Shown here: positions 1 through 52,943 of the stretch, one piece after another
Numbering within the stretch: the first letter of the stretch is position 1
Layout: each line of letters starts with the position of its first letter
Assembly (NCBI GenBank): GCA_036491125.1
Contig: DASXCO010000189.1
Location: forward strand, 1-52,943
Source: Acidimicrobiales bacterium
GTDB lineage: Bacteria; Actinomycetota; Acidimicrobiia; Acidimicrobiales; AC-9
Reading direction: 5' to 3'
DNA: 52,943 nt
Notes under the pieces: model-generated
Seen by the model: the letters and a program-made list of their open reading frames with translations, nothing else
The model's database searches: none
Told to the model about the DNA's origin: nothing
Program-made: the position numbers and the translations under genes

Positions 1-1
1 G

Positions 2-499
2 GCTCGCGCCGTCTCCGAGGCGCTGGCGTCCGACCAGCTGGACAGCATCGCCGCTGCGGTGGCCGAGGCTCTCAGGCCGGCCCAGGCCGAGGCGATCGCC
101 GACGCAGTGGCCGAGGCCGCGAAGTCGGCTCGCCCGCCTGCGGCCATCCCCGCTCCCGACGCCGGCCGCAACAGCCGCCCGGTCATGCCGCGGCGCACCC
201 CACAGTACGGTCGGGCGCTCGACCCTCGACAGCCCGCCAGCCGGGGGGAGCTCCCCGCCCGCAGCGTCCCCCGGACTCGGCCGACCGCCGAGGAGGACGA
301 TTTCGACCGGGATCCCGCACCGAGGACGCGGGAAGTTCGTCGGGCCACCCCGCCGCCTGGACGCGCGCCGGTGTCAGCGCAGCCTCCGATCGAGGACGAG
401 TACGGCATCGATGATCCCCCCGATGAGGGACCCGCCGACGACCGCCGCCGGCCCAACCGACCGTTGCGCGCCAATCGGTCTCGCCCCTTCCGGGGCTGA
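2..499 (+). CDS. C-terminal part of an unidentified protein (5' end outside window)
   Basis: The reading frame is open from base 2 and ends at TGA 497-499, so only the C-terminal 165 residues are seen. The first ~40 residues are Ala/Glu-rich with repeated AxAVAEA-like patterns and look like an amphipathic helix or coiled coil. The remaining ~120 residues are rich in Pro, Arg and Asp (PRRTPQYGR, EEDDFDRDP, RRRPNRP) and are probably disordered. No catalytic motif is visible. A GTG at 59 could start a 146-residue protein, but the same frame continues upstream without a stop, so I treat it as a truncated longer gene. Function is unknown. It lies 41 bp upstream of the wzy-like gene and may share its transcript. 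Confidence 0.55.
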   Translation, partial: ARAVSEALASDQLDSIAAAVAEALRPAQAEAIADAVAEAAKSARPPAAIPAPDAGRNSRPVMPRRTPQYGRALDPRQPASRGELPARSVPRTRPTAEEDDFDRDPAPRTREVRRATPPPGRAPVSAQPPIEDEYGIDDPPDEGPADDRRRPNRPLRANRSRPFRG

Positions 500-540
500 C
501 CGCCCCGGCCGCGCTGGGACCTAGGTAGCTCAGTTCTGCC

Positions 541-2373
541 ATGCCGGCCGTTGTCGTATTCATCGTCGCCGCGGGCGCTGCCGCTGCCGCGTACGCGGCG
601 CCGCTCGAGATCGCTCTGGGTGTGCTCCTGGGATCCTGGCTATTGGTGCCGGGGAGCCTCTGGCTTCCTGGAGCGCCGAGCCTTCTGCTCGTCGATCGCC
701 TCGTCTTACTGGCGTTCGTCATCGGCCTTGTCGTGCGGATCCGGCGCGGTGAAGTTTCGGTGGATTCGTTGCGTCCTACCCGGATTCACGTCGTTCTGCT
801 TGTCTACCTGGCGGCTTCGTTCGCCACAGGTGTCGCGCTGGCCGGCAGTGACGTGCCCCTGAAGGCGTCCCTCCATATATGGCTGGGCGTGCTCGACCAG
901 CTGGTGCTCTTCGTAGTCGTGTTGGCCGTCGCGAGGACCATCGGCCCCCGCCGAGTCGCCCGCACCGTGGTCGCCCTGGTCGTTGTGACTGCGGTGATCG
1001 CGCTGTTCGAGCGGGTCCTCGGATCGGGTTGGTCATCCTGGTGGTTCCACGGCCTGCCCAAGCAGCAGAGCGCTCCCGGAGCCATCGAGCTCGGCACCCG
1101 AGGTGGCTCGTCACGAGCCCAAGCGGCGGCCCAGTTCCCTCTCGAGTACGGCTGGGTCACCGCGATCCTCCTGCCGCTGGTTGCTGCCGTGGGCCTGTCG
1201 TCTCGCCGGTTGTTGGTTCGTCTGGCTCCGGCGCTCGTCCTGGCCGGCGTTGTCGTCTCCGTCTCGCGGAGTCCAGTCATTGCGAGCACGGTCGCCGCGT
1301 TGGTGCTCCTCGTCGGAGTCCGCTTCGACCTCCGGATACGACTTCCCTTGTTGATCGCCGCGGCCATAGCGGTGCTACTTCTCGTGTTCGTACCATCGCT
1401 CACTGCCCCGTTCTCGTCCGCCAGCCACAGCGACTCCGCATCCATCCGGGTGGACCGCCTGCCGCCGATCATGCAGGCCGTCGCTCCCCACCCGTACCAG
1501 GGTCTGGGCCTAGGTGCACTTGCCACGCGGGGGCTCCCCGGCGTCGACAATAGCTACGTCCTTCTCTACGCAGAGATCGGGATCCTCGGCCTCCTGGCTT
1601 GGCTGGCATCGTTGCTGACTGCTCTTGGCGTCGGGCTGGCGGCCCTCCGGGCACCACCCGGCCCTGTTCGCGCCATCGCTGCAGGTTGCCTCGCGGGGAT
1701 CGCGCTTGTTCCGGTTGCCGCCGCCTCCTATGACTTCGCCAGTGTGCTCCAATCCGGGTGGGCACTGTGGATCTTGGTGGCTGTAGCGACCGCCATCTGT
1801 GAGCTTGCGCCTCGCAAGGCGTCTGGTCAGAGGCGACGCTGGGCAGATCGAGTTCTGCTGCCGGTCGCCGGGTTCACCGCCGGAGCTGCGGTCTTCGCCC
1901 TCACGCCTGTGCACGCCGCTTCGACCTATCGATTCGAGACTCAGACGGCCTACTGGGCGGCGACAGAGCCGAGGCCCGACGAGTACATCGGTCGCGTCTT
2001 GGTCAACACCGCTTGCGATGTCATGGCGGCTGCGCCTCGAACCGATGGCGTGACCATCAGCTGTAGGCGCATGGATCTCACGCAGCCGGCGTCGCAAGGA
2101 GTCGGTGAGGCGCGGATCCAGGGACCTACCGCCGATCGCGTACGGGCTACCGAGAGCGAGCTCAATGCTCGGGTCCACGCGGCGGTGCCTGGCTTTCGCG
2201 TGTTTCCTCTCGGTGGAATCCAGTCGGGTCGGCCGACCTGGGCCCAGACCGCGCCGGTGTGGTTGGCCGCCGGGGGCCTCATCGTCGGCCTGATTGCTCC
2301 GGCTGGTCGGCGTCGTCCGGACTCCGAGCGTGAGCTTGAACCAGTAGCTGCCCCGCTACTCAGCACGATCTGA
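541..2373 (+). CDS. O-antigen ligase/polymerase-family membrane protein with Wzz-like C-terminal domain
   Basis: 610 residues. Residues 1-425 hold about ten hydrophobic segments. Around residues 320-365 is the conserved core of the Wzy_C/O-antigen ligase family (GLGLGALATRG, then VDNSYVLLYAEIGILGL). Such proteins polymerise lipid-linked repeat units or ligate glycans to an acceptor on the outer face of the membrane. Unusually, the protein continues after the last core helix: a hydrophobic segment (438-455), a hydrophilic stretch of ~110 residues (about 458-565) and a final hydrophobic segment (567-587) followed by RRR. That layout is the topology of a chain-length determinant, suggesting polymerase/ligase and length control in one chain (inference). 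The ATG at 541 lacks a good Shine-Dalgarno site. With no flippase gene in the window, ligase is as likely as polymerase. Confidence 0.85.
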   Translation: MPAVVVFIVAAGAAAAAYAAPLEIALGVLLGSWLLVPGSLWLPGAPSLLLVDRLVLLAFVIGLVVRIRRGEVSVDSLRPTRIHVVLLVYLAASFATGVALAGSDVPLKASLHIWLGVLDQLVLFVVVLAVARTIGPRRVARTVVALVVVTAVIALFERVLGSGWSSWWFHGLPKQQSAPGAIELGTRGGSSRAQAAAQFPLEYGWVTAILLPLVAAVGLSSRRLLVRLAPALVLAGVVVSVSRSPVIASTVAALVLLVGVRFDLRIRLPLLIAAAIAVLLLVFVPSLTAPFSSASHSDSASIRVDRLPPIMQAVAPHPYQGLGLGALATRGLPGVDNSYVLLYAEIGILGLLAWLASLLTALGVGLAALRAPPGPVRAIAAGCLAGIALVPVAAASYDFASVLQSGWALWILVAVATAICELAPRKASGQRRRWADRVLLPVAGFTAGAAVFALTPVHAASTYRFETQTAYWAATEPRPDEYIGRVLVNTACDVMAAAPRTDGVTISCRRMDLTQPASQGVGEARIQGPTADRVRATESELNARVHAAVPGFRVFPLGGIQSGRPTWAQTAPVWLAAGGLIVGLIAPAGRRRPDSERELEPVAAPLLSTI

Positions 2374-2379
2374 CTCGTA

Positions 2380-2392
2380 GCGGTAATACCGC
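2380..2392. repeat. 13-nt palindrome after the wzy-like gene
   Basis: GCGGTA-A-TACCGC is a perfect 6-bp inverted repeat around one central base, 7 nt after the wzy-like stop codon and ~100 nt before the GT4 start. It could be an operator half-site pair. It is too short for a convincing terminator and has no U tract. Confidence 0.3.
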
Positions 2393-2449
2393 GATCGGCT
2401 CATCCGGATACTCCCGCGCTGAGCAAGGTCCGCGGCCGTCGGACGTTGA

Positions 2450-2455
2450 AATAAT
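2450..2455 (+). promoter_or_regulatory. Possible -10 element for the GT4/GT2 pair
   Basis: AATAAT (5 of 6 to TATAAT) lies in the 110-bp gap before the glycosyltransferase at 2484, with no recognisable -35 at 16-18 bp. It would give a leader of ~22 nt. The surrounding sequence is otherwise GC-rich, so this AT-rich hexamer stands out, but the call rests on this alone. Confidence 0.3.
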
Positions 2456-2483
2456 CCCCCGTGCCCAGCACTGTTCACCCCCA

Positions 2484-3545
2484 GTGACCGTTGCTGCGGC
2501 TCCCGAGGTGGTCGTCGACGCCGACGTGCTCGGCCGGCGCAGGACCGGCGACGAGAGCCACGTTCAGAACCTTCTCAGGGAGCTGGCCGGAGTGGATCAC
2601 GGAATGCGGCTGGTGGCCGTCGCGCGACGAGAAGAGGTGGTCCCTGCGGGGGTTGAGCCGTTCGTCCTCCCGGCTCGCAGCCGGGTGCAGAGGCTGGGCT
2701 GGTCCCTTCCTCGGGCCCTCAACGCTCTCCGGCCGCGTCTGGCCCACTTTCAGTACGTCATCCCGCCCCTCTATCGAGGACCGGCGGTCGTCATGGTGCA
2801 CGACCTGTCGTTCGAGCGTATGCCCCAGCTCATGGGGTACCAGGACAGGCTGGCCCTTCGCACCTTGGTGCCCTTCGCGGTTCGTCGGGCGGACCGTGTG
2901 CTCACGGTCTCGGAGTGGTCTCGAGCGGACATCCTGGACTGCTACGGCCTGGAGCCCGAGCGGGTCGTGGTGACCGGGGGGGGACTCGACCCTGCCTTCA
3001 CCCGCACGGGGGACCGGCCTGACCGCCCGCCGTACCTGCTGTTCGTCGGCGCCCTGCAGCCTCGCAAGGGACCGGTCGTGGCCCTGGACGCCCTGGCTCG
3101 CCTGCCCGAGGACCTCCAGTTGGTGATGGTCGGCCCGGTGAAGCGGGGGTTCGGGGAGGTGCGGGCGTCGATGGACCGGCTCCGGTTGAGCTCGAGGGTC
3201 GAGCTGGCCGGATACGTTTCCAAGGAGGACCTGGCGGGGCTCTATCGCGGAGCCGCCTGCATGATCTTCCCTTCGCACTACGAGGGGTTCGGCCTTCCCG
3301 TCCTCGAGGCGATGGCGTCCGGCACGCCGGTAGTGACTACGACCGCCGGGGCAATTCCTGAGGTCGCCGGAGACGCTGCGGTGCTGGTGCCGCCGGGCGA
3401 TCCTGATGCCCTGGCGGCGGGTGTCCAGGTCGCCATCGCGGATCGCGACCGGTTGGTGGCGGCCGGACTCGATCGGGCACGGAGGTTTCGTTGGGCGAGC
3501 GTCGCTCAGAGGACACTCGACGTGTATCGGGAGGTGCTGTCGTGA
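2484..3545 (+). CDS. Glycosyltransferase family 4 (GT-B fold)
   Basis: 353 residues, the usual GT4 length. It transfers a sugar from a nucleotide-sugar donor to a lipid-linked acceptor at the cytoplasmic face. The N-terminal Rossmann half contains VVMVHDLSFERMP near residue 100, typical of the mannosyl/rhamnosyltransferase-like subgroup. The C-terminal donor-binding half has LLFVGALQPRKG and the EX7E-type motif HYEGFGLPVLEAMASG near residue 270, followed by TPVVTTTAGAIPEVAG. GTG 2484 was chosen because it opens the frame and gives a complete N-terminus. It has no clear Shine-Dalgarno site, and GTG 2508 is an alternative. The stop overlaps the next start by 4 nt (GTGA), so the two genes are translationally coupled. 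Sugar specificity cannot be read from sequence. Confidence 0.9.
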   Translation: MTVAAAPEVVVDADVLGRRRTGDESHVQNLLRELAGVDHGMRLVAVARREEVVPAGVEPFVLPARSRVQRLGWSLPRALNALRPRLAHFQYVIPPLYRGPAVVMVHDLSFERMPQLMGYQDRLALRTLVPFAVRRADRVLTVSEWSRADILDCYGLEPERVVVTGGGLDPAFTRTGDRPDRPPYLLFVGALQPRKGPVVALDALARLPEDLQLVMVGPVKRGFGEVRASMDRLRLSSRVELAGYVSKEDLAGLYRGAACMIFPSHYEGFGLPVLEAMASGTPVVTTTAGAIPEVAGDAAVLVPPGDPDALAAGVQVAIADRDRLVAAGLDRARRFRWASVAQRTLDVYREVLS

Positions 3546-4309
3546 GCGGCACGGAGGTCGGGGCAGTTGTTGTCACGCACGGACCCCACCAAGATCTCGC
3601 CGACTGCCTGACGGCGTTGGATCGCCAGGTCGACCAGCTCGTTGTCGTGGCCAACCTGCCCGGCCCGCTGCCCGTTCCCCCCGCGGCCGTGCTCATCGAG
3701 AACAGACGACCGGTTGGCTTCGCAGAGAACGCCAATCGTGGTGTGGCTGCCACCACCGCCCCGTGGGTTGTGATAGCCAATCCTGACGCCGTGGCTCGTC
3801 CTGACGTGGTCGACCGCCTCATCGGCTTCGCCGAGACCAAGCCCGCCGCTGGGGTCCTCGGGCCCCGCCTGGTGTATCCGGATGGCCGCCTCCAGTCGTC
3901 CAGGCGGCGGTTCCCAACTGTTTCCGGCACTGCGGTTCGCCGGACGCCCCTCCGCTTTGCGTTTCCGCCTGACCGCTGGCAGCAGGCGCATTACTGCACC
4001 GATGAGGAACCGGATCTGCCGGTGCCCGCGGACTGGCTCATTGGGGCTTTTCTCCTTCTGCGCCGCCGGATGTTTGACGAGATAGGCGGTCTCGACGTCG
4101 GATACCGCCTCTATGGCGAAGACATCGACCTTGGCTATCGGGCGGCCCGAGCCGGCTGGGAACGCTGGTTCGTGCCCGACGCGATGGTCCAGCACCGGTT
4201 TGCTGCCGTCATCGATCGGCGGTTCCTCCACAGGCACACGCTGTGGCACATGCGCGGCATGGCCCGGTACATCCAAAAGCACCCCGAGAGCATGCTCCGC
4301 TTCCGCTGA
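3542..4309 (+). CDS. Glycosyltransferase family 2, WbbL/rhamnosyltransferase-like
   Basis: 255 residues from GTG 3542, which overlaps the previous stop by 4 nt. An upstream GTG at 3491 lies inside the GT4 gene and is rejected. The GT-A core shows VGAVVVTHG at the N-terminus, the metal-site region WVVIANPDA (a variant of DxD) and the acceptor motif LYGEDIDLGYRAARAGW near residue 200. A GEDxDL motif followed by a VxH segment (MVQHRF) is typical of the WbbL group, which adds L-rhamnose to polyprenyl-PP-GlcNAc in mycobacteria. The specific donor is not established, and no dTDP-rhamnose genes are present in the window. It acts on the cytoplasmic side as part of chain assembly. Confidence 0.88.
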   Translation: MSGTEVGAVVVTHGPHQDLADCLTALDRQVDQLVVVANLPGPLPVPPAAVLIENRRPVGFAENANRGVAATTAPWVVIANPDAVARPDVVDRLIGFAETKPAAGVLGPRLVYPDGRLQSSRRRFPTVSGTAVRRTPLRFAFPPDRWQQAHYCTDEEPDLPVPADWLIGAFLLLRRRMFDEIGGLDVGYRLYGEDIDLGYRAARAGWERWFVPDAMVQHRFAAVIDRRFLHRHTLWHMRGMARYIQKHPESMLRFR

Positions 4310-4336
4310 TGAACCGGGTTCGCAGCCGGTGAGCCG

Positions 4337-5089
4337 ATGATCTATGAGCTGAAGGTTCGAGCACTGAACAGTCCGCACGGCCACAAGGCCGCGCGTCGCT
4401 GGCGCCAGGTTCGCACCGGCGTTCCCCGCGCCACCCAGACCGCGGACTACATGCGAGGCCGAGTGGAGGGTCGCAGTGTTGTGGACGTCGGCTGCATGTG
4501 GAAGATCCACGGTGCGCACTGCTTCATGGCCGAGGACATGGGTGCGAACCGCATCGCTGGAGTCGATCTCTACAGCACTTCGGAGTTCGAACGTGCTCGC
4601 GAGGACCGAGGATCCAAGGTGGAGTTCTACGGTGCGGATGCCACCGAGCCAGGGGTCCTGAAAGAGCTCGTCGGCTCAGTCGACCTCGTGTGGTGCTTCG
4701 GCGTTCTCTACCACGTCCCGGATCCGTGCCAGCTCCTAAGAGGCCTCCGGGAGATCTGCACCTCCGAGTTGGTCCTCGAGACCTTCACCATTCCTGAGGT
4801 CCCCGGCGTGCCCCACGCGGCCTGTCTCTTTCCCTACTTGACCGACTCCCAACGGCGTTCGTGGGAAGGCCGCCGAGCCCAACCCCGGTATCCGATCACC
4901 AAACCACTTCAGGGCGCCGGAGGCTTTGACAACAACTTCTGGGGCCTGTCGACCACCGCGGTTGTCGCCGCCCTGAGGTTGGCGGGTTTCGTGGTGGATC
5001 ACCACGAGCCTTCTCTGCACGGGACCCTGCGGACGGTCTTCTTCGCCAGGCCGGATCCCAACGGCGCCGTGGTGTTCCAGTCGCCGTGA
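4337..5089 (+). CDS. Class I SAM-dependent methyltransferase with altered motif I
   Basis: 250 residues, ATG start 4337 with a GGTGAG-like site 4 nt upstream, 27 nt after the GT2 gene. Motif I reads VVDVGCMWKIHG instead of the usual DxGxGxG, followed by AEDMGANRIAGVDLY with the acidic residue that would bind the SAM ribose. A motif II/III region (DLVWCFGVLYHVPDP) and a C-terminal LRLAGFVVDHHEP element complete the fold. Substituted glycine loops of this type occur in some sugar and lipid methyltransferases related to the CmoB-like group, so the protein may still be active. Context suggests O-methylation of a polysaccharide residue; this is inference. Confidence 0.82.
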   Translation: MIYELKVRALNSPHGHKAARRWRQVRTGVPRATQTADYMRGRVEGRSVVDVGCMWKIHGAHCFMAEDMGANRIAGVDLYSTSEFERAREDRGSKVEFYGADATEPGVLKELVGSVDLVWCFGVLYHVPDPCQLLRGLREICTSELVLETFTIPEVPGVPHAACLFPYLTDSQRRSWEGRRAQPRYPITKPLQGAGGFDNNFWGLSTTAVVAALRLAGFVVDHHEPSLHGTLRTVFFARPDPNGAVVFQSP

Positions 5090-5164
5090 GCTGACTGGGC
5101 GGTCGGTCAAATCTGCCGATGGGTCTGAGCAGGGAACTCTGGCACCACCGACGAACTATCGAGG

Positions 5165-5944
5165 GTGGCTGGCTCCACCCCTCGTGATCGCGCCACGACG
5201 ACAGCTCGGACCCGCCGGATCGGGCCGAGTCCGCCGCCGGCCGATTTCTTCACGCCGACGTCAGGTGTCACCAATGGTCACGATGCCTCCCACGAGGACG
5301 AGCCGGGCCAGGACTGGTCGCGGGCGCTGTGGGAGGCACTGAAGCACCGGCCCGGCCGCAACCTGGTGCTCTCGCTGGCGATCGCGCTCTTGGCAGCGGC
5401 CCTGGGCGCGACCCTCATCCTTAAAGAACCAGCCAAGTGGTCCAGTAGCGCAACTCTCCTGATAGACGACCCCCAACAGCTCGCTACAGCTGGCGACGAC
5501 GGAATCATCAACAAGCTCAACCAGCTCCGTCTCAAGTACGCTGGCCTCGTCTCGACGACAGCCATTGCCGGCCCGGTGGCTCAGCAACTCGGAGTCGACG
5601 AGGGGATGGTGGCCGGGTCCACCTCAGCCGTCCCGGCACAGGACTCGCTCATCCTCTACACCGAGGCCACCGCGTCGGACCCGTCAATGGCCCAGCGGAT
5701 GGCTCAAGCGGTGGCCGACGAGCTGGTGAGCTACGTCTCGGACGAGAACTCCCGATTCCAGCTTCCCGCCAACCTCCAGTACACCTTCAGCGTCGTCAGC
5801 CCCGCGACCGGGGCTAACCAGATCGCACCCTCGCATACCCGCGCCGAGACCGTGGCCGCGGCGCTGGCCGCAGTAGCACTGATCGGGGCTTACGTAGTCC
5901 TCCAGCTGGTGGCGCCACGACGCCCACGACGCCTACAACGTTGA
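5165..5944 (+). CDS. Wzz/chain-length-determinant-like membrane protein (no kinase domain)
   Basis: 259 residues from GTG 5165. The start is uncertain because the first ~50 residues are Pro/Asp-rich and no in-frame ATG lies before the first helix. Two transmembrane segments (about 66-86 and 228-249) enclose a ~140-residue extracytoplasmic domain beginning KWSSSATLLIDDPQQL. That is the topology and opening motif of Wzz/capsule co-polymerases. A C-terminal PRRPRRLQR follows the second helix. The tyrosine-kinase domain found in many actinobacterial and firmicute homologues is absent. The probable role is chain-length control or scaffolding for polymer export. It converges on the next gene, separated by 26 bp. 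Confidence 0.75.
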   Translation: MAGSTPRDRATTTARTRRIGPSPPPADFFTPTSGVTNGHDASHEDEPGQDWSRALWEALKHRPGRNLVLSLAIALLAAALGATLILKEPAKWSSSATLLIDDPQQLATAGDDGIINKLNQLRLKYAGLVSTTAIAGPVAQQLGVDEGMVAGSTSAVPAQDSLILYTEATASDPSMAQRMAQAVADELVSYVSDENSRFQLPANLQYTFSVVSPATGANQIAPSHTRAETVAAALAAVALIGAYVVLQLVAPRRPRRLQR

Positions 5945-5970
5945 TGCTTCGTTGTCATTCCGGCGGGGCC

Positions 5971-6816
5971 TCACGGACGTCGCGTGAGCCGGCCGAGCCA
6001 GCGGCCCGTGATGGCGACGCCGTGGGGGAGGAGCAGCTGCCGGCGTCGGAGTCGGGGCCCCTGCTGGGCGGCGAGCTCGGTGACGACACCGAGCGCTGGC
6101 CACATCGCCGGGTCTCGCCAGGCCGTCGGGCGCTCGCCGCGCCGGGCGAGGTCGCCCCATCCAGCTCCGAGGCGGCGATGGAGGGCCCAGGTGCCGGCCG
6201 CCGTCGATCGAGGCAGATGACGGACGCGGGCGGCGGGGGCATGAACGAGCCGGAACCCCGACGCGCCGGCCCGCTGGCACAGGTCGAAATCTCCGCCCGA
6301 GCGGAGGCCTGCGTCGAAGGGACCGATGCGCTCGATGACCCGGGTGGCGACGAAGAGGTTGGCCGTGGCGGCGAACCCCTCCTTGGCCACGCTGTCGCCC
6401 TGGCGAAGGTATTGAGCCCGGTCGTAGCGCTCCCAGATCGTCGGCGAAGGACTGCCACTCGGGACGACGTCCCCACCGACGAGGTCGCCTTTGTCGAGGG
6501 CCGCGATCCCCTCGGCGAGCCATCTACCTTCGGGCCTGCAGTCGGCGTCGGTGAAGGCGAGCACCGCCCCTTGGGCCTCGGCGATTCCGGTATTCCGCGC
6601 TGCGTACGAGCCGGGGCGGGGCTCCAGCAGCACTCGGTCCACGATCGGGTGCCCATTGGCGAGCTCGGCGGTCGCGTCGTGAGAGCCGTTGTCCACGACA
6701 ATCACCTCCGAGGGCGGAGCATCCTCCTGGCCAGCCAGGGCGTCGAGGCACTGGTCCAGCACGCCAGCGCCATCTCTGACGGGTACGACAATGCTCACGA
6801 GTGGTGCGGGTGACAC
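5971..6816 (-). CDS. Glycosyltransferase family 2
   Basis: 281 residues, read leftwards from GTG 6816; GTG 6798 (then SIVVPVRDG) is an equally good start. The GT-A fold shows VSIVVPVRDGAGVLDQ, the nucleotide-binding EVIVVDNGSHD, the DxD-type AFTDADCRPEGRW near residue 93 and a GGDFDLCQRAGASGF acceptor motif near residue 194. A C-terminal ~70-residue segment rich in Arg and Leu may associate with the membrane. The gene is head-to-head with the GT2 gene at 6840, with almost no room between the starts. Donor and linkage are unknown. Confidence 0.88.
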   Translation of the reverse strand: MSPAPLVSIVVPVRDGAGVLDQCLDALAGQEDAPPSEVIVVDNGSHDATAELANGHPIVDRVLLEPRPGSYAARNTGIAEAQGAVLAFTDADCRPEGRWLAEGIAALDKGDLVGGDVVPSGSPSPTIWERYDRAQYLRQGDSVAKEGFAATANLFVATRVIERIGPFDAGLRSGGDFDLCQRAGASGFRLVHAPAARVRHLPRSTAAGTWALHRRLGAGWGDLARRGERPTAWRDPAMWPALGVVTELAAQQGPRLRRRQLLLPHGVAITGRWLGRLTRRP

Positions 6817-6839
6817 CGGGCGTAGGGTACTCCGGCCCT

Positions 6840-7823
6840 GTGGGCTCCACCGATCCGGTGCCCGACGTGACGGTGATGTTGCCTACCTATCGCCGCGCCC
6901 GGAGCTTGGCCCTGGCCCTCGCGGGGCTGGCGACTCAGCGGGCTCCAGGCGCACAGTGGGAGGTCATCGTCGTCGACAACGAACCGGCACCCGGGTCCGA
7001 ATCCGTAGTCATCGAGGCGACTGGATCGATGCCGGTCCCGCTGCGTTATGTGCGCGAGCCGATCCTGGGTGTCTCGTCGGCTCGGAACCGCGGGATCGCC
7101 GAAGCGCGAGGAGCGGTGTGCGCGCTGCTCGACGATGACGTGGTCCCCGATCCTGGCTGGCTGGCCGCCCTGGTGGAGCCACTGCTGGCTGGTCGCTGTG
7201 AGGCTGTTGGGGGTCACGTTGTCCTCGATCCGATGGTTTCGCGACCGCGATGGCTGGACGAGGCGGGCCTTGGTGGGTATCTCACCCGGTTCGAGCCGGC
7301 TACCGAGCAGCGAGCTCTTCACGAGGGGGAGGTGCTGGTGACAGCAAGTGCCGCTGCTCTTACCGACCGTCTCCGGGACATCGGCGGCTTCGATTCGCGC
7401 TTCGGTCCGCGCGGTCGTCGGCACCTCGTCGCCGACGACGACTATCTGAGCCGCAGGCTCGCGGCCGCAGGATGCCGCCTCCGGTACGTCCCGGACGCCG
7501 TTGTCGTCCACGAGCTCCCGACAGAGCGGCTCTCCCGTCGGTACCTGCTCCGCCGAGCCTGGCTGCACGGCCGGTCTGAGTGGCTGCTCGATCGGGAGGT
7601 CCTCGAGCGGGGTCGCTTCAACGGGGCCGGGCCAGCCGTCAACCGACTCGCCTCGGAGGCCCGCCGCCGGTGGGCCGAGGGACTCAGCGATCCCGCCGTC
7701 CGGTTTCATCTCCTGTGCGATCTGGTGCGATCGGCGGCGTCAATCGGTGAGGGCAGCAGCTGGTGGTTCGACGGACCCGCCTCTGGTGGGAGCAGCCACT
7801 TCCACCGGGTCGGTGCGCAATGA
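6840..7823 (+). CDS. Glycosyltransferase family 2
   Basis: About 327 residues from GTG 6840. In-frame GTGs at 6801 and 6858 are alternatives: 6801 would overlap the divergent gene, and 6858 begins just before VTVMLPTYRRARS. The GT-A motifs are WEVIVVDNEPAPG, the metal-site CALLDDDVVPDPGWL and VADDDYLSRRLAAAGC, with a late HELPTERLSRRYLLRRAW helix. The family uses an inverting mechanism with a divalent metal held by the DDD cluster. Its stop overlaps the next ATG (ATGA), so it is coupled to another GT2 gene. Confidence 0.87.
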   Translation: MGSTDPVPDVTVMLPTYRRARSLALALAGLATQRAPGAQWEVIVVDNEPAPGSESVVIEATGSMPVPLRYVREPILGVSSARNRGIAEARGAVCALLDDDVVPDPGWLAALVEPLLAGRCEAVGGHVVLDPMVSRPRWLDEAGLGGYLTRFEPATEQRALHEGEVLVTASAAALTDRLRDIGGFDSRFGPRGRRHLVADDDYLSRRLAAAGCRLRYVPDAVVVHELPTERLSRRYLLRRAWLHGRSEWLLDREVLERGRFNGAGPAVNRLASEARRRWAEGLSDPAVRFHLLCDLVRSAASIGEGSSWWFDGPASGGSSHFHRVGAQ

Positions 7824-8806
7824 GCGATACCGGCTCGTGGGATGGGGCCGCTCCAGCGTGCTCAGTGGTCGTCTGCACCCGAGATCGCCCCGAGATGCTC
7901 AGGGAGACGATCGTCAGGCTGGTCGAGAACCTCCGTACCTCTGATGAGATCATCGTGGTGGACTCGGCCTCTCGTCCTGGCTCAGTGAGGGCGGTCGTGG
8001 ACAACCACAGCGACCGTGGGCGAGTACGCCTGCGCGTCGTGCGCCAGGACGTACCTGGGGCGTCCCGAGCCCGGAACGCCGGGCTGGCGGCCGCTCGGGC
8101 TCCGGTGGTGGCCTTCACCGACGACGATTGTCTGGTGACCGAAGACTGGACGGCCCGCATCGAGCAGCCCTTCCGTGACCCGGGAGTGGGGTTCGTCACC
8201 GGCCGGGTGCTCGGTGACCTCGATGTTCAGCTCCCACTTTCGTTGATGATCGACACGGAGCTTCGCCGCTTCGAGGGACCAGGCGACCCGGCAACCTACG
8301 GTATGGGCAACAACGTGGCGTTCCGGCGGTCGGCTCTACTCGGAGTCGGAGGCTACGACGAGGCCATGGGTCCGGGCACGCCGATCCACGCGGCCGAGGA
8401 CCAGGACCTCATGTGGCGGGTTGCGAGCGCTGGATGGGCGGGCGTCTACGACCCGACCGCGGTCGTCGTACACCGCCAGTGGAGAGGACGTCGCGGATCG
8501 TTGGCGCAATCGTTTCGCTATGGCATCGGCGCGGGCGCGGTGGCCGTCAAGGCCATTCGGATACGACGGCGAGAGGGCTGGGAGATCCTTCTCGCTCGAC
8601 TGTGGCGCGATGGTGTCCTGCGGGCGCTACGCGATCTGCAAGCCGGCTACGAGTGGGGAGCTGTTGCCGGGCTGGTCAGCCTCCCCGGAGTGGCGGTAGG
8701 AGTGTTGCGCGGTGCACGTCTGAGTCTCGACGGCGAGCACTACGGCGATCAGTACCGCCACTCACGCAAGCGACGGGCATTCAGCGCAACAGGTACGGCG
8801 ACGTAG
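7820..8806 (+). CDS. Glycosyltransferase family 2
   Basis: 328 residues from ATG 7820, overlapping the preceding stop by 4 nt. An open frame reaching back to 7763 is rejected because it runs inside the previous gene. Motifs: CSVVVCTRDRPEML, DEIIVVDSAS, SRARNAGLAAARAPVVAF, the DxD equivalent TDDDCLVTEDW, GMGNNVAFRRSALLGVGGYD and AEDQDLMWRVASAGW. A hydrophobic segment near residues 275-300 may be membrane-proximal. Resemblance to the GT2 genes at 5971, 15914 and 18275 suggests expansion by duplication. Specificity is unknown. Confidence 0.88.
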   Translation: MSDTGSWDGAAPACSVVVCTRDRPEMLRETIVRLVENLRTSDEIIVVDSASRPGSVRAVVDNHSDRGRVRLRVVRQDVPGASRARNAGLAAARAPVVAFTDDDCLVTEDWTARIEQPFRDPGVGFVTGRVLGDLDVQLPLSLMIDTELRRFEGPGDPATYGMGNNVAFRRSALLGVGGYDEAMGPGTPIHAAEDQDLMWRVASAGWAGVYDPTAVVVHRQWRGRRGSLAQSFRYGIGAGAVAVKAIRIRRREGWEILLARLWRDGVLRALRDLQAGYEWGAVAGLVSLPGVAVGVLRGARLSLDGEHYGDQYRHSRKRRAFSATGTAT

Positions 8807-8809
8807 GAT
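8780..8809 (+). promoter_or_regulatory. Predicted leaderless promoter of the first GH113-like gene
   Basis: TAGGAT (8804-8809) fits the actinobacterial TANNNT -10 and ends exactly 8 nt before ATG 8818. A weak -35 (TTCAGC, 8780-8785) lies 18 bp upstream. The start point would fall at or 1-2 nt before the ATG. The paralogue at 41802 has the same -10-to-ATG distance. Confidence 0.42.
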
Positions 8810-8817
8810 CCGAGCGG

Positions 8818-10080
8818 ATGGGCCCAAGAATTCGGCGATCGCTCCCGGCGATACTCCTGATCTGTGGGCTGCCATTGGCACTGCTGCCGATCACTCCCGC
8901 CCATGCAAGCGTCGGACCCGCCAGTCCTCGACTGTCTGGTGTGGACTTCCTTACCGGTTACCACAGCATCACGCCGTGGGCCTTCGACTTTCCACGCATC
9001 AAAGCCGATGGCGCCAACACCGTCTCCTTCGACGTCTGGTGGCGGGTCCCGGACTTCTCCTCGAACTCGGTCACTCCCGATTTCACCAAGGCCACAGCAG
9101 CTCCCGTGACGCCTACTGACACCGACGCTGACCTGATAACTGCCGCGCGCCAGGCCCACCAGGCGGGTCTCAACGTGGTCCTGACGCCGAAGATCGTGAT
9201 CGGGTCCAATGTCAACAACAGCGGCTGGCGGGGCCTTTACAATCCTCCAAACCCGGCGAACTTCTTCACCAACTACGCAGCCATGACCAACCATTACGCG
9301 TCGCTGGCCCAGCAAGCCGGGATGTCGATGCTCGTTGTGGGAAGTGAGATGATCGCGAGCGACCGGTACACGAGCTATTGGCGACGCGTCATCGCCTCCG
9401 CCCGCCAACGCTTCACAGGCCAGATCGGCTACGAGGTGGATTGGCGGGAGATTTCCCAGTTCAGCTGGGGCGACGCCGTAGATGCACTGTTGCTCTCTGC
9501 GTACTTCCCTCTCTCCAACGACGAGAATCCGACGCTTTCGCAGCTCGAGGCTGGGTGGCATTCCTATCAAGCACCCGGCCAGACCACGACCCAAGACGCC
9601 TTCTCAGCCGTGGCCGACTTTGCCCGCCGATGGAGCAAGCCGATCATCTTCGGCGAGGCCGGGTACACGGCCACCACGTATCCCGCCGACCAACCCTGGT
9701 GGAACAAGCCCAATCCCACCGTCGCTCCTCAGTCCCAGTACCTGGCTTACGAGGCATTGCTGGACACCTTCGTCGGGCAACCCTGGTGGGGTGGCGTGCT
9801 GTGGTGGGCGTGGAATGACGGTGGTCCGAGGAGCCCCGAGAACAAGCCTGCCGAACGCCTTATCGGGTCCCAGTGCGCCGGGCCGCCCAGTACGGCGCAG
9901 CATGGCGAGACATTATTGGGGCCCTGCCACACCAAGCTCGCTTCCGTCGGATCGGCCCCGAGCAACTCGACGAAGGCTGTGGGCGGCATCGCCCTCGGCA
10001 CCCTCCTGCTGGCGGTTGCAACCCTGCTTTCCCTCGGCTGGTTCAGACTTCCTCGCCGGCACAGGGCGGAAATGCGATAG
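8818..10080 (+). CDS. Secreted, membrane-anchored GH113-like glycoside hydrolase (paralogue A)
   Basis: 420 residues from ATG 8818. A frame reaching back to 8413 lies within the previous gene and is not used. Signal peptide 1-30 (RIRRS, hydrophobic core, THAHA-type cleavage region). The TIM-barrel domain spans about 38-350, with GVDFLTGY, IKADGANTVSFDVWW, LTPKIVIGSNVNNSGW, the probable acid/base Glu177 in VVGSEM and the probable nucleophile Glu280 in IIFGEAGY. This arrangement, with LLLSAYFPLS between the two, matches the GH113 beta-mannanase-like barrel. A C-terminal hydrophobic helix (about 388-408) followed by RLPRRHRAEMR would anchor it to the membrane facing outward. Substrate is unproven; a mannan- or mixed-linkage-type glycan is a guess. 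It is highly similar to the protein encoded at 41802. Confidence 0.82.
   Translation: MGPRIRRSLPAILLICGLPLALLPITPAHASVGPASPRLSGVDFLTGYHSITPWAFDFPRIKADGANTVSFDVWWRVPDFSSNSVTPDFTKATAAPVTPTDTDADLITAARQAHQAGLNVVLTPKIVIGSNVNNSGWRGLYNPPNPANFFTNYAAMTNHYASLAQQAGMSMLVVGSEMIASDRYTSYWRRVIASARQRFTGQIGYEVDWREISQFSWGDAVDALLLSAYFPLSNDENPTLSQLEAGWHSYQAPGQTTTQDAFSAVADFARRWSKPIIFGEAGYTATTYPADQPWWNKPNPTVAPQSQYLAYEALLDTFVGQPWWGGVLWWAWNDGGPRSPENKPAERLIGSQCAGPPSTAQHGETLLGPCHTKLASVGSAPSNSTKAVGGIALGTLLLAVATLLSLGWFRLPRRHRAEMR
8932..9867 (+). repeat. Long imperfect direct repeat, copy A (GH113-like coding sequence)
   Basis: This segment of the GH113-like gene is closely similar at DNA level to 41916-42825 in the same orientation, including an identical run of over 20 nt around 9212-9234 encoding VNNSGWRG. 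The two copies are ~33 kb apart and enclose most of the polysaccharide locus. Confidence 0.7.
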
Positions 10081-10119
10081 CAGGTGGTCCGACACGACGC
10101 TCCGAGTGGAGATGACAAC

Positions 10120-11163
10120 TTGACCCGTGCCCGGTTGGGTTTCAACGCCCTCGCCTTGCAGCCCGGAGGAACGGGTGTCCAGACCTACGTCCGGGAGTTG
10201 CTCTGGGCGATTCCTGATGCCGTGGTGGCCGACCTCCTGGCCGCGGTACGTGCCGACAGCGTCGACGACCTGCCGCCAGGGGTGAGGCCCAGGGTGCGTC
10301 CTCCGGTACGGGGCTATCGACGGTTTCTGGAAGGGGCTCGTTCCCTCGGTTCGGTCGACCTCGTTCACGGTCTGGACGTCCACATCCCTGCGAGACCTTC
10401 GGCGGCCACGGTCTCGACGGTGCACGACCTGAGCGTCGTCGACATTCCGTGGTCCTTCCCGCGTCAGCGACGCAGGGGCGAGCTGCTTGCACTTCGCCAC
10501 GCGGTGCGGACGGCTGACGCGGTCATCGTGGACTCGGGCTTCACTGGCGACCGGCTGAGGGAGTCCTTCGGCCGCGAATCGGTCGTAGTGCCCCTAGCAC
10601 CGGCGGCGGACATGGTGCCCGCCACGGAGGAGATGCTTGCGAAGACTCGGGAGAGGTTCGATCTACCTCCGCAATTCGTTCTCTTCGTCGGCTTGGGTGC
10701 CCGAAAGGACATCGACACTCTGGCCGACGCCTGTCGTATCGCCGACTTGCCGCTCGTCATTGGCGGGGCGGCGGGCCCTTCCGGAACCGTCCCAACCGGA
10801 ACGCGGCACCTTGGCTACGTCGCCCGAAGCGATCTCCCTGCGCTGTACGGCTCGGCGACGGTCCTCGCCTACCCCTCTGTGTATGAGGGCTTCGGGTTGC
10901 CTCCCCTGGAGGCGATGGCCTGTGGCACCGCTGTGGTCGCCTACGACATCGCGCCTCTCAGGGATATTCTTGGCGAGGCGGCCGTGTTGGTGAAGCCAGC
11001 GCACAGTGGCGCGCTGGCCGACGCCATCCGAGCGCTGTTCGCCGACGAGGACCATCGCGATGAGCTCATCGTCAACGGACTTGCGCAGGCTCGCCGGTAC
11101 ACGTGGGCGGCCACGGCGGCGGGCACGGCAGCCGTCTACCGACAGCTCGGCATCAAATGCTGA
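10120..11163 (+). CDS. Glycosyltransferase family 4
   Basis: 347 residues from TTG 10120, chosen because GGAG lies 8 nt upstream. GTG 10084 in the same frame would add 12 residues without homology-like content. N-terminal: RLGFNALALQPGGTGVQTYVREL and VSTVHDLSVVDIP, as in the GT4 gene at 2484. C-terminal: FVLFVGLGARKDIDTL, GYVARSDLPALYGSA and the donor-binding VYEGFGLPPLEAMACGTAVV. A retaining GT-B enzyme acting in the cytoplasm. It starts 39 nt after the GH113-like gene and may be cotranscribed with it. It converges on the GT2 gene at 11199 with 35 bp between them. Confidence 0.87.
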   Translation: MTRARLGFNALALQPGGTGVQTYVRELLWAIPDAVVADLLAAVRADSVDDLPPGVRPRVRPPVRGYRRFLEGARSLGSVDLVHGLDVHIPARPSAATVSTVHDLSVVDIPWSFPRQRRRGELLALRHAVRTADAVIVDSGFTGDRLRESFGRESVVVPLAPAADMVPATEEMLAKTRERFDLPPQFVLFVGLGARKDIDTLADACRIADLPLVIGGAAGPSGTVPTGTRHLGYVARSDLPALYGSATVLAYPSVYEGFGLPPLEAMACGTAVVAYDIAPLRDILGEAAVLVKPAHSGALADAIRALFADEDHRDELIVNGLAQARRYTWAATAAGTAAVYRQLGIKC

Positions 11164-11198
11164 GAGTTCGCCCTGGCGAGTCGAGCCCGAGAGTTGGC

Positions 11199-12134
11199 CT
11201 ACGCGATCCCGTCGGGCCCGATCATCCGAGCAAGAGCGCGATTGACGAGTCCGGGGTCGCTGCGGAGCCGGCCGAGCTGCTTCCCGACCTGCTCAAGTGT
11301 GAGGATCGCGGAGACCCGGGCCGACGGCGCGAGCAAGGAGCGCAACACGGCCCCTCGCTTGGTCCAGCCCTCCCCGCGTTGCATCCGGATGTGCGCGGCG
11401 ATGAAGCTCCGGCATTCGGCGGGGAGGCTCGGCGCGTGCTTGTCCAGGAACATCTCCAGACCTTGCGACTCGGAGGACGGATTCGATAGACGGCGTTCGG
11501 CGTGGAACACCTGGCGCACGAGGACGTCGTTCACCACGCCGGCTCGTGCTCGTCTCACGCAGCGCAACCACAGGTCCCAATCCTCCACACTCGGAAACGC
11601 TTCGTCGAGCCAGAGCTCGTCACCGAGCGCGCTACGGCGGGCCATCACGAAGGAGAAGCTGCCTGGAAAGTTCGCCCACTGCACCTGTTCAGCGGTGAAC
11701 GTGCTCGGCCCGCGGAAGACCTCGGCGGCAGAGTGTGAGGGCTCGTGCTCGATCAGGTAGTTGCACGAGACGATGCCGAGATCCGGGTGCGCCTCGAGCT
11801 CCTCGACCTGCTTCGCCACCTTGTCGGGCTCCCACCGATCGTCGTCGTCGAGAAAGGCGATGAGCTCTCCGCCCGCCCGGCGGAGCGCCGTGTTCCGAGC
11901 CACGGCTGCTCCGCTGTTGGTCTCCAGGCGGAGGACGCGCACTCGGCTGTCGTGCGCACAGACCAAGGCGACTGTCTCTTCGGCAGGTCTCGACGACGCG
12001 TCGTCCACCACGAGAACCTCGAGAGAGCGGTAGGTCTGGGCGAGCACCGAGGTTAGGGCACCGGCTAGGCGGTGGGGGCGATCGTGGGTCGGCAGCACCA
12101 CAGAGACGAGAGGTCGTGTGGCGGTGTTGGCCAC
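11199..12134 (-). CDS. Glycosyltransferase family 2
   Basis: 311 residues from GTG 12134, which begins 1 nt after the TGA of the upstream gene (TGAGGTG). A longer frame up to 12317 is rejected as antisense-phase sequence within the neighbour. Motifs: LVSVVLPTHDRPHRL, LEVLVVDDASSRPAEE, the DDDDR metal site in IAFLDDDDRWEPDKV, and VEDWDLWLRCVRRA. This FLDDDD/EDWDLW pattern is common in GT2 enzymes of capsule clusters. It follows the GT4 gene and sugar transferase on the minus strand as a probable operon. Donor unknown. Confidence 0.87.
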   Translation of the reverse strand: MANTATRPLVSVVLPTHDRPHRLAGALTSVLAQTYRSLEVLVVDDASSRPAEETVALVCAHDSRVRVLRLETNSGAAVARNTALRRAGGELIAFLDDDDRWEPDKVAKQVEELEAHPDLGIVSCNYLIEHEPSHSAAEVFRGPSTFTAEQVQWANFPGSFSFVMARRSALGDELWLDEAFPSVEDWDLWLRCVRRARAGVVNDVLVRQVFHAERRLSNPSSESQGLEMFLDKHAPSLPAECRSFIAAHIRMQRGEGWTKRGAVLRSLLAPSARVSAILTLEQVGKQLGRLRSDPGLVNRALARMIGPDGIA

Positions 12135-12135
12135 C

Positions 12136-13200
12136 TCAAGCCCCGAATGCTTGCGTGAAGGCCTCCAGCCGGGCGCTGGCCGTGACAAGCGGAGCATGGT
12201 GGTGGAGGATCCTCTCCCTGCCAGCCGAACCCAGCTCAGCCCGCCGCTCGGGCTCGGCGAGTAGCGAGGCGACGGCGGGGACGAAGTGGTGGCGGTCGGC
12301 GACGACCGTGCCGGCATCCGGGGCCCCGAAGATGCCCTCGACGCCCGCTGGTGTCGTCACGACGGGTATGCCGTAGGAGAGTGCCTCGATGACCTTGATC
12401 TTCGGACCGCTCGACGACGGACAGGGAAACACCACGACGGCGGCCCTGGCCAGGACCTCGGAACTGGTCGACACCGCTCCGACGACCTCGACGCCAGGGA
12501 CCACGCCGACCTCGGATCGGTCGAGGTGTCGCCCGGCAATGAGCAACGTGGACCCCGGAACCTTGTCGCGCACGGCGGGCCACATGTCGAGCAGCCAGGT
12601 CAGGGAAAGGCGGTTCGGCCGCCAAGACCAATCCGCCATGAGCGCCGCGACCGGCGCCTCGACCGGATCCAGTCGCGCTGTCGGTGCTGGGTAGCCGATG
12701 GGGACCACGGTGGCAGGTTGGCGAAGGCGTTCGGCCACGCGGCGCGAGTAGGCGAGCACGAGTCGTGCCCGGCGGCCGGCCCGATGCTCGCAACGAGCCG
12801 TTTGCACATCGCCCGGCGCCAGGCGCTTGACGGCCCACGCGTCTGCCAGGGCCCGGAAATGCACGGTCACGACTCGCCGGGGGAACCGGGCGACGGCAGG
12901 GAAGGATGGGACATGGTCTGCGACGGCTAGGGCGCCGGGAGCGGGTTCCCAGCCCATGTACGCCTGCTCGAAGCGGGGCTGCACCACGCTCCGCAGATGT
13001 GCCTTCCAAAGAGGTCCTGGGTGGCACGGCTGCCAGCGGCACCACGGCGGCAAGGGGCGGGGGGGCATCGCCGGATGCCACGTCCAAGCGTCAACGTCGT
13101 GCCCGAGGGCGATGGCGCCTTCACACCACGACCACAGGTCACGCCCGGCGGCAGTGCCCTCCGGGTCCGGGAACTCGCTCGCCGCGACCGAGATCTTCAC
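12136..13200 (-). CDS. Glycosyltransferase family 4 / GT-B protein
   Basis: 354 residues, GTG start 13200, 16 nt after the sugar transferase gene. The N-terminal half begins MKISVAASEFPDPEGTAAGRD, a GT-B glycine-rich loop. The C-terminal half has VAALMADWSWRPNRLSL, LIAGRHLDRSEV and SSGPKIKVIEALSYGIPVV. The last is the variant donor-binding motif (GxKIKxxEAL) seen in GT4 enzymes that lack the EGFGLP form. Likely transfers a hexose during chain assembly. It lies between the sugar transferase and a GT2 gene, consistent with the second or third step of repeat-unit synthesis (inference). Confidence 0.82.
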   Translation of the reverse strand: MKISVAASEFPDPEGTAAGRDLWSWCEGAIALGHDVDAWTWHPAMPPRPLPPWCRWQPCHPGPLWKAHLRSVVQPRFEQAYMGWEPAPGALAVADHVPSFPAVARFPRRVVTVHFRALADAWAVKRLAPGDVQTARCEHRAGRRARLVLAYSRRVAERLRQPATVVPIGYPAPTARLDPVEAPVAALMADWSWRPNRLSLTWLLDMWPAVRDKVPGSTLLIAGRHLDRSEVGVVPGVEVVGAVSTSSEVLARAAVVVFPCPSSSGPKIKVIEALSYGIPVVTTPAGVEGIFGAPDAGTVVADRHHFVPAVASLLAEPERRAELGSAGRERILHHHAPLVTASARLEAFTQAFGA

Positions 13201-13216
13201 GAGGCGCCCAGAGGCG

Positions 13217-14878
13217 TTAGCAGGGGCTGCGGCGATGAAAGACAGCAGGCACCGTGCGTGCCAACAGTCGGGCGTCGAGCCAGACAGACCAATTGTTGAT
13301 GTACGCGAAATCCAACTTGACCATCTCGTCGTACGTTAGCCCGTTGCTGCCTGCGACCTGCCAGTAACCGGTGATGCCGGGCGGGACGCAGTGGCGTCTG
13401 CCGTCGAGGGCGCCGAACTCGTCCGGGTGGACCGCGAGGGGCCGAGGTCCGACGAGGCTCATCTGGCCCTTGAGCACGTTGAACAGCTGAGGAAGCTCGT
13501 CGATTGAGTAACGGCGGATGAAGCGACCGACGGCTGTGACTCGGGGATCCTCCTCCATCTTGAACAGCAACCCATCGGTGACGTTGTTTACCTTCAGCTC
13601 CGGAAGCAGATGCTCGGCGCCGACGACCATGGAGCGGAACTTGAGAGTGGCGAAGGTCTTGCCTCCCTGTCCGACTCTCTGCTGGTGAAAGAGGATCGGC
13701 CCACGGTCCTGCAGCCAGATGGCGGCGGCAGTCGCGGTCATCACGGGGGCCGCGAGCACTACGAGAACTGACCCGACGATGAGATCGAAGAGGCGCTTTC
13801 CGGGCACGGCACGAGCGCTTCGACTGACCGTCCCCAGAGTGATGAGGGGTAGCCCTCCCACCTGGGCGACCAGGCACGGGTGGAGGAACAGCTCGGCAAG
13901 CGGAGGCAACATGGAAAAGCTCAGGTCGAGGCCCTCGCAGCGCTCGATGCAATCGGCCACGACGCCGTCTCGGTCGCCGTCAGGCAACAGCACGACGTGG
14001 CGGATCCGATGCTCGGTAACGACCCTCGACAGGTCGTCCGGCAGGTGCCCTACACGCTTGGCGTCGACCGAAGGATGGAGCACGTCGACTGGCAGCAGGC
14101 CGGCCTCGGGGAAGGCGCAGAGCTTGTCCACCACCGTTTCGGCCATCTGATCTGCGCCGATAACCATGGTGCGACGCAGACCGTGGCCCCGCCTTCGGGC
14201 GGAGACGACCACCGCCCAGGTGACGGTACGAAGAGCCACCAGTCCCGTGGCAAGGAAGGCCGCCACCCGAAGCTCGGTCAGCGGCGCCAGGATGGCCGAG
14301 AGGACCACGACAACGGCGAACAGGGGCCCGACCAGCCGGGCCGGGTACCAGGCCACTCCCTGAGTCTCGATGGATGTACGGCGGGCGTAGAGCCCGCTGG
14401 CCAGGAAGGTGACGAGGACCAGCGAGACCAGGGTGGGTACGCCCACTCCGCGCACGCCGGCGGCGACGGCCGCGCCGGCTGCCACGATCGCGTCAGCCGC
14501 GAGGGTCGGTACGGAGGGCACCGACCCGTGCACGTGGTCCACTATGCCGAGCCACCGGGGGAAGTCCTCGACTGGTCGGACACCGTCAAGGCCGACGGGG
14601 AGGGGCACAGCCCTCGGCGACCGGAGGGGGGGTCTCCGTGGTGTTACGAGGGGCAGGGGCGAGACGATCTGGTCAGCTGAGACCGTCGGAGAGCTGGCTC
14701 CCGCCGCCCGGGTCGTGGGAATGGTCGGGGCGAGCTGGTCAGCCGTGACTGTTGGCAGAGCGGGAGATTCCTTCAAACTCTCGAGGGCTGTCGGTTGAGC
14801 GATCTGGTTGGCCGAGACGGTCTGTCGCCCGCGCGTCGCCCCCGTCTCGCCGACGAGTGGCGCACCCTCATGTCTCAT
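13217..14878 (-). CDS. Initiating polyprenyl-phosphate sugar-1-phosphate transferase (WbaP/EpsE-type)
   Basis: 553 residues from ATG 14878, with GGGAG 8 nt upstream. A frame extending to 15034 adds low-complexity residues and is less likely. Residues ~145-230 have hydrophobic helices and 236-350 a Rossmann-like CoA-binding-type domain (MVIGADQMAE). The C-terminal bacterial sugar transferase domain (about 358-550) shows KRLFDLIVGS, QQRVGQGGKTF, TLKFRSM, EDPRVTAVGRFIRRYSIDEL, LVGPRP and PPGITGYWQV. It starts the glycan by moving a sugar phosphate onto undecaprenyl phosphate at the inner face. Oddity: the N-terminal 130 residues carry three or four copies of TV[ST]A[DN]Q[IL] (residues 20, 43, 65 and a looser one at 125) in a Pro/Thr-rich region. 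It probably heads the operon 14878 to 11199. Confidence 0.9.
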   Translation of the reverse strand: MRHEGAPLVGETGATRGRQTVSANQIAQPTALESLKESPALPTVTADQLAPTIPTTRAAGASSPTVSADQIVSPLPLVTPRRPPLRSPRAVPLPVGLDGVRPVEDFPRWLGIVDHVHGSVPSVPTLAADAIVAAGAAVAAGVRGVGVPTLVSLVLVTFLASGLYARRTSIETQGVAWYPARLVGPLFAVVVVLSAILAPLTELRVAAFLATGLVALRTVTWAVVVSARRRGHGLRRTMVIGADQMAETVVDKLCAFPEAGLLPVDVLHPSVDAKRVGHLPDDLSRVVTEHRIRHVVLLPDGDRDGVVADCIERCEGLDLSFSMLPPLAELFLHPCLVAQVGGLPLITLGTVSRSARAVPGKRLFDLIVGSVLVVLAAPVMTATAAAIWLQDRGPILFHQQRVGQGGKTFATLKFRSMVVGAEHLLPELKVNNVTDGLLFKMEEDPRVTAVGRFIRRYSIDELPQLFNVLKGQMSLVGPRPLAVHPDEFGALDGRRHCVPPGITGYWQVAGSNGLTYDEMVKLDFAYINNWSVWLDARLLARTVPAVFHRRSPC

Positions 14879-15106
14879 CCCAGCTCCCAACGTTCTTCCC
14901 CTGGGCCATTCAGCGCGCTTGGCCGCAGCATTTCGATCTGCCCTACGTCTTCTCCTGCCGGTTGACCGAGCCGGGCCTGGTGTTTGCCCGGAGTTCCCCC
15001 CCTCGGGGTATGCGAGCAACTCCTGCGGACCCACTCCGGAGGGACGGAGCAGGCCCCAGGCGCTCAGACCGCCCGAGAGTCCTCCAGTTCACCCGTGCGG
15101 GGGAGG
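14879..15106 (-). other. 228-bp non-coding leader with inverted repeats
   Basis: No convincing gene lies between the methyltransferase end and the sugar transferase start. On the minus strand it includes a perfect 6-bp hairpin (CCGGGC/GCCCGG, 14971-14991, loop of 9) and a CTCCG/CGGAG hairpin further upstream. It could be a structured 5' leader for the initiating transferase. No known riboswitch consensus could be matched by eye. Confidence 0.35.
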
Positions 15107-15823
15107 CTACTTGGCAAAAACCGCCCATCGCATATGGGCAGGTCGCGGAACGGTCAGCTCCAGGCCGTACTCGATCGCGCCGCGGACCCGATCGGGCAGC
15201 CGGGCGAAGCCGGCGGCCTGCTCATCCCGGGACAGCCATCGGAAGAGGGGTCCGATTGCCACGAGCCGGAGCCCGCTCGCAGCGGTGGAGTCGAGCCAAC
15301 GGGGCTTGGCGCGAAGGCGCACGTGGGGAGCGGGCACAGCGTCGGTCGCCCCGAAGCGGTCCGTCACCACGAGACGGCCGCCGTAGCGGAGCGCCCGGGC
15401 CAGGTCCTCGACGGCCGCCTGCCACTGATCGTCGTCGGTCAGGTGATAGGCGACGTCCATCATGGTGATGAGGTCGTAGGTCTCGGCCGGACAGGGCAGG
15501 GGCTCCGACCCCACCGCGTGCCGGTAGACGGTCATTCCCGGAAAGCGGGAGCGGAGACCATCCACCGCAACGTCAGCGATGTCGCAGCCCTCAACCGTCG
15601 CACCCCATGCAAGCAGCTGGTCGACCACCCAGCCGACTCCGCTGCCGACATCGAGTGCTCTCACGGGACCGGTGCGGTGACCGAGGGCCCGCCAAAGGGC
15701 GCGGTGCTTGGCGCGGTACAGCCACTGGTTGTAGGGCTCCGAATAGCAGATGTGTCCTGTCCCGCGCAGGCTGAAGTCGTCAGCGAGGCGCTGGGACCAG
15801 TACTGGGCCGGCTCGTAGGTCAC
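15107..15823 (-). CDS. Class I SAM-dependent methyltransferase
   Basis: 238 residues, GTG start 15823 with AGAGG 6 nt upstream. Motif I ALDVGSGVGWVVDQLL near residue 56, the acidic post-I residue in VEGCDIADVAVDGL, motif II YDLITMMDVAYHLTDDDQW, and LARALRYGGRLVVTDRF as motif III. The N-terminus (EPAQYWSQRL and SEPYNQWLY) is of the type seen in methyltransferases of polysaccharide clusters. The likely substrate is a sugar or lipid-linked glycan, inferred from context only. It lies 228 bp upstream of the sugar transferase on the same strand and diverges from the GT2 gene at 15914. Confidence 0.85.
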   Translation of the reverse strand: MTYEPAQYWSQRLADDFSLRGTGHICYSEPYNQWLYRAKHRALWRALGHRTGPVRALDVGSGVGWVVDQLLAWGATVEGCDIADVAVDGLRSRFPGMTVYRHAVGSEPLPCPAETYDLITMMDVAYHLTDDDQWQAAVEDLARALRYGGRLVVTDRFGATDAVPAPHVRLRAKPRWLDSTAASGLRLVAIGPLFRWLSRDEQAAGFARLPDRVRGAIEYGLELTVPRPAHMRWAVFAK

Positions 15824-15913
15824 CGCTCACCTCTTCGATGAGGGGCTGCGCTGGACCTGCCCGCTAGACGCGCCACCGAAGGAGGGCGGGCCCCCATCGT
15901 CGAACCAACACAG

Positions 15914-16936
15914 ATGGGCCATCCGACCGTCGCACAGGAGATGAGCTTGGTCCGGCCAGCGCCCAGCCCGAGAGTCTCGGTGATCGTTCCGGTGCGGGAC
16001 CGGCGTGACCTCCTCCGCCGAATGCTCGACGCTCTCGCGGCCCAGACGCTGACCGACCACGAGATCATCGTGGTGGATGACGGATCGGAAGACGGCAGCG
16101 GCGATGAGGCTCGTCAGGATGCCGCTCTGGGGAGGCCCGTCAAAGTGGTCGCCGGCGGCGGAGCTGGGGCGGTGGCGGCTCGTCGCCTCGGAGTTTCCCA
16201 TGCCAAGGCCGGGCTGCTGGCCTTCACTGACAGCGACTGTGTGCCGGAGCCCGGCTGGCTGGCCGCCGGGGTGGCAGCCATCGAACAGGGTGCCGACCTT
16301 GCTCAGGGTGTCACCCGTGCCCTGCGGCCGCCGCGGCCCCTCGAGCGCTGTGTGCAAGCGCCGACCGAGGATGGCCTCTATCAGACCTGCAATGTCTTCT
16401 ATCGCCGTACAGCTTATGACGCGGCAGCAGGCTTTGACATCAGCGCGGGCAAGCGGCTGGGCTTTCGACCCGGCTCCCGATTGCGGGGCCTCGGCTTTGG
16501 TGAGGATGTCCTGCTGGGCTGGCAGGTGCGACGCTCGGGCCGGGCCGCATTCGCTCCCGATGCTGTCGTAGCGCACCACGTTTTTCCCGTCGACGTCGTC
16601 GAGTCCCTACGTAGGGCTTGGACCGCGGGGGCTTTCCCGTCACTTGTGCGAGAGGTCCCAGAGCTTCGCCAGACGCTCCTCTTGGACGGGCTCGTCCTCG
16701 GCGGCCGTCCTCGCCTGGCTCTCTACGCTGCGGCGCTCGCCTTTCTCGCCAGGCGTGATGGCGTTGCCACCGCGGCCTTGGTGATATGGGTAGGTGCCCG
16801 GCTTCGCCGGGTCGCACAGCTGGAGCCATCATGGACAAGACGGGCCACGGTCCTACCCGTCGACCTGACGCTTGACGCCGTGTCCGCGATTGCGCTAGCT
16901 GCCGGGAGCATGCGGGCGCGTCGATTGGTGCTGTGA
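15914..16936 (+). CDS. Glycosyltransferase family 2
   Basis: 340 residues from ATG 15914; ATG 15941 is an alternative. Motifs: VSVIVPVRDRRDLLRR, HEIIVVDDGSEDGS, the DxD site LAFTDSDCVPEPGWL, YQTCNVFYRRTAYDAAAGFD and GFGEDVLLGWQVRRSGR. Two hydrophobic stretches near the C-terminus (about 245-275 and 310-335) suggest membrane association. The YQTCN segment is shared with the GT2 gene at 18275 (minus), pointing to a common acceptor class or duplication. Followed after 139 bp by a methyltransferase on the same strand. Confidence 0.87.
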   Translation: MGHPTVAQEMSLVRPAPSPRVSVIVPVRDRRDLLRRMLDALAAQTLTDHEIIVVDDGSEDGSGDEARQDAALGRPVKVVAGGGAGAVAARRLGVSHAKAGLLAFTDSDCVPEPGWLAAGVAAIEQGADLAQGVTRALRPPRPLERCVQAPTEDGLYQTCNVFYRRTAYDAAAGFDISAGKRLGFRPGSRLRGLGFGEDVLLGWQVRRSGRAAFAPDAVVAHHVFPVDVVESLRRAWTAGAFPSLVREVPELRQTLLLDGLVLGGRPRLALYAAALAFLARRDGVATAALVIWVGARLRRVAQLEPSWTRRATVLPVDLTLDAVSAIALAAGSMRARRLVL

Positions 16937-17075
16937 CGAGAAGTCTCGAGATGTGGTCGACTCAGTCTGAGCAGGAACGCAATCGCCCATCGCGGAATGG
17001 GTTCATCATGACGATTGACGATTCGCAGGGCGCCTCGCGGCCTCTGGTGCCAGGCCATCGAAAGGCGCGTCTGCT

Positions 17076-18245
17076 GTGAAGATTGCCGACTTCCTCCGTC
17101 CGGGAATACCAGCCAGTCTGCTCTTGGGCGCCGTGCGCCCCTCTGCGTCCCGTCGCCAGCGGGCGTTGGCTGCCCTGGCTCTCGTCGGCTTTTGGACCGC
17201 CGTGTATGCCCGGTACCGCCGCGGAGGCATCGAGGAGACCGCCCGTGAGTACGAGATGCTCGGAGGGGCCAACTGGGAAGCTTTCACCCGCCACTACAAC
17301 GAGCGAGTTCCGACGATCGAGGAGGAGTTCGCCCTCTGGGGCGAGTTCCACCAGCATCGCCACGAGATGCGCTACGACCTCGTTGCCGCAGCTGTTCGTC
17401 GCCATGTACCACCTGGTGGGAGCATCCTCGACGTGGGCTGTGGGTCAGCCCTCGTGGCGGACCGCCTCCTCGACCTTGATGGCTCGTACGTGGGCATGGA
17501 CTTCGGGGGGCACCACATCGTCTACGCCGCCAAGAAACTGCGTGACCTCGATGTCCCGTTGCGTCGTGCGGTTGTCCGGGGAGATGGTGAGCGGTTGCCG
17601 TTTCCGGACGCTGCTTTCGACGTCGTTGTCATGTCCGAGGTCATCGAGCACCTCCTGCGGCCTGAGGTAGCGGTCTGGGAGGTGGCGCGGGTCCTGCGCC
17701 CTGGCGGCGTGTACGTGATGACGACGAACAACGCCAGTGAGGTGCCGCTGCGGTCGCCTCTCAGTCATCTCTTTGCCTGGCTGGAGAAGGCGCTGGGAGC
17801 CTACCGCCCGGGTCTGATCTCCCGGCGCCCGTGGGTCTGGCCCGAACGCGTCGATCCGGACCTGCTTCCCGACGACCTTCCGGACGTCTACCTCCCGCAC
17901 ACTCACCACATCTACGCTGAGACCCGAGACCTCTTCGCTGCCGCTGGACTGGAGACGTTCCACTTCTCGACGTTCGAGTTCCCCCCGCCTCAGAGCAACG
18001 CCGTTCGCCAGCTCGACAAGCGAGGTGAGCTCGGCCGTCACGTCGTGGAGCTGACCGAGGCCGTCGCTCGAGCGATTCCCCTGGTCAACCGCCTCGGCTG
18101 TCATGTTCACATGCTGGCCCGAAAGGTCAGATCGCCTGTCGCGATCACACCTCCGGTGGGCGTGTGGCCCGGACCGTTCTCCGGGCCAGCACGGAACGCA
18201 GGGCCAGCGGCGAGTCAGCGTGACCCCGAGGCGCTCATCGGCTGA
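17076..18245 (+). CDS. SAM-dependent methyltransferase, class I
   Basis: 389 residues from GTG 17076, with GAAAGG ~10 nt upstream. A short N-terminal hydrophobic stretch (ALAALALVGFWTAVYA, about 30-45) may tether it to the membrane. The Rossmann domain has ILDVGCGSALVADRLL near residue 119, YVGMDFGGHHIVYA, VVRGDGERLPFPDAAFDVVVMSEVIEHL and LRPGGVYVMTTNNA, all standard motifs. Following sequence (LPDVYLPHTHHIYAETRDLF) lies over the substrate site and is His-rich. The length is larger than a minimal methyltransferase because of the extra N-terminal ~115 residues. Sugar or lipid methylation is likely from context. Confidence 0.85.
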   Translation: MKIADFLRPGIPASLLLGAVRPSASRRQRALAALALVGFWTAVYARYRRGGIEETAREYEMLGGANWEAFTRHYNERVPTIEEEFALWGEFHQHRHEMRYDLVAAAVRRHVPPGGSILDVGCGSALVADRLLDLDGSYVGMDFGGHHIVYAAKKLRDLDVPLRRAVVRGDGERLPFPDAAFDVVVMSEVIEHLLRPEVAVWEVARVLRPGGVYVMTTNNASEVPLRSPLSHLFAWLEKALGAYRPGLISRRPWVWPERVDPDLLPDDLPDVYLPHTHHIYAETRDLFAAAGLETFHFSTFEFPPPQSNAVRQLDKRGELGRHVVELTEAVARAIPLVNRLGCHVHMLARKVRSPVAITPPVGVWPGPFSGPARNAGPAASQRDPEALIG

Positions 18246-18274
18246 AGGCGAGCCCAAGGCTGGCCGACTCACGC

Positions 18275-19264
18275 CTAGAGGAGGATGGTCCGATACCTTG
18301 CCGAGGCGGCGATCATCACGCCGACCTCAGCTAGGTCTGCAATCAGGGCGGCGGGGATGGCGGCGGTTCGACGGCGTGGTCCCCCGCCAAGCGGGTTTAC
18401 CCGGGCCCGGTACCGGACGTACGGGAGTGTCAGGGCCAGAGCGCCCAGCTTGGTCGCAGGGGAGGATCGCGGCTTGGCGGCCAAGGCCAGCCCGAGTGCC
18501 GCCAGGAGCGCCGGCGGGTGCGAGTCCTTCCAGAACCAGTGTCGGTAGAGGTGCCGTCGCAGGCTCGGATGGTGCCGGACGGCGAGGACTACGCCCTCCC
18601 AGCGTGGTGTATCCCGCAGATGGGTGAGGAAGTTTGAAGGCCGGACGTCGTGATGCACCAGAGCCGTACCGTCAAAGACCGACTTCGCCCCTTGTTCTCG
18701 GGCTCGCCAGGCAAGGTCAGTGTCCTCCCCCGTGGGGTGCCGGAAGCGCTCATCGAACCCGCCCAGACGCTCCAACAGGTCTCTCCGATAGCCCATGTTG
18801 CAGGTCTGATAGAACCCCGACTCCTCGGTCACCTGGAGGGTTCGGCTGAACGGACCGTGGCCTGGCGCCTCAGGGTCTGGGAGGGTCCGGCCCTGAACCA
18901 GATCGGCGCGACGCAAGGCGCCCACGATGGCCGACAGCCACCCCTGCCAGGGGGTGCAGTCATCGTCGGTGAAGGCGATGAGAGGGGCACGTGCGGCCCG
19001 CCAGCCGGCGTTGCGGGCCGTTGCCGGGCCCGAGTTGTGCTCCAGCCGCAGAGGCCTGAACAGGACCCCTGCGTCTCTGGCCAGCGCTTGGAGCTGGCGC
19101 CACGTGCCATCCGTGGAGGCGTCGTCCACGACGATCACCTCGAAGGGCCCGACGCCTTCCTGATTTTCGAGAGCACCCACCAGGCGCGGGAGAAGGTGAG
19201 CCCGTTCGTGCGTGGCCACGACCACCGACGCGATCGGGCTACCACGTTGGCTGGTCAGAGGCAC
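18275..19264 (-). CDS. Glycosyltransferase family 2
   Basis: 329 residues, GTG start 19264, 13 nt after the end of the upstream GT4 gene, so probably cotranscribed. Motifs: ASVVVATHERAHLLPR, FEVIVVDDASTDGTW, ATARNAGWRAARAPLIAF, TDDDCTPWQGWL, a YQTCNMGYRRDLLERLGGFD segment and TGEDTDLAWRAREQGAK. A hydrophobic C-terminal tail resembles that of the GT2 gene at 15914. It converges with the methyltransferase at 17076, 29 bp apart. Donor unknown. Confidence 0.88.
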   Translation of the reverse strand: MPLTSQRGSPIASVVVATHERAHLLPRLVGALENQEGVGPFEVIVVDDASTDGTWRQLQALARDAGVLFRPLRLEHNSGPATARNAGWRAARAPLIAFTDDDCTPWQGWLSAIVGALRRADLVQGRTLPDPEAPGHGPFSRTLQVTEESGFYQTCNMGYRRDLLERLGGFDERFRHPTGEDTDLAWRAREQGAKSVFDGTALVHHDVRPSNFLTHLRDTPRWEGVVLAVRHHPSLRRHLYRHWFWKDSHPPALLAALGLALAAKPRSSPATKLGALALTLPYVRYRARVNPLGGGPRRRTAAIPAALIADLAEVGVMIAASARYRTILL

Positions 19265-19277
19265 AGTCGCTCAGTTC

Positions 19278-20549
19278 TCAACTGGACGTCCTGGTGAGCG
19301 TGGGAGGCGGACGGTCAGGGGGTGGCCCGTAGCGGAATCGATCGGCCGCAGCGAGATGCCAGGCTTCGAGGACCTCGGCCAGGCGATCCACGGTCAGCTC
19401 ACTCGCCGTCGCCAGCCCGCCCTGCACCAAGCGGGCGCGTAGCGCCGGGTCGTCAGCGAGCCGACGAAGGGCAGCTGCCAGCAGAACGGCGTCACCGGGC
19501 GGGAAGACCAGGCTGTTGCGGCAGTCGGACAGAAATTCGGCCGAGCCGCCGGTGCCCGTGGCTACCACCGGGGTGCCGCAGGCCATGGCTTCGATAGGGA
19601 TCAGGCCAAAGGGCTCGGACCAGGTGGGGGGGAAGACGAGCGCATCCGCCTCTTCGTAGTGGCGCCTGAGCTCCTCCCGCTGGACGGCGTCGAACCGGAC
19701 CCGGTCCGCCAGGCCCAGCTCATCGACTAGCCGATGGAGCTCGCCAAGGTGGCGGGAATCGCCGCGGCCCAACACGGAGAGGGTGGCCTGCTCGGGGAGG
19801 AGGGGGAGGGCGCGGATGATGGTATCGACGCCCTTGCGCGGATCTAAACGACCGACCGACAGCAGCCGCCAGCCCCAGGGGCGGGCCTCCCTGACTTCGG
19901 GCACGCCCAGTGGGAAGTCGGCAGGATCGATGCCGCTGTAGACCACTGTCGATTGGGTGAAGCGCAAGCCAGTACGAGCAGTGGCGTGGCTCCGGGTTGC
20001 CTCACTCACAAAGCAGCCCGTGGCCCGGTCCCCCAGGTCGGCCGGCAGCCCGGTAGGCAGCCCGGTCAGGCGGCGCACGAGCAGCCGGGTGCGGGGACGC
20101 CGAGCGAACAGCCGCGTCCATGCGTCCAGGGCTGGGCCGTAATCCAGCCAGTCATCGCAGACCACGAGGACCAGTGGCAGCCGCGCCTCGACGATGGTGG
20201 TCACGAGACCAAGCGACATCGCTCCCATGTTCCAAACCGACACCACATCGGGGGTGACATCGTCAAGGGCTCTCCGGAGGTGCCGCTGATTGGTCCTTTC
20301 CACCTCGAGCCGCCGCCAGAGACTGGGGCTCACGAGAGCGTGGTCCTCCCAGTAGAAGTCCAGGTCGCGACGTATGCCGCGGTCCCTCTCGCCAGGGAGG
20401 TCGATCACTCCGGCCACCCGCATGTTGGTGGTGAGGACGGTCACCCGGTGGCCCCGCTCTCGCCAATGCTCCACCACGTCCCGGCAGGAAAGCTCGTAGC
20501 CGCCGTAGTAATGGGGTGGGTACATGTTCGAGACGACGAGAACCTTCAT
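19278..20549 (-). CDS. Glycosyltransferase family 4
   Basis: 423 residues, ATG start 20549. N-terminus VLVVSNMYPPHYYGGYELSC is a classic GT4 opening with the acceptor-side GGYE loop. C-terminal: LLSVGRLDPRKGVDTIIRAL, LSVLGRGDSRHL, and the donor motif TWSEPFGLIPIEAMACGTPV with the catalytic-type E-x7-E spacing. The final ~20 residues are Pro-rich (PPPDRPPPTLTRT). Retaining cytoplasmic glycosyltransferase. It is divergent from the wzm gene across a 105-bp region with an ACCGG/CCGGT inverted repeat and a TATCGT -10-like element. Confidence 0.89.
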   Translation of the reverse strand: MKVLVVSNMYPPHYYGGYELSCRDVVEHWRERGHRVTVLTTNMRVAGVIDLPGERDRGIRRDLDFYWEDHALVSPSLWRRLEVERTNQRHLRRALDDVTPDVVSVWNMGAMSLGLVTTIVEARLPLVLVVCDDWLDYGPALDAWTRLFARRPRTRLLVRRLTGLPTGLPADLGDRATGCFVSEATRSHATARTGLRFTQSTVVYSGIDPADFPLGVPEVREARPWGWRLLSVGRLDPRKGVDTIIRALPLLPEQATLSVLGRGDSRHLGELHRLVDELGLADRVRFDAVQREELRRHYEEADALVFPPTWSEPFGLIPIEAMACGTPVVATGTGGSAEFLSDCRNSLVFPPGDAVLLAAALRRLADDPALRARLVQGGLATASELTVDRLAEVLEAWHLAAADRFRYGPPPDRPPPTLTRTSS

Positions 20550-20564
20550 TCCGACGATGACGAT

Positions 20565-20579
20565 ACCGGTCCTTCCGGT
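20565..20579. promoter_or_regulatory. Inverted repeat in the GT4/wzm divergent region
   Basis: ACCGG-TCCTT-CCGGT is a perfect 5-bp inverted repeat, 16 nt upstream of the GT4 start on the minus strand and 76 nt upstream of wzm. On the minus strand it runs directly into TATCGT, a -10-like hexamer 10 nt before the ATG. It could be a repressor or activator site; this is low-confidence. Confidence 0.3.
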
Positions 20580-20654
20580 CGAGCCCAGCGAGCGCGGGCG
20601 CAGAGGTGCACGCCACCACAGCGGCAGTGGGGCTGGGCTCGGGAGTCGTCGGCG

Positions 20655-21479
20655 ATGAGCGTAGCCACCGGGTTCGAGCTCACACCTCGGGCGACCTCCT
20701 CACGGTCCCTGCTGATCGAGCTGTGGCGGTCTCGGGACCTCGTGCGCATTTTGTCCCGAAAGGAGTTCTTCGTTCGCTATCGGCGAGCCTCCTTCGGCCT
20801 GCTTTGGGCCGTGGGCCTCCCGCTGTTCCAAGCGGTCGTCATCGCGGTGGTATTCAGTCGACTAGCCCATCTTCGGCCAGGAACCACGAACTACGTAGCC
20901 TTCATCCTCGCTGGGCTCGTGGGTTGGACCTACTTCTCTTCGACCCTGGGGACGGGATCTACGGCCGTCGTGGACGGATCGTCGCTGACGTCCAGGATCT
21001 ATTTCCCCCGAATGGTGCTACCGCTCGTCACCGTGGGATCCAATCTGTACGGGTACCTCATCAGTCTTGTCGTCGTTGTCGGGATCTGCTTCGCTCTTGG
21101 CGTACCGGCGAGCCCCCGCCTCCTGCTGCTCGTGCCAGCCACCGTCCTGTTGGTCGCCCTAACCGCTGCCCTCTGCCTCACCCTCGCCGCTCTCCACGTC
21201 TATTTCCGAGATGTTCGCTGGGTGGTCCAGGCCTCCCTACTTGCCTGGATGTACGTAACTCCTGTGATCTACCCGCTTGACAGGCTTCACGGCCTGGCCC
21301 ATGTCCTCTGGATCAATCCGGCCACGGGTATGGTCGAGCTGTTCCATGCCGCCATCGTGGGCACCTCTGGCGACTGGATACCGTCGGTCTGGTGCTCGCT
21401 TGGATGGGTGGTTGCCTTGTTCGTGGTCGGCATCGCTCTCTTCCGTCGCTTCGATCGCGTCTTCGTGGACCTCCTGTGA
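20655..21479 (+). CDS. wzm: Polysaccharide ABC exporter permease (Wzm/TagG type)
   Basis: 274 residues from ATG 20655 with GGGAG 9 nt upstream. The open frame extends back to 19953, but that part is antisense to the GT4 gene and is rejected. ABC-2 permease features: the cytoplasmic N-terminal ELWRSRDLVRILSRKEFFVRYRRASFGLLW typical of O-antigen and teichoic-acid exporters, then six hydrophobic helices (about 48-70, 78-100, 115-150, 150-185, 195-215, 240-262) and LLAWMYVTPVIYPLDRL before the fifth. It moves polyprenyl-linked glycan across the cytoplasmic membrane with Wzt. The stop overlaps the wzt start by 4 nt. Confidence 0.93.
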   Translation: MSVATGFELTPRATSSRSLLIELWRSRDLVRILSRKEFFVRYRRASFGLLWAVGLPLFQAVVIAVVFSRLAHLRPGTTNYVAFILAGLVGWTYFSSTLGTGSTAVVDGSSLTSRIYFPRMVLPLVTVGSNLYGYLISLVVVVGICFALGVPASPRLLLLVPATVLLVALTAALCLTLAALHVYFRDVRWVVQASLLAWMYVTPVIYPLDRLHGLAHVLWINPATGMVELFHAAIVGTSGDWIPSVWCSLGWVVALFVVGIALFRRFDRVFVDLL

Positions 21480-22708
21480 CTCCGCGCATCCAGCTTCGTG
21501 GAGTGGGTAAGCGCTTCACGAAGTACGAAGACACGCCGATGCTCGTTACGCGCGCCCTGCATCTCGGCCCGCGGACCCGCCGCAGCGCCCTGTGGGCTTT
21601 GCGCGATGTCGACTTGGACGTGGCACCTGGTGAGTCCGTAGGGGTGATAGGACGCAATGGATCCGGCAAGTCCACCCTGCTCCAGCTGATGGCCGGTGTC
21701 ACGGCTCCGACAGAGGGGCGCGTGGCCGTGCACGGGCGGGTCGCCCCGCTGATCTCGGTCGGCGTCGGCTTCCACCCTGAGCTGACCGGGCGGGAGAACG
21801 TCTATGTCAATGGGACCATCCTCGGGCTGACCAGGAGCGAGATAGAGCGTCGCTTCGAGGCCATCGTGGCCTTTGCGGAACTCGAGGAGTTCATCGATAC
21901 GCCCGTCAAGTTCTACTCCTCGGGTATGTACGTCCGGCTCGGCTTCGCCGTGGCCGCCCAGTCAGAGCCAGACGTCCTCGTCGTCGATGAGGTGCTCGCC
22001 GTGGGTGACCTCGCCTTCCAGCTGAAGTGCTACAAGCGCATGTCCGAGGTCCAAAACTCCGGGGCGACCATCGTCGTGGTGAGCCACAACCTGGCCTCGG
22101 TCAGGACCCTGTGCCAGCGAGCTCTGGTGGTCCACGATGGCAGGGTGCGCTTCGATGGCTCGACCGATGATGCGCTGTCGGTGTACCACAACTATCTGGC
22201 TGAAACGGCTGTCGAAGAAGTGACAGGAGCTTCCGGGACGGAGGCCAAGCCAGCGGCTCGCGCCGCCGTTGAATCCTTCGAACTCCTTGATGCTGACGGC
22301 CAGGCAGTGACGCACGTCTCGAGTGACTCGGTCGTTACATTTCGCGTGCGCATATGCTTCGACACTGCAGCGCGGGATCCGGTGCTTGGTCTCAGCATTG
22401 TCAACGAGGCGGGCATCCCGGTCTACGCCGACAACGCGCCAGTGCGGGCGGCAACCGGCAATTTCGCACCCGGCGATGACTTGAGTTGTGACATCGAGGT
22501 CGCCTTGCCGCTGCCGACCGGCACCTACCAGGCGGTGGTCGGAGCGACGGACTCGGACTTGGCCACGGCGATTGCCCGGACACGCCCGCTGTTCTTTTAT
22601 GTGAGCGGTCGTCGGATGGTTCACGGGGTCGTCGACCTCCACGCCTCGTTCACGGTGAACCGTGATCTCGTGTCGGCCGACGGGCTTCGCAGGGCCATCG
22701 AGGACTGA
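21476..22708 (+). CDS. wzt: Polysaccharide ABC exporter ATPase with C-terminal glycan-binding-type domain (Wzt)
   Basis: 410 residues from GTG 21476, overlapping the wzm stop (GTGA). The nucleotide-binding domain has Walker A GRNGSGKST (59-67), a Q-loop-like region APLISVGVGFHPELTGREN, signature YSSGMYVRLGFA (147-158), Walker B VLVVDE (167-172) and the H-loop His204 (VVSHN). Residues ~255-410 form an added beta-rich domain like the Wzt C-terminal domain that recognises the finished glycan's non-reducing end in O9a-type systems. In such systems export is tied to a terminal modification, often methyl or phosphate. The many methyltransferases nearby fit that idea (inference). A strong hairpin follows the stop. 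Confidence 0.93.
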   Translation: MTPRIQLRGVGKRFTKYEDTPMLVTRALHLGPRTRRSALWALRDVDLDVAPGESVGVIGRNGSGKSTLLQLMAGVTAPTEGRVAVHGRVAPLISVGVGFHPELTGRENVYVNGTILGLTRSEIERRFEAIVAFAELEEFIDTPVKFYSSGMYVRLGFAVAAQSEPDVLVVDEVLAVGDLAFQLKCYKRMSEVQNSGATIVVVSHNLASVRTLCQRALVVHDGRVRFDGSTDDALSVYHNYLAETAVEEVTGASGTEAKPAARAAVESFELLDADGQAVTHVSSDSVVTFRVRICFDTAARDPVLGLSIVNEAGIPVYADNAPVRAATGNFAPGDDLSCDIEVALPLPTGTYQAVVGATDSDLATAIARTRPLFFYVSGRRMVHGVVDLHASFTVNRDLVSADGLRRAIED

Positions 22709-22719
22709 GACGCTTCGAC

Positions 22720-22755
22720 CGGGCGGCGGCTGCTTAGGGGGAGCGCCGCCGCCCG
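22720..22755 (+). terminator. Hairpin terminator after wzt
   Basis: A perfect 11-bp stem, CGGGCGGCGGC (22720-22730) and GCCGCCGCCCG (22745-22755), encloses a 14-nt loop. It begins 12 nt after the wzt stop. No T-run follows, as is usual for high-GC actinobacterial terminators. Confidence 0.65.
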
Positions 22756-22932
22756 ACCTGGCGGTGTGAAGCCTGATCGGGCGCCCTTGACAACATAGGC
22801 CTAGCACGAAATCCCACGTCGACCGCCAAAACCGCGTGCTGGAACCGAAGTCGTTGTCGTCCTCTGGATGATCCTCGCACTTGCCTGTAATCGGGCATGT
22901 CAGTAGGAGACGCGCAAAACCGCCGCGAGCGC

Positions 22933-22938
22933 TACAAT
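22933..22938 (+). promoter_or_regulatory. -10 element of the GH10 gene
   Basis: TACAAT (5 of 6 to TATAAT) lies 28 nt before GTG 22967. A start about 7 nt downstream gives a ~22-nt leader holding GAGGTGGGAC as ribosome site. No -35 is evident at the usual distance. A perfect TTGACA at 22787 is too far upstream to pair with it. Confidence 0.45.
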
Positions 22939-22966
22939 CGGGCTCGAGCTCTGCACGAGGTGGGAC

Positions 22967-24841
22967 GTGGCGAGCGGAAAGAGGCGGATCGAGTTTCTAA
23001 CGCGCCACCAGCGTGACCTGCCGCGTCGGTTGCGACAGCTTGTTGGGGGCATTAGTGGGCTAATGCTGGTGCTGGTTCTGGTCACCACGGGTGGCTTGGG
23101 GCGAGCCGCCGCTGCACCAGCGGCCGCGGTCGTGAATGATCCTCCGGCCTTGCTCCCCTTCACTGTCGCGCGGGGAGTCCTGTTCGGCGCGGCAACAAGG
23201 TACTGGATCCTTTCCCCGGGGGTTGATGACCAGTACAGCTCGACCCTCACGGCTAACTACAACGGCGTTACCCCGGAGAACGCCATGAAGTGGGCGGCCA
23301 CCGAGCCGGCGAAGGACCAGTACGACTTCAGCTCGGCCGACCCTATCGTTGCGTTCGCCGCGGCAAACCACCAGCAGGTCCGGGGCCACAATCTCGTCTG
23401 GGGCAATGACAACCCTGCCTGGTTGGAGCAAGGGACATGGACCCGTGACCAGCTCATTCAGATCATGCACGACCACATCTCGAACGTGGTCACCCACTTC
23501 GAGAACGAATTCCCGGGCACGGTGACGCAGTGGGATGTGGTGAACGAGGCCGTCACCGGTCCCGGTCAACTCGTACCGAACATCTGGGAGCGTGTCATTG
23601 GCTCGGATTACATTTCGATGGCGTTCCAGTTCGCTCACCAGGCCGATCCCAATTCCCAGCTGTATTACAACGACTACGGCGGTGAGGGGCTGGGGCCCAA
23701 GTCGGACGCGATCAACTGGGTCGCTGCTTACCTTAAGTCCACGGGGGTGCCCATCGATGGCGTAGGCCTCGAGTCGCACTTCGACCTGAACCCACCCCCA
23801 CAGGCTGACATCGCCAGCAACATGACCCGGCTCGCCTCCGAGGGGTTGAAGGTGGCGGTCACCGAGATGGACGTGCGTCTGCTGCCGCCCGCTGGCTACA
23901 CCTCCCCCACCGACGCCCAAAGCTGGGACCAGGCGCACATCTACTACGCGACGCTGGCCACATGCCTGGCCCAGCCCGCCTGTTCCACCTTCGTCACCTG
24001 GGGCTTCACCGACAAGTACTCCTGGATACCGACAAGTTATCCGGGCTACGGCTGGGCCCTTCCGTTCAGCGATACCTATGCTCACAAGTCTGCCTACACG
24101 GGGCTGGCGGCGGCGCTTCAGGGAGGTGCTGATCCGTACTGCACGACGTACGCCTCGCCCGCTACCGGGACTCATCGGGTCTGCGGTGCCCTGCTGGCCA
24201 AGTACCAGGCGCTCGGGGGCCCTTCTGGCTTCCTCGGCTATCCCACCACCGACGAGACCCCCACGCCAGACGGCGTCGGTCGCTTCAATCACTTCGCAAA
24301 CGACGGCTCCATCTACTGGAGTCCGAACACCGGCGCCTGGTCCATTCACGGCGCCATCCGGGCCAAGTGGGCCAGCATGGGCTGGGAACAGGGCGTTCTC
24401 GGCTACCCCACCACCGACGAGACCGGCACTTCAGACGGAGTAGGCCGCTTCAACCACTTCAGCACCGCCGGCTCCATCTACTGGACCCCGAACACCGGCG
24501 CCTGGTCCATCCATGGTCGGATTCGGGACAAGTACCAGGCTCTGGGCGGACCCTCGAGCGTCCTCGGCTACCCCGTCACCGACGAGAACGGCACCCCTGA
24601 CGGAGTGGGCCGGTTCAATCACTTCAGCAACTCCGGCTCCATCTACTGGACCCCGAACACCGGCGCCTGGTCCATCCATGGGCGCATTCGGGACAAGTGG
24701 GCCAGCATGGGCTGGGAGAGGAGCTGCTTGCGGTACCCCGTGAGTGACGAATTCGCCATCCCCGGTGGGCGGCAGAGCAACCTTCAGCAGGGCGTGATCA
24801 CGTATAGCTTCAGCTCAGGACAGGCGACCCCGAGCTGTTAG
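22967..24841 (+). CDS. Secreted GH10 endo-beta-1,4-xylanase-like enzyme with LGFP repeats
   Basis: 624 residues from GTG 22967 with GAGG 7 nt upstream. Basic N-terminus and hydrophobic segment (about 24-50, ending GRAAAAPAAA) form a signal peptide. The GH10 TIM barrel spans about 65-380: LFGAATRY, NGVTPENAMKW, VRGHNLVWGND, acid/base Glu194 in WDVVNEAV, the YYNDYG segment, VGLESHFD, nucleophile Glu300 in VAVTEMDVR, and TFVTWGFTDKYSW. Both catalytic glutamates are intact. From about residue 405, three full 55-residue LGFP-type repeats and a partial fourth follow. LGFP repeats are associated with actinobacterial cell-wall proteins, so the enzyme is probably held at the wall. Substrate xylan is the family default; action on the locus's own glycan is also possible. 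Confidence 0.92.
   Translation: MASGKRRIEFLTRHQRDLPRRLRQLVGGISGLMLVLVLVTTGGLGRAAAAPAAAVVNDPPALLPFTVARGVLFGAATRYWILSPGVDDQYSSTLTANYNGVTPENAMKWAATEPAKDQYDFSSADPIVAFAAANHQQVRGHNLVWGNDNPAWLEQGTWTRDQLIQIMHDHISNVVTHFENEFPGTVTQWDVVNEAVTGPGQLVPNIWERVIGSDYISMAFQFAHQADPNSQLYYNDYGGEGLGPKSDAINWVAAYLKSTGVPIDGVGLESHFDLNPPPQADIASNMTRLASEGLKVAVTEMDVRLLPPAGYTSPTDAQSWDQAHIYYATLATCLAQPACSTFVTWGFTDKYSWIPTSYPGYGWALPFSDTYAHKSAYTGLAAALQGGADPYCTTYASPATGTHRVCGALLAKYQALGGPSGFLGYPTTDETPTPDGVGRFNHFANDGSIYWSPNTGAWSIHGAIRAKWASMGWEQGVLGYPTTDETGTSDGVGRFNHFSTAGSIYWTPNTGAWSIHGRIRDKYQALGGPSSVLGYPVTDENGTPDGVGRFNHFSNSGSIYWTPNTGAWSIHGRIRDKWASMGWERSCLRYPVSDEFAIPGGRQSNLQQGVITYSFSSGQATPSC
24197..24838 (+). repeat. Tandem 165-bp LGFP-encoding repeats
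   Basis: Units at 24197-24361, 24362-24526 and 24527-24691, plus a degenerate fourth to 24838, each encode ~55 residues with [FV]LGYP, TDE, DGVGRFNHF, GSIYW and NTGAWSIHG. Units alternate between AKYQALGGP- and AKWASMGWE-type openings, so the duplication step may have been a two-unit block. DNA identity between units is high over the FNHF to WSIHG part. Confidence 0.85.
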
Positions 24842-24953
24842 CGGCGCCTGACCCAAATGAGGTCGACAATCTCGCTAGTGAGCCTCTCTGATAGGACACC
24901 TCAACGCTGTCCGAGTTGGCCACCTCGGCGACGGGAAACATCGTGGTTTGGGT

Positions 24954-25589
24954 TCATATGTCTACCTCCGGAGGCCGTTTCTCGGGAGGCCCGAAATACT
25001 CGATCACTCGGGCTGGTGCTCCTACGGCGAGACAGTAGGCCGGGATCGGCTTGCTGACGACAGAGTTGGCGCCGATGACGGAGCCCTCTCCGATATCGGC
25101 GAAGACCGTGCACTTCGAGGCGATCACCACCCCGTTCGCGATGCGGATAGGGCGTAGGTCATAGCCCTGGTCGAGCACGTGACGGGCGTGGTCTCGGTAT
25201 CGGTGAAATCCATCGACGATCAGGCACGACTGGGTGATGGCGCAACGCTCGCCAATGTCGATGGAGCTGGTGCACTGGATCAGGGCGTTGGATGTGAAGG
25301 TGCTGCCAGCGCCGATGCTGACCCGACCATTTCCCGATATCTCGCACTTGAACCCGACGCGGAAGTCCACTCCGGGACCAACGAGGAACGAGCCCGCGTC
25401 GGGGATGTCGAGGGTGAATCCCGGCCCCAGCCGCACCGGGCCCTGGAACTCGACGGTGCAGTGCTGATGCGTGGCGAGGATCAATGCCTTTCGCGCCTGG
25501 GATGCCAGCCCTGCACCCACGCGGTAGCGCACGTGCCAAGGCACTCGGCGCCATCCTCCGACAGATCTGGCAATGCCCATCCTGGTCAC
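24954..25589 (-). CDS. Left-handed beta-helix (hexapeptide) acyltransferase
   Basis: 211 residues from GTG 25589; ATG 25580 is an alternative. A longer frame to 25742 runs inside the upstream gene and is rejected. Hexapeptide-repeat pattern from about residue 50: VRLGPGFTLDIPDAG, VDFRVGFKCEISGNGRVSIG, IDIGERCAITQSCLIVDG, IRIANGVVIASKCTVFADI and GSVIGANSVVSKPIPAYCLA. It ends with VGAPARVIEYF, the usual LbH terminus. A GFHRYRD loop carries the probable catalytic His. It would O- or N-acetylate a sugar using acetyl-CoA. It is the last gene of a minus-strand run with two methyltransferases (27250 to 24954). Confidence 0.87.
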   Translation of the reverse strand: MTRMGIARSVGGWRRVPWHVRYRVGAGLASQARKALILATHQHCTVEFQGPVRLGPGFTLDIPDAGSFLVGPGVDFRVGFKCEISGNGRVSIGAGSTFTSNALIQCTSSIDIGERCAITQSCLIVDGFHRYRDHARHVLDQGYDLRPIRIANGVVIASKCTVFADIGEGSVIGANSVVSKPIPAYCLAVGAPARVIEYFGPPEKRPPEVDI

Positions 25590-25599
25590 ATCAGCCCGC

Positions 25600-26403
25600 C
25601 TATCGCGCCCGCAGGACTGCGTGGGGGTCCCCCTTCCAGGTGGAGAGGGCAGCCTGGCGGCCAGCCGGTGTGAGAAGCGCCCGAGGAGAGCGCACTTTGA
25701 CCTGATCGGGGCCCGGAGGCATCCACAGCAGGCGCGGTCCATCGGTGGTCGTGAAATTGGCGGCCTCGACGAGGCGCTTCAGGCCGGCGAGATTGGGCTT
25801 CCACCACCAAGGCCGACCACGACCATCGAGCTCGGCCAGGGGGCGACGTGGAGACAGCATCGAGAGGGCGATGTCGACGGCATCGACCACCATCAAGTCT
25901 CCCCGACAGACGCTCCGGACTTTCTCCAGGGCGCGTACCGGATCACGCAGGTGTAGCAAGAGGCTGCCGAGATACACGAAATCGAATGTGCCCACGCGCG
26001 CCGGGTCCAGGTCGTAGACGCTCAGCTCCAGGCGCCGCACCTTGGACTGAAGGGTGCGATGCGCGATCTCGAATCCCGAGCCGGGCCTTCGTTGAGAGAT
26101 CTCCTCGACGACTGTAGGAGGGCTGTTGATCGGCCAATCCCATTGGGCGGGGTCCGGGACGTCGATGGCGATTACCTCGCTCGCCCCTCGCCGCTCCATC
26201 TCGAAGGCCCAGAAGCCATCGAATGTCGCGATGTCGAGACAACGGCGACCGGCCAGAGTCTCAGGGAAGGAGAGCATCGGCGGAACCCGACGCGTATCGA
26301 ACCAGCCGTGGGTCGTGACACCCGGAGCGAGCTCCAGGGTGTGGTACCAGGAGGTGGAGCTGACGGCCTGGCGAAGCGCCTCGTCCGGCTGCGCGATTAC
26401 CAC
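25600..26403 (-). CDS. SAM-dependent methyltransferase, CmoB-like group
   Basis: 267 residues from GTG 26403, chosen because GGGAGG lies 9 nt upstream. An open frame up to 26625 overlaps the upstream gene heavily. The sequence SWYHTLELAPGVTTHGWFDTR, then RRCLDIATFDGFWAFEMERRGA, with EVIAIDV after it, is characteristic of a CmoB/DUF1698-like methyltransferase: motif I lacks the canonical GxGxG and has DGFWAFE in its place. YLGSLLLHLRDPVRALEKV serves as motif II/III. In polysaccharide loci such enzymes are thought to methylate sugars. It precedes the acyltransferase by 10 nt and follows another methyltransferase by 16 nt, a tight operon. Confidence 0.84.
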   Translation of the reverse strand: MVIAQPDEALRQAVSSTSWYHTLELAPGVTTHGWFDTRRVPPMLSFPETLAGRRCLDIATFDGFWAFEMERRGASEVIAIDVPDPAQWDWPINSPPTVVEEISQRRPGSGFEIAHRTLQSKVRRLELSVYDLDPARVGTFDFVYLGSLLLHLRDPVRALEKVRSVCRGDLMVVDAVDIALSMLSPRRPLAELDGRGRPWWWKPNLAGLKRLVEAANFTTTDGPRLLWMPPGPDQVKVRSPRALLTPAGRQAALSTWKGDPHAVLRAR

Positions 26404-26419
26404 TGGATACGTCCTCCCA

Positions 26420-27250
26420 TCACGGTTTGACTCCCTCACCCCAGATGTTTGCCACACCCAGACGGTTGACAAGGGGTATGTGGGCCAGGCGGCGGTAGAG
26501 CTGCTTGGCCCTCTCCTCCGGGACGAAGTCCGTGTAGACCCATTCCCCGAGCCGGCCTCGACACTGTGAGAAGCCAGCTCTGCGCAGGGAGCGGCGCATC
26601 GTCGCGACTGTCTGCTCGTTGACATGCATCAACAGCTCGTACTCCACCCTCGGCTGAACAGGCCACGTGCGGCGCCTTCGGGGATGGAGCCCTCGCTGGA
26701 GGCGGTAGGTGACGTCGTAGATCGTTCGACTCGGGAAGGTGTGCGCGAGGATCCTTCCCCCGGGGCGCAAGACGCGGAAGGCCTCACTCAGCGTCTGGTC
26801 GAGCTCGCGGGGGGCAAGATGCTCGACTACGTCGAGCATCGTCACCAGGTCGGCAGTCCCATCGTCGAGCGGTATTCGTCGCGCGTCTGCCAACAGGACC
26901 TCGGCTCGGTCGCCGACTCCATGGACCCGGATCGTCTCCGACGTGAGGCGGACCGCCGCCGGCGAGTACTCGACGCCCACGGCTCGACCAGCACCCGACT
27001 CGACTGCGACCGCCAGGAGCTCGCCGCGGCCGGTGCCGATGTCGACCAGCACCTCTCCGGGTTGAAGGTGGGCTCGCTGCAGGGAGCCCACGTAGACACC
27101 CGCGACGGCCGCTCCGCCGGAGCCGCGCCATTCATCACTGCCGGCACACGTCGTGAGGTAGTAGTCGTCGTCGTAGAGCTCTGGGGAGACCAACGGCGGC
27201 GGAGGCAGGTTCTCCTCGTTGTCTCGTTCGGTTCGGCTCACGCCACTCAT
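26420..27250 (-). CDS. Class I SAM-dependent methyltransferase
   Basis: 276 residues from ATG 27250. Motif I VLVDIGTGRGELLAVAVESG near residue 68, post-I AVGVEYSPAAV, motif II DLVTMLDVVEHLAPRELDQ, and LRPGGRILAHTFPSRTIYD as motif III, all intact. N-terminal PELYDDDYYLTTCAGSDEW is a signature of methyltransferases in O-antigen and glycopeptidolipid clusters. First gene of the minus-strand methyltransferase-methyltransferase-acyltransferase run. Substrate unknown. Confidence 0.86.
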   Translation of the reverse strand: MSGVSRTERDNEENLPPPPLVSPELYDDDYYLTTCAGSDEWRGSGGAAVAGVYVGSLQRAHLQPGEVLVDIGTGRGELLAVAVESGAGRAVGVEYSPAAVRLTSETIRVHGVGDRAEVLLADARRIPLDDGTADLVTMLDVVEHLAPRELDQTLSEAFRVLRPGGRILAHTFPSRTIYDVTYRLQRGLHPRRRRTWPVQPRVEYELLMHVNEQTVATMRRSLRRAGFSQCRGRLGEWVYTDFVPEERAKQLYRRLAHIPLVNRLGVANIWGEGVKP

Positions 27251-27381
27251 TCTCTGAAGATTGGTCCCGCGCGGCAGCGGGCGGTCACCTGCACGGAAGG
27301 TTCGTCGCGAGAGGCACAGTCTCCTGTGCTGTCCGGCCGGACGGCCCGCGGTGGACGGGCGCGAGGGTCCTGGTCAGTTGA

Positions 27382-28806
27382 TCACGGGGTAGCGGGCGCG
27401 AGCCTCGGCCACAGCTGATCGGCGAAGCCTGGCCATCCGATGGCTGGATCGATGCCAGATCGGCGCAGGCCGGAGGCCGCCCGCCGGGCGGCACGGACGC
27501 AGCCCATGTTCGTCAACGCGGTGGGGACGAGCACCGCGGCCTCGTCCCCACAGGCCGTCTCGGCGGCGAAGAACCCCGAGAACCGGGCATAACGGGCGGC
27601 TGACCGTAGTACCTTCCCCACTCTGGCGGTGGGTCGGTTGCGCTGAAGCACGGCCAGGTCGTTGAGGTTGACCAGGTGGTAGGGCGGGTTCGGCGATGGT
27701 CCGGCATCACGAGCCAGCCAGCCTCCGGGAAGGCGCAAGTGGGCCGACCTCGCCCTCGACCGGCCGGCGGAGGCCTGCGCCATCCAATGGAGCTGGTTCC
27801 CGACCTCGGCCAGCGAGCCTGGCCCGCTTGCCCGAAGGCGATCGGACGCGGCCAGAGCAGCGGCGAGCATTGTGCCCCGAGCCCGCTCGCCGGTGAGCGA
27901 GAGGCAACGATCCAGCGCCAACAGGCCCTCATCGATCGGGCGCCCACCGGCAAGCCGAGCGATGAGCGAGTGCACGTGGGTGTTGAGAACCAGCTCGTTC
28001 GCGCCTGCATCGCGCTCGACCGAGTCATGGAGGTACCAGGTGCCCCCCTCCCAGGGGATGGCGAATCCCTCGAGAGCGTCCAGCGCCCTCTCGGCCAATG
28101 CGGCCGGGTGGCCGCCTCCGTTCCGCTCGGCTTCGGCCTGGAGCAACAAGATGGCATCGACGAGGAAGCGCACGTGTGTCTCACCCTGCCCCATCAGGTC
28201 GTGCACGGGCATTCCGCCGGGTGCCCGCTCGATCCGGTCGGCGACCACTGCCGCCACATGGGCAGCGACTCCGTCCCAGAAGGCACCTCCTCTGAGACGC
28301 GCCAGGCGGTAGATGGACAGCGCCGTCTGCTCCGAGGGACAACGCTGTCCGAGGAACTCGTGGGTGTCGAGAACTGCGCCTCCGACGAGGAATCGGGCCA
28401 GATGTGCCGGCGGCCCCAGCGTGGCGAAGGAACCGACGACGGTGAGAGGCGGGTGGTGCCCGTGCTCGAAGGCCTGCGCTGCCGACCGACCGAGGTCAAC
28501 CGTGTCGAGCTCGGCCGAAGCGCTGACGACCAACCTGACGCCACCGTCCATCGGTTCGAGGGTCCAGGCCACGGGATCCGATCGCTCCAGAGCACCGTTG
28601 GCCGTCCAGCTCCTCTGGGCGGGGGGTTGGATGATCCAGCGGCACGACCCTGATCCGTCGGCCAGGAGGCGATCCCCGATGAGGTGCCACCCGTGCCACT
28701 CCAGCTCTCTGGTGACGGCGAGGCTGCGAGCCTCCCAGTGTGTCGCGGGAAGCCCAGTCGCCATCGAGCCGGCCCCCTCGGGGTCGGCAATAGACGGACC
28801 GCTCAC
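27382..28806 (-). CDS. Uncharacterised protein, possible alpha/alpha-toroid enzyme
   Basis: 474 residues, GTG start 28806 (ATG 28764 is an alternative). I do not recognise the family. The first ~150 residues are Trp-rich and beta-like (ELEWHGWHLIGDRLL, CRWIIQPPAQRSW, PVAWTLEPMDGGVRLVV). From about residue 160 the chain is mostly helical with recurring Ala/Leu helices and conserved-looking motifs: GQGETHVRFLVDAILLLQAE, WYLHDS, ELVLNTHVHSLIARLAGG and PPYHLVNLNDLAVLQ. This beta-then-helical plan with N-T-H-xHSL and HLVNLNxLxVL segments recalls sugar epimerases of the glucuronyl C5-epimerase type and other (alpha/alpha)6 barrels. The resemblance is by eye and weak. No signal peptide, so probably cytoplasmic. 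Confidence 0.7.
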   Translation of the reverse strand: MSGPSIADPEGAGSMATGLPATHWEARSLAVTRELEWHGWHLIGDRLLADGSGSCRWIIQPPAQRSWTANGALERSDPVAWTLEPMDGGVRLVVSASAELDTVDLGRSAAQAFEHGHHPPLTVVGSFATLGPPAHLARFLVGGAVLDTHEFLGQRCPSEQTALSIYRLARLRGGAFWDGVAAHVAAVVADRIERAPGGMPVHDLMGQGETHVRFLVDAILLLQAEAERNGGGHPAALAERALDALEGFAIPWEGGTWYLHDSVERDAGANELVLNTHVHSLIARLAGGRPIDEGLLALDRCLSLTGERARGTMLAAALAASDRLRASGPGSLAEVGNQLHWMAQASAGRSRARSAHLRLPGGWLARDAGPSPNPPYHLVNLNDLAVLQRNRPTARVGKVLRSAARYARFSGFFAAETACGDEAAVLVPTALTNMGCVRAARRAASGLRRSGIDPAIGWPGFADQLWPRLAPATP

Positions 28807-28827
28807 GGCTGGTCAGATGCAGGAAAC

Positions 28828-28849
28828 GGCCTATTCATACCTGTAGGCC
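28828..28849. promoter_or_regulatory. Inverted repeat in a divergent intergenic region
   Basis: GGCCTA (28828-28833) and TAGGCC (28844-28849) form a perfect 6-bp inverted repeat with a 10-nt spacer. It lies 22 nt from the GTG of the 474-residue gene and 61 nt from the GT4 start at 28910. The arms are about two helical turns apart in all, suiting a dimeric regulator. Inference only. Confidence 0.35.
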
Positions 28850-28909
28850 TCTGGCGGCCTGTGCCTGCTCTCCGGAGGAATCTGGGGCTGATGGGCGAAG
28901 AGAATAGCG

Positions 28910-30046
28910 ATGCCCGCAGTGCGCCGCCCTACTGTGCTCCACTGCATGAGAGACTGGGGGCTGCCCTCGGAGCGCTTCGTTCCCGAGCTCGTTGGCTCGT
29001 CCAGGGCGACTCGTGCCATCGTGGTCTGTGGCCGGCGGGCCGGGGTGACGGGCGGCCGATTGCGCACCTACGAGGTCGGTGCGCTCGCCAGCCGGGTCGC
29101 CGAGCAGCGACAGAGGCGGCTGCGGAGGGGATCCATCGCCGTCATAGCCGTGGCTGAGCGGGCCCGGATCCTGCACGCCCACCTCGGATACTGGGCGGCT
29201 GAGGCGGCCGTCGTGGCTCGGAGGCTCAACCGTCCGCTCGTCGTCTCACTTCACGGCCATGACCTCCTCGTGGAGGGCCCAGCGATGGAGGAGCCTCATG
29301 CGCTCCTCGAGGCCGACGTGGTGATCGTCCCGTCGGCGTACCTGGCGAACGCGGCGGTCAATTTCGGGATCCGCGAGGATCGCCTTCGGATCATCCCGTC
29401 CGGGGTCGACCTCTCTCGGCTCCGGTTCGCCGAGCGCCGTCCTTCCGCTGGCCCAGTCGTCGTCACGTTCGCCGGTCGCTTCGTGGAGAAGAAGGGGGTG
29501 CTCGACGCCGCTCGCGCACTGGCTCTCGTCCAGGAACAGAGGCCCGACGTGGAGGCCCGGTTCGTGGGATACGGCCCGTTGGAGGGCCAGCTGCGGCGAC
29601 TCCTTGCCGATCTCGGCCTTCGTGCCCAGATCTGGGACGGGGCATCCCCTGATGCTGTTGTGACGGCCTTTGCGGACACCCACCTCGTTTTGACGCCGAG
29701 CCGTACTGCGCCGGACGGCGACGCTGAGAGCCTGGGGCTTGTGAACCTCGAGGCGCTCGCAAGTGGGATCCCGGTGGTGACCACACAGCACGGAGGGATA
29801 CCGGAAGCCGTCTGCTCCCAGGCGGCCGCGCTCGTGCCGGAGAGGGACGTCATTGCCTTGGCGGCAGCGATAAGCGACCTGCTCGCCACCCCCGACCGCT
29901 GGCCGGCGATGGGACGGGCGGGGCGGGCCCACGTGTCCCAGAACTTCGATCCCGCCGCTCGGGCAGCCGAGGTCGAGGATCTCTACCTCGCACTCCTCCA
30001 GAGCTTCAAACGCGCCGACCGCCCCCGCCTTCGCTTGACGGGCTGA
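28910..30046 (+). CDS. Glycosyltransferase family 4 (colanic-acid WcaL-like)
   Basis: 378 residues from ATG 28910. N-terminal half: ILHAHLGYWAAEAAVVARRL and LVVSLHGHDLL, as in WcaL/AmsK-type GT4 enzymes. C-terminal half: VTFAGRFVEKKGVLDAARAL, ARFVGYGPLEGQLRRLL, and PDGDAESLGLVNLEALASGI with VVTTQHGGIPEAV. The donor motif is a GLVNLEAL variant. Cytoplasmic, retaining. First gene of a plus-strand run with the oxygenase, the GT2-methyltransferase fusion, a GH5 gene and the GT-A-like gene. Confidence 0.89.
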   Translation: MPAVRRPTVLHCMRDWGLPSERFVPELVGSSRATRAIVVCGRRAGVTGGRLRTYEVGALASRVAEQRQRRLRRGSIAVIAVAERARILHAHLGYWAAEAAVVARRLNRPLVVSLHGHDLLVEGPAMEEPHALLEADVVIVPSAYLANAAVNFGIREDRLRIIPSGVDLSRLRFAERRPSAGPVVVTFAGRFVEKKGVLDAARALALVQEQRPDVEARFVGYGPLEGQLRRLLADLGLRAQIWDGASPDAVVTAFADTHLVLTPSRTAPDGDAESLGLVNLEALASGIPVVTTQHGGIPEAVCSQAAALVPERDVIALAAAISDLLATPDRWPAMGRAGRAHVSQNFDPAARAAEVEDLYLALLQSFKRADRPRLRLTG

Positions 30047-30110
30047 CAGCCGTGCAGGGAGCTGACCCCGAGAGGGCGAACCACTAGCTGCCCCTGGAGC
30101 TGAGTTCAAC

Positions 30111-30938
30111 TTGATCGAGACCATGTTCAGCCTTGACGTCGAGCGGCTCGCAGCGATAGCTGCCGAACACCGCAACCAATACCGCTCAGCCGCTCCGTAT
30201 CCTCACGTCGTCATCGACGACTTCCTCCCGGAACGAGTGCTCGACGAGGTCGTGGCTGAGTTCCCGACACCGGACCGCGCCCACTGGTGGCGGTTCGACA
30301 GCGAGACGGAGCGCAAGCTCGCCTCTACGGATCACTCGATCATGGGCTCGTCTACTCGCAGCCTGCTCGCCCAGCTCAACGGGGCGGCGTTCATCGACCT
30401 CCTCCAGGACCTCACCGGGATCCCCGGGCTCGTTCCCGACCCACATCTCTTCGGTGGTGGCCTCCACCAGATCGAGCGTGGCGGCTACCTCGAGGTGCAC
30501 GCCGACTTCAACCTCCACCCGGTTACCCACCTGGAGCGGCGGCTCAACGTGCTCGTCTACCTCAACCGCGACTGGCAAGAGAGCTGGGCGGGGGCACTCG
30601 AGCTGTGGGGGGCCGACATGGCCCGGTGCGAGGCTCGGATCCAGCCCGTGTTCAACCGGTGCGTGATCTTCAGCACCACGGCCACCTCGTTTCACGGCCA
30701 CCCGTCTCCATTGGCCTGTCCCGAAGGCGTGACCCGCAGGTCCCTTGCCCTCTACTACTACGCCCTGCCGGCCACGACCGCAGCCGAGCCGGCTCGCAAT
30801 ACGCTGTTCCCCAGGGAACAGAGGCCTCGCGCCAGGGGTGACTCGCTCCGTAGGTGGGGAAAGGAGCTCGCACCTCCGCTCGTCGTCCGCTCGATCCGGC
30901 AGCTCCGCGGCGCAAGGCGCGGGGCACACGCCTCGTAG
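30111..30938 (+). CDS. 2OG-Fe(II) oxygenase (prolyl 4-hydroxylase-like)
   Basis: 275 residues from TTG 30111; ATG 30123 is a plausible alternative. It begins with YPHVVIDDFLPERVLDEVVAEFP, the standard opening of this family. Facial triad: His130 and Asp132 in LEVHADFN, and the distal His in SFHGHP (195 or 197). The 2-oxoglutarate-binding Arg is in GVTRRSLALYYYAL (209-210). These oxygenases hydroxylate a C-H bond using 2OG, O2 and Fe(II). In surface-glycan clusters they occur with glycosyltransferases and may act on a sugar, lipid or peptide acceptor. The C-terminal ~50 residues are Arg-rich. It is followed after 11 nt by the GT2-methyltransferase fusion. Confidence 0.88.
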   Translation: MIETMFSLDVERLAAIAAEHRNQYRSAAPYPHVVIDDFLPERVLDEVVAEFPTPDRAHWWRFDSETERKLASTDHSIMGSSTRSLLAQLNGAAFIDLLQDLTGIPGLVPDPHLFGGGLHQIERGGYLEVHADFNLHPVTHLERRLNVLVYLNRDWQESWAGALELWGADMARCEARIQPVFNRCVIFSTTATSFHGHPSPLACPEGVTRRSLALYYYALPATTAAEPARNTLFPREQRPRARGDSLRRWGKELAPPLVVRSIRQLRGARRGAHAS

Positions 30939-30949
30939 TTGGTCTTTGG

Positions 30950-32602
30950 ATGGAACGGGAGCCGACGGCGACCCAGCCACGGGCGACCGATCTGTCTGTC
31001 ATCATCCCGACGCGCGACCGCTGGTCGATTCTCGGCAGGACGCTCGAGGCTCTTGGTCGCCAGACGGTGTCGGGGTTCGAGACCATAGTCGTGGTCGACG
31101 GGACAGATCAGCGCCCTCCGGCCCTTGGTGATGTGCGGATCGTCGTACAGGACCACAGGGGTCCGGGGGCGGCAAGGAATACGGGAGTGCGGGCCACCGA
31201 CCGGTCCCTCGTCCTGTTTCTCGGTGACGACATGGTCCCGAGCGCTGAGATGATCGAGCGCCACCTGGCCGGGCACCGAACCCATGGGAGACTCTGCGAT
31301 GCCGTGCTTGGACACGTCGACTGGCACCGGGACGTCCCTCGAAATCGCGTGGCACGCTGGTTGGACTCTTCGGGGACGCAGTTCGACTATCCGAACATCG
31401 ATGGCGAGGAGGCGGGCTGGGGCCGGTTCTACTCCTGCAACGCATCCCTCAAGCGCTCGTTCTTCCTTGATGCCGGGGGCTTCGACGAGGACTTCGAGTT
31501 CGACTACGAGGACCTTGATTGCGCCTACCGCATGGACCAGCGGGGCCTCGTGCTCTGGTACGAGCCCGGTGCCGTCGCCTACCACCTCCATCCTTACGAC
31601 TTCGAACGGCTGGCCCGCCGGTACGAGAGCAGGGCTCGTGCCGAGCGGATGATGGAAGCGAAGCACCCCTGGTTCTCCCCGTGGTTCGCCAATCTCATCC
31701 TCGCTGCCGACGCCGAGCGCCACGTATCGCACTTGTGGCCGCTCGTTGCCGACCGTGTGCCGAAGCAGTGGGCCCGGGCCTCGCAGGTGGCCCAGCGTCG
31801 CGAGAGCACCTGGTTTCATCAGCAGCTGGCGAGCCGGTTTCTCGCCGTGTGGGAAGGCGAAGAAGACCTTGCCGATCTCAAGGCGTATCTGGGCGACGAG
31901 TTTGACCTCCAGACGCTGTGGAGCCACGAGAACGCCGTCGACGAGGAGGAGCGCCGGGCACCCGATGAGGGGACTTTCTATCGAACCAGCGACATGTACC
32001 TCTACGACCTGACCGCCTTTGCGATGACTGGAACGAAACGTCCGTATCTGGCAGCGCTCCGCCAGTGTGTACCCGCGCCCGCTCGAGTCCTCGACTACGG
32101 CTGCGGAATTGGAAGCGACGGTCTGCGCCTGACTCCCGGCGGCTATCAGATGGCCTTCGCCGATTTCGACAACCCGAGCACCCGCTATTTGCGGTGGCGG
32201 CTGCGGCGACGGGGGATCGACGCACCCGTCTACGATCTTGACAGGGAGGTGCCGGGAGGTTTCGACGCCGTTTACGCGTTCGATGTCATCGAGCACACCG
32301 ATGACCCGTTGAGCTTTCTACGCGAAGTCGAACGGCTCGCCGAGGTTGTCGCTGTCAACCTCCTGGAGCCTGACCCCGCCGATACTCACCTGCACAGGCC
32401 GCTCCCGATCGGAACCATCCTCGACAGGGCCACCGAAGGTGGATTGCTGCACTATCGGAAGTATCACCGGCGTTCCCACCTGGTGATCTACCGGTCGGCC
32501 GGCTTCAACCGCCTGCGCTCCCGGGGCGAACGACTGATCGGTGCGACGGCCGCTCACCTCGATGGCTTTGGTCCTCGGATTCGACAGGTGCTGACCGGAT
32601 GA
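30950..32602 (+). CDS. Bifunctional glycosyltransferase family 2 / methyltransferase
   Basis: 550 residues from ATG 30950. An open frame from 30854 overlaps the oxygenase gene and is rejected. Residues 10-300 are a GT2 domain: LSVIIPTRDRWSIL, TIVVVDGTDQ, GAARNTGVRATDRSLVLF, GDDMVPSAE (metal site, Asp93-94), and FDEDFEFDYEDLDCAYRMDQ as acceptor motif. Residues 345-550 are a class I methyltransferase: ARVLDYGCGIGSDGLRL (motif I), FADFDNPSTRYL, and FDAVYAFDVIEHTDDPLSFL. Joining the two suggests transfer of a sugar followed by its methylation, or a methyl cap that ends chain growth. That order is inference. Both active-site sets look intact. Confidence 0.87.
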   Translation: MEREPTATQPRATDLSVIIPTRDRWSILGRTLEALGRQTVSGFETIVVVDGTDQRPPALGDVRIVVQDHRGPGAARNTGVRATDRSLVLFLGDDMVPSAEMIERHLAGHRTHGRLCDAVLGHVDWHRDVPRNRVARWLDSSGTQFDYPNIDGEEAGWGRFYSCNASLKRSFFLDAGGFDEDFEFDYEDLDCAYRMDQRGLVLWYEPGAVAYHLHPYDFERLARRYESRARAERMMEAKHPWFSPWFANLILAADAERHVSHLWPLVADRVPKQWARASQVAQRRESTWFHQQLASRFLAVWEGEEDLADLKAYLGDEFDLQTLWSHENAVDEEERRAPDEGTFYRTSDMYLYDLTAFAMTGTKRPYLAALRQCVPAPARVLDYGCGIGSDGLRLTPGGYQMAFADFDNPSTRYLRWRLRRRGIDAPVYDLDREVPGGFDAVYAFDVIEHTDDPLSFLREVERLAEVVAVNLLEPDPADTHLHRPLPIGTILDRATEGGLLHYRKYHRRSHLVIYRSAGFNRLRSRGERLIGATAAHLDGFGPRIRQVLTG

Positions 32603-32682
32603 GCACTGCTTCTTTCCCGTGATGGAGGCTCTCCGCTAATGCGTCGGACACGGCTTCCGTGGCAGCCTTGTGGCCCCGCCTG

Positions 32683-32691
32683 TGCTATGTT
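32683..32691 (+). promoter_or_regulatory. Extended -10 promoter of the first GH5 gene
   Basis: TGCTATGTT gives an extended -10 (TGn before TATGTT, 32686-32691). Transcription would start near 32698, giving a ~27-nt leader to GTG 32725 with GGGGAG (32715-32720). This placement is why I prefer the start at 32725 over the GTG at 32659, which would lie upstream of the promoter. Confidence 0.45.
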
Positions 32692-32724
32692 CGCCGCTCC
32701 TTCGTGAGCACGCTGGGGAGCGGT

Positions 32725-34077
32725 GTGAAGTTTCGATCCGAAGCCGTTTGGGTTGATCCACCTCGACACCCACGTCGATCGATGCCAGCTGTGGTGGCGG
32801 CGCTCTTGCTGCTGTCAGTGGCATTGGTGTCAGCGTCGGTTCGGTCGTCACCCGCTCTGGGCCCGCCTCAACGCGTCCTGGCGGGCAACATCGCCAGCCT
32901 ACCGAGCTCGAGCATGGCTGTTCCCTCCAACCAGGGTGCCCCGATCACTCTCGTCCCCTCCCCGATGCAGGGGGGCGGAACGACTTCAGAGCCCCCTGCG
33001 TCACGGCTCCCGAGCACATCATCTGCGGTACATTCTCAGGCTCCGGCGGCAAGCATCGCCCAGGCAGCCGTGTCGGTCGTGAGAGGACCGCTTAAGACCG
33101 AGGGAAACCTCATTCTCGACGGCCTCGGACACCCACTCACGCTGCGTGGCGTTGTCAGTGATTGGTTGGACTGGCAGCCGTCGATCGCGAATTTCTCGCC
33201 GCTCGATGACTCGAGCATCGGCCGGATGAAGCAATGGGGCGCCAATACCGTGCGTGTCCTTCTCAGTGAGGAGTTCTGGAACTCCAACGACTGTCAATTC
33301 GTGCCTTCCTATGCCGCCAATGTGGACCGTGTCGTGGAGTCGATCACCTCCCGGGGAATGGTTGCTCTGCTCAATCTGCACAACAACGCTCGACACCCAT
33401 GCCAGCCATCCAACCAGCAGCGGATGGCGGACTACCCTGGCTCGGTTGCGTTCTGGCAATCAGTTGCCAATCGTTACCGGACCAACCCTCTCGTGGCCTT
33501 CGATCTGTACAACGAGCCTCACGACATCACCTGGTCGCAATGGCTCAACGGGGGGACCCTCGTCGACTCTGATGGTGTCGTCTGGCAAGCGGCCGGAATG
33601 CAGCAGCTGTACGACGCGGTGCGTAGCCAGGGCGCGTTGAACCTGGTCTTCGCCAGCGGTAACCAGTGGGGGAACCTCCCGCCGCCCGACAACTATCTCC
33701 ATGGGTTCAACATCGTGTACGCGGCCCACTACTACACGTGTTCCAGCGCGCCGGCCACGAGCTGCACGACCCCGGACCCGTACAATCCTGCCCCTCCCGG
33801 CCAGCGACTGGACGCATGGACACCGACCACCAAAGGCCACGCGGTAGTGGTGACCGAGTTCGGTTGGCCCGACCCAACGAGCGGTACCTATAACCAGAAC
33901 GTGATTAACTGGGCCGAGTCCCGACACGTAGGTTGGACGGCCTACGGGTGGTACACCGGGATTGCAGGGGGTAAAGCAGCGTTCGGCATTCTCAATGACA
34001 TGAACACCTTCGAACCGACGCCTTCCGGAGTTCCAGTCAAGGCAGGTATAGAGAAGGGCTTGTTCGGCCTTCCCTGA
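32725..34077 (+). CDS. Secreted GH5 cellulase-family glycoside hydrolase (paralogue A)
   Basis: 450 residues from GTG 32725. A hydrophobic segment (about 20-40, PAVVAALLLLSVALVSASV) is a signal peptide or anchor, followed by a ~90-residue Ser/Pro/Thr-rich linker. The GH5 barrel begins near residue 120 (LKTEGNLILDGLGHPLTLRG) and has MKQWGANTVRVLLSEE, ALLNLHNN, the acid/base Glu264 in AFDLYNEPHD, HYYTC and the nucleophile Glu378 in VVVTEFGWPD. It belongs to clan GH-A; substrate could be cellulose, mannan or another beta-glucan. Cysteine pairs (NDCQF, HPCQP, YTCSS, TSCTT) suggest extracellular disulfides. It is related to the GH5 gene at 38019, which differs by an added carbohydrate-binding-like domain. 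Confidence 0.88.
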   Translation: MKFRSEAVWVDPPRHPRRSMPAVVAALLLLSVALVSASVRSSPALGPPQRVLAGNIASLPSSSMAVPSNQGAPITLVPSPMQGGGTTSEPPASRLPSTSSAVHSQAPAASIAQAAVSVVRGPLKTEGNLILDGLGHPLTLRGVVSDWLDWQPSIANFSPLDDSSIGRMKQWGANTVRVLLSEEFWNSNDCQFVPSYAANVDRVVESITSRGMVALLNLHNNARHPCQPSNQQRMADYPGSVAFWQSVANRYRTNPLVAFDLYNEPHDITWSQWLNGGTLVDSDGVVWQAAGMQQLYDAVRSQGALNLVFASGNQWGNLPPPDNYLHGFNIVYAAHYYTCSSAPATSCTTPDPYNPAPPGQRLDAWTPTTKGHAVVVTEFGWPDPTSGTYNQNVINWAESRHVGWTAYGWYTGIAGGKAAFGILNDMNTFEPTPSGVPVKAGIEKGLFGLP

Positions 34078-34082
34078 TCCTC

Positions 34083-34991
34083 ATGTCCCCTCGAATTGAA
34101 GTCGTGATCCTCGCCCACGACCATCGGGACGCGCTCGAAGAGCTTATCGGCAACGTACAGTTCTTCGTTCCCGAGGCAGAGGTCGTCGTGTTCAATGGCG
34201 GAACCGACGAGGGCCTGACCGTTGGGTTAGGGGTGGATGTCTGTCCCCATTCGATCCCGCTCAGGCTCGGCAACCTCGTCCCCTTTCACTGGGGGGTCCA
34301 GCAGTGGATGCGCGAAGCAGGCGTGCCATTCGACTTCTTGGTGGTTCTCGATTCTGATCAGCTGTTCGTGCGTCATGGCTTTGCGGAGTTCCTTGAGGCG
34401 ACGATGGTCAACAGCGAATTCATGGCAGGGGGCTACCTCGAAGTGCCGGCTCGTCACTACCCAGACTGGGATGAGGTCCGTCGCATCAACTACTCGTGGA
34501 AACGCTATTGGGAGCCGCTCTACGGGCTACCCCACCCGGCGTGGGGATTCAACCCGGGAACAGTGTTTCGGCGAGAGTATCTGGACCGTGTCTCCCGGTT
34601 TGCAAACGCGCAAAAGATATTGAAGGTCGCCTCGCGCTCACGAATCTATGGAATCGAGGAGTTCGTGTTTTCGACATTAGCCGGGCGCCTCGGATGCAAT
34701 CCCATCCGGCATCCTGGATCGTGCGGCCTGGTGAGCGGATACCCGTCGCCAGAAACGTTCGCGCGCTGCCTCAAGGACCCGGATGTCTTCTTGATTCATA
34801 AGGTCCACATGGAGATGGACGCCCCAGACCGGCAGGTCATCCGGGAGCTACGAAACGGTGGAGACCCCGATGTGGGCTTGCTCGCCAGGTTCTCGGAGGA
34901 GCATGGCCGACCGGAACCCGGAGCGACGCCAACCTGGTCTGCCAGCACACGCGCACGGCTGAAGGATCTGTACTTCCAGGTGCTTCCCTGA
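34083..34991 (+). CDS. Putative GT-A-type glycosyltransferase of unassigned family
   Basis: 302 residues from ATG 34083, 5 nt after the GH5 gene, with no clear ribosome site. It starts RIEVVILAHDHRDALEELIG and has a DxD-like motif FLVVLDSDQLFVRHGF (residues 85-100), then YLEVPARHYPDW, WGFNPGTVFRREYLDRV and IYGIEEFVFSTLAGRLGC. The order (N-terminal strand, DSD, a GF-N-PGT loop, a final EE) fits a GT-A fold with metal-dependent transfer, but I cannot assign a GT family. It resembles core-2/GT14-like enzymes only loosely. It has a TTA leucine codon and visibly lower GC than neighbours, hinting at a separate origin. Confidence 0.7.
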   Translation: MSPRIEVVILAHDHRDALEELIGNVQFFVPEAEVVVFNGGTDEGLTVGLGVDVCPHSIPLRLGNLVPFHWGVQQWMREAGVPFDFLVVLDSDQLFVRHGFAEFLEATMVNSEFMAGGYLEVPARHYPDWDEVRRINYSWKRYWEPLYGLPHPAWGFNPGTVFRREYLDRVSRFANAQKILKVASRSRIYGIEEFVFSTLAGRLGCNPIRHPGSCGLVSGYPSPETFARCLKDPDVFLIHKVHMEMDAPDRQVIRELRNGGDPDVGLLARFSEEHGRPEPGATPTWSASTRARLKDLYFQVLP

Positions 34992-34996
34992 GTGAA

Positions 34997-35012
34997 GCTC
35001 CATCGAGGGAGC
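34997..35012. terminator. Small hairpin between convergent genes
   Basis: GCTCC and GGAGC form a 5-bp stem around a 6-nt loop in the 31-bp gap between the convergent genes ending at 34991 and 35023. It is weak and has no T-run, but could serve both directions. Confidence 0.3.
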
Positions 35013-35022
35013 ACGGCACCGA

Positions 35023-35997
35023 CTACAGGCCAAAAGGCGACGAGTGGTGATCCAGCTCGGCGCGATACCACGCGATCGTCCGTTCGAGCCCGGCCTCCAG
35101 CGAATGGCTGGGGACGTAGCCGAGGAGGTCCCTGGTCTTCCTGGTATCGCTGTACATGCGAGGTATCTCGGTCGGACGATCGGGCAGAGCCCCGAACTCG
35201 GCAGCAATCGGGTTGCCCATGAGATCGAGGATTGTCCTGGCGAGGTCGCGCATGGAGACCTCTTGTCCTCCGCCGAGGTTGACGACCTGACCCTCCAAGC
35301 CAGGTGCGGTGGCAGCCCGGACAAACCCGTCCGCCAGGTCTTCGGCGAAGTTGAACTCTCGGGTTTGGAAGCCCTGGGTCATCGCCAGGCGCTCCTTCCT
35401 AAGGCCCTTGACGACGATCTCCGGGACTATCCGATCGGGGCTCTGGGCCGGCCCATACGCGTTAAACGGCCTGACCACCACGATTGGCCAACCTCTCCCA
35501 AGGTGGAACATCCGGCCGAACCGCTCCCCGGCGTACTTGCTCACGGAGTAGGGCGAGAGCGGGTTGACCGTGGCATCCTCGGCGAAGGGAACGGGCACGT
35601 CACCGTAGACCTCGCTGGTGCTCGTGTAGACAAACCGTCGGTAACCCGTGGACGCAAGAGCCTGCAGGAGGTTCACGGTGCCGTGCACGTTGGTTTGGAC
35701 GCACTCGTCCACTCGCTGCCAGGACTTACCGACGTGTGTGTAGGCGCCAAGATGGAAGACGACCTGAGGCCTGACCGTCTCAGCCAGCACCGCCATTGCA
35801 GTTGGATCGGTCAGGCTGCCCTCGTGCAAGTTGATCCGCTCCCGCAGATCGAGGAGCCGAACCGGATAGACGGACGATACGGTGCTGGTGAGGGCATGAA
35901 CCTCTGCCTCATCGTCGACGAGTCGGCGAACGAGGTGGGAGCCGATGAAGCCGGTGGCGCCTGTTACGAGGACACGGGCACCGACGAGCTCAGCCAA
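35023..35997 (-). CDS. NAD-dependent sugar epimerase/dehydratase (extended SDR)
   Basis: 324 residues from TTG 35997, chosen for a perfect AAGGAG 7 nt upstream although it overlaps the preceding gene by 34 nt. Features: nucleotide loop GATGFIGS (13-20), FHLGAYTHVGKSW, TSTSEVYGDVP, catalytic YxxxK Tyr150/Lys154 in SPYSVSKYAGE, RPFNAYGP and MYSDTRKTRDLLGY. The pattern matches GDP-mannose dehydratase- or CDP-glucose dehydratase/epimerase-like SDRs. Next to a sugar nucleotidyltransferase it probably converts the nucleotide sugar made by that enzyme. Exact base and sugar are not determined. Confidence 0.88.
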   Translation of the reverse strand: MAELVGARVLVTGATGFIGSHLVRRLVDDEAEVHALTSTVSSVYPVRLLDLRERINLHEGSLTDPTAMAVLAETVRPQVVFHLGAYTHVGKSWQRVDECVQTNVHGTVNLLQALASTGYRRFVYTSTSEVYGDVPVPFAEDATVNPLSPYSVSKYAGERFGRMFHLGRGWPIVVVRPFNAYGPAQSPDRIVPEIVVKGLRKERLAMTQGFQTREFNFAEDLADGFVRAATAPGLEGQVVNLGGGQEVSMRDLARTILDLMGNPIAAEFGALPDRPTEIPRMYSDTRKTRDLLGYVPSHSLEAGLERTIAWYRAELDHHSSPFGL

Positions 35998-36698
35998 GGT
36001 CCATCTCCTTCGCTACATAGTGCACTCAGCTCGAGCGCATCTTTGTATGTGTCCATTGAGCGCCAGAAGCCGTTATGACGGTAGGCGTACAGCTCGCCCG
36101 CGGCGGCGAGGGACGGAAGAACTTCCCGCTCGAGGTCGTCACCTGCCCAATGCTCGAACGCCCGCTCCTCGATTACGAGGAACCCGGCGTTGATCCAGTG
36201 GTCGACCAGCTTGGGTTTCTCCACGAACCGAACGACGCGACTCTCATCCGTGCACTCGACTGTGCCGTACGGAGACGGCAGGGGGACGGTGGTCACCGTG
36301 GCTGCGCCGGCGTGAGAGGCGTGGAATTGGAGCAGAGCGGGGATGTCGACTGCTCCCAGTCCATCTCCATATGTCGCGATGAAGGTGGTCCCGACTAGCG
36401 GGCGGCAGCCGGCGATCCGCCTGCCAGTGCCGGCGTCAACGCCCGTATCTAGAACCTCGACTGCCCACTGGCTGGGGAGCCGCGCGGCAAAGTCCACGAT
36501 TAGGTCACTCCGGAAGCCGGCGGCCAGCACGAACTCCTCGAATCCCTGCCCGGCGAAGATCTCCAGGAGGTGTCTCAGGATCGGGCGGTCGCCGACCTGG
36601 AGTAGCGGCTTGGGCAACTCCAGAGTGTGGGGATAGGCGCGGGTCCCCTTACCCCCGCAGAGGATGACCGTCTTGGGATGTTCAGTTGCAGGTGTCAT
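35964..36698 (-). CDS. Glucose-1-phosphate cytidylyltransferase-like nucleotidyltransferase
   Basis: 244 residues from ATG 36698, overlapping the upstream GT4 gene by 17 nt. A longer frame to 36806 is not needed. The N-terminus VILCGGKGTRAYPHTLELPKP is the pyrophosphorylase signature with its activating Arg and the catalytic Lys in ELPKPLL. It continues QVGDRPILRHLLEIFAGQGF, LAAGFRSDLI, SPYGTVE, VEKPKLVDHWINAGFLVIE and NGFWRSMDTYKD. The FWxxMDTxxD ending is typical of RfbF glucose-1-phosphate cytidylyltransferases, so CDP-glucose is the best guess. Product sugar is probably modified by the overlapping SDR gene. Confidence 0.85.
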   Translation of the reverse strand: MTPATEHPKTVILCGGKGTRAYPHTLELPKPLLQVGDRPILRHLLEIFAGQGFEEFVLAAGFRSDLIVDFAARLPSQWAVEVLDTGVDAGTGRRIAGCRPLVGTTFIATYGDGLGAVDIPALLQFHASHAGAATVTTVPLPSPYGTVECTDESRVVRFVEKPKLVDHWINAGFLVIEERAFEHWAGDDLEREVLPSLAAAGELYAYRHNGFWRSMDTYKDALELSALCSEGDGPWLSSSVPVSS

Positions 36699-37869
36699 GG
36701 GCAGGGATCCGAAACGACCGACGACTGGCCGTGGTGGCTTCGTAGACATTCTCGTGGGCGGGGCCGATGACCTCCTTCCAGTCCCAACGACGGGCGTGTC
36801 GGGCACAGTGGGCTGGCGTGGCCGGACTTGCGGCCAGGTCGATCACGTGGTCAAGCGCTGACGCCAGCGCAGCCACGTCCCCGTAGGGGACTGTCGCGCC
36901 GACCTCAGGTCGGTCGACGACCTCCGCGATGCCTCCAGCGGCGCTCCCGACCACTGGCGTGCCACACGCCATCGATTCAGCGAGCACGAGTCCGAACGCC
37001 TCGTGAAGTGACGGTAACACCGTCACCGTCGCATCGCGGTAGCGACGTGGCATCTCTCCCAGCTCCCCGACGCCCAGCACGTCTGTTGCTCCCAGCGCCA
37101 GCGTTGCGACGGCACGCGGACCATGCGGGCCATCGCCTTTGGTCGCCCACGAGGGGTCGCCGGGACCTGCGAGGATCAGCCGGGCGTCTGGCCGGCGGTC
37201 AATGAGCCGGGCCACAGCGGCCAGGGTGACGTCCACGCCCTTGCGCGCGTCGGCCGCATCTGCCGGGAAGAGGATCCGCGGCGGTCCAACGCGAGGACGG
37301 AGATCCGGTGTGAATTGATCCAGGCGAACTCCGGGCGCCACAATCTCTGGCAGCCGGCCGGTCAGATGCCTTGTCGCGTGAGCTGCGGACTGGCTGAGGG
37401 CGGTCACCGTCGTCGCCGCGCCGACGCCTCGTACGAAGTACTGAAGAGACAAGCCGCCCCGCTGCTTGAACTGCTCCACAGTCGGATGGCCGAGGACGGT
37501 GTAGACGACGCGCTGACCTGTGAGTCGCGCTCCGATCGCGGCCGTCGGGGTGAGGGCGTGGACAACGTCGAAGCGTTTGGCGGCGAGCGCTTGCATGGCC
37601 ACGACCCCGAATGTGTCGGCAGGCCTGAACGGGTGCTTCACTCCGGGGATCCGGGTGCGGTGCCGGAGGCGATGGGTGGTCACGCCTACCTCATCGGTGA
37701 CTGAGGGATGATCATAAGTGCCCGTGATCACGTGGACCTCATGACCCGCCCCCGAGAGGTACCAGCCAAGATCGTGCAGGTAGCGTTCAGCGCCTCGACG
37801 GACCTCGGGCCACGAGAATGGATGTACCAGAGCGACGCGGAGTCGCCTCACGTGCGCGGATCTTGCCAA
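36682..37869 (-). CDS. Glycosyltransferase family 4
   Basis: 395 residues from TTG 37869 with GGAAGG 7 nt upstream. GT-B features: ALVHPFSWPEVRRGAERYLHDLGWYL near the N-terminus, VVYTVLGHPTV, PRILFPADAADARKGVDVTL, LILAGPGDPSW and the donor-binding LHEAFGLVLAESMACGTPVV. Overlapping the nucleotidyltransferase, it heads a three-gene minus-strand operon (GT4, nucleotidyltransferase, SDR). It may therefore use the nucleotide sugar made by the next two genes (inference). Confidence 0.88.
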   Translation of the reverse strand: MARSAHVRRLRVALVHPFSWPEVRRGAERYLHDLGWYLSGAGHEVHVITGTYDHPSVTDEVGVTTHRLRHRTRIPGVKHPFRPADTFGVVAMQALAAKRFDVVHALTPTAAIGARLTGQRVVYTVLGHPTVEQFKQRGGLSLQYFVRGVGAATTVTALSQSAAHATRHLTGRLPEIVAPGVRLDQFTPDLRPRVGPPRILFPADAADARKGVDVTLAAVARLIDRRPDARLILAGPGDPSWATKGDGPHGPRAVATLALGATDVLGVGELGEMPRRYRDATVTVLPSLHEAFGLVLAESMACGTPVVGSAAGGIAEVVDRPEVGATVPYGDVAALASALDHVIDLAASPATPAHCARHARRWDWKEVIGPAHENVYEATTASRRSFRIPAHDTCN

Positions 37870-38018
37870 CTACCAGCCTTCCGGCAGAGCCGATTGGCCG
37901 GGGCGGCCTCGATGGCGGGAGTTTCCATGCTGTCTCGTGCTGTTCTGGGCGAGGCTGCGGGTTGCGGTCGCGAGTACCGGAGGGATATGACCCGCGGCGG
38001 CGAAGACTCTACCGATGG

Positions 38019-39767
38019 GTGGCCTCTCGCGCCCGGAAGCTCTTCGCCGCGTGGATGGATGCGGCCTGCCCGGTGTCGGCGTTGCAACCTGTTGACCGCC
38101 CGTCGGACAGTCGCTGCGGCACCGGCGTCTTCAGAACGTTCTGGGTGACGGCGTCGATGGTCCTGGCCATCGGCACCGCGCTCGTACTGGCCCTCGTCGT
38201 TGGGCAGGGCAAGGTCGATCGCGGAACGGAACCGGCCGTAGTAACCGGCCCGAGCCAGCCCAGCCCAGGGGGCCCCCCGACAACCGCCCCCCCGGGCCCA
38301 AATCTGCTTACACCGGTCCAGGTGGCCTTTCGTCCCGGTGTGGGGACCTGGGCGGGTACGGACGCTCGGCTCACCTGGGTCAACAGCCCCAGCCGGACGG
38401 GTGCGGGCGCGCTGGCTGTGGCGCCGTTGACTCCTGTAGCTCGTGCCGTCGCGGCCAGCTCCTGGAGCGGCCCCGGAACGTCTTCGCCGGCTGTGCCAGG
38501 GCAGGCCTACACCGGTTCGGCATGGGTGGCGGGAGCTGCCAATGGACTCCAAGCCGATGTCGTCTTGGTCTTTCGTTCAGCGTCCGGGACGCCGCTATCT
38601 AGCGTCTGGGGGCAGGCTACGCCGGCCATCGCCGGTGGTTGGGACCAAACCATTCCGGCTGTCGGGATCGCCCCGACGGGAAGCACGTTCGTAGAGATGG
38701 CAATCCTGTTCTGGCACGCAACCCAAAATGCCGTCGACTACGTCGACTCTCCCCTACTCACGACGACCCCATCGGGCTCGCCAGCCGTGATCGGCCCTCT
38801 CCACACGGCCGGCAATCAGATCCTCGATGCCAACGGCCGTGCTGTCGTCCTACGGGGCATACAACGGTACGGGCTCGAGTCGGACGGCCCCGACCCGAAC
38901 TTCAACGAGAACGACATCGCCCACGCCAAGCAGTGGGGGGCCAACCTCGTCCGGGTCTCCCTGGGGGAGGAGCGCTGGCTGGCTGGCAGCTGCGGTTACG
39001 ATCCCGCCTACACCACAAAAGTCGACAATATCGTCAAATGGGTCACGCAGCTGGGCATGGTTGCGGTGCTCGACCTCCATTTCAACGCCATCGCTCCCTG
39101 CTCGAGACCCGGGCTCCAGGAGATGGCCGATGCCCCAAACGCCATCACGTTCTGGCGGCAGGTGGCGCAGCGATACCGCTCTAACCCACTGGTCGCGTTC
39201 GAGCTCTACAACGAGCCTCATGACATCTCCGACGCCGTCTGGCGGAATGGAGGTCCCGTCAACCAGGCGGGCGTGACATTTGTCGCCGCAGGCATGCAGC
39301 AGCTCTACGACGCCGTGCGGAGCCAGGCGGCGAACAACCTCGTCTTCGTCAGCGGCAACCAATGGGCGACGCAGTTTCCGAGCACAGCCCCACTCGCTGG
39401 CTACAACATCGTGTACGGCGTCCATGCGTACACTTGTCCCGCCAATCCGCCGCCCACCTGCGGCAGCTCTGATCCCTACGATCCCCCGGCCCTCCTTAAT
39501 CCCTGGGTGTCGGTCGCTACCCGGGTTCCGGTCATGATCACCGAGTTCGGCTGGCCGGATCGCAATGACGGTCGGTACATGGCGAATGTCATCAAATTCG
39601 CTCAGGTCCACGGGTGGGGCTGGGTGGCATTTGCCTGGGACGGCAGCACATCGGGTCAGTTCGATCTGCTGGCCGACGTGGGCCCTGACGCCAACTACGT
39701 GCCCACCCCGTCGGGGATGGCCGTACTGGGAGGTTTGCTCAGCGGGGAGCCCCAGCAGACTCGCTAA
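38019..39767 (+). CDS. Membrane-anchored GH5 glycoside hydrolase with N-terminal CBM-like domain (paralogue B)
   Basis: 582 residues from GTG 38019; ATG 38055 is an alternative and frame extensions to 37818 overlap the divergent GT4 gene. A hydrophobic segment (about 41-61) likely acts as a signal anchor, followed by a Pro/Gly-rich linker. Residues ~95-250 are a beta-rich domain (FRPGVGTWAGTDARLTW, WSGPGTSSPAVPGQAYTGSAWV, VEMAILFWH) resembling family 4/9-type carbohydrate-binding jelly rolls. The GH5 barrel then has MVAVLDLHFN, acid/base Glu399 in AFELYNEPHD, VHAYTC and nucleophile Glu509 in MITEFGWPD. A TATGAC -10-like hexamer lies ~27 nt before the GTG. Related to the GH5 gene at 32725. Confidence 0.85.
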   Translation: MASRARKLFAAWMDAACPVSALQPVDRPSDSRCGTGVFRTFWVTASMVLAIGTALVLALVVGQGKVDRGTEPAVVTGPSQPSPGGPPTTAPPGPNLLTPVQVAFRPGVGTWAGTDARLTWVNSPSRTGAGALAVAPLTPVARAVAASSWSGPGTSSPAVPGQAYTGSAWVAGAANGLQADVVLVFRSASGTPLSSVWGQATPAIAGGWDQTIPAVGIAPTGSTFVEMAILFWHATQNAVDYVDSPLLTTTPSGSPAVIGPLHTAGNQILDANGRAVVLRGIQRYGLESDGPDPNFNENDIAHAKQWGANLVRVSLGEERWLAGSCGYDPAYTTKVDNIVKWVTQLGMVAVLDLHFNAIAPCSRPGLQEMADAPNAITFWRQVAQRYRSNPLVAFELYNEPHDISDAVWRNGGPVNQAGVTFVAAGMQQLYDAVRSQAANNLVFVSGNQWATQFPSTAPLAGYNIVYGVHAYTCPANPPPTCGSSDPYDPPALLNPWVSVATRVPVMITEFGWPDRNDGRYMANVIKFAQVHGWGWVAFAWDGSTSGQFDLLADVGPDANYVPTPSGMAVLGGLLSGEPQQTR

Positions 39768-39770
39768 GTC

Positions 39771-40829
39771 TCAGGTGTTGTTGGGAGCCCTCCAGACTCG
39801 GCGTGCGCCCTCCTCCTGGAAACGCCGCACAGCGGCGTACCGCTGCTCAGGCTCTCGTAGGGTGAGGCGGGCAGTAACGGTTGCACGACCAGAAGAAAGC
39901 AGCCGCGCGGGGGCGGACGCCGCGTTGAGAGCGCTTCCAGCAATCCTCGCGACCGCCCGCGGAGACGGATAACCGTAGGGGGCGAGCATCGGCGTGACGA
40001 TCGCTGACACCCGCGCTCGGTCTGCTGCCCCGAATCGGTCCTGCCATGCACCACGAGGAGCTGGTGCCACAGCGTCGAGCGCCCGACGCTGCCAGGGCGC
40101 AGCGGCGGTAGCGATCGTGGCTTGCCGACGGGACGGATCCAATAGCATGCTTGGGTCGTACTGCTCGTCGAGGAATGAGCACACCAGGCGCAGGGTCGTG
40201 TCGGCTTCCCGGCAGAGGTCCTCGTAGCGGACGCGCATGTACTGGGCAGGACCGCGGGCGGTGCCCGCCCTGACATTGTCGAGTGTGAACCGCAGGTAGC
40301 GGCGGGCGATCGCCGCCGGGTCTTCTTGTTCCCACGGCATGGCTGCCGACGAGGCGACGACGTCCCGCGGGTCCCGCACGATGTGGACGATCTGCGCTTC
40401 TGGAAAAAGCTCCCAGGCGTCGGTGGCCGGCTGTCCCGGGGTCTTGTCCGACCAACGCTGCTTCCCGTGCCGCTCTGCGAAGTCGGCCATCATCGAGTTG
40501 AAGACGGCTCGGTACGTGCGATCGGAGCCCTTCAGCCGCTCGAACAAGGTAGCCTCATCGAAACCTGAATCGGCCAGCAGAGGCGGCACGGGGTTCAGGG
40601 TCTCGTGAACAACGCGGCGCAGCCGGGCATCGTCGTGAAGATCACCCCAGAAGTCCCGCAGGTGGTACACGCGGAAGAAGAAGTACGTCTCGGGCGGTGC
40701 AGCGATCCGTGGGTGGGCACCCAGTAGCGCCTGGAGAAGAGTTGTGCCGCTGCGCTGGAAGCCGACGACGAAGATCGGCCTGTCTTCCTTAGTACTGGCA
40801 GCCGTCGCCGACGGGAGGGCATACGTCAT
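39771..40829 (-). CDS. PAPS-dependent sulfotransferase
   Basis: 352 residues from ATG 40829, overlapping the upstream methyltransferase stop by 4 nt (ATGA). A frame extending to 41474 is antisense-phase sequence and is rejected. The 5'-phosphosulfate loop is FVVGFQRSGTTLLQALLGAHP (residues ~20-40). The 3'-phosphate motif is IVHIVRDPRDVVASSAAMPW. RYEDLCREADTTL and a conserved SDKTP (WSDKTPGQ) are present as in the sulfotransferase-3 family. It moves sulfate from PAPS to a hydroxyl of a glycan or lipid. Within this locus a sulfated polysaccharide is the natural inference. It converges with the GH5 gene, only 3 bp apart. Confidence 0.88.
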   Translation of the reverse strand: MTYALPSATAASTKEDRPIFVVGFQRSGTTLLQALLGAHPRIAAPPETYFFFRVYHLRDFWGDLHDDARLRRVVHETLNPVPPLLADSGFDEATLFERLKGSDRTYRAVFNSMMADFAERHGKQRWSDKTPGQPATDAWELFPEAQIVHIVRDPRDVVASSAAMPWEQEDPAAIARRYLRFTLDNVRAGTARGPAQYMRVRYEDLCREADTTLRLVCSFLDEQYDPSMLLDPSRRQATIATAAAPWQRRALDAVAPAPRGAWQDRFGAADRARVSAIVTPMLAPYGYPSPRAVARIAGSALNAASAPARLLSSGRATVTARLTLREPEQRYAAVRRFQEEGARRVWRAPNNT

Positions 40830-41467
40830 CTTGGCGTGAATACCTCCCAGGAGCCGGACCCCACAGACCCCGTTCGGACTCGGACGAATCCCGCTTCGTG
40901 CCAGCGTCCGACCCAGGCCGACAGGTTGTCCCGCACGGGGTATGTCGTGCTTGCCGTCAGCACCTCGGCATCGTCCGTGCACACCCGCCGAAGCTCGTCG
41001 AGCACGGGGACTGCATTCAGCGATGTGACGAGATCGAACGATGCTGCCGGAAAGGGCAGGCGAATTGACGTCGCGTGTTTGAAGGACAGGTTCGGGCGCG
41101 GATAGCGCGATCGCGCCTGGCGAAGCATTCGGCGGGAGGTGTCGACGGCCGTGACCTCGGTCGCTGGATCCCGATCGGCGACCAAGGCGGCCGAGGGGCC
41201 GGCACCGGTGCCGATGTCGAGTGCCCGGCGAGCGGTGCGACACGAGGTGAGTCCGTCGAGGAGCGGCGCACTGTGCGACCGGGTGTCCCCGTAGCCGGAC
41301 CACCGGGGGGCCGCCAGGAAGTAGTAGAGGGATGCGGCCAGTCGGTCGGACAGCGCCGGCTGCCCCACCATGAAGAGAGATATGGCATAGCGCTGGCGGC
41401 TCGGGTCTGTAACACGTTCGAGCAAACCGAGCGCCTCCGCGCGACCTCGGGAGAGGAGGGCTGTCAT
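40826..41467 (-). CDS. Class I SAM-dependent methyltransferase
   Basis: 213 residues from ATG 41467 with GAGG 7 nt upstream. A longer frame to 41689 lacks support. Motif I ALDIGTGAGPSAALVAD, the acidic post-I residue in VTAVDTSRRML, ATSIRLPFPAASFDLVTSLNAV and a LDELRRVCTDDAEVL region are visible. The N-terminus (MTALLSRGRAEALGLLERVTDP) is helical. Translationally coupled to the sulfotransferase, suggesting that methyl and sulfate groups are placed on the same polymer. Confidence 0.83.
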   Translation of the reverse strand: MTALLSRGRAEALGLLERVTDPSRQRYAISLFMVGQPALSDRLAASLYYFLAAPRWSGYGDTRSHSAPLLDGLTSCRTARRALDIGTGAGPSAALVADRDPATEVTAVDTSRRMLRQARSRYPRPNLSFKHATSIRLPFPAASFDLVTSLNAVPVLDELRRVCTDDAEVLTASTTYPVRDNLSAWVGRWHEAGFVRVRTGSVGSGSWEVFTPR

Positions 41468-41801
41468 CGTGCACCTCGTGCTCGCCCCGACACTGAGTGC
41501 AGGCCGTGGCAACGTCGAAGAGCTGGTCCTGAACCTCGTGTCGAGCTCATTCGCTCCATGTCCTGAGTGGCAACTTGTTCGCCTGCGGCCGCGGCAATTT
41601 CGACACGAAGGGGACCCAATCCTTCCGGCGGCGGGAGAGCGGGGTCCTGTCTTCGTGGCGCTTGCCGTCCCCCGTCCTCGCCTACCCACAGAATCCTCGG
41701 GCCATCGGCGCAGTCCCGCTGGTCAGGAGCACCCATCGCGGTCCTAATTGCCTGATTCGCGGCTTTGGCCCCTGTTGACGCTATCGGTATGATATGGGGG
41801 A
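41468..41801. other. 334-bp divergent intergenic region
   Basis: It lies between the methyltransferase start (minus) and the second GH113-like start (plus). An open frame from 41469 to 41747 has poor codon character and no ribosome site, and I do not call it. The last ~40 bp hold the predicted promoter of the GH113-like gene. The rest is GC-rich with no repeat or RNA structure that I can recognise. Confidence 0.5.
41765..41793 (+). promoter_or_regulatory. Predicted leaderless promoter of the second GH113-like gene
   Basis: TTGGCC (41765-41770) and TATGAT (41788-41793) are 17 bp apart. TATGAT ends exactly 8 nt before ATG 41802, so transcription would begin at or just before the start codon. 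The paralogue at 8818 has the same -10-to-ATG distance. Confidence 0.5.
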
Positions 41802-43262
41802 ATGGGTCGATCGATCCTGAGGGTGGCGCTGGGGACACTCGCCATCGCCGGACTGACACTGGCGACGACGGCAGGTTCCTCGGCGAGAGCGGGTGCTGAC
41901 ACCACAGGCGGTCGGCTGTCTGGGGTGGACTTCCTCACTGGTTACAAGGCGCTCGCTCAGAACGGGTCCGAGTTCCAGCGGATCAAGGCCGATGGCGCCA
42001 ACACGGTCTCCTTCGATGTCTGGTGGGAGGTCCCGAGCTCGTCCTCGTCGACCGTGGCCCCTGAACCGGGCGCAACCGATTCGGACGCGGACCTTCTCGC
42101 TGCTGCGCAGGAGGCGCACCAGGCTGGGCTGAATGTCACCCTCACGCCCAAGATCGTGATCGGCTCCAACGTCAACAACAGCGGCTGGCGGGGTGAGTAC
42201 AACCCGCCCGATCCCGCCACCTTCTTCGCGAGCTACCAATCGATGGTCAATCACTACGCCTTGCTGGCCCAGCAGGCTGGCATGTCGATGTTCCTCGTAG
42301 GCAGTGAGATGACCGCCTCGGACGGATACGTCGGATACTGGCGGCAGGTGATCGCTTCGGCGCGTGAGCGCTTTAGTGGCCCGATCGGCTACGAGGTCGA
42401 TTGGCGGGAGATCCCCCAGTTCAGCTGGGGCGATGCGATCGATGTCTTGCTCCTCTCGGCCTACTTCCCTCTCTCAGACGCGCAGTCCCCCACGCTGGCC
42501 CAGTTGGAGGCGGGGTGGCACTCCTATCGGTCTCCGGGGGCGACCCAGACCCAGGACGCGTTCTCCGAGGTCGCTGGCTTCGCTCGACGGTGGGGCAAGC
42601 CGATCGTGTTTGGCGAGGCCGGCTACACGGCTACCACCTATCCGGCCAACCAGCCCTGGTGGAACGCTCCCAACCCGGCAAACCCCGACCTGCAGTATCT
42701 CGCGTACCGCGCCCTCCTCGACACGTTCGTCGGACAGCCCTGGTGGGGCGGCGTCCTGTGGTGGGCGTGGAACGACACCGAGCCCCGTAGCCCCGAGAAC
42801 AAGCCCGCCGAGAGCCTGATCGGGGCCCATTCGGTGGCTGGCGCCGGATCACCGGGTAGCGCGTCGGCTGAAGGCGCGCCGGGCGGCACTGCGGGCTCGG
42901 GCCGCGGGAGCCCCTCTGTTCCTGCCGCTGCGCCGGGCATAGGGGCGAATGGCGTGGGCAACCCGTCGACTCAGGACGGGGGCACCGCCTTGGCGGCTGG
43001 CGGTGCCCCGTTCGTTCGAGCGCCTGACGAAACGCCCCCCTTGCCTCCGGATGGCACGGCTCGGGGTGCCAGTCAGTCACCCCCGGGGAAGAGCCGGCTG
43101 ATTGCCCTGAAGGAGGTTGCATCGGGTGACAACGGAGCAGCCGCCGGCCTGGCTCTCGGGGCGATGGGAGCGCTCGCCCTCGCCCTGGCCACCCTGTTTC
43201 GTTTCCGGAGCGCGGTGCTCGACGCCATAAAGGGACGCCGGCTGGGTCTGATCCGCCGGTGA
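41802..43262 (+). CDS. Secreted, membrane-anchored GH113-like glycoside hydrolase (paralogue B)
   Basis: 486 residues from ATG 41802. Signal peptide 1-30 (GRSILRVALGTLAIAGLTLA). The barrel (about 38-345) repeats the motifs of paralogue A nearly residue for residue: GVDFLTGY, IKADGANTVSFDVWW, LTPKIVIGSNVNNSGW, acid/base Glu169 in LVGSEM, LLLSAYFPLS and nucleophile Glu272 in IVFGEAGY. It differs in a longer Gly/Ser/Pro linker (about 350-435) before the C-terminal hydrophobic helix (about 448-465) and a basic tail (KGRRLGLIRR). The same outward-facing anchored layout applies. The gene closes the polysaccharide locus and precedes the housekeeping operon by 107 bp. Confidence 0.83.
   Translation: MGRSILRVALGTLAIAGLTLATTAGSSARAGADTTGGRLSGVDFLTGYKALAQNGSEFQRIKADGANTVSFDVWWEVPSSSSSTVAPEPGATDSDADLLAAAQEAHQAGLNVTLTPKIVIGSNVNNSGWRGEYNPPDPATFFASYQSMVNHYALLAQQAGMSMFLVGSEMTASDGYVGYWRQVIASARERFSGPIGYEVDWREIPQFSWGDAIDVLLLSAYFPLSDAQSPTLAQLEAGWHSYRSPGATQTQDAFSEVAGFARRWGKPIVFGEAGYTATTYPANQPWWNAPNPANPDLQYLAYRALLDTFVGQPWWGGVLWWAWNDTEPRSPENKPAESLIGAHSVAGAGSPGSASAEGAPGGTAGSGRGSPSVPAAAPGIGANGVGNPSTQDGGTALAAGGAPFVRAPDETPPLPPDGTARGASQSPPGKSRLIALKEVASGDNGAAAGLALGAMGALALALATLFRFRSAVLDAIKGRRLGLIRR
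41916..42825 (+). repeat. Long imperfect direct repeat, copy B (GH113-like coding sequence)
   Basis: Same-orientation counterpart of 8932-9867. Similarity runs through the whole barrel-coding part and fades in the linker. Recombination between the copies would remove the ~33 kb that lies between them. Confidence 0.7.
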
Positions 43263-43369
43263 GTTCGCATCCTCAGTGGCGCTGGGGAGGGCTGTGAGGC
43301 AGGCACGCCAGCTACCAACTGAGCGCGTCCCGCCGCCTGGCCCGCTGGTAGCCTCGCGAGCGGATACCC

Positions 43370-44458
43370 GTGTCCTCGACCCAAGTCAAGATCCTCGTTC
43401 CCGGCAACCATCTGATGGTCGGCCTCCTGGGGCAGCGCGACGAGTTGCTGCGCCTGGTGGAGGAGGCCTTCGGGGGAGCCCGGATCCTCGTGCGGGGCAA
43501 CGAGATAACCGTGGAAGGGGAGGACGCCGAGCGGGTGGGTCGCCTCTTCGAGGAGCTCGTGCTCCTGCTGGAGAAGGGCCACGGCCTCGACGCCGTCAAC
43601 GTGGGTCGAACCATCGACATGGTCAAGGCCAACGAGCGGCCCTCCGAGGTGCTCAGCTCCGAGGTCCTCCGGTCGGCCAGAGGCCGGACCGTCCGGCCCA
43701 AGACCGCTGGCCAGAAGCGCTACACCGACGCTATCCGTGACAACGTGATCACCTTCTGTATCGGTCCGGCGGGCACCGGGAAGTCCTATCTGGCGGTGGC
43801 CCTCGCCGTGCAGGCACTTCAGGCCAAGCAGGTGAACCGGATCATCCTCACCCGTCCGGCGGTCGAGGCTGGCGAGCGGCTCGGCTTCCTGCCCGGGGAC
43901 CTCATGGCCAAGGTGGACCCGTACCTCCGCCCGCTGTACGACGCCCTCTACGACATGCTCGAGCCGGAGGCGATGCAGCGACTGATCGACCGGGGCACCA
44001 TCGAGGTGGCTCCCTTGGCCTTCATGCGAGGGAGGACGCTCAACTCCAGCTTCATCATCCTCGATGAGGCCCAGAACACCACACCCGAGCAGATGAAGAT
44101 GTTCCTTACCCGGATCGGCTTCGGCTCCAAGGCCGTGGTGACCGGCGACGTGACCCAGGTCGATCTGGCGGGGGGGCGCTCCGGGATGGTCGGACTCGAC
44201 CGGATCCTGGACGGTATCGACGACCTGGCCTTCGTGTGGCTCACCCAGCGCGACGTCGTCCGTCATCGCATCGTGGCCGACATCGTCTCGGCCTACGAGC
44301 GGGTTGGCGGCGGGGGCCCGGTCGGCCGCGGTTCGGCGCCCGGGCCCTCCGTGGGACCGACCCGGACGACGCCGCCTGACGGCGAGTCGCCCCGCGGGCT
44401 GGCGCCCGAGCCCGCGCCCGAGTGGGCATCTGGCCCGGCTACTGCCGGGCCTCGTTGA
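43370..44458 (+). CDS. phoH: PhoH-family ATPase
   Basis: 362 residues from GTG 43370. Residues 1-100 form a KH-like N-terminal part (VKILVPGNHLMVGLLGQRDELLRLVEEAFG). The P-loop domain has GPAGTGKS (132-139), TRPAVEAGERLGFLPGDL, and the Walker B LDEAQN around Asp232-Glu233, followed by VTGDVTQVDL. The last ~45 residues are Pro/Gly-rich and nonconserved. PhoH-like proteins are linked to RNA metabolism and commonly precede ybeY, as here (18 nt apart). Confidence 0.93.
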   Translation: MSSTQVKILVPGNHLMVGLLGQRDELLRLVEEAFGGARILVRGNEITVEGEDAERVGRLFEELVLLLEKGHGLDAVNVGRTIDMVKANERPSEVLSSEVLRSARGRTVRPKTAGQKRYTDAIRDNVITFCIGPAGTGKSYLAVALAVQALQAKQVNRIILTRPAVEAGERLGFLPGDLMAKVDPYLRPLYDALYDMLEPEAMQRLIDRGTIEVAPLAFMRGRTLNSSFIILDEAQNTTPEQMKMFLTRIGFGSKAVVTGDVTQVDLAGGRSGMVGLDRILDGIDDLAFVWLTQRDVVRHRIVADIVSAYERVGGGGPVGRGSAPGPSVGPTRTTPPDGESPRGLAPEPAPEWASGPATAGPR

Positions 44459-44476
44459 GAAGGGCAGCTGGCGAGG

Positions 44477-45010
44477 GTGGCCATCGAGGTGTTCGTCGCA
44501 GACGAGCAGTCGACCCGTCCGGTGGAGCCCTCTCGGTGGATGGGTCTCGCCGAGTCTGTCCTGTCCGCCGAAGAGGTGACTGGTGAGGCAGAGCTGTCCG
44601 TCCTCTTCGTCGAGGAGGAGGACATGGCCCAGCTCAACCAGCGCTTCCTGGGCGAGGAGGGGCCGACGGACGTCCTGGCCTTCGCCATCGACGAAGAGCC
44701 GGTGGAGAGCGGCCGCTCGCCCGACTCGGGTGGCACCGGTCCGGGTTGGGTCCCCTCCGAGCCCGCGGACGTGCCGAGCCTCCTCGGCGACGTGGTGATC
44801 TGTCCCGCGGTCGCCTGGCGTAACGCCCCGGACCACGCCGGCACTTACGAGGATGAGCTCGCCCTCCTCGTGGTCCACGGCATCCTCCACCTCCTCGGGA
44901 TGGACCACCTCGACGATGAGGAGGCGACGGCCATGGAGCGGCGCGAGCGCGAGCTCCTGGACCGCTACCACCGGCGACGACCCGGAGCTTCGTCGTCGGC
45001 AGAGGCGTGA
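44477..45010 (+). CDS. ybeY: Endoribonuclease YbeY (16S rRNA 3'-end maturation)
   Basis: 177 residues from GTG 44477. The metal-binding HGxLHLxGxDH motif is HGILHLLGMDH, giving His134, His138 and His144 as zinc ligands. SVLFVEEEDMAQLNQRFLG and TDVLAFAID are the other conserved blocks. A Gly/Ser/Pro-rich insertion (about 73-100) between LAFAID and LLGDVVICP makes it longer than the usual ~150 residues. Functions in rRNA processing and ribosome quality control. Its stop overlaps the next GTG. Confidence 0.93.
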   Translation: MAIEVFVADEQSTRPVEPSRWMGLAESVLSAEEVTGEAELSVLFVEEEDMAQLNQRFLGEEGPTDVLAFAIDEEPVESGRSPDSGGTGPGWVPSEPADVPSLLGDVVICPAVAWRNAPDHAGTYEDELALLVVHGILHLLGMDHLDDEEATAMERRERELLDRYHRRRPGASSSAEA

Positions 45011-46320
45011 TGGTGCTGCTGGCCACCACCGGGTGGGAGACGACCGATTCTGCACTCGTCGTGGCCATCGCGATCCTTCTCCTTTTCGCCGCCGTGCTGG
45101 CGCTGGCCGAGACCAGCCTGGTTCGCACCAGCCGGGTGAAGGCGGTGAGCCTCGAGGAGGAGGGTCGCCGAGGCGCTCGCCGGTTGGCCCGCCTCGTCGA
45201 GAACCCCGAGCGCTTCCTCAACCCGGTCTTGCTCCTGGTGCTCGTCTGCCAGCTGGTGGCCGCCACCCTGGTCGGCGTGGTCTCCGAGCACCTGTTCGGC
45301 GCCCTTGGCGTGGCCTTGGCCACCGTCTTCGAGGTGACCGTCATCTTCGTCCTGGCCGAGGCGGTGCCGAAGAACTGGGCCGTGCAGCACCCCGACCGGG
45401 CCGCCCTCTTCTCGGCCCCGATCGTGGCCGCTCTGATCCGGTTCCCACCGGTGCGTCTGTTGTCGGGGGTGCTCATCGGGCTCGCCAACCTGATCCTCCC
45501 CGGAGGCAAGGGTCGTCCCGACGCCTACGTCTCCGAGCGAGAGCTCCTGGCCATGGCCGACGTGGCCGAGGAGGCGGACGTGATCGAGACCGAGGAGCGG
45601 GCGTTGATCCACTCGATCATCGAGTTCGGTGACACCGTGGTGCGGGAGGTCATGGTCCCGCGGCCCGACATCCTGGCCGCCGAAGCGTCTGACCCCGTCT
45701 CCGACGTCATCGAGGTGGCCATGCGGGCCGGCTACAGCCGCATTCCCGTCTACGAGGGCAACATCGACAACATCATCGGCATCGTCTACGCCAAGGACCT
45801 GATGCGGGCGGACCTCGACGACCGCGAGGAGACGCCCGCACGCAGCCTCGTCCGGGAGGCCCACTTCGTTCCCGAGACGAAGCGGATCGCCGAGTTGATG
45901 CGCGAGATGCAGAACCAGAAGTTCCACATGGCCATCGTCATCGACGAGTACGGAGGCACGGCCGGCCTCGTCACCCTCGAGGACCTCATCGAGGAGCTCG
46001 TCGGTGAGATCGTTGACGAGTACGACGTCGAAGAGCCCGCGATCGAGCCCCTGGCCAACGGCGAGTACCGGGTCAATGCCCGGATGCCAGTCGACGAGGT
46101 AAACGAGTTCCTCCATGCCGAGCTGCCCGATGGCGACTGGGACACTGTCGGGGGTCTGGTGTTCAGCCTTCTCGGCCATGTGCCCACCGAGGGCGAGAGC
46201 GTCGAGGCCAACGGTCATCGCCTGGCCGCTGAGAAGATCCAGGGTCGCCGCATCGGTCGGGTTCGCATCGCCAAGCTGCCGGGCGACCCAGCTGAGGCGA
46301 CGGATAAACCCCGGGACTAG
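45007..46320 (+). CDS. CNNM/CBS-domain transporter-associated protein (CorC/HlyC family)
   Basis: 437 residues from GTG 45007 (ATG 45010 equally possible), overlapping ybeY by 4 nt. The CNNM/DUF21 membrane part (about 1-170) has LAETSLVRTSRVKA, VLLLVLVCQLVAATLVG and LAEAVPKNWAV. The paired CBS domains (about 205-345) begin near VREVMVPRPDI and contain SRIPVYEGNIDNIIGIV and MAIVIDEYGGTAGLVTLEDLIEELVGEI. A CorC_HlyC ending (TVGGLVFSLLGHVPTEGE) completes it. Members are implicated in Mg/Co efflux or metal homeostasis. Part of the phoH-ybeY-corC-era operon. Confidence 0.93.
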   Translation: MMVLLATTGWETTDSALVVAIAILLLFAAVLALAETSLVRTSRVKAVSLEEEGRRGARRLARLVENPERFLNPVLLLVLVCQLVAATLVGVVSEHLFGALGVALATVFEVTVIFVLAEAVPKNWAVQHPDRAALFSAPIVAALIRFPPVRLLSGVLIGLANLILPGGKGRPDAYVSERELLAMADVAEEADVIETEERALIHSIIEFGDTVVREVMVPRPDILAAEASDPVSDVIEVAMRAGYSRIPVYEGNIDNIIGIVYAKDLMRADLDDREETPARSLVREAHFVPETKRIAELMREMQNQKFHMAIVIDEYGGTAGLVTLEDLIEELVGEIVDEYDVEEPAIEPLANGEYRVNARMPVDEVNEFLHAELPDGDWDTVGGLVFSLLGHVPTEGESVEANGHRLAAEKIQGRRIGRVRIAKLPGDPAEATDKPRD

Positions 46321-46329
46321 GGGACGCAG

Positions 46330-47166
46330 GTGCGAACCGGGTTCGTCGGCCTGGTGGGAAGGCCGAATGTCGGCAAGTCCACCCTCGTGAACCGCATCCT
46401 CGGAACCAAGGTGTCCATCACGTCCGACAAGCCCCAGACGACGCGCCTGCGGATTCGTGGCGTGCTCAACCAGCCCGGGGCTCAGGTGGTGCTCGTCGAC
46501 ACCCCAGGCATCCACAAGCCGCGCACAGCGCTCGGCGAGCGCCTCAACGACCTAGCCGCCGACTCGATCAACGGCGTCGATGTCGTCGTCCTGATGCTGG
46601 ACGCCACTGCTCCGCTCGGTCGGGGCGATCGCTTCGTGGCCAGGCAGGTCCCGACCGATGCCATCGTGGTGGTGAACAAGATCGACGTCGCTTCGCCCGC
46701 CCAGGTGCTAGCCCAGCTCCAGGCCGCTGCCGGCCTCGAGCTGGCGGAGTACTTCCCGGTCTCGGCCGTCACCGGTGAGGGAGTCGAGCCGCTGGTCTCC
46801 ACCCTCGTGGCCCGGATGCCCGAGGGACCGGCGTACTACCCGCCGGACGTCGCCGCCGACCTTCCCCAGGCCGTGTGGGTGGCCGAGCTGGTCCGCGAGC
46901 AACTGCTGGTTCAGGCACGCGAGGAGCTGCCTCACTCGATCGCCTGCCGGGTCACCGAATGGGAGTGGCCGCGGATTCGCTGCGAGATACTCGTCGAGCG
47001 GGAGTCCCAGAAGGGGATCGTCATTGGCCGGGGCGGCGCCGTCCTCAAAGCCGTTGGCGAGGCGGTGCGAGCACAACTGGAGCCCGGGGCCTACCTGGAG
47101 CTCTTCGTCAAGGTCGACAAGGACTGGCAACGTCGCCCACACGCGCTCGAGCGCTTGGGGTACTGA
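46330..47166 (+). CDS. era: GTPase Era (30S subunit assembly)
   Basis: 278 residues from GTG 46330 with AGGGGA 5 nt upstream. G1 GRPNVGKS (10-17), G2 region PQTTR, G3 DTPGI, G4 NKID and a SAVTGEGV G5-type loop. The C-terminal KH domain begins near VTEWEWPRIRCEI and holds the RNA-binding KGIVIGRGG. It binds the 3' end of 16S rRNA and completes the operon with ybeY. In many actinobacteria recO comes next; here a secreted protein does. Confidence 0.96.
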   Translation: MRTGFVGLVGRPNVGKSTLVNRILGTKVSITSDKPQTTRLRIRGVLNQPGAQVVLVDTPGIHKPRTALGERLNDLAADSINGVDVVVLMLDATAPLGRGDRFVARQVPTDAIVVVNKIDVASPAQVLAQLQAAAGLELAEYFPVSAVTGEGVEPLVSTLVARMPEGPAYYPPDVAADLPQAVWVAELVREQLLVQAREELPHSIACRVTEWEWPRIRCEILVERESQKGIVIGRGGAVLKAVGEAVRAQLEPGAYLELFVKVDKDWQRRPHALERLGY

Positions 47167-47195
47167 GTCTCCGCTGCCCCCCCAATTGCCAAAAG

Positions 47196-47226
47196 GCGGG
47201 CCCGGGTGTAGGCCTACGGCGCCCGC
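47196..47226 (+). terminator. Possible hairpin after era
   Basis: GCGGGC (47196-47201) and GCCCGC (47221-47226) form a 6-bp stem around a 19-nt loop that itself contains the palindrome GTAGGCCTAC (47208-47217). It may terminate the era operon or serve as a regulatory site for the next gene. Confidence 0.3.
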
Positions 47227-47256
47227 GTGGGACGGGTCGAGCTGGGGAGGTCGATA

Positions 47257-47877
47257 GTGATACGGCGTAGCCATTTGGCCACGCGATACGGGAGGGCGCC
47301 TCTTCTCGCGCTCATGCTCATCGCATCTGCATTCGTGGCACAGCAGCCTGCTGGGGCTGCGACGCCATCGAATTACGGTGAGGCCAGCTTCGCCATGGGG
47401 TGGTTCGGGCCCGGTCCAGATCCAGGGCCGCAAGGCCACGTCTTCTCGTTGGATCTTGAAGGCGTCTTTCAGATCCAAGGACAGACGTACTCTGGTCTCG
47501 TCGGGTTCTTGAACAATGGTGAGCTCTCGCCCCAGCTCGACTCGAGCCTGTCCCAGACCGGCACGATCAACCCGATAAGCACTGCCGAGGGTTGCGCCGC
47601 CGTAGGCGTCCAGCCGGCCGTCGCCTTCGAACATCCCCTCGTCCTCGGAGGCAGTCCCTGCGGTGAGCCGGCGGCGACCCACCTCCTGCTGATGAACTGT
47701 GGTGGTACGTACGCGCGTACGTCCGCAGTCCTCAGCCTCGACCTATCGTGCACCGTCAGCGTTGACCAGGGCCAGGCTGTTCCGTGGACGACGATCGCCA
47801 CGGTACCTCTCCAGACTGACGGTCCTGTACCGGGTGATTACTCAACTTCAAGCGGGACTGGCGTCTACTCGTCGTAG
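47257..47877 (+). CDS. Secreted protein of unknown function
   Basis: 206 residues from GTG 47257, chosen for GGGGAGG 6 nt upstream; GTG 47227 adds ten residues. Basic start (IRRSHLATRYGR), hydrophobic core (APLLALMLIASAFVA) and AGAA-type cleavage site indicate a signal peptide. The mature part is beta-prone and has Gly/Ser/Thr-rich segments with four Cys (EGCAAV, GSPCGE, LMNCGG, LSCTVS), probably two disulfides. No known domain recognised. It ends 13 bp inside the 3' end of the convergent dinG gene. Confidence 0.7.
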   Translation: MIRRSHLATRYGRAPLLALMLIASAFVAQQPAGAATPSNYGEASFAMGWFGPGPDPGPQGHVFSLDLEGVFQIQGQTYSGLVGFLNNGELSPQLDSSLSQTGTINPISTAEGCAAVGVQPAVAFEHPLVLGGSPCGEPAATHLLLMNCGGTYARTSAVLSLDLSCTVSVDQGQAVPWTTIATVPLQTDGPVPGDYSTSSGTGVYSS

Positions 47878-49919
47878 CACCGGCTGGTGTCCGAGGGCCC
47901 ACCCGGCGGGCCGTCGAGTGACTTGGGGGAGTGAGCGCGTACGAGTGCTGCTTCGCCGCTCGGTCGCTGTCTAGATGGATTGCCAGAGTCCCCGAGGTGG
48001 CCGAAGAAAGCCGCGACATCGCCGCGGGTGCGGGTGCGGGTCATGGGCGGGAGGGCTCGCACGAGGTCCCAGCGATAGCTGGCCTTCGCCAGTCGCGCGT
48101 CCAGTACGGCAACTACTCCCCGGTCGGTGGCCGAGCGGATGAGGCGCCCAGTTCCCTGGGCGAGGAGAGTGGCGGCCCGAGGCAGGTCAACCTCCCGGAA
48201 GGCCGTCGAGCCGAATCGTTCCCGTCGGGCCTGGAGCAACGGCTCGTCAGGTCGGGGGAAGGGGATGCGGTCAATGACCACCAGCGACAGGGCAGGACCG
48301 GGTACGTCGACCCCCTGCCAAAAGCCCATGGTCGCGAAGAGACAGGAGGTCTCGTCGCGGGAGAACGCCTCGACGAGGGCCTGTTTGGGCAGCTCGGACT
48401 GGGTCATGAGGCGAAATGGGACTCGCGCTCGTAGCGCCGCCGCGGCCCCTTCCATGGCGCGCCAGCTGGTGAACAACGCCAGGGTGCGGCCGCCTGCTGC
48501 CTCGATCAGCGCAGCGAGCTCTTCGTGCAGGGCCGCCTCAGCATCCTCGCGGCGACGATCTGGCAGGTGGGTGGCGCAGTAGAGCAAGGCGTTCGTCGCG
48601 TACGGGAAGGGGCTGCCGGCATCCAGTTGGTCGTTGGCTCCCTCGCCCATGCCCAGTCGGCGTCCGATGCCCGGTGGGATCGTGGCGCTGGTGAGAACGA
48701 CCGTTGTTCGAGCCCACAGCGCGTCGGCTAGCACCGGGCCGACGTCGAGGGGCGCTACCTTGAGTACCGGCGCGTGCGGAAGTCCATCCGCCCAGGCGAC
48801 CTGATCTGGACCCACATCGGACGCGATCGCCACGTCGGCCGTGAGATGACCGGCCGCCAGTACGGCCCTCGTCCTGGCTGCTCCTCCCGGGCCCGGCTGG
48901 TCGCGACCGGGGTCGGCATCGGCGTGCCGGAGCGCTGAGCTGATCCGCGAGAGCCGGGCCGACGCCACCTCCAGCGCGCTGGCCAGGTGCAGATCGGACT
49001 GGGGCGGCACCCGGCGGCCGACGTGTGGTGACAGGGCTGCATCGAGTCCGTCGCCGGCTCCCGCCAGCTCGTCGGCCAGGGTCGATTCGTCCCGCGGGAG
49101 CACGGCGCGCGCCAATCGGGCGAGGGCGCGGAAGCGTCCCGCCGCGACTTCGGCACCGAAGGCGGCGATCATCACGTCCTCGACCTCGTGGGCCTCGTCG
49201 AAGACCACCACATCGTGCTCCGGGAGGACGGCGCCCCCGCTGGCGAGATGGGCGCCGTACAGGTGGGTGTTCACGACGACGATGTCGGCCCCCGCCGCCC
49301 GCTCCCGGGCCGCCTCGGTGAAGCACCTCTCGCCTGCGGGGCAGCGGTGCGCCCCCGGGCACTCTCTCGGTCCGACGCTCACCATGGCCCACGCCCGGGG
49401 GCTCGGCTCGAAGTCAAGCTCGGCCCGGTCGCCGCTCGTCGACTCGGCGCCCCAGCTCAGCAGGCGCCGCGCTTGCACGACCATGCCATCGGCCGATCCC
49501 GAGCTGGCGCCGGCTTCGTCCCAGCCGGCAGCCTCCTCCAGGCCCAACTGCTCCCCCCCTCCGGCCATCTCGGCGGCTCGTTGGCGGCACAAGTAGTTGG
49601 ACCTGCCTTTGAGCACGGCGAACCGAAACGGTCGTCCCAGATGACGAGCGAGGAACGGGAGGTCGTTCGTGGCCAGCTGGTCCTGTAGCGCCTTGGTGGC
49701 AGTGGCGACTACCACGCGCTTGCCGGACAGGATCGCGGGGATCAGATAGGCCAGCGACTTCCCAGTCCCGGTCCCGGCCTGGACAACCAGGTGGCGGCGA
49801 TCGTGGATTGCCCGCCCCACCGCCTCGGCCATGGCCCGTTGTCCCTCACGAGCTTCCCCTCCCTGGGGCAGCGCCCGCACGACTTGCTCCAAGGCGCGCG
49901 TCACATCGGGGGAGGCCAC
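47865..49919 (-). CDS. dinG: DinG-type ATP-dependent DNA helicase (XPD-like, superfamily 2)
   Basis: 684 residues from GTG 49919. Walker A AGTGTGKS (48-55), DEAH box (241-244), and the TSAT, LFTSWRAM and late TLLAQGTGRLIRS motifs of the XPD/DinG group. Candidate Fe-S cluster cysteines are Cys111 (NYLCRQ), Cys187, Cys193 and Cys199 (ECPGAHRCPAGERC). It unwinds DNA 5' to 3', including forked and R-loop structures. An unusually Arg/Ser/Pro-rich C-terminal tail follows the helicase core. A TAGGGT -10-like hexamer 6 nt upstream suggests a leaderless transcript. Confidence 0.92.
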   Translation of the reverse strand: MASPDVTRALEQVVRALPQGGEAREGQRAMAEAVGRAIHDRRHLVVQAGTGTGKSLAYLIPAILSGKRVVVATATKALQDQLATNDLPFLARHLGRPFRFAVLKGRSNYLCRQRAAEMAGGGEQLGLEEAAGWDEAGASSGSADGMVVQARRLLSWGAESTSGDRAELDFEPSPRAWAMVSVGPRECPGAHRCPAGERCFTEAARERAAGADIVVVNTHLYGAHLASGGAVLPEHDVVVFDEAHEVEDVMIAAFGAEVAAGRFRALARLARAVLPRDESTLADELAGAGDGLDAALSPHVGRRVPPQSDLHLASALEVASARLSRISSALRHADADPGRDQPGPGGAARTRAVLAAGHLTADVAIASDVGPDQVAWADGLPHAPVLKVAPLDVGPVLADALWARTTVVLTSATIPPGIGRRLGMGEGANDQLDAGSPFPYATNALLYCATHLPDRRREDAEAALHEELAALIEAAGGRTLALFTSWRAMEGAAAALRARVPFRLMTQSELPKQALVEAFSRDETSCLFATMGFWQGVDVPGPALSLVVIDRIPFPRPDEPLLQARRERFGSTAFREVDLPRAATLLAQGTGRLIRSATDRGVVAVLDARLAKASYRWDLVRALPPMTRTRTRGDVAAFFGHLGDSGNPSRQRPSGEAALVRAHSPKSLDGPPGGPSDTSRCYDE

Positions 49920-49925
49920 CGCTCG

Positions 49926-49931
49926 ACCCTA
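49926..49931 (-). promoter_or_regulatory. -10-like element of dinG
   Basis: On the minus strand, TAGGGT is followed by 6 nt and then GTG 49919. This fits a TANNNT -10 with transcription starting at the start codon. The -35 region is poor. Confidence 0.33.
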
Positions 49932-49954
49932 GCGCGAAGTAGCAAGGGAAGTCA

Positions 49955-51304
49955 TTGATAGCACTGAAATTCAGGAGCCACCGTCGCATCGCGTGCAGTC
50001 ACCACGCGGTGAGCATGGGCGACGCAGGAACCAGGCCGCCATGGGCGGAACATTCGTTCATGGTCTCCGCATCGAAGGCTGAGGTTCGCTCGGGCACCGT
50101 AGGAAGGGCAGCGGCGCACGGAGTGGAGGCCGATGCCGCGGAGGGGGCAGAGCCAGAGGCCGGGGGTCGCATCGATCAGGCCGGCGAGACCCGGCTCGCC
50201 AGCATGGAATCGCTGCGGGCGTTGGCTGCCGTCGCCGTGTTGGTGTCGCACGTCTTCGGGTTCGCCTATCTGTGGGGACCGGCAATCTACGGAGGTTTTC
50301 TCCACCGCGTACTCCTGGGCGGGGGGTTCGCGGTGTTCCTGTTCTTCGCCCTATCGGGGTACCTGCTCTACCTTCCCTTCGCGCGTCGGGACTTCGGGGC
50401 TGGAACCAGCATCAGGCTGAGCCGCTATCTCGGCAACAGGGCCGTGCGCATCCTTCCGCTGTACTACGCAGTCCTCATCGTCGTCCTCTTGACCACCCAG
50501 CACGGGGGGACGTTCGACCAGTGGTGGCGCTTTGCTGTATTCGGGGAGAGCTTCTCCCGTCATACCGTGGGCACCGTCGACGGACCCATGTGGTCACTCG
50601 TCGTCGAGCTGCACTTCTACATACTGCTCCCAGTGCTTGCCGCGGCGATCCGTCTCCTCGCCCGCCGTTCGTACCTCCGGGCCGCATTGATGCTCGCCGT
50701 GCTCGCCGGCGCCAGCCTCGGCCTGCGGATAGCCCTGGTCGTCCACCCTGCGCATCACGACCTCCGGTGGGAGTACTCCCTTCCGACGACTTTCCTTTTC
50801 TTCGTCTCGGGGCTCGCGCTCGCCCTGGTCCGCGTTCGTTGGGAAGCGGGAACACCTAGGTGGCTGGCTGGCCCGCTGCAGAATGGCAACACGTGGCTCC
50901 TCGCCTCTCTTCCGCTGTGGCTGCTGACTTTCTGGCGGTACGACCTCGACGCGGTCGCGGCCCTGGCCAGCTTCCTGGTGGTTGGCTCGGCGGCGCTGCC
51001 ACTTCGGAGAGGCCGGCTCGTCCGCGGTCTCGACTGGCGTCCTCTCGCCGTGCTCGGCACCGCCTCCTACAGCCTCTATCTCTGGCACATGCCGATCGTC
51101 CAGGAGGTCGCGGGCGCCCGATGGTCGCCGACCGGGTTCCTGCCCCTGCTTGCCATCCTCCTGCCGCTCTGTATCGCCGTAGCACTGGTCAGTTACATAG
51201 CCATCGAATCGCCATTTCTCCGCCTTCGTCGCAGCTGGTCGGGACGTAGGCACCCCTCGCCCGCCCCGGCGGTAACCGCGGCGGTCGGGGCGACCGTGAC
51301 GTAA
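49955..51304 (+). CDS. Integral-membrane acyltransferase, OafA/acyltransferase-3 family
   Basis: 449 residues from TTG 49955 (AAGGGA 5 nt upstream); ATG 50015 is an alternative, and the first ~80 residues are hydrophilic in either case. Core motif LASMESLRALAAVAVLVSHV near residue 85, with the conserved His in VSHV, then FFALSGYLLY and a series of ~10 hydrophobic helices through residue 420. MWSLVVELHFYILLPVL and SYSLYLWHMPI are typical of this family. Such enzymes O-acylate extracytoplasmic glycans or lipids. It may decorate the surface polysaccharide but lies outside the main locus, separated by the housekeeping genes. Confidence 0.87.
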   Translation: MIALKFRSHRRIACSHHAVSMGDAGTRPPWAEHSFMVSASKAEVRSGTVGRAAAHGVEADAAEGAEPEAGGRIDQAGETRLASMESLRALAAVAVLVSHVFGFAYLWGPAIYGGFLHRVLLGGGFAVFLFFALSGYLLYLPFARRDFGAGTSIRLSRYLGNRAVRILPLYYAVLIVVLLTTQHGGTFDQWWRFAVFGESFSRHTVGTVDGPMWSLVVELHFYILLPVLAAAIRLLARRSYLRAALMLAVLAGASLGLRIALVVHPAHHDLRWEYSLPTTFLFFVSGLALALVRVRWEAGTPRWLAGPLQNGNTWLLASLPLWLLTFWRYDLDAVAALASFLVVGSAALPLRRGRLVRGLDWRPLAVLGTASYSLYLWHMPIVQEVAGARWSPTGFLPLLAILLPLCIAVALVSYIAIESPFLRLRRSWSGRRHPSPAPAVTAAVGATVT

Positions 51305-51556
51305 AACCGGGCATTCGCCGCCCCCAGGCCGTCGCAAATGGCGCGTCGCCTTCGCGGCCCGGCCCGCTCGGAGCGCCGAGGGCACAAGTTTCTCTGTCGG
51401 ATACCGCAAGTTGTCGGCTGCTCGGCCGTTGATCCCAGAACATGGTTCGAGCCCAAACGACAAGCCGACGCCACCGGAGGTCGACGCGCCGATCAGGAGA
51501 CCGACCACGCCTCGATAGCGGAGCGCGAGAGGCACGGCAGTGCGTGTGAGGATCAT

Positions 51557-52495
51557 ATGGCTGCATATGTCGCCAACGTCTCTCAACGGGTACCACCAAG
51601 CGTCGGCCGACGCGTGAGAGCAGCGGGACGCCGTGCCCGACAATGGGTCAAGAACATCAATGTCTCTTCCGCGCCTCCCGATCCGCCCGACATGACCGAC
51701 ATCACATCGATGTTCACTTGGTGCCGGGCTACTGCGGGGACGTCACGACCGCACTATCTCTGGTCGGTGCTGGCAGCGGCAAAGCTCGCGCGCAGCCTCG
51801 GCATCGAACGGATGTCGGCGATCGAGTTCGGCGTCGCGGGCGGGAACGGGCTTCTCGCCCTCGAATCGGTGGCAGAGTTGGTCGAGTCGTTGCTCGGAGT
51901 CGGCATCGACGTCTTCGGGTTCGACTCAGGGACGGGGATGCCCGAGCCGCAAGATCTCCGAGACGCCCCCTTCGTCATACAGGGTGGGAACTTCCCAATG
52001 GATGTTCACGCTCTCGAGACCCGGCTGAGCCGCGGCCGCCTCGTCTTGGGCCCGGTCGAGACCACAGCAAGGGAGTGGCTTGCCGAGGAACATCCGCCGG
52101 TCGGCTTCGTAGCATTCGACCTGGACTACTACACCTCGACTATGCACGCCTTCCATCTCCTTGATGGCGATTCCGGCCGAATCCTGCCTCGGGTCGTGTG
52201 TTATTTCGACGACATATTCGGGCTCGGCTGGAGCGACTTCAACGGCGAGCGAGCAGCCATCGCTGAGTTCAACGAGATTCACACCCACCGCAAGGTCGGC
52301 CCTGTTCACGGCCTCAAGTACGGGTTGCCCCGTACGGAGTTCGAGCTGAGCTGGCCCGAGAAGATCTACCTTGCCCACATTTTCGAGCATGATCGGTATT
52401 CCGAATACGAGGGGCCGTTGTCGGCGCGGTGGTACGACGAGCTTCGGCTTTCCCCCGGGTCCCGCCCGTCGCGACTTCACCCGGCCATCCGATGA
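51557..52495 (+). CDS. TylF/macrocin-O-methyltransferase-like protein
   Basis: 312 residues from ATG 51557 with GAGG 5-6 nt upstream. An open frame from 51338 adds 73 doubtful residues. Motif I is IEFGVAGGNGLLALE (residues 89-103), then GFDSGTGMPEPQDLR. The metal-site region is FVAFDLDYYTSTMHAF and CYFDDIFGLGW. The combination of a FGVxGG loop, DLDYY and YFDD resembles TylF-type sugar O-methyltransferases, which use Mg. Followed by a 238-bp gap before the oxidoreductase. Confidence 0.7.
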   Translation: MAAYVANVSQRVPPSVGRRVRAAGRRARQWVKNINVSSAPPDPPDMTDITSMFTWCRATAGTSRPHYLWSVLAAAKLARSLGIERMSAIEFGVAGGNGLLALESVAELVESLLGVGIDVFGFDSGTGMPEPQDLRDAPFVIQGGNFPMDVHALETRLSRGRLVLGPVETTAREWLAEEHPPVGFVAFDLDYYTSTMHAFHLLDGDSGRILPRVVCYFDDIFGLGWSDFNGERAAIAEFNEIHTHRKVGPVHGLKYGLPRTEFELSWPEKIYLAHIFEHDRYSEYEGPLSARWYDELRLSPGSRPSRLHPAIR

Positions 52496-52698
52496 GCACG
52501 GCCACCTTCTGATCTGCCTGAGCGAGGGCCCGGCGTTTTCGCAGACCCCTTCTCGAGGTCCCATACTGGTGCTTGGGCGTGCACTTCCGTAGGATCCGCT
52601 TCGGCCCGTACGCCTCGACCCTGGTGGGAGTGGGAGCGGTCGGCCGCGCTCGCGGCGTGTGGGCCCCTGGTTCTCAGGCTCCTCCCGGGCCGGCTAAC

Positions 52699-52704
52699 GA
52701 TAAT
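52699..52704 (+). promoter_or_regulatory. -10-like element of the LLM oxidoreductase gene
   Basis: GATAAT (5 of 6) stands in an otherwise GC-rich stretch 29 nt before GTG 52734, so the leader would be ~23 nt and include GAGAGGA as ribosome site. It lies in the loop of a CGGGCC/GGCCCG hairpin. No clear -35. Confidence 0.38.
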
Positions 52705-52733
52705 GGGCCCGCGCCGGGCTGAGAGGATTGTTC

Positions 52734-52943
52734 GTGCGAGTCCGGATCTTCACCGAGCCCCAACAAGGGGCCACCTACGACCAGCTGCTGACCCTCGCCC
52801 GAACGGCGGAGCAGTGCGGCTTCGATGCCTTCTTCCGCTCGGACCACTACCTGCACATCCCCGGGGTGACCGGGGGCACGGGTGAGCCGGGCCCGACCGA
52901 TGCCTGGATCACGCTGGCCGGGCTGGCTCGGGAGACGAGCCGC
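52734..52943 (+). CDS. LLM-class F420-dependent oxidoreductase (5' part, truncated by window end)
   Basis: 70 codons from GTG 52734, with GAGAGGA 6 nt upstream; the gene runs off the window. The start MRVRIFTEPQQGATYDQLLTL, then AEQCGFDAFFRSDHYL, and EPGPTDAWITLAGLARETSR match the N-terminal TIM-barrel strands of luciferase-like monooxygenases. The FRSDHY and PTDAW segments are common to F420-dependent members found widely in actinobacteria. Function beyond family is not readable from this part. Confidence 0.85.
   Translation, partial: MRVRIFTEPQQGATYDQLLTLARTAEQCGFDAFFRSDHYLHIPGVTGGTGEPGPTDAWITLAGLARETSR

Follow-up and report, generated by a model that had tools for sequence, protein, structure and literature searches.

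At the start of contig C189 of an Acidimicrobiales genome (3.83 Mb in 251 contigs), a single gene joins a Wzy_C-family membrane core to a C-terminal module whose predicted fold resembles that of polysaccharide co-polymerases. The entire contig, 52,943 nucleotides long, was analysed and is referred to below as the window. The explanation that we favour, at about even confidence, is a Wzy-type polymerase that contains a co-polymerase-like module of its own, tied to the assembly of a separate, small co-polymerase partner. The features on which this explanation turns are as follows.

541..2373, plus strand: Wzy_C-family membrane protein with C-terminal co-polymerase-like module, 610 aa (open reading frame and Pfam)
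1228..1605, plus strand: PF04932 Wzy_C match, residues 230-355, 41 bits against a cut-off of 31.7 (Pfam)
1834..2370, plus strand: C-terminal module, residues 432-610 (alignment of 14 modules, and a model with pLDDT 85.6)
2014..2064, plus strand: Cys492 and Cys508, invariant in 14/14 aligned modules
5165..5944, plus strand: stand-alone small co-polymerase (Wzz-like) partner, 259 aa, two membrane helices

The 610-aa reading frame is uninterrupted. Wzy_C was the sole family found by Pfam in the protein, a search of NCBIfam gave no result, and the gene was the only PF04932 match found in its own genome. Before residue 438 a simple hydropathy scan gave 14 peaks, some of them overlapping, against the ten helices that the initial annotation had assigned to the core. 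The second large loop carries a conserved motif with D336 (window 1546-1548), an aspartate that is invariant in 12 aligned fused proteins; at the same site in unfused relatives there is Asp in ten of 12 and His in the other two. We take this site to lie near the catalytic histidine of WaaL-type ligases.

Beyond the core, the module consists of a basic linker, a membrane helix, a domain of approximately 110 residues, another membrane helix and a basic tail. Hydropathy placed the helices at residues 438-456 and 568-586 with 111 residues between them, in agreement with the layout described initially; PRKASGQRRRWADR precedes the first helix and GRRRPDSER follows the second. The 14 aligned modules share the invariant positions Gly448 (first helix), Cys492, Cys508, Pro565, Ala571 and Pro572. 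Both cysteines are also present in the module of G626, a genome outside the order, and are thus common to all 15 modules. In each of the 12 full-length proteins these two are the only cysteines of the module; G044 has one extra cysteine a residue ahead of it. Because basic clusters stand at both ends, the positive-inside rule places the domain outside the membrane, and an oxidising compartment there would fit the two invariant cysteines, which probably form a disulfide.

A model of the module was obtained with AlphaFold2 from the 14-row alignment (pLDDT 85.6, pTM 0.69). In its N-terminal half a helix (433-454) is followed by a strand (458-466), a short helix (470-475) and a helix (481-497); the middle has two strands (505-510 and 521-528) and a helix (531-548); and the end has two strands (553-556 and 561-563), two helices (566-569 and 571-585) and the basic tail. 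The model shows neither the long helical insertion nor the helical barrel of classical Wzz (PCP-1). The Wzz-like topology that had been claimed for this segment, with two membrane helices flanking an alpha/beta domain and with basic ends, was borne out by hydropathy, charges and the model taken together.

The gene at 5165 had been noted as a separate Wzz-like protein. The partner scored 17.2 bits with PF02706, under the cut-off of 25.5, and the family was matched at E <= 1 by six of 14 partners. Its model (pLDDT 85.1) is built like that of the module. When compared with solved structures, the partner model matched Wzc (Z 14.0, rmsd 3.4 A, 185 residues), KpsE (Z 12.9, rmsd 5.1 A, 178 residues) and WzzE (Z 9.4, rmsd 4.6 A, 188 residues), and its best Foldseek match was KpsE (E 1.8e-6). 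Because of these matches to solved Wzc, KpsE and WzzE, the partner is, by its modelled fold, a co-polymerase, although its PF02706 score is below the cut-off. KpsE and Wzc, of the PCP-3 and PCP-2a classes of co-polymerase, respectively, are the closest solved folds of the partner.

The arrangement of core and module in one gene is uncommon, as had been suspected. A profile of the module gave strong matches (E < 1e-18) in 14 of the 397 genomes of the order, the present one included, and a full-length profile search of the order returned the same 14 genomes. Module and core lie in one open frame in 12 of them; in G103 and G288 the fused gene is divided across contigs. In a class-wide draw of 296 genomes the present genome was the sole module match at E <= 0.001, and in a phylum-wide draw of 296 genomes convincing matches were limited to this genome and G626, a genome of the same phylum whose fused protein has a frame of 638 aa and exceeds the PF04932 cut-off. 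Relatives of the fused protein with named records came from four metagenome-assembled genomes (three of Actinomycetes bacterium and one of Acidimicrobiales bacterium). An assembly artefact is ruled out, since 12 genomes of the order each have a complete fused frame, and so does G626. Plasmid and viral contig searches gave no result; a further plasmid search with a Wzz-type protein yielded one record, which was left out of the analysis. Weak module hits in G856 and G837 (20-22 bits), each with an internal stop codon, were taken as chance matches, and the G856 stretch gave no hit with the two profiles. A 473-aa frame of G113 that matched the first half of the module was rejected as evidence, since it encodes a propeller-like protein with a membrane anchor and a weak match to SGL.

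That the segment might be a standard extension of the O-antigen ligase family was an alternative raised initially. PF04932 matches were present in 102 of 148 genomes, and the module profile was run against 30 other PF04932 proteins, which were among the highest PF04932 scorers of the 148 genomes, with one frame per locus, rather than a random sample; none gave a convincing match (best 5.6 bits), which rules out a standard PF04932 extension. Nine of these 30 proteins carry tails of 145-206 residues of other kinds. Against 1,594 distinct frames, the profile found the fused family and cut copies of it, with no full unfused polymerase among the 32 matches listed. Hydropathy revealed the module at none of 16 unfused loci, but it is a poor test: of three fused controls it recognised the second helix in just one, and at two of the unfused loci (L031 and L032) it was applied to a frame other than the matched one.

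Fused gene and partner are consistently found together. Close homologues of the partner (E < 1e-20) occur in seven of 148 genomes, and these are the seven of that draw that carry the fused gene, membership of the draw being judged from handle numbers. In all 14 other fused genomes a partner-type gene lies directly upstream of the fused gene on the same strand; the gap is at most approximately 25 bases in the 13 relatives from the order, with start codons chosen by the analyst, and in G626 the two genes may overlap. The window is the exception, as its partner lies 2.8 kb downstream of the fused gene, with two glycosyltransferase genes and one methyltransferase gene in between. Immediately upstream, the fused gene is preceded in the window by a Pro/Arg-rich frame (2-499) that is cut by the start of the contig. 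It occupies the place of the relatives' co-polymerase gene and has no Pfam match at E <= 0.001.

A separate Wzz-like gene is thus present in 15 of 15 fused genomes, the present one included, which rules out a fusion that replaced Wzz; the module is therefore an addition to Wzz, and with the partner retained nothing argues for functional replacement. The initial proposal of a Wzz-like fusion holds insofar as a co-polymerase-like module sits on a Wzy_C core, but Wzz itself has not been absorbed. The small size of the partner was rejected as a companion of the fusion, since the unfused co-polymerase of G011 also has approximately 150 residues between its helices. A further observation concerns G059, in which a 580-aa frame (L073:1390-3129, minus strand) matches the small co-polymerase profile at residues 362-550 and has no Pfam match in its first 340 residues; it could represent a further fusion, or the frame may extend beyond the gene.

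How closely the module is related to co-polymerases was judged from fold and from sequence. The models of module and partner agree in their order of secondary structure, down to a short pair of strands ahead of the last helix, and the partner adds two helices to the series; this likeness is one of element order in predicted models. A small protein, 1j27, aligns over its length with both the module (Z 8.7, rmsd 2.9, 97 residues) and the partner (Z 8.1, rmsd 2.6, 93 residues). In Foldseek searches with the module, KpsE, a co-polymerase with two helices, was found at rank 46 (E 5.4e-3, 181 columns) and was the only co-polymerase among the 50 best matches listed, and VIA-align had no co-polymerase among its 50 best matches listed. 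The top matches of both programs were ferredoxin-like domains of unrelated enzymes and a designed protein (VIA Z approximately 11). The resemblance to Wzz that had been predicted for the fold therefore stands as regards the element order of the partner co-polymerase, but generic ferredoxin-like folds outrank KpsE, and the long helical insertion is missing. We consider a likeness in fold between module and co-polymerases likely, judging from the models.

At the level of sequence, the comparison of the segment with PF02706 came out against the initial claim, as this family was absent among those matched by the modules (0/14 at E <= 10). Alignment of module and partner with hhalign gave a probability of 6.7% in local and 26.7% in global mode. 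When the partner columns were shuffled, whether over the whole length or within the soluble part, the real local and global scores exceeded those of all 100 shuffles, by a narrow margin over the best shuffle (24.9 against 23.0, and 24.3 against 21.8). With the soluble parts alone, the score was reached by three of 100 shuffles (local) and two of 100 (global), so that the profile signal comes mainly from the membrane helices and adjoining residues.

The module profile was also scored against other proteins. The 25 co-polymerase-type proteins, which were defined by a partner-profile score above 18 bits and are not all over the PF02706 cut-off, outscored a background of 124 frames that have at least two helices (AUC 0.75), nine of the 25 exceeding the 95th percentile of that background. 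When the background was limited to the 14 frames with a similar helix-gap-helix layout, the AUC fell to 0.69 and seven of the 25 exceeded the 95th percentile. For these comparisons 43 Wzy-family frames were dropped and 27 co-polymerase frames were reduced to 25; we rely on the AUC, as the Mann-Whitney p is too small when related sequences are treated as independent. The best-scoring co-polymerase (L076, 18.5 bits) is a PF02706 protein (46.5 bits) with a kinase-type ATPase domain, and its alignment stays in register from helix one through the second helix of the domain. Against kinship, an equally high score of 18.6 bits came from an unrelated propeller-like protein with a membrane anchor, which had been picked for its match to the module profile. 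Sequence searches of solved structures gave no hits with two alignments (A3, comprising the 14 modules, and A5) and three unrelated hits at E 0.1 with a third (A4). Kinship of the module to Wzz at the sequence level appears weak, and the balance tips slightly towards homology.

A different origin for the module would be an independently evolved, ferredoxin-like extracellular domain set between two helices, which only looks like a co-polymerase and has a putative role in dimerisation or in binding a glycan or an acceptor. The ferredoxin-like fold is very common, and the generic ferredoxin-like domains at the top of the module's fold matches, the lack of a PF02706 match and the marginal profile signal of the soluble parts are what such an origin would give. 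It would also suit the cysteines, since the module has an invariant pair and 12 of 14 partner proteins have none. Against it stand the order of elements and the membrane flanks, which are the same as in the neighbouring co-polymerase, the full-length profile signal above all 100 shuffles, and the consistent genetic pairing with a co-polymerase. We consider an independent origin rather unlikely.

The other explanation concerns the function of the whole protein, and bears on the genes that surround it in the window.

2484..3545, plus strand: GT4-type glycosyltransferase, between wzy and partner
3491..4309, plus strand: GT2-type glycosyltransferase
4337..5089, plus strand: methyltransferase
8413-10080 and 41802-43262: GH113 proteins
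13217..15034, minus strand: initiating sugar-1-phosphate transferase (PF02397)
19953..21479, plus strand: Wzm-like ABC transporter membrane subunit (frame; PF01061 at residues 264-467)
21392..22708, plus strand: Wzt-like ABC transporter ATPase with Wzt_C domain
22967-24841: glycoside hydrolase family 10 protein, then four LGFP repeats
32659-34077 and 37818-39767: PF00150 cellulase-type proteins

The window also holds many glycosyltransferases and methyltransferases, several glycoside hydrolases and a sulfotransferase; the hydrolases are numerous for one polysaccharide locus. A Wzm/Wzt exporter (19953-22708) is located in the same cluster as the Wzy_C protein, the co-polymerase and the PF02397 initiator, and it is possible that the cluster has a mixed export route. 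No PF01943 flippase was found within the window. The only PF01943 match of the genome is on contig C181 (L093, L094), where the flippase and a 548-aa protein with PF02706 and a kinase-type ATPase domain are approximately 6 kb apart. Wzm homologues were found near the fused gene in six of 14 loci (the present one included and G288 left out), in a survey that covered 7.6 to 53 kb per locus, so that misses are not absences. Nine of the 14 other fused genomes have a PF01943 flippase, and only in G091 is it on the contig of the fused gene, approximately 41 kb away; this count was made on short contigs and for the PF01943 family only.

With such neighbours, the protein could be a ligase that moves a finished, Wzm/Wzt-exported glycan onto a wall or lipid acceptor, the module recognising the acceptor. 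PF04932 is named O-antigen ligase, and the Wzm/Wzt pair and PF02397 initiator in the window, the Wzm homologues near the fused gene in six of 14 loci and the flippase sharing its contig in just one of 14 other fused genomes are all in keeping with that activity. It is opposed by the consistent pairing with a co-polymerase, which is a partner of polymerases, but the pairing is not decisive because KpsE-type co-polymerases work with ABC exporters. Attachment of capsules in Gram-positives, moreover, is reported in a review to be carried out usually by LCP enzymes (PMC12220298), which also counts against a ligase. We regard a ligase as unlikely, and retain it as an explanation because the Wzm/Wzt genes are in the cluster.

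Among known systems, the WzyE/WzzE pair of enterobacterial common antigen resembles the favoured arrangement of polymerase and co-polymerase-like module, as it too combines a polymerase with a two-helix co-polymerase whose alpha/beta motif 1 is at the periplasmic face; WzyE and WzzE are reported to form one complex, and the Wzy:Wzz complex described is of low resolution (about 20 A, with antibody) (PMC10030265). In that system polymerase and co-polymerase are two proteins, the latter with a helical barrel in the periplasm, whereas the polymerase described here bears its own module of the size of motif 1 and still has a small separate partner. The module differs from KpsE, which is also among its matches, and from Wzc in its shorter length, its invariant pair of cysteines and its fusion to a PF04932 core; it also lacks a kinase part and, in the model, a long helical hairpin. 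Within the order, G011 and G258 have ordinary unfused pairs of Wzy_C and PF02706 genes that are likewise adjacent; their co-polymerases are over the PF02706 cut-off, and their polymerases (frames of 503 and 493 aa) end without the module. In a literature search that left most subscription papers and bioRxiv preprints outside its coverage, no Wzy with a Wzz-like domain was found. We regard the fusion as a new variant of the Wzy/co-polymerase system.

If the protein acts as a Wzy-type enzyme that polymerises a surface polysaccharide, its C-terminus would supply a single helix-domain-helix unit with the build of a co-polymerase's membrane-proximal core, to which the module corresponds in size and place. 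The module would be located on the outer side of the membrane, the side that would also bear the large loops of the polymerase, and a putative disulfide would hold it together. It would pack against the oligomer of the small partner or take one seat in it, and a covalent link would thereby join the polymerase to the assembly that determines for how long it goes on adding repeats. According to the review cited above, the membrane part of a co-polymerase must interact with WzyB for control of O-antigen length (PMC12220298). A role of the module in chain-length control is putative. The more specific proposal, that the protein is a natural polymerase/co-polymerase chimera whose C-terminal unit is seated in or docked on the partner ring as part of the length-control assembly, is one that we hold tentatively, at somewhat below even confidence.

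The contact between Wzy and Wzz, their ratio, and the signal by which Wzz stops Wzy are open questions of the field. If the chimera is real, the covalent linkage would fix the number of polymerases per ring, and the contact could be tested by splitting one gene, by swapping or deleting one domain, or by predicting one chain with its partner. A co-polymerase-like core carried by the polymerase itself would thus offer a natural handle on how Wzy and Wzz work together.
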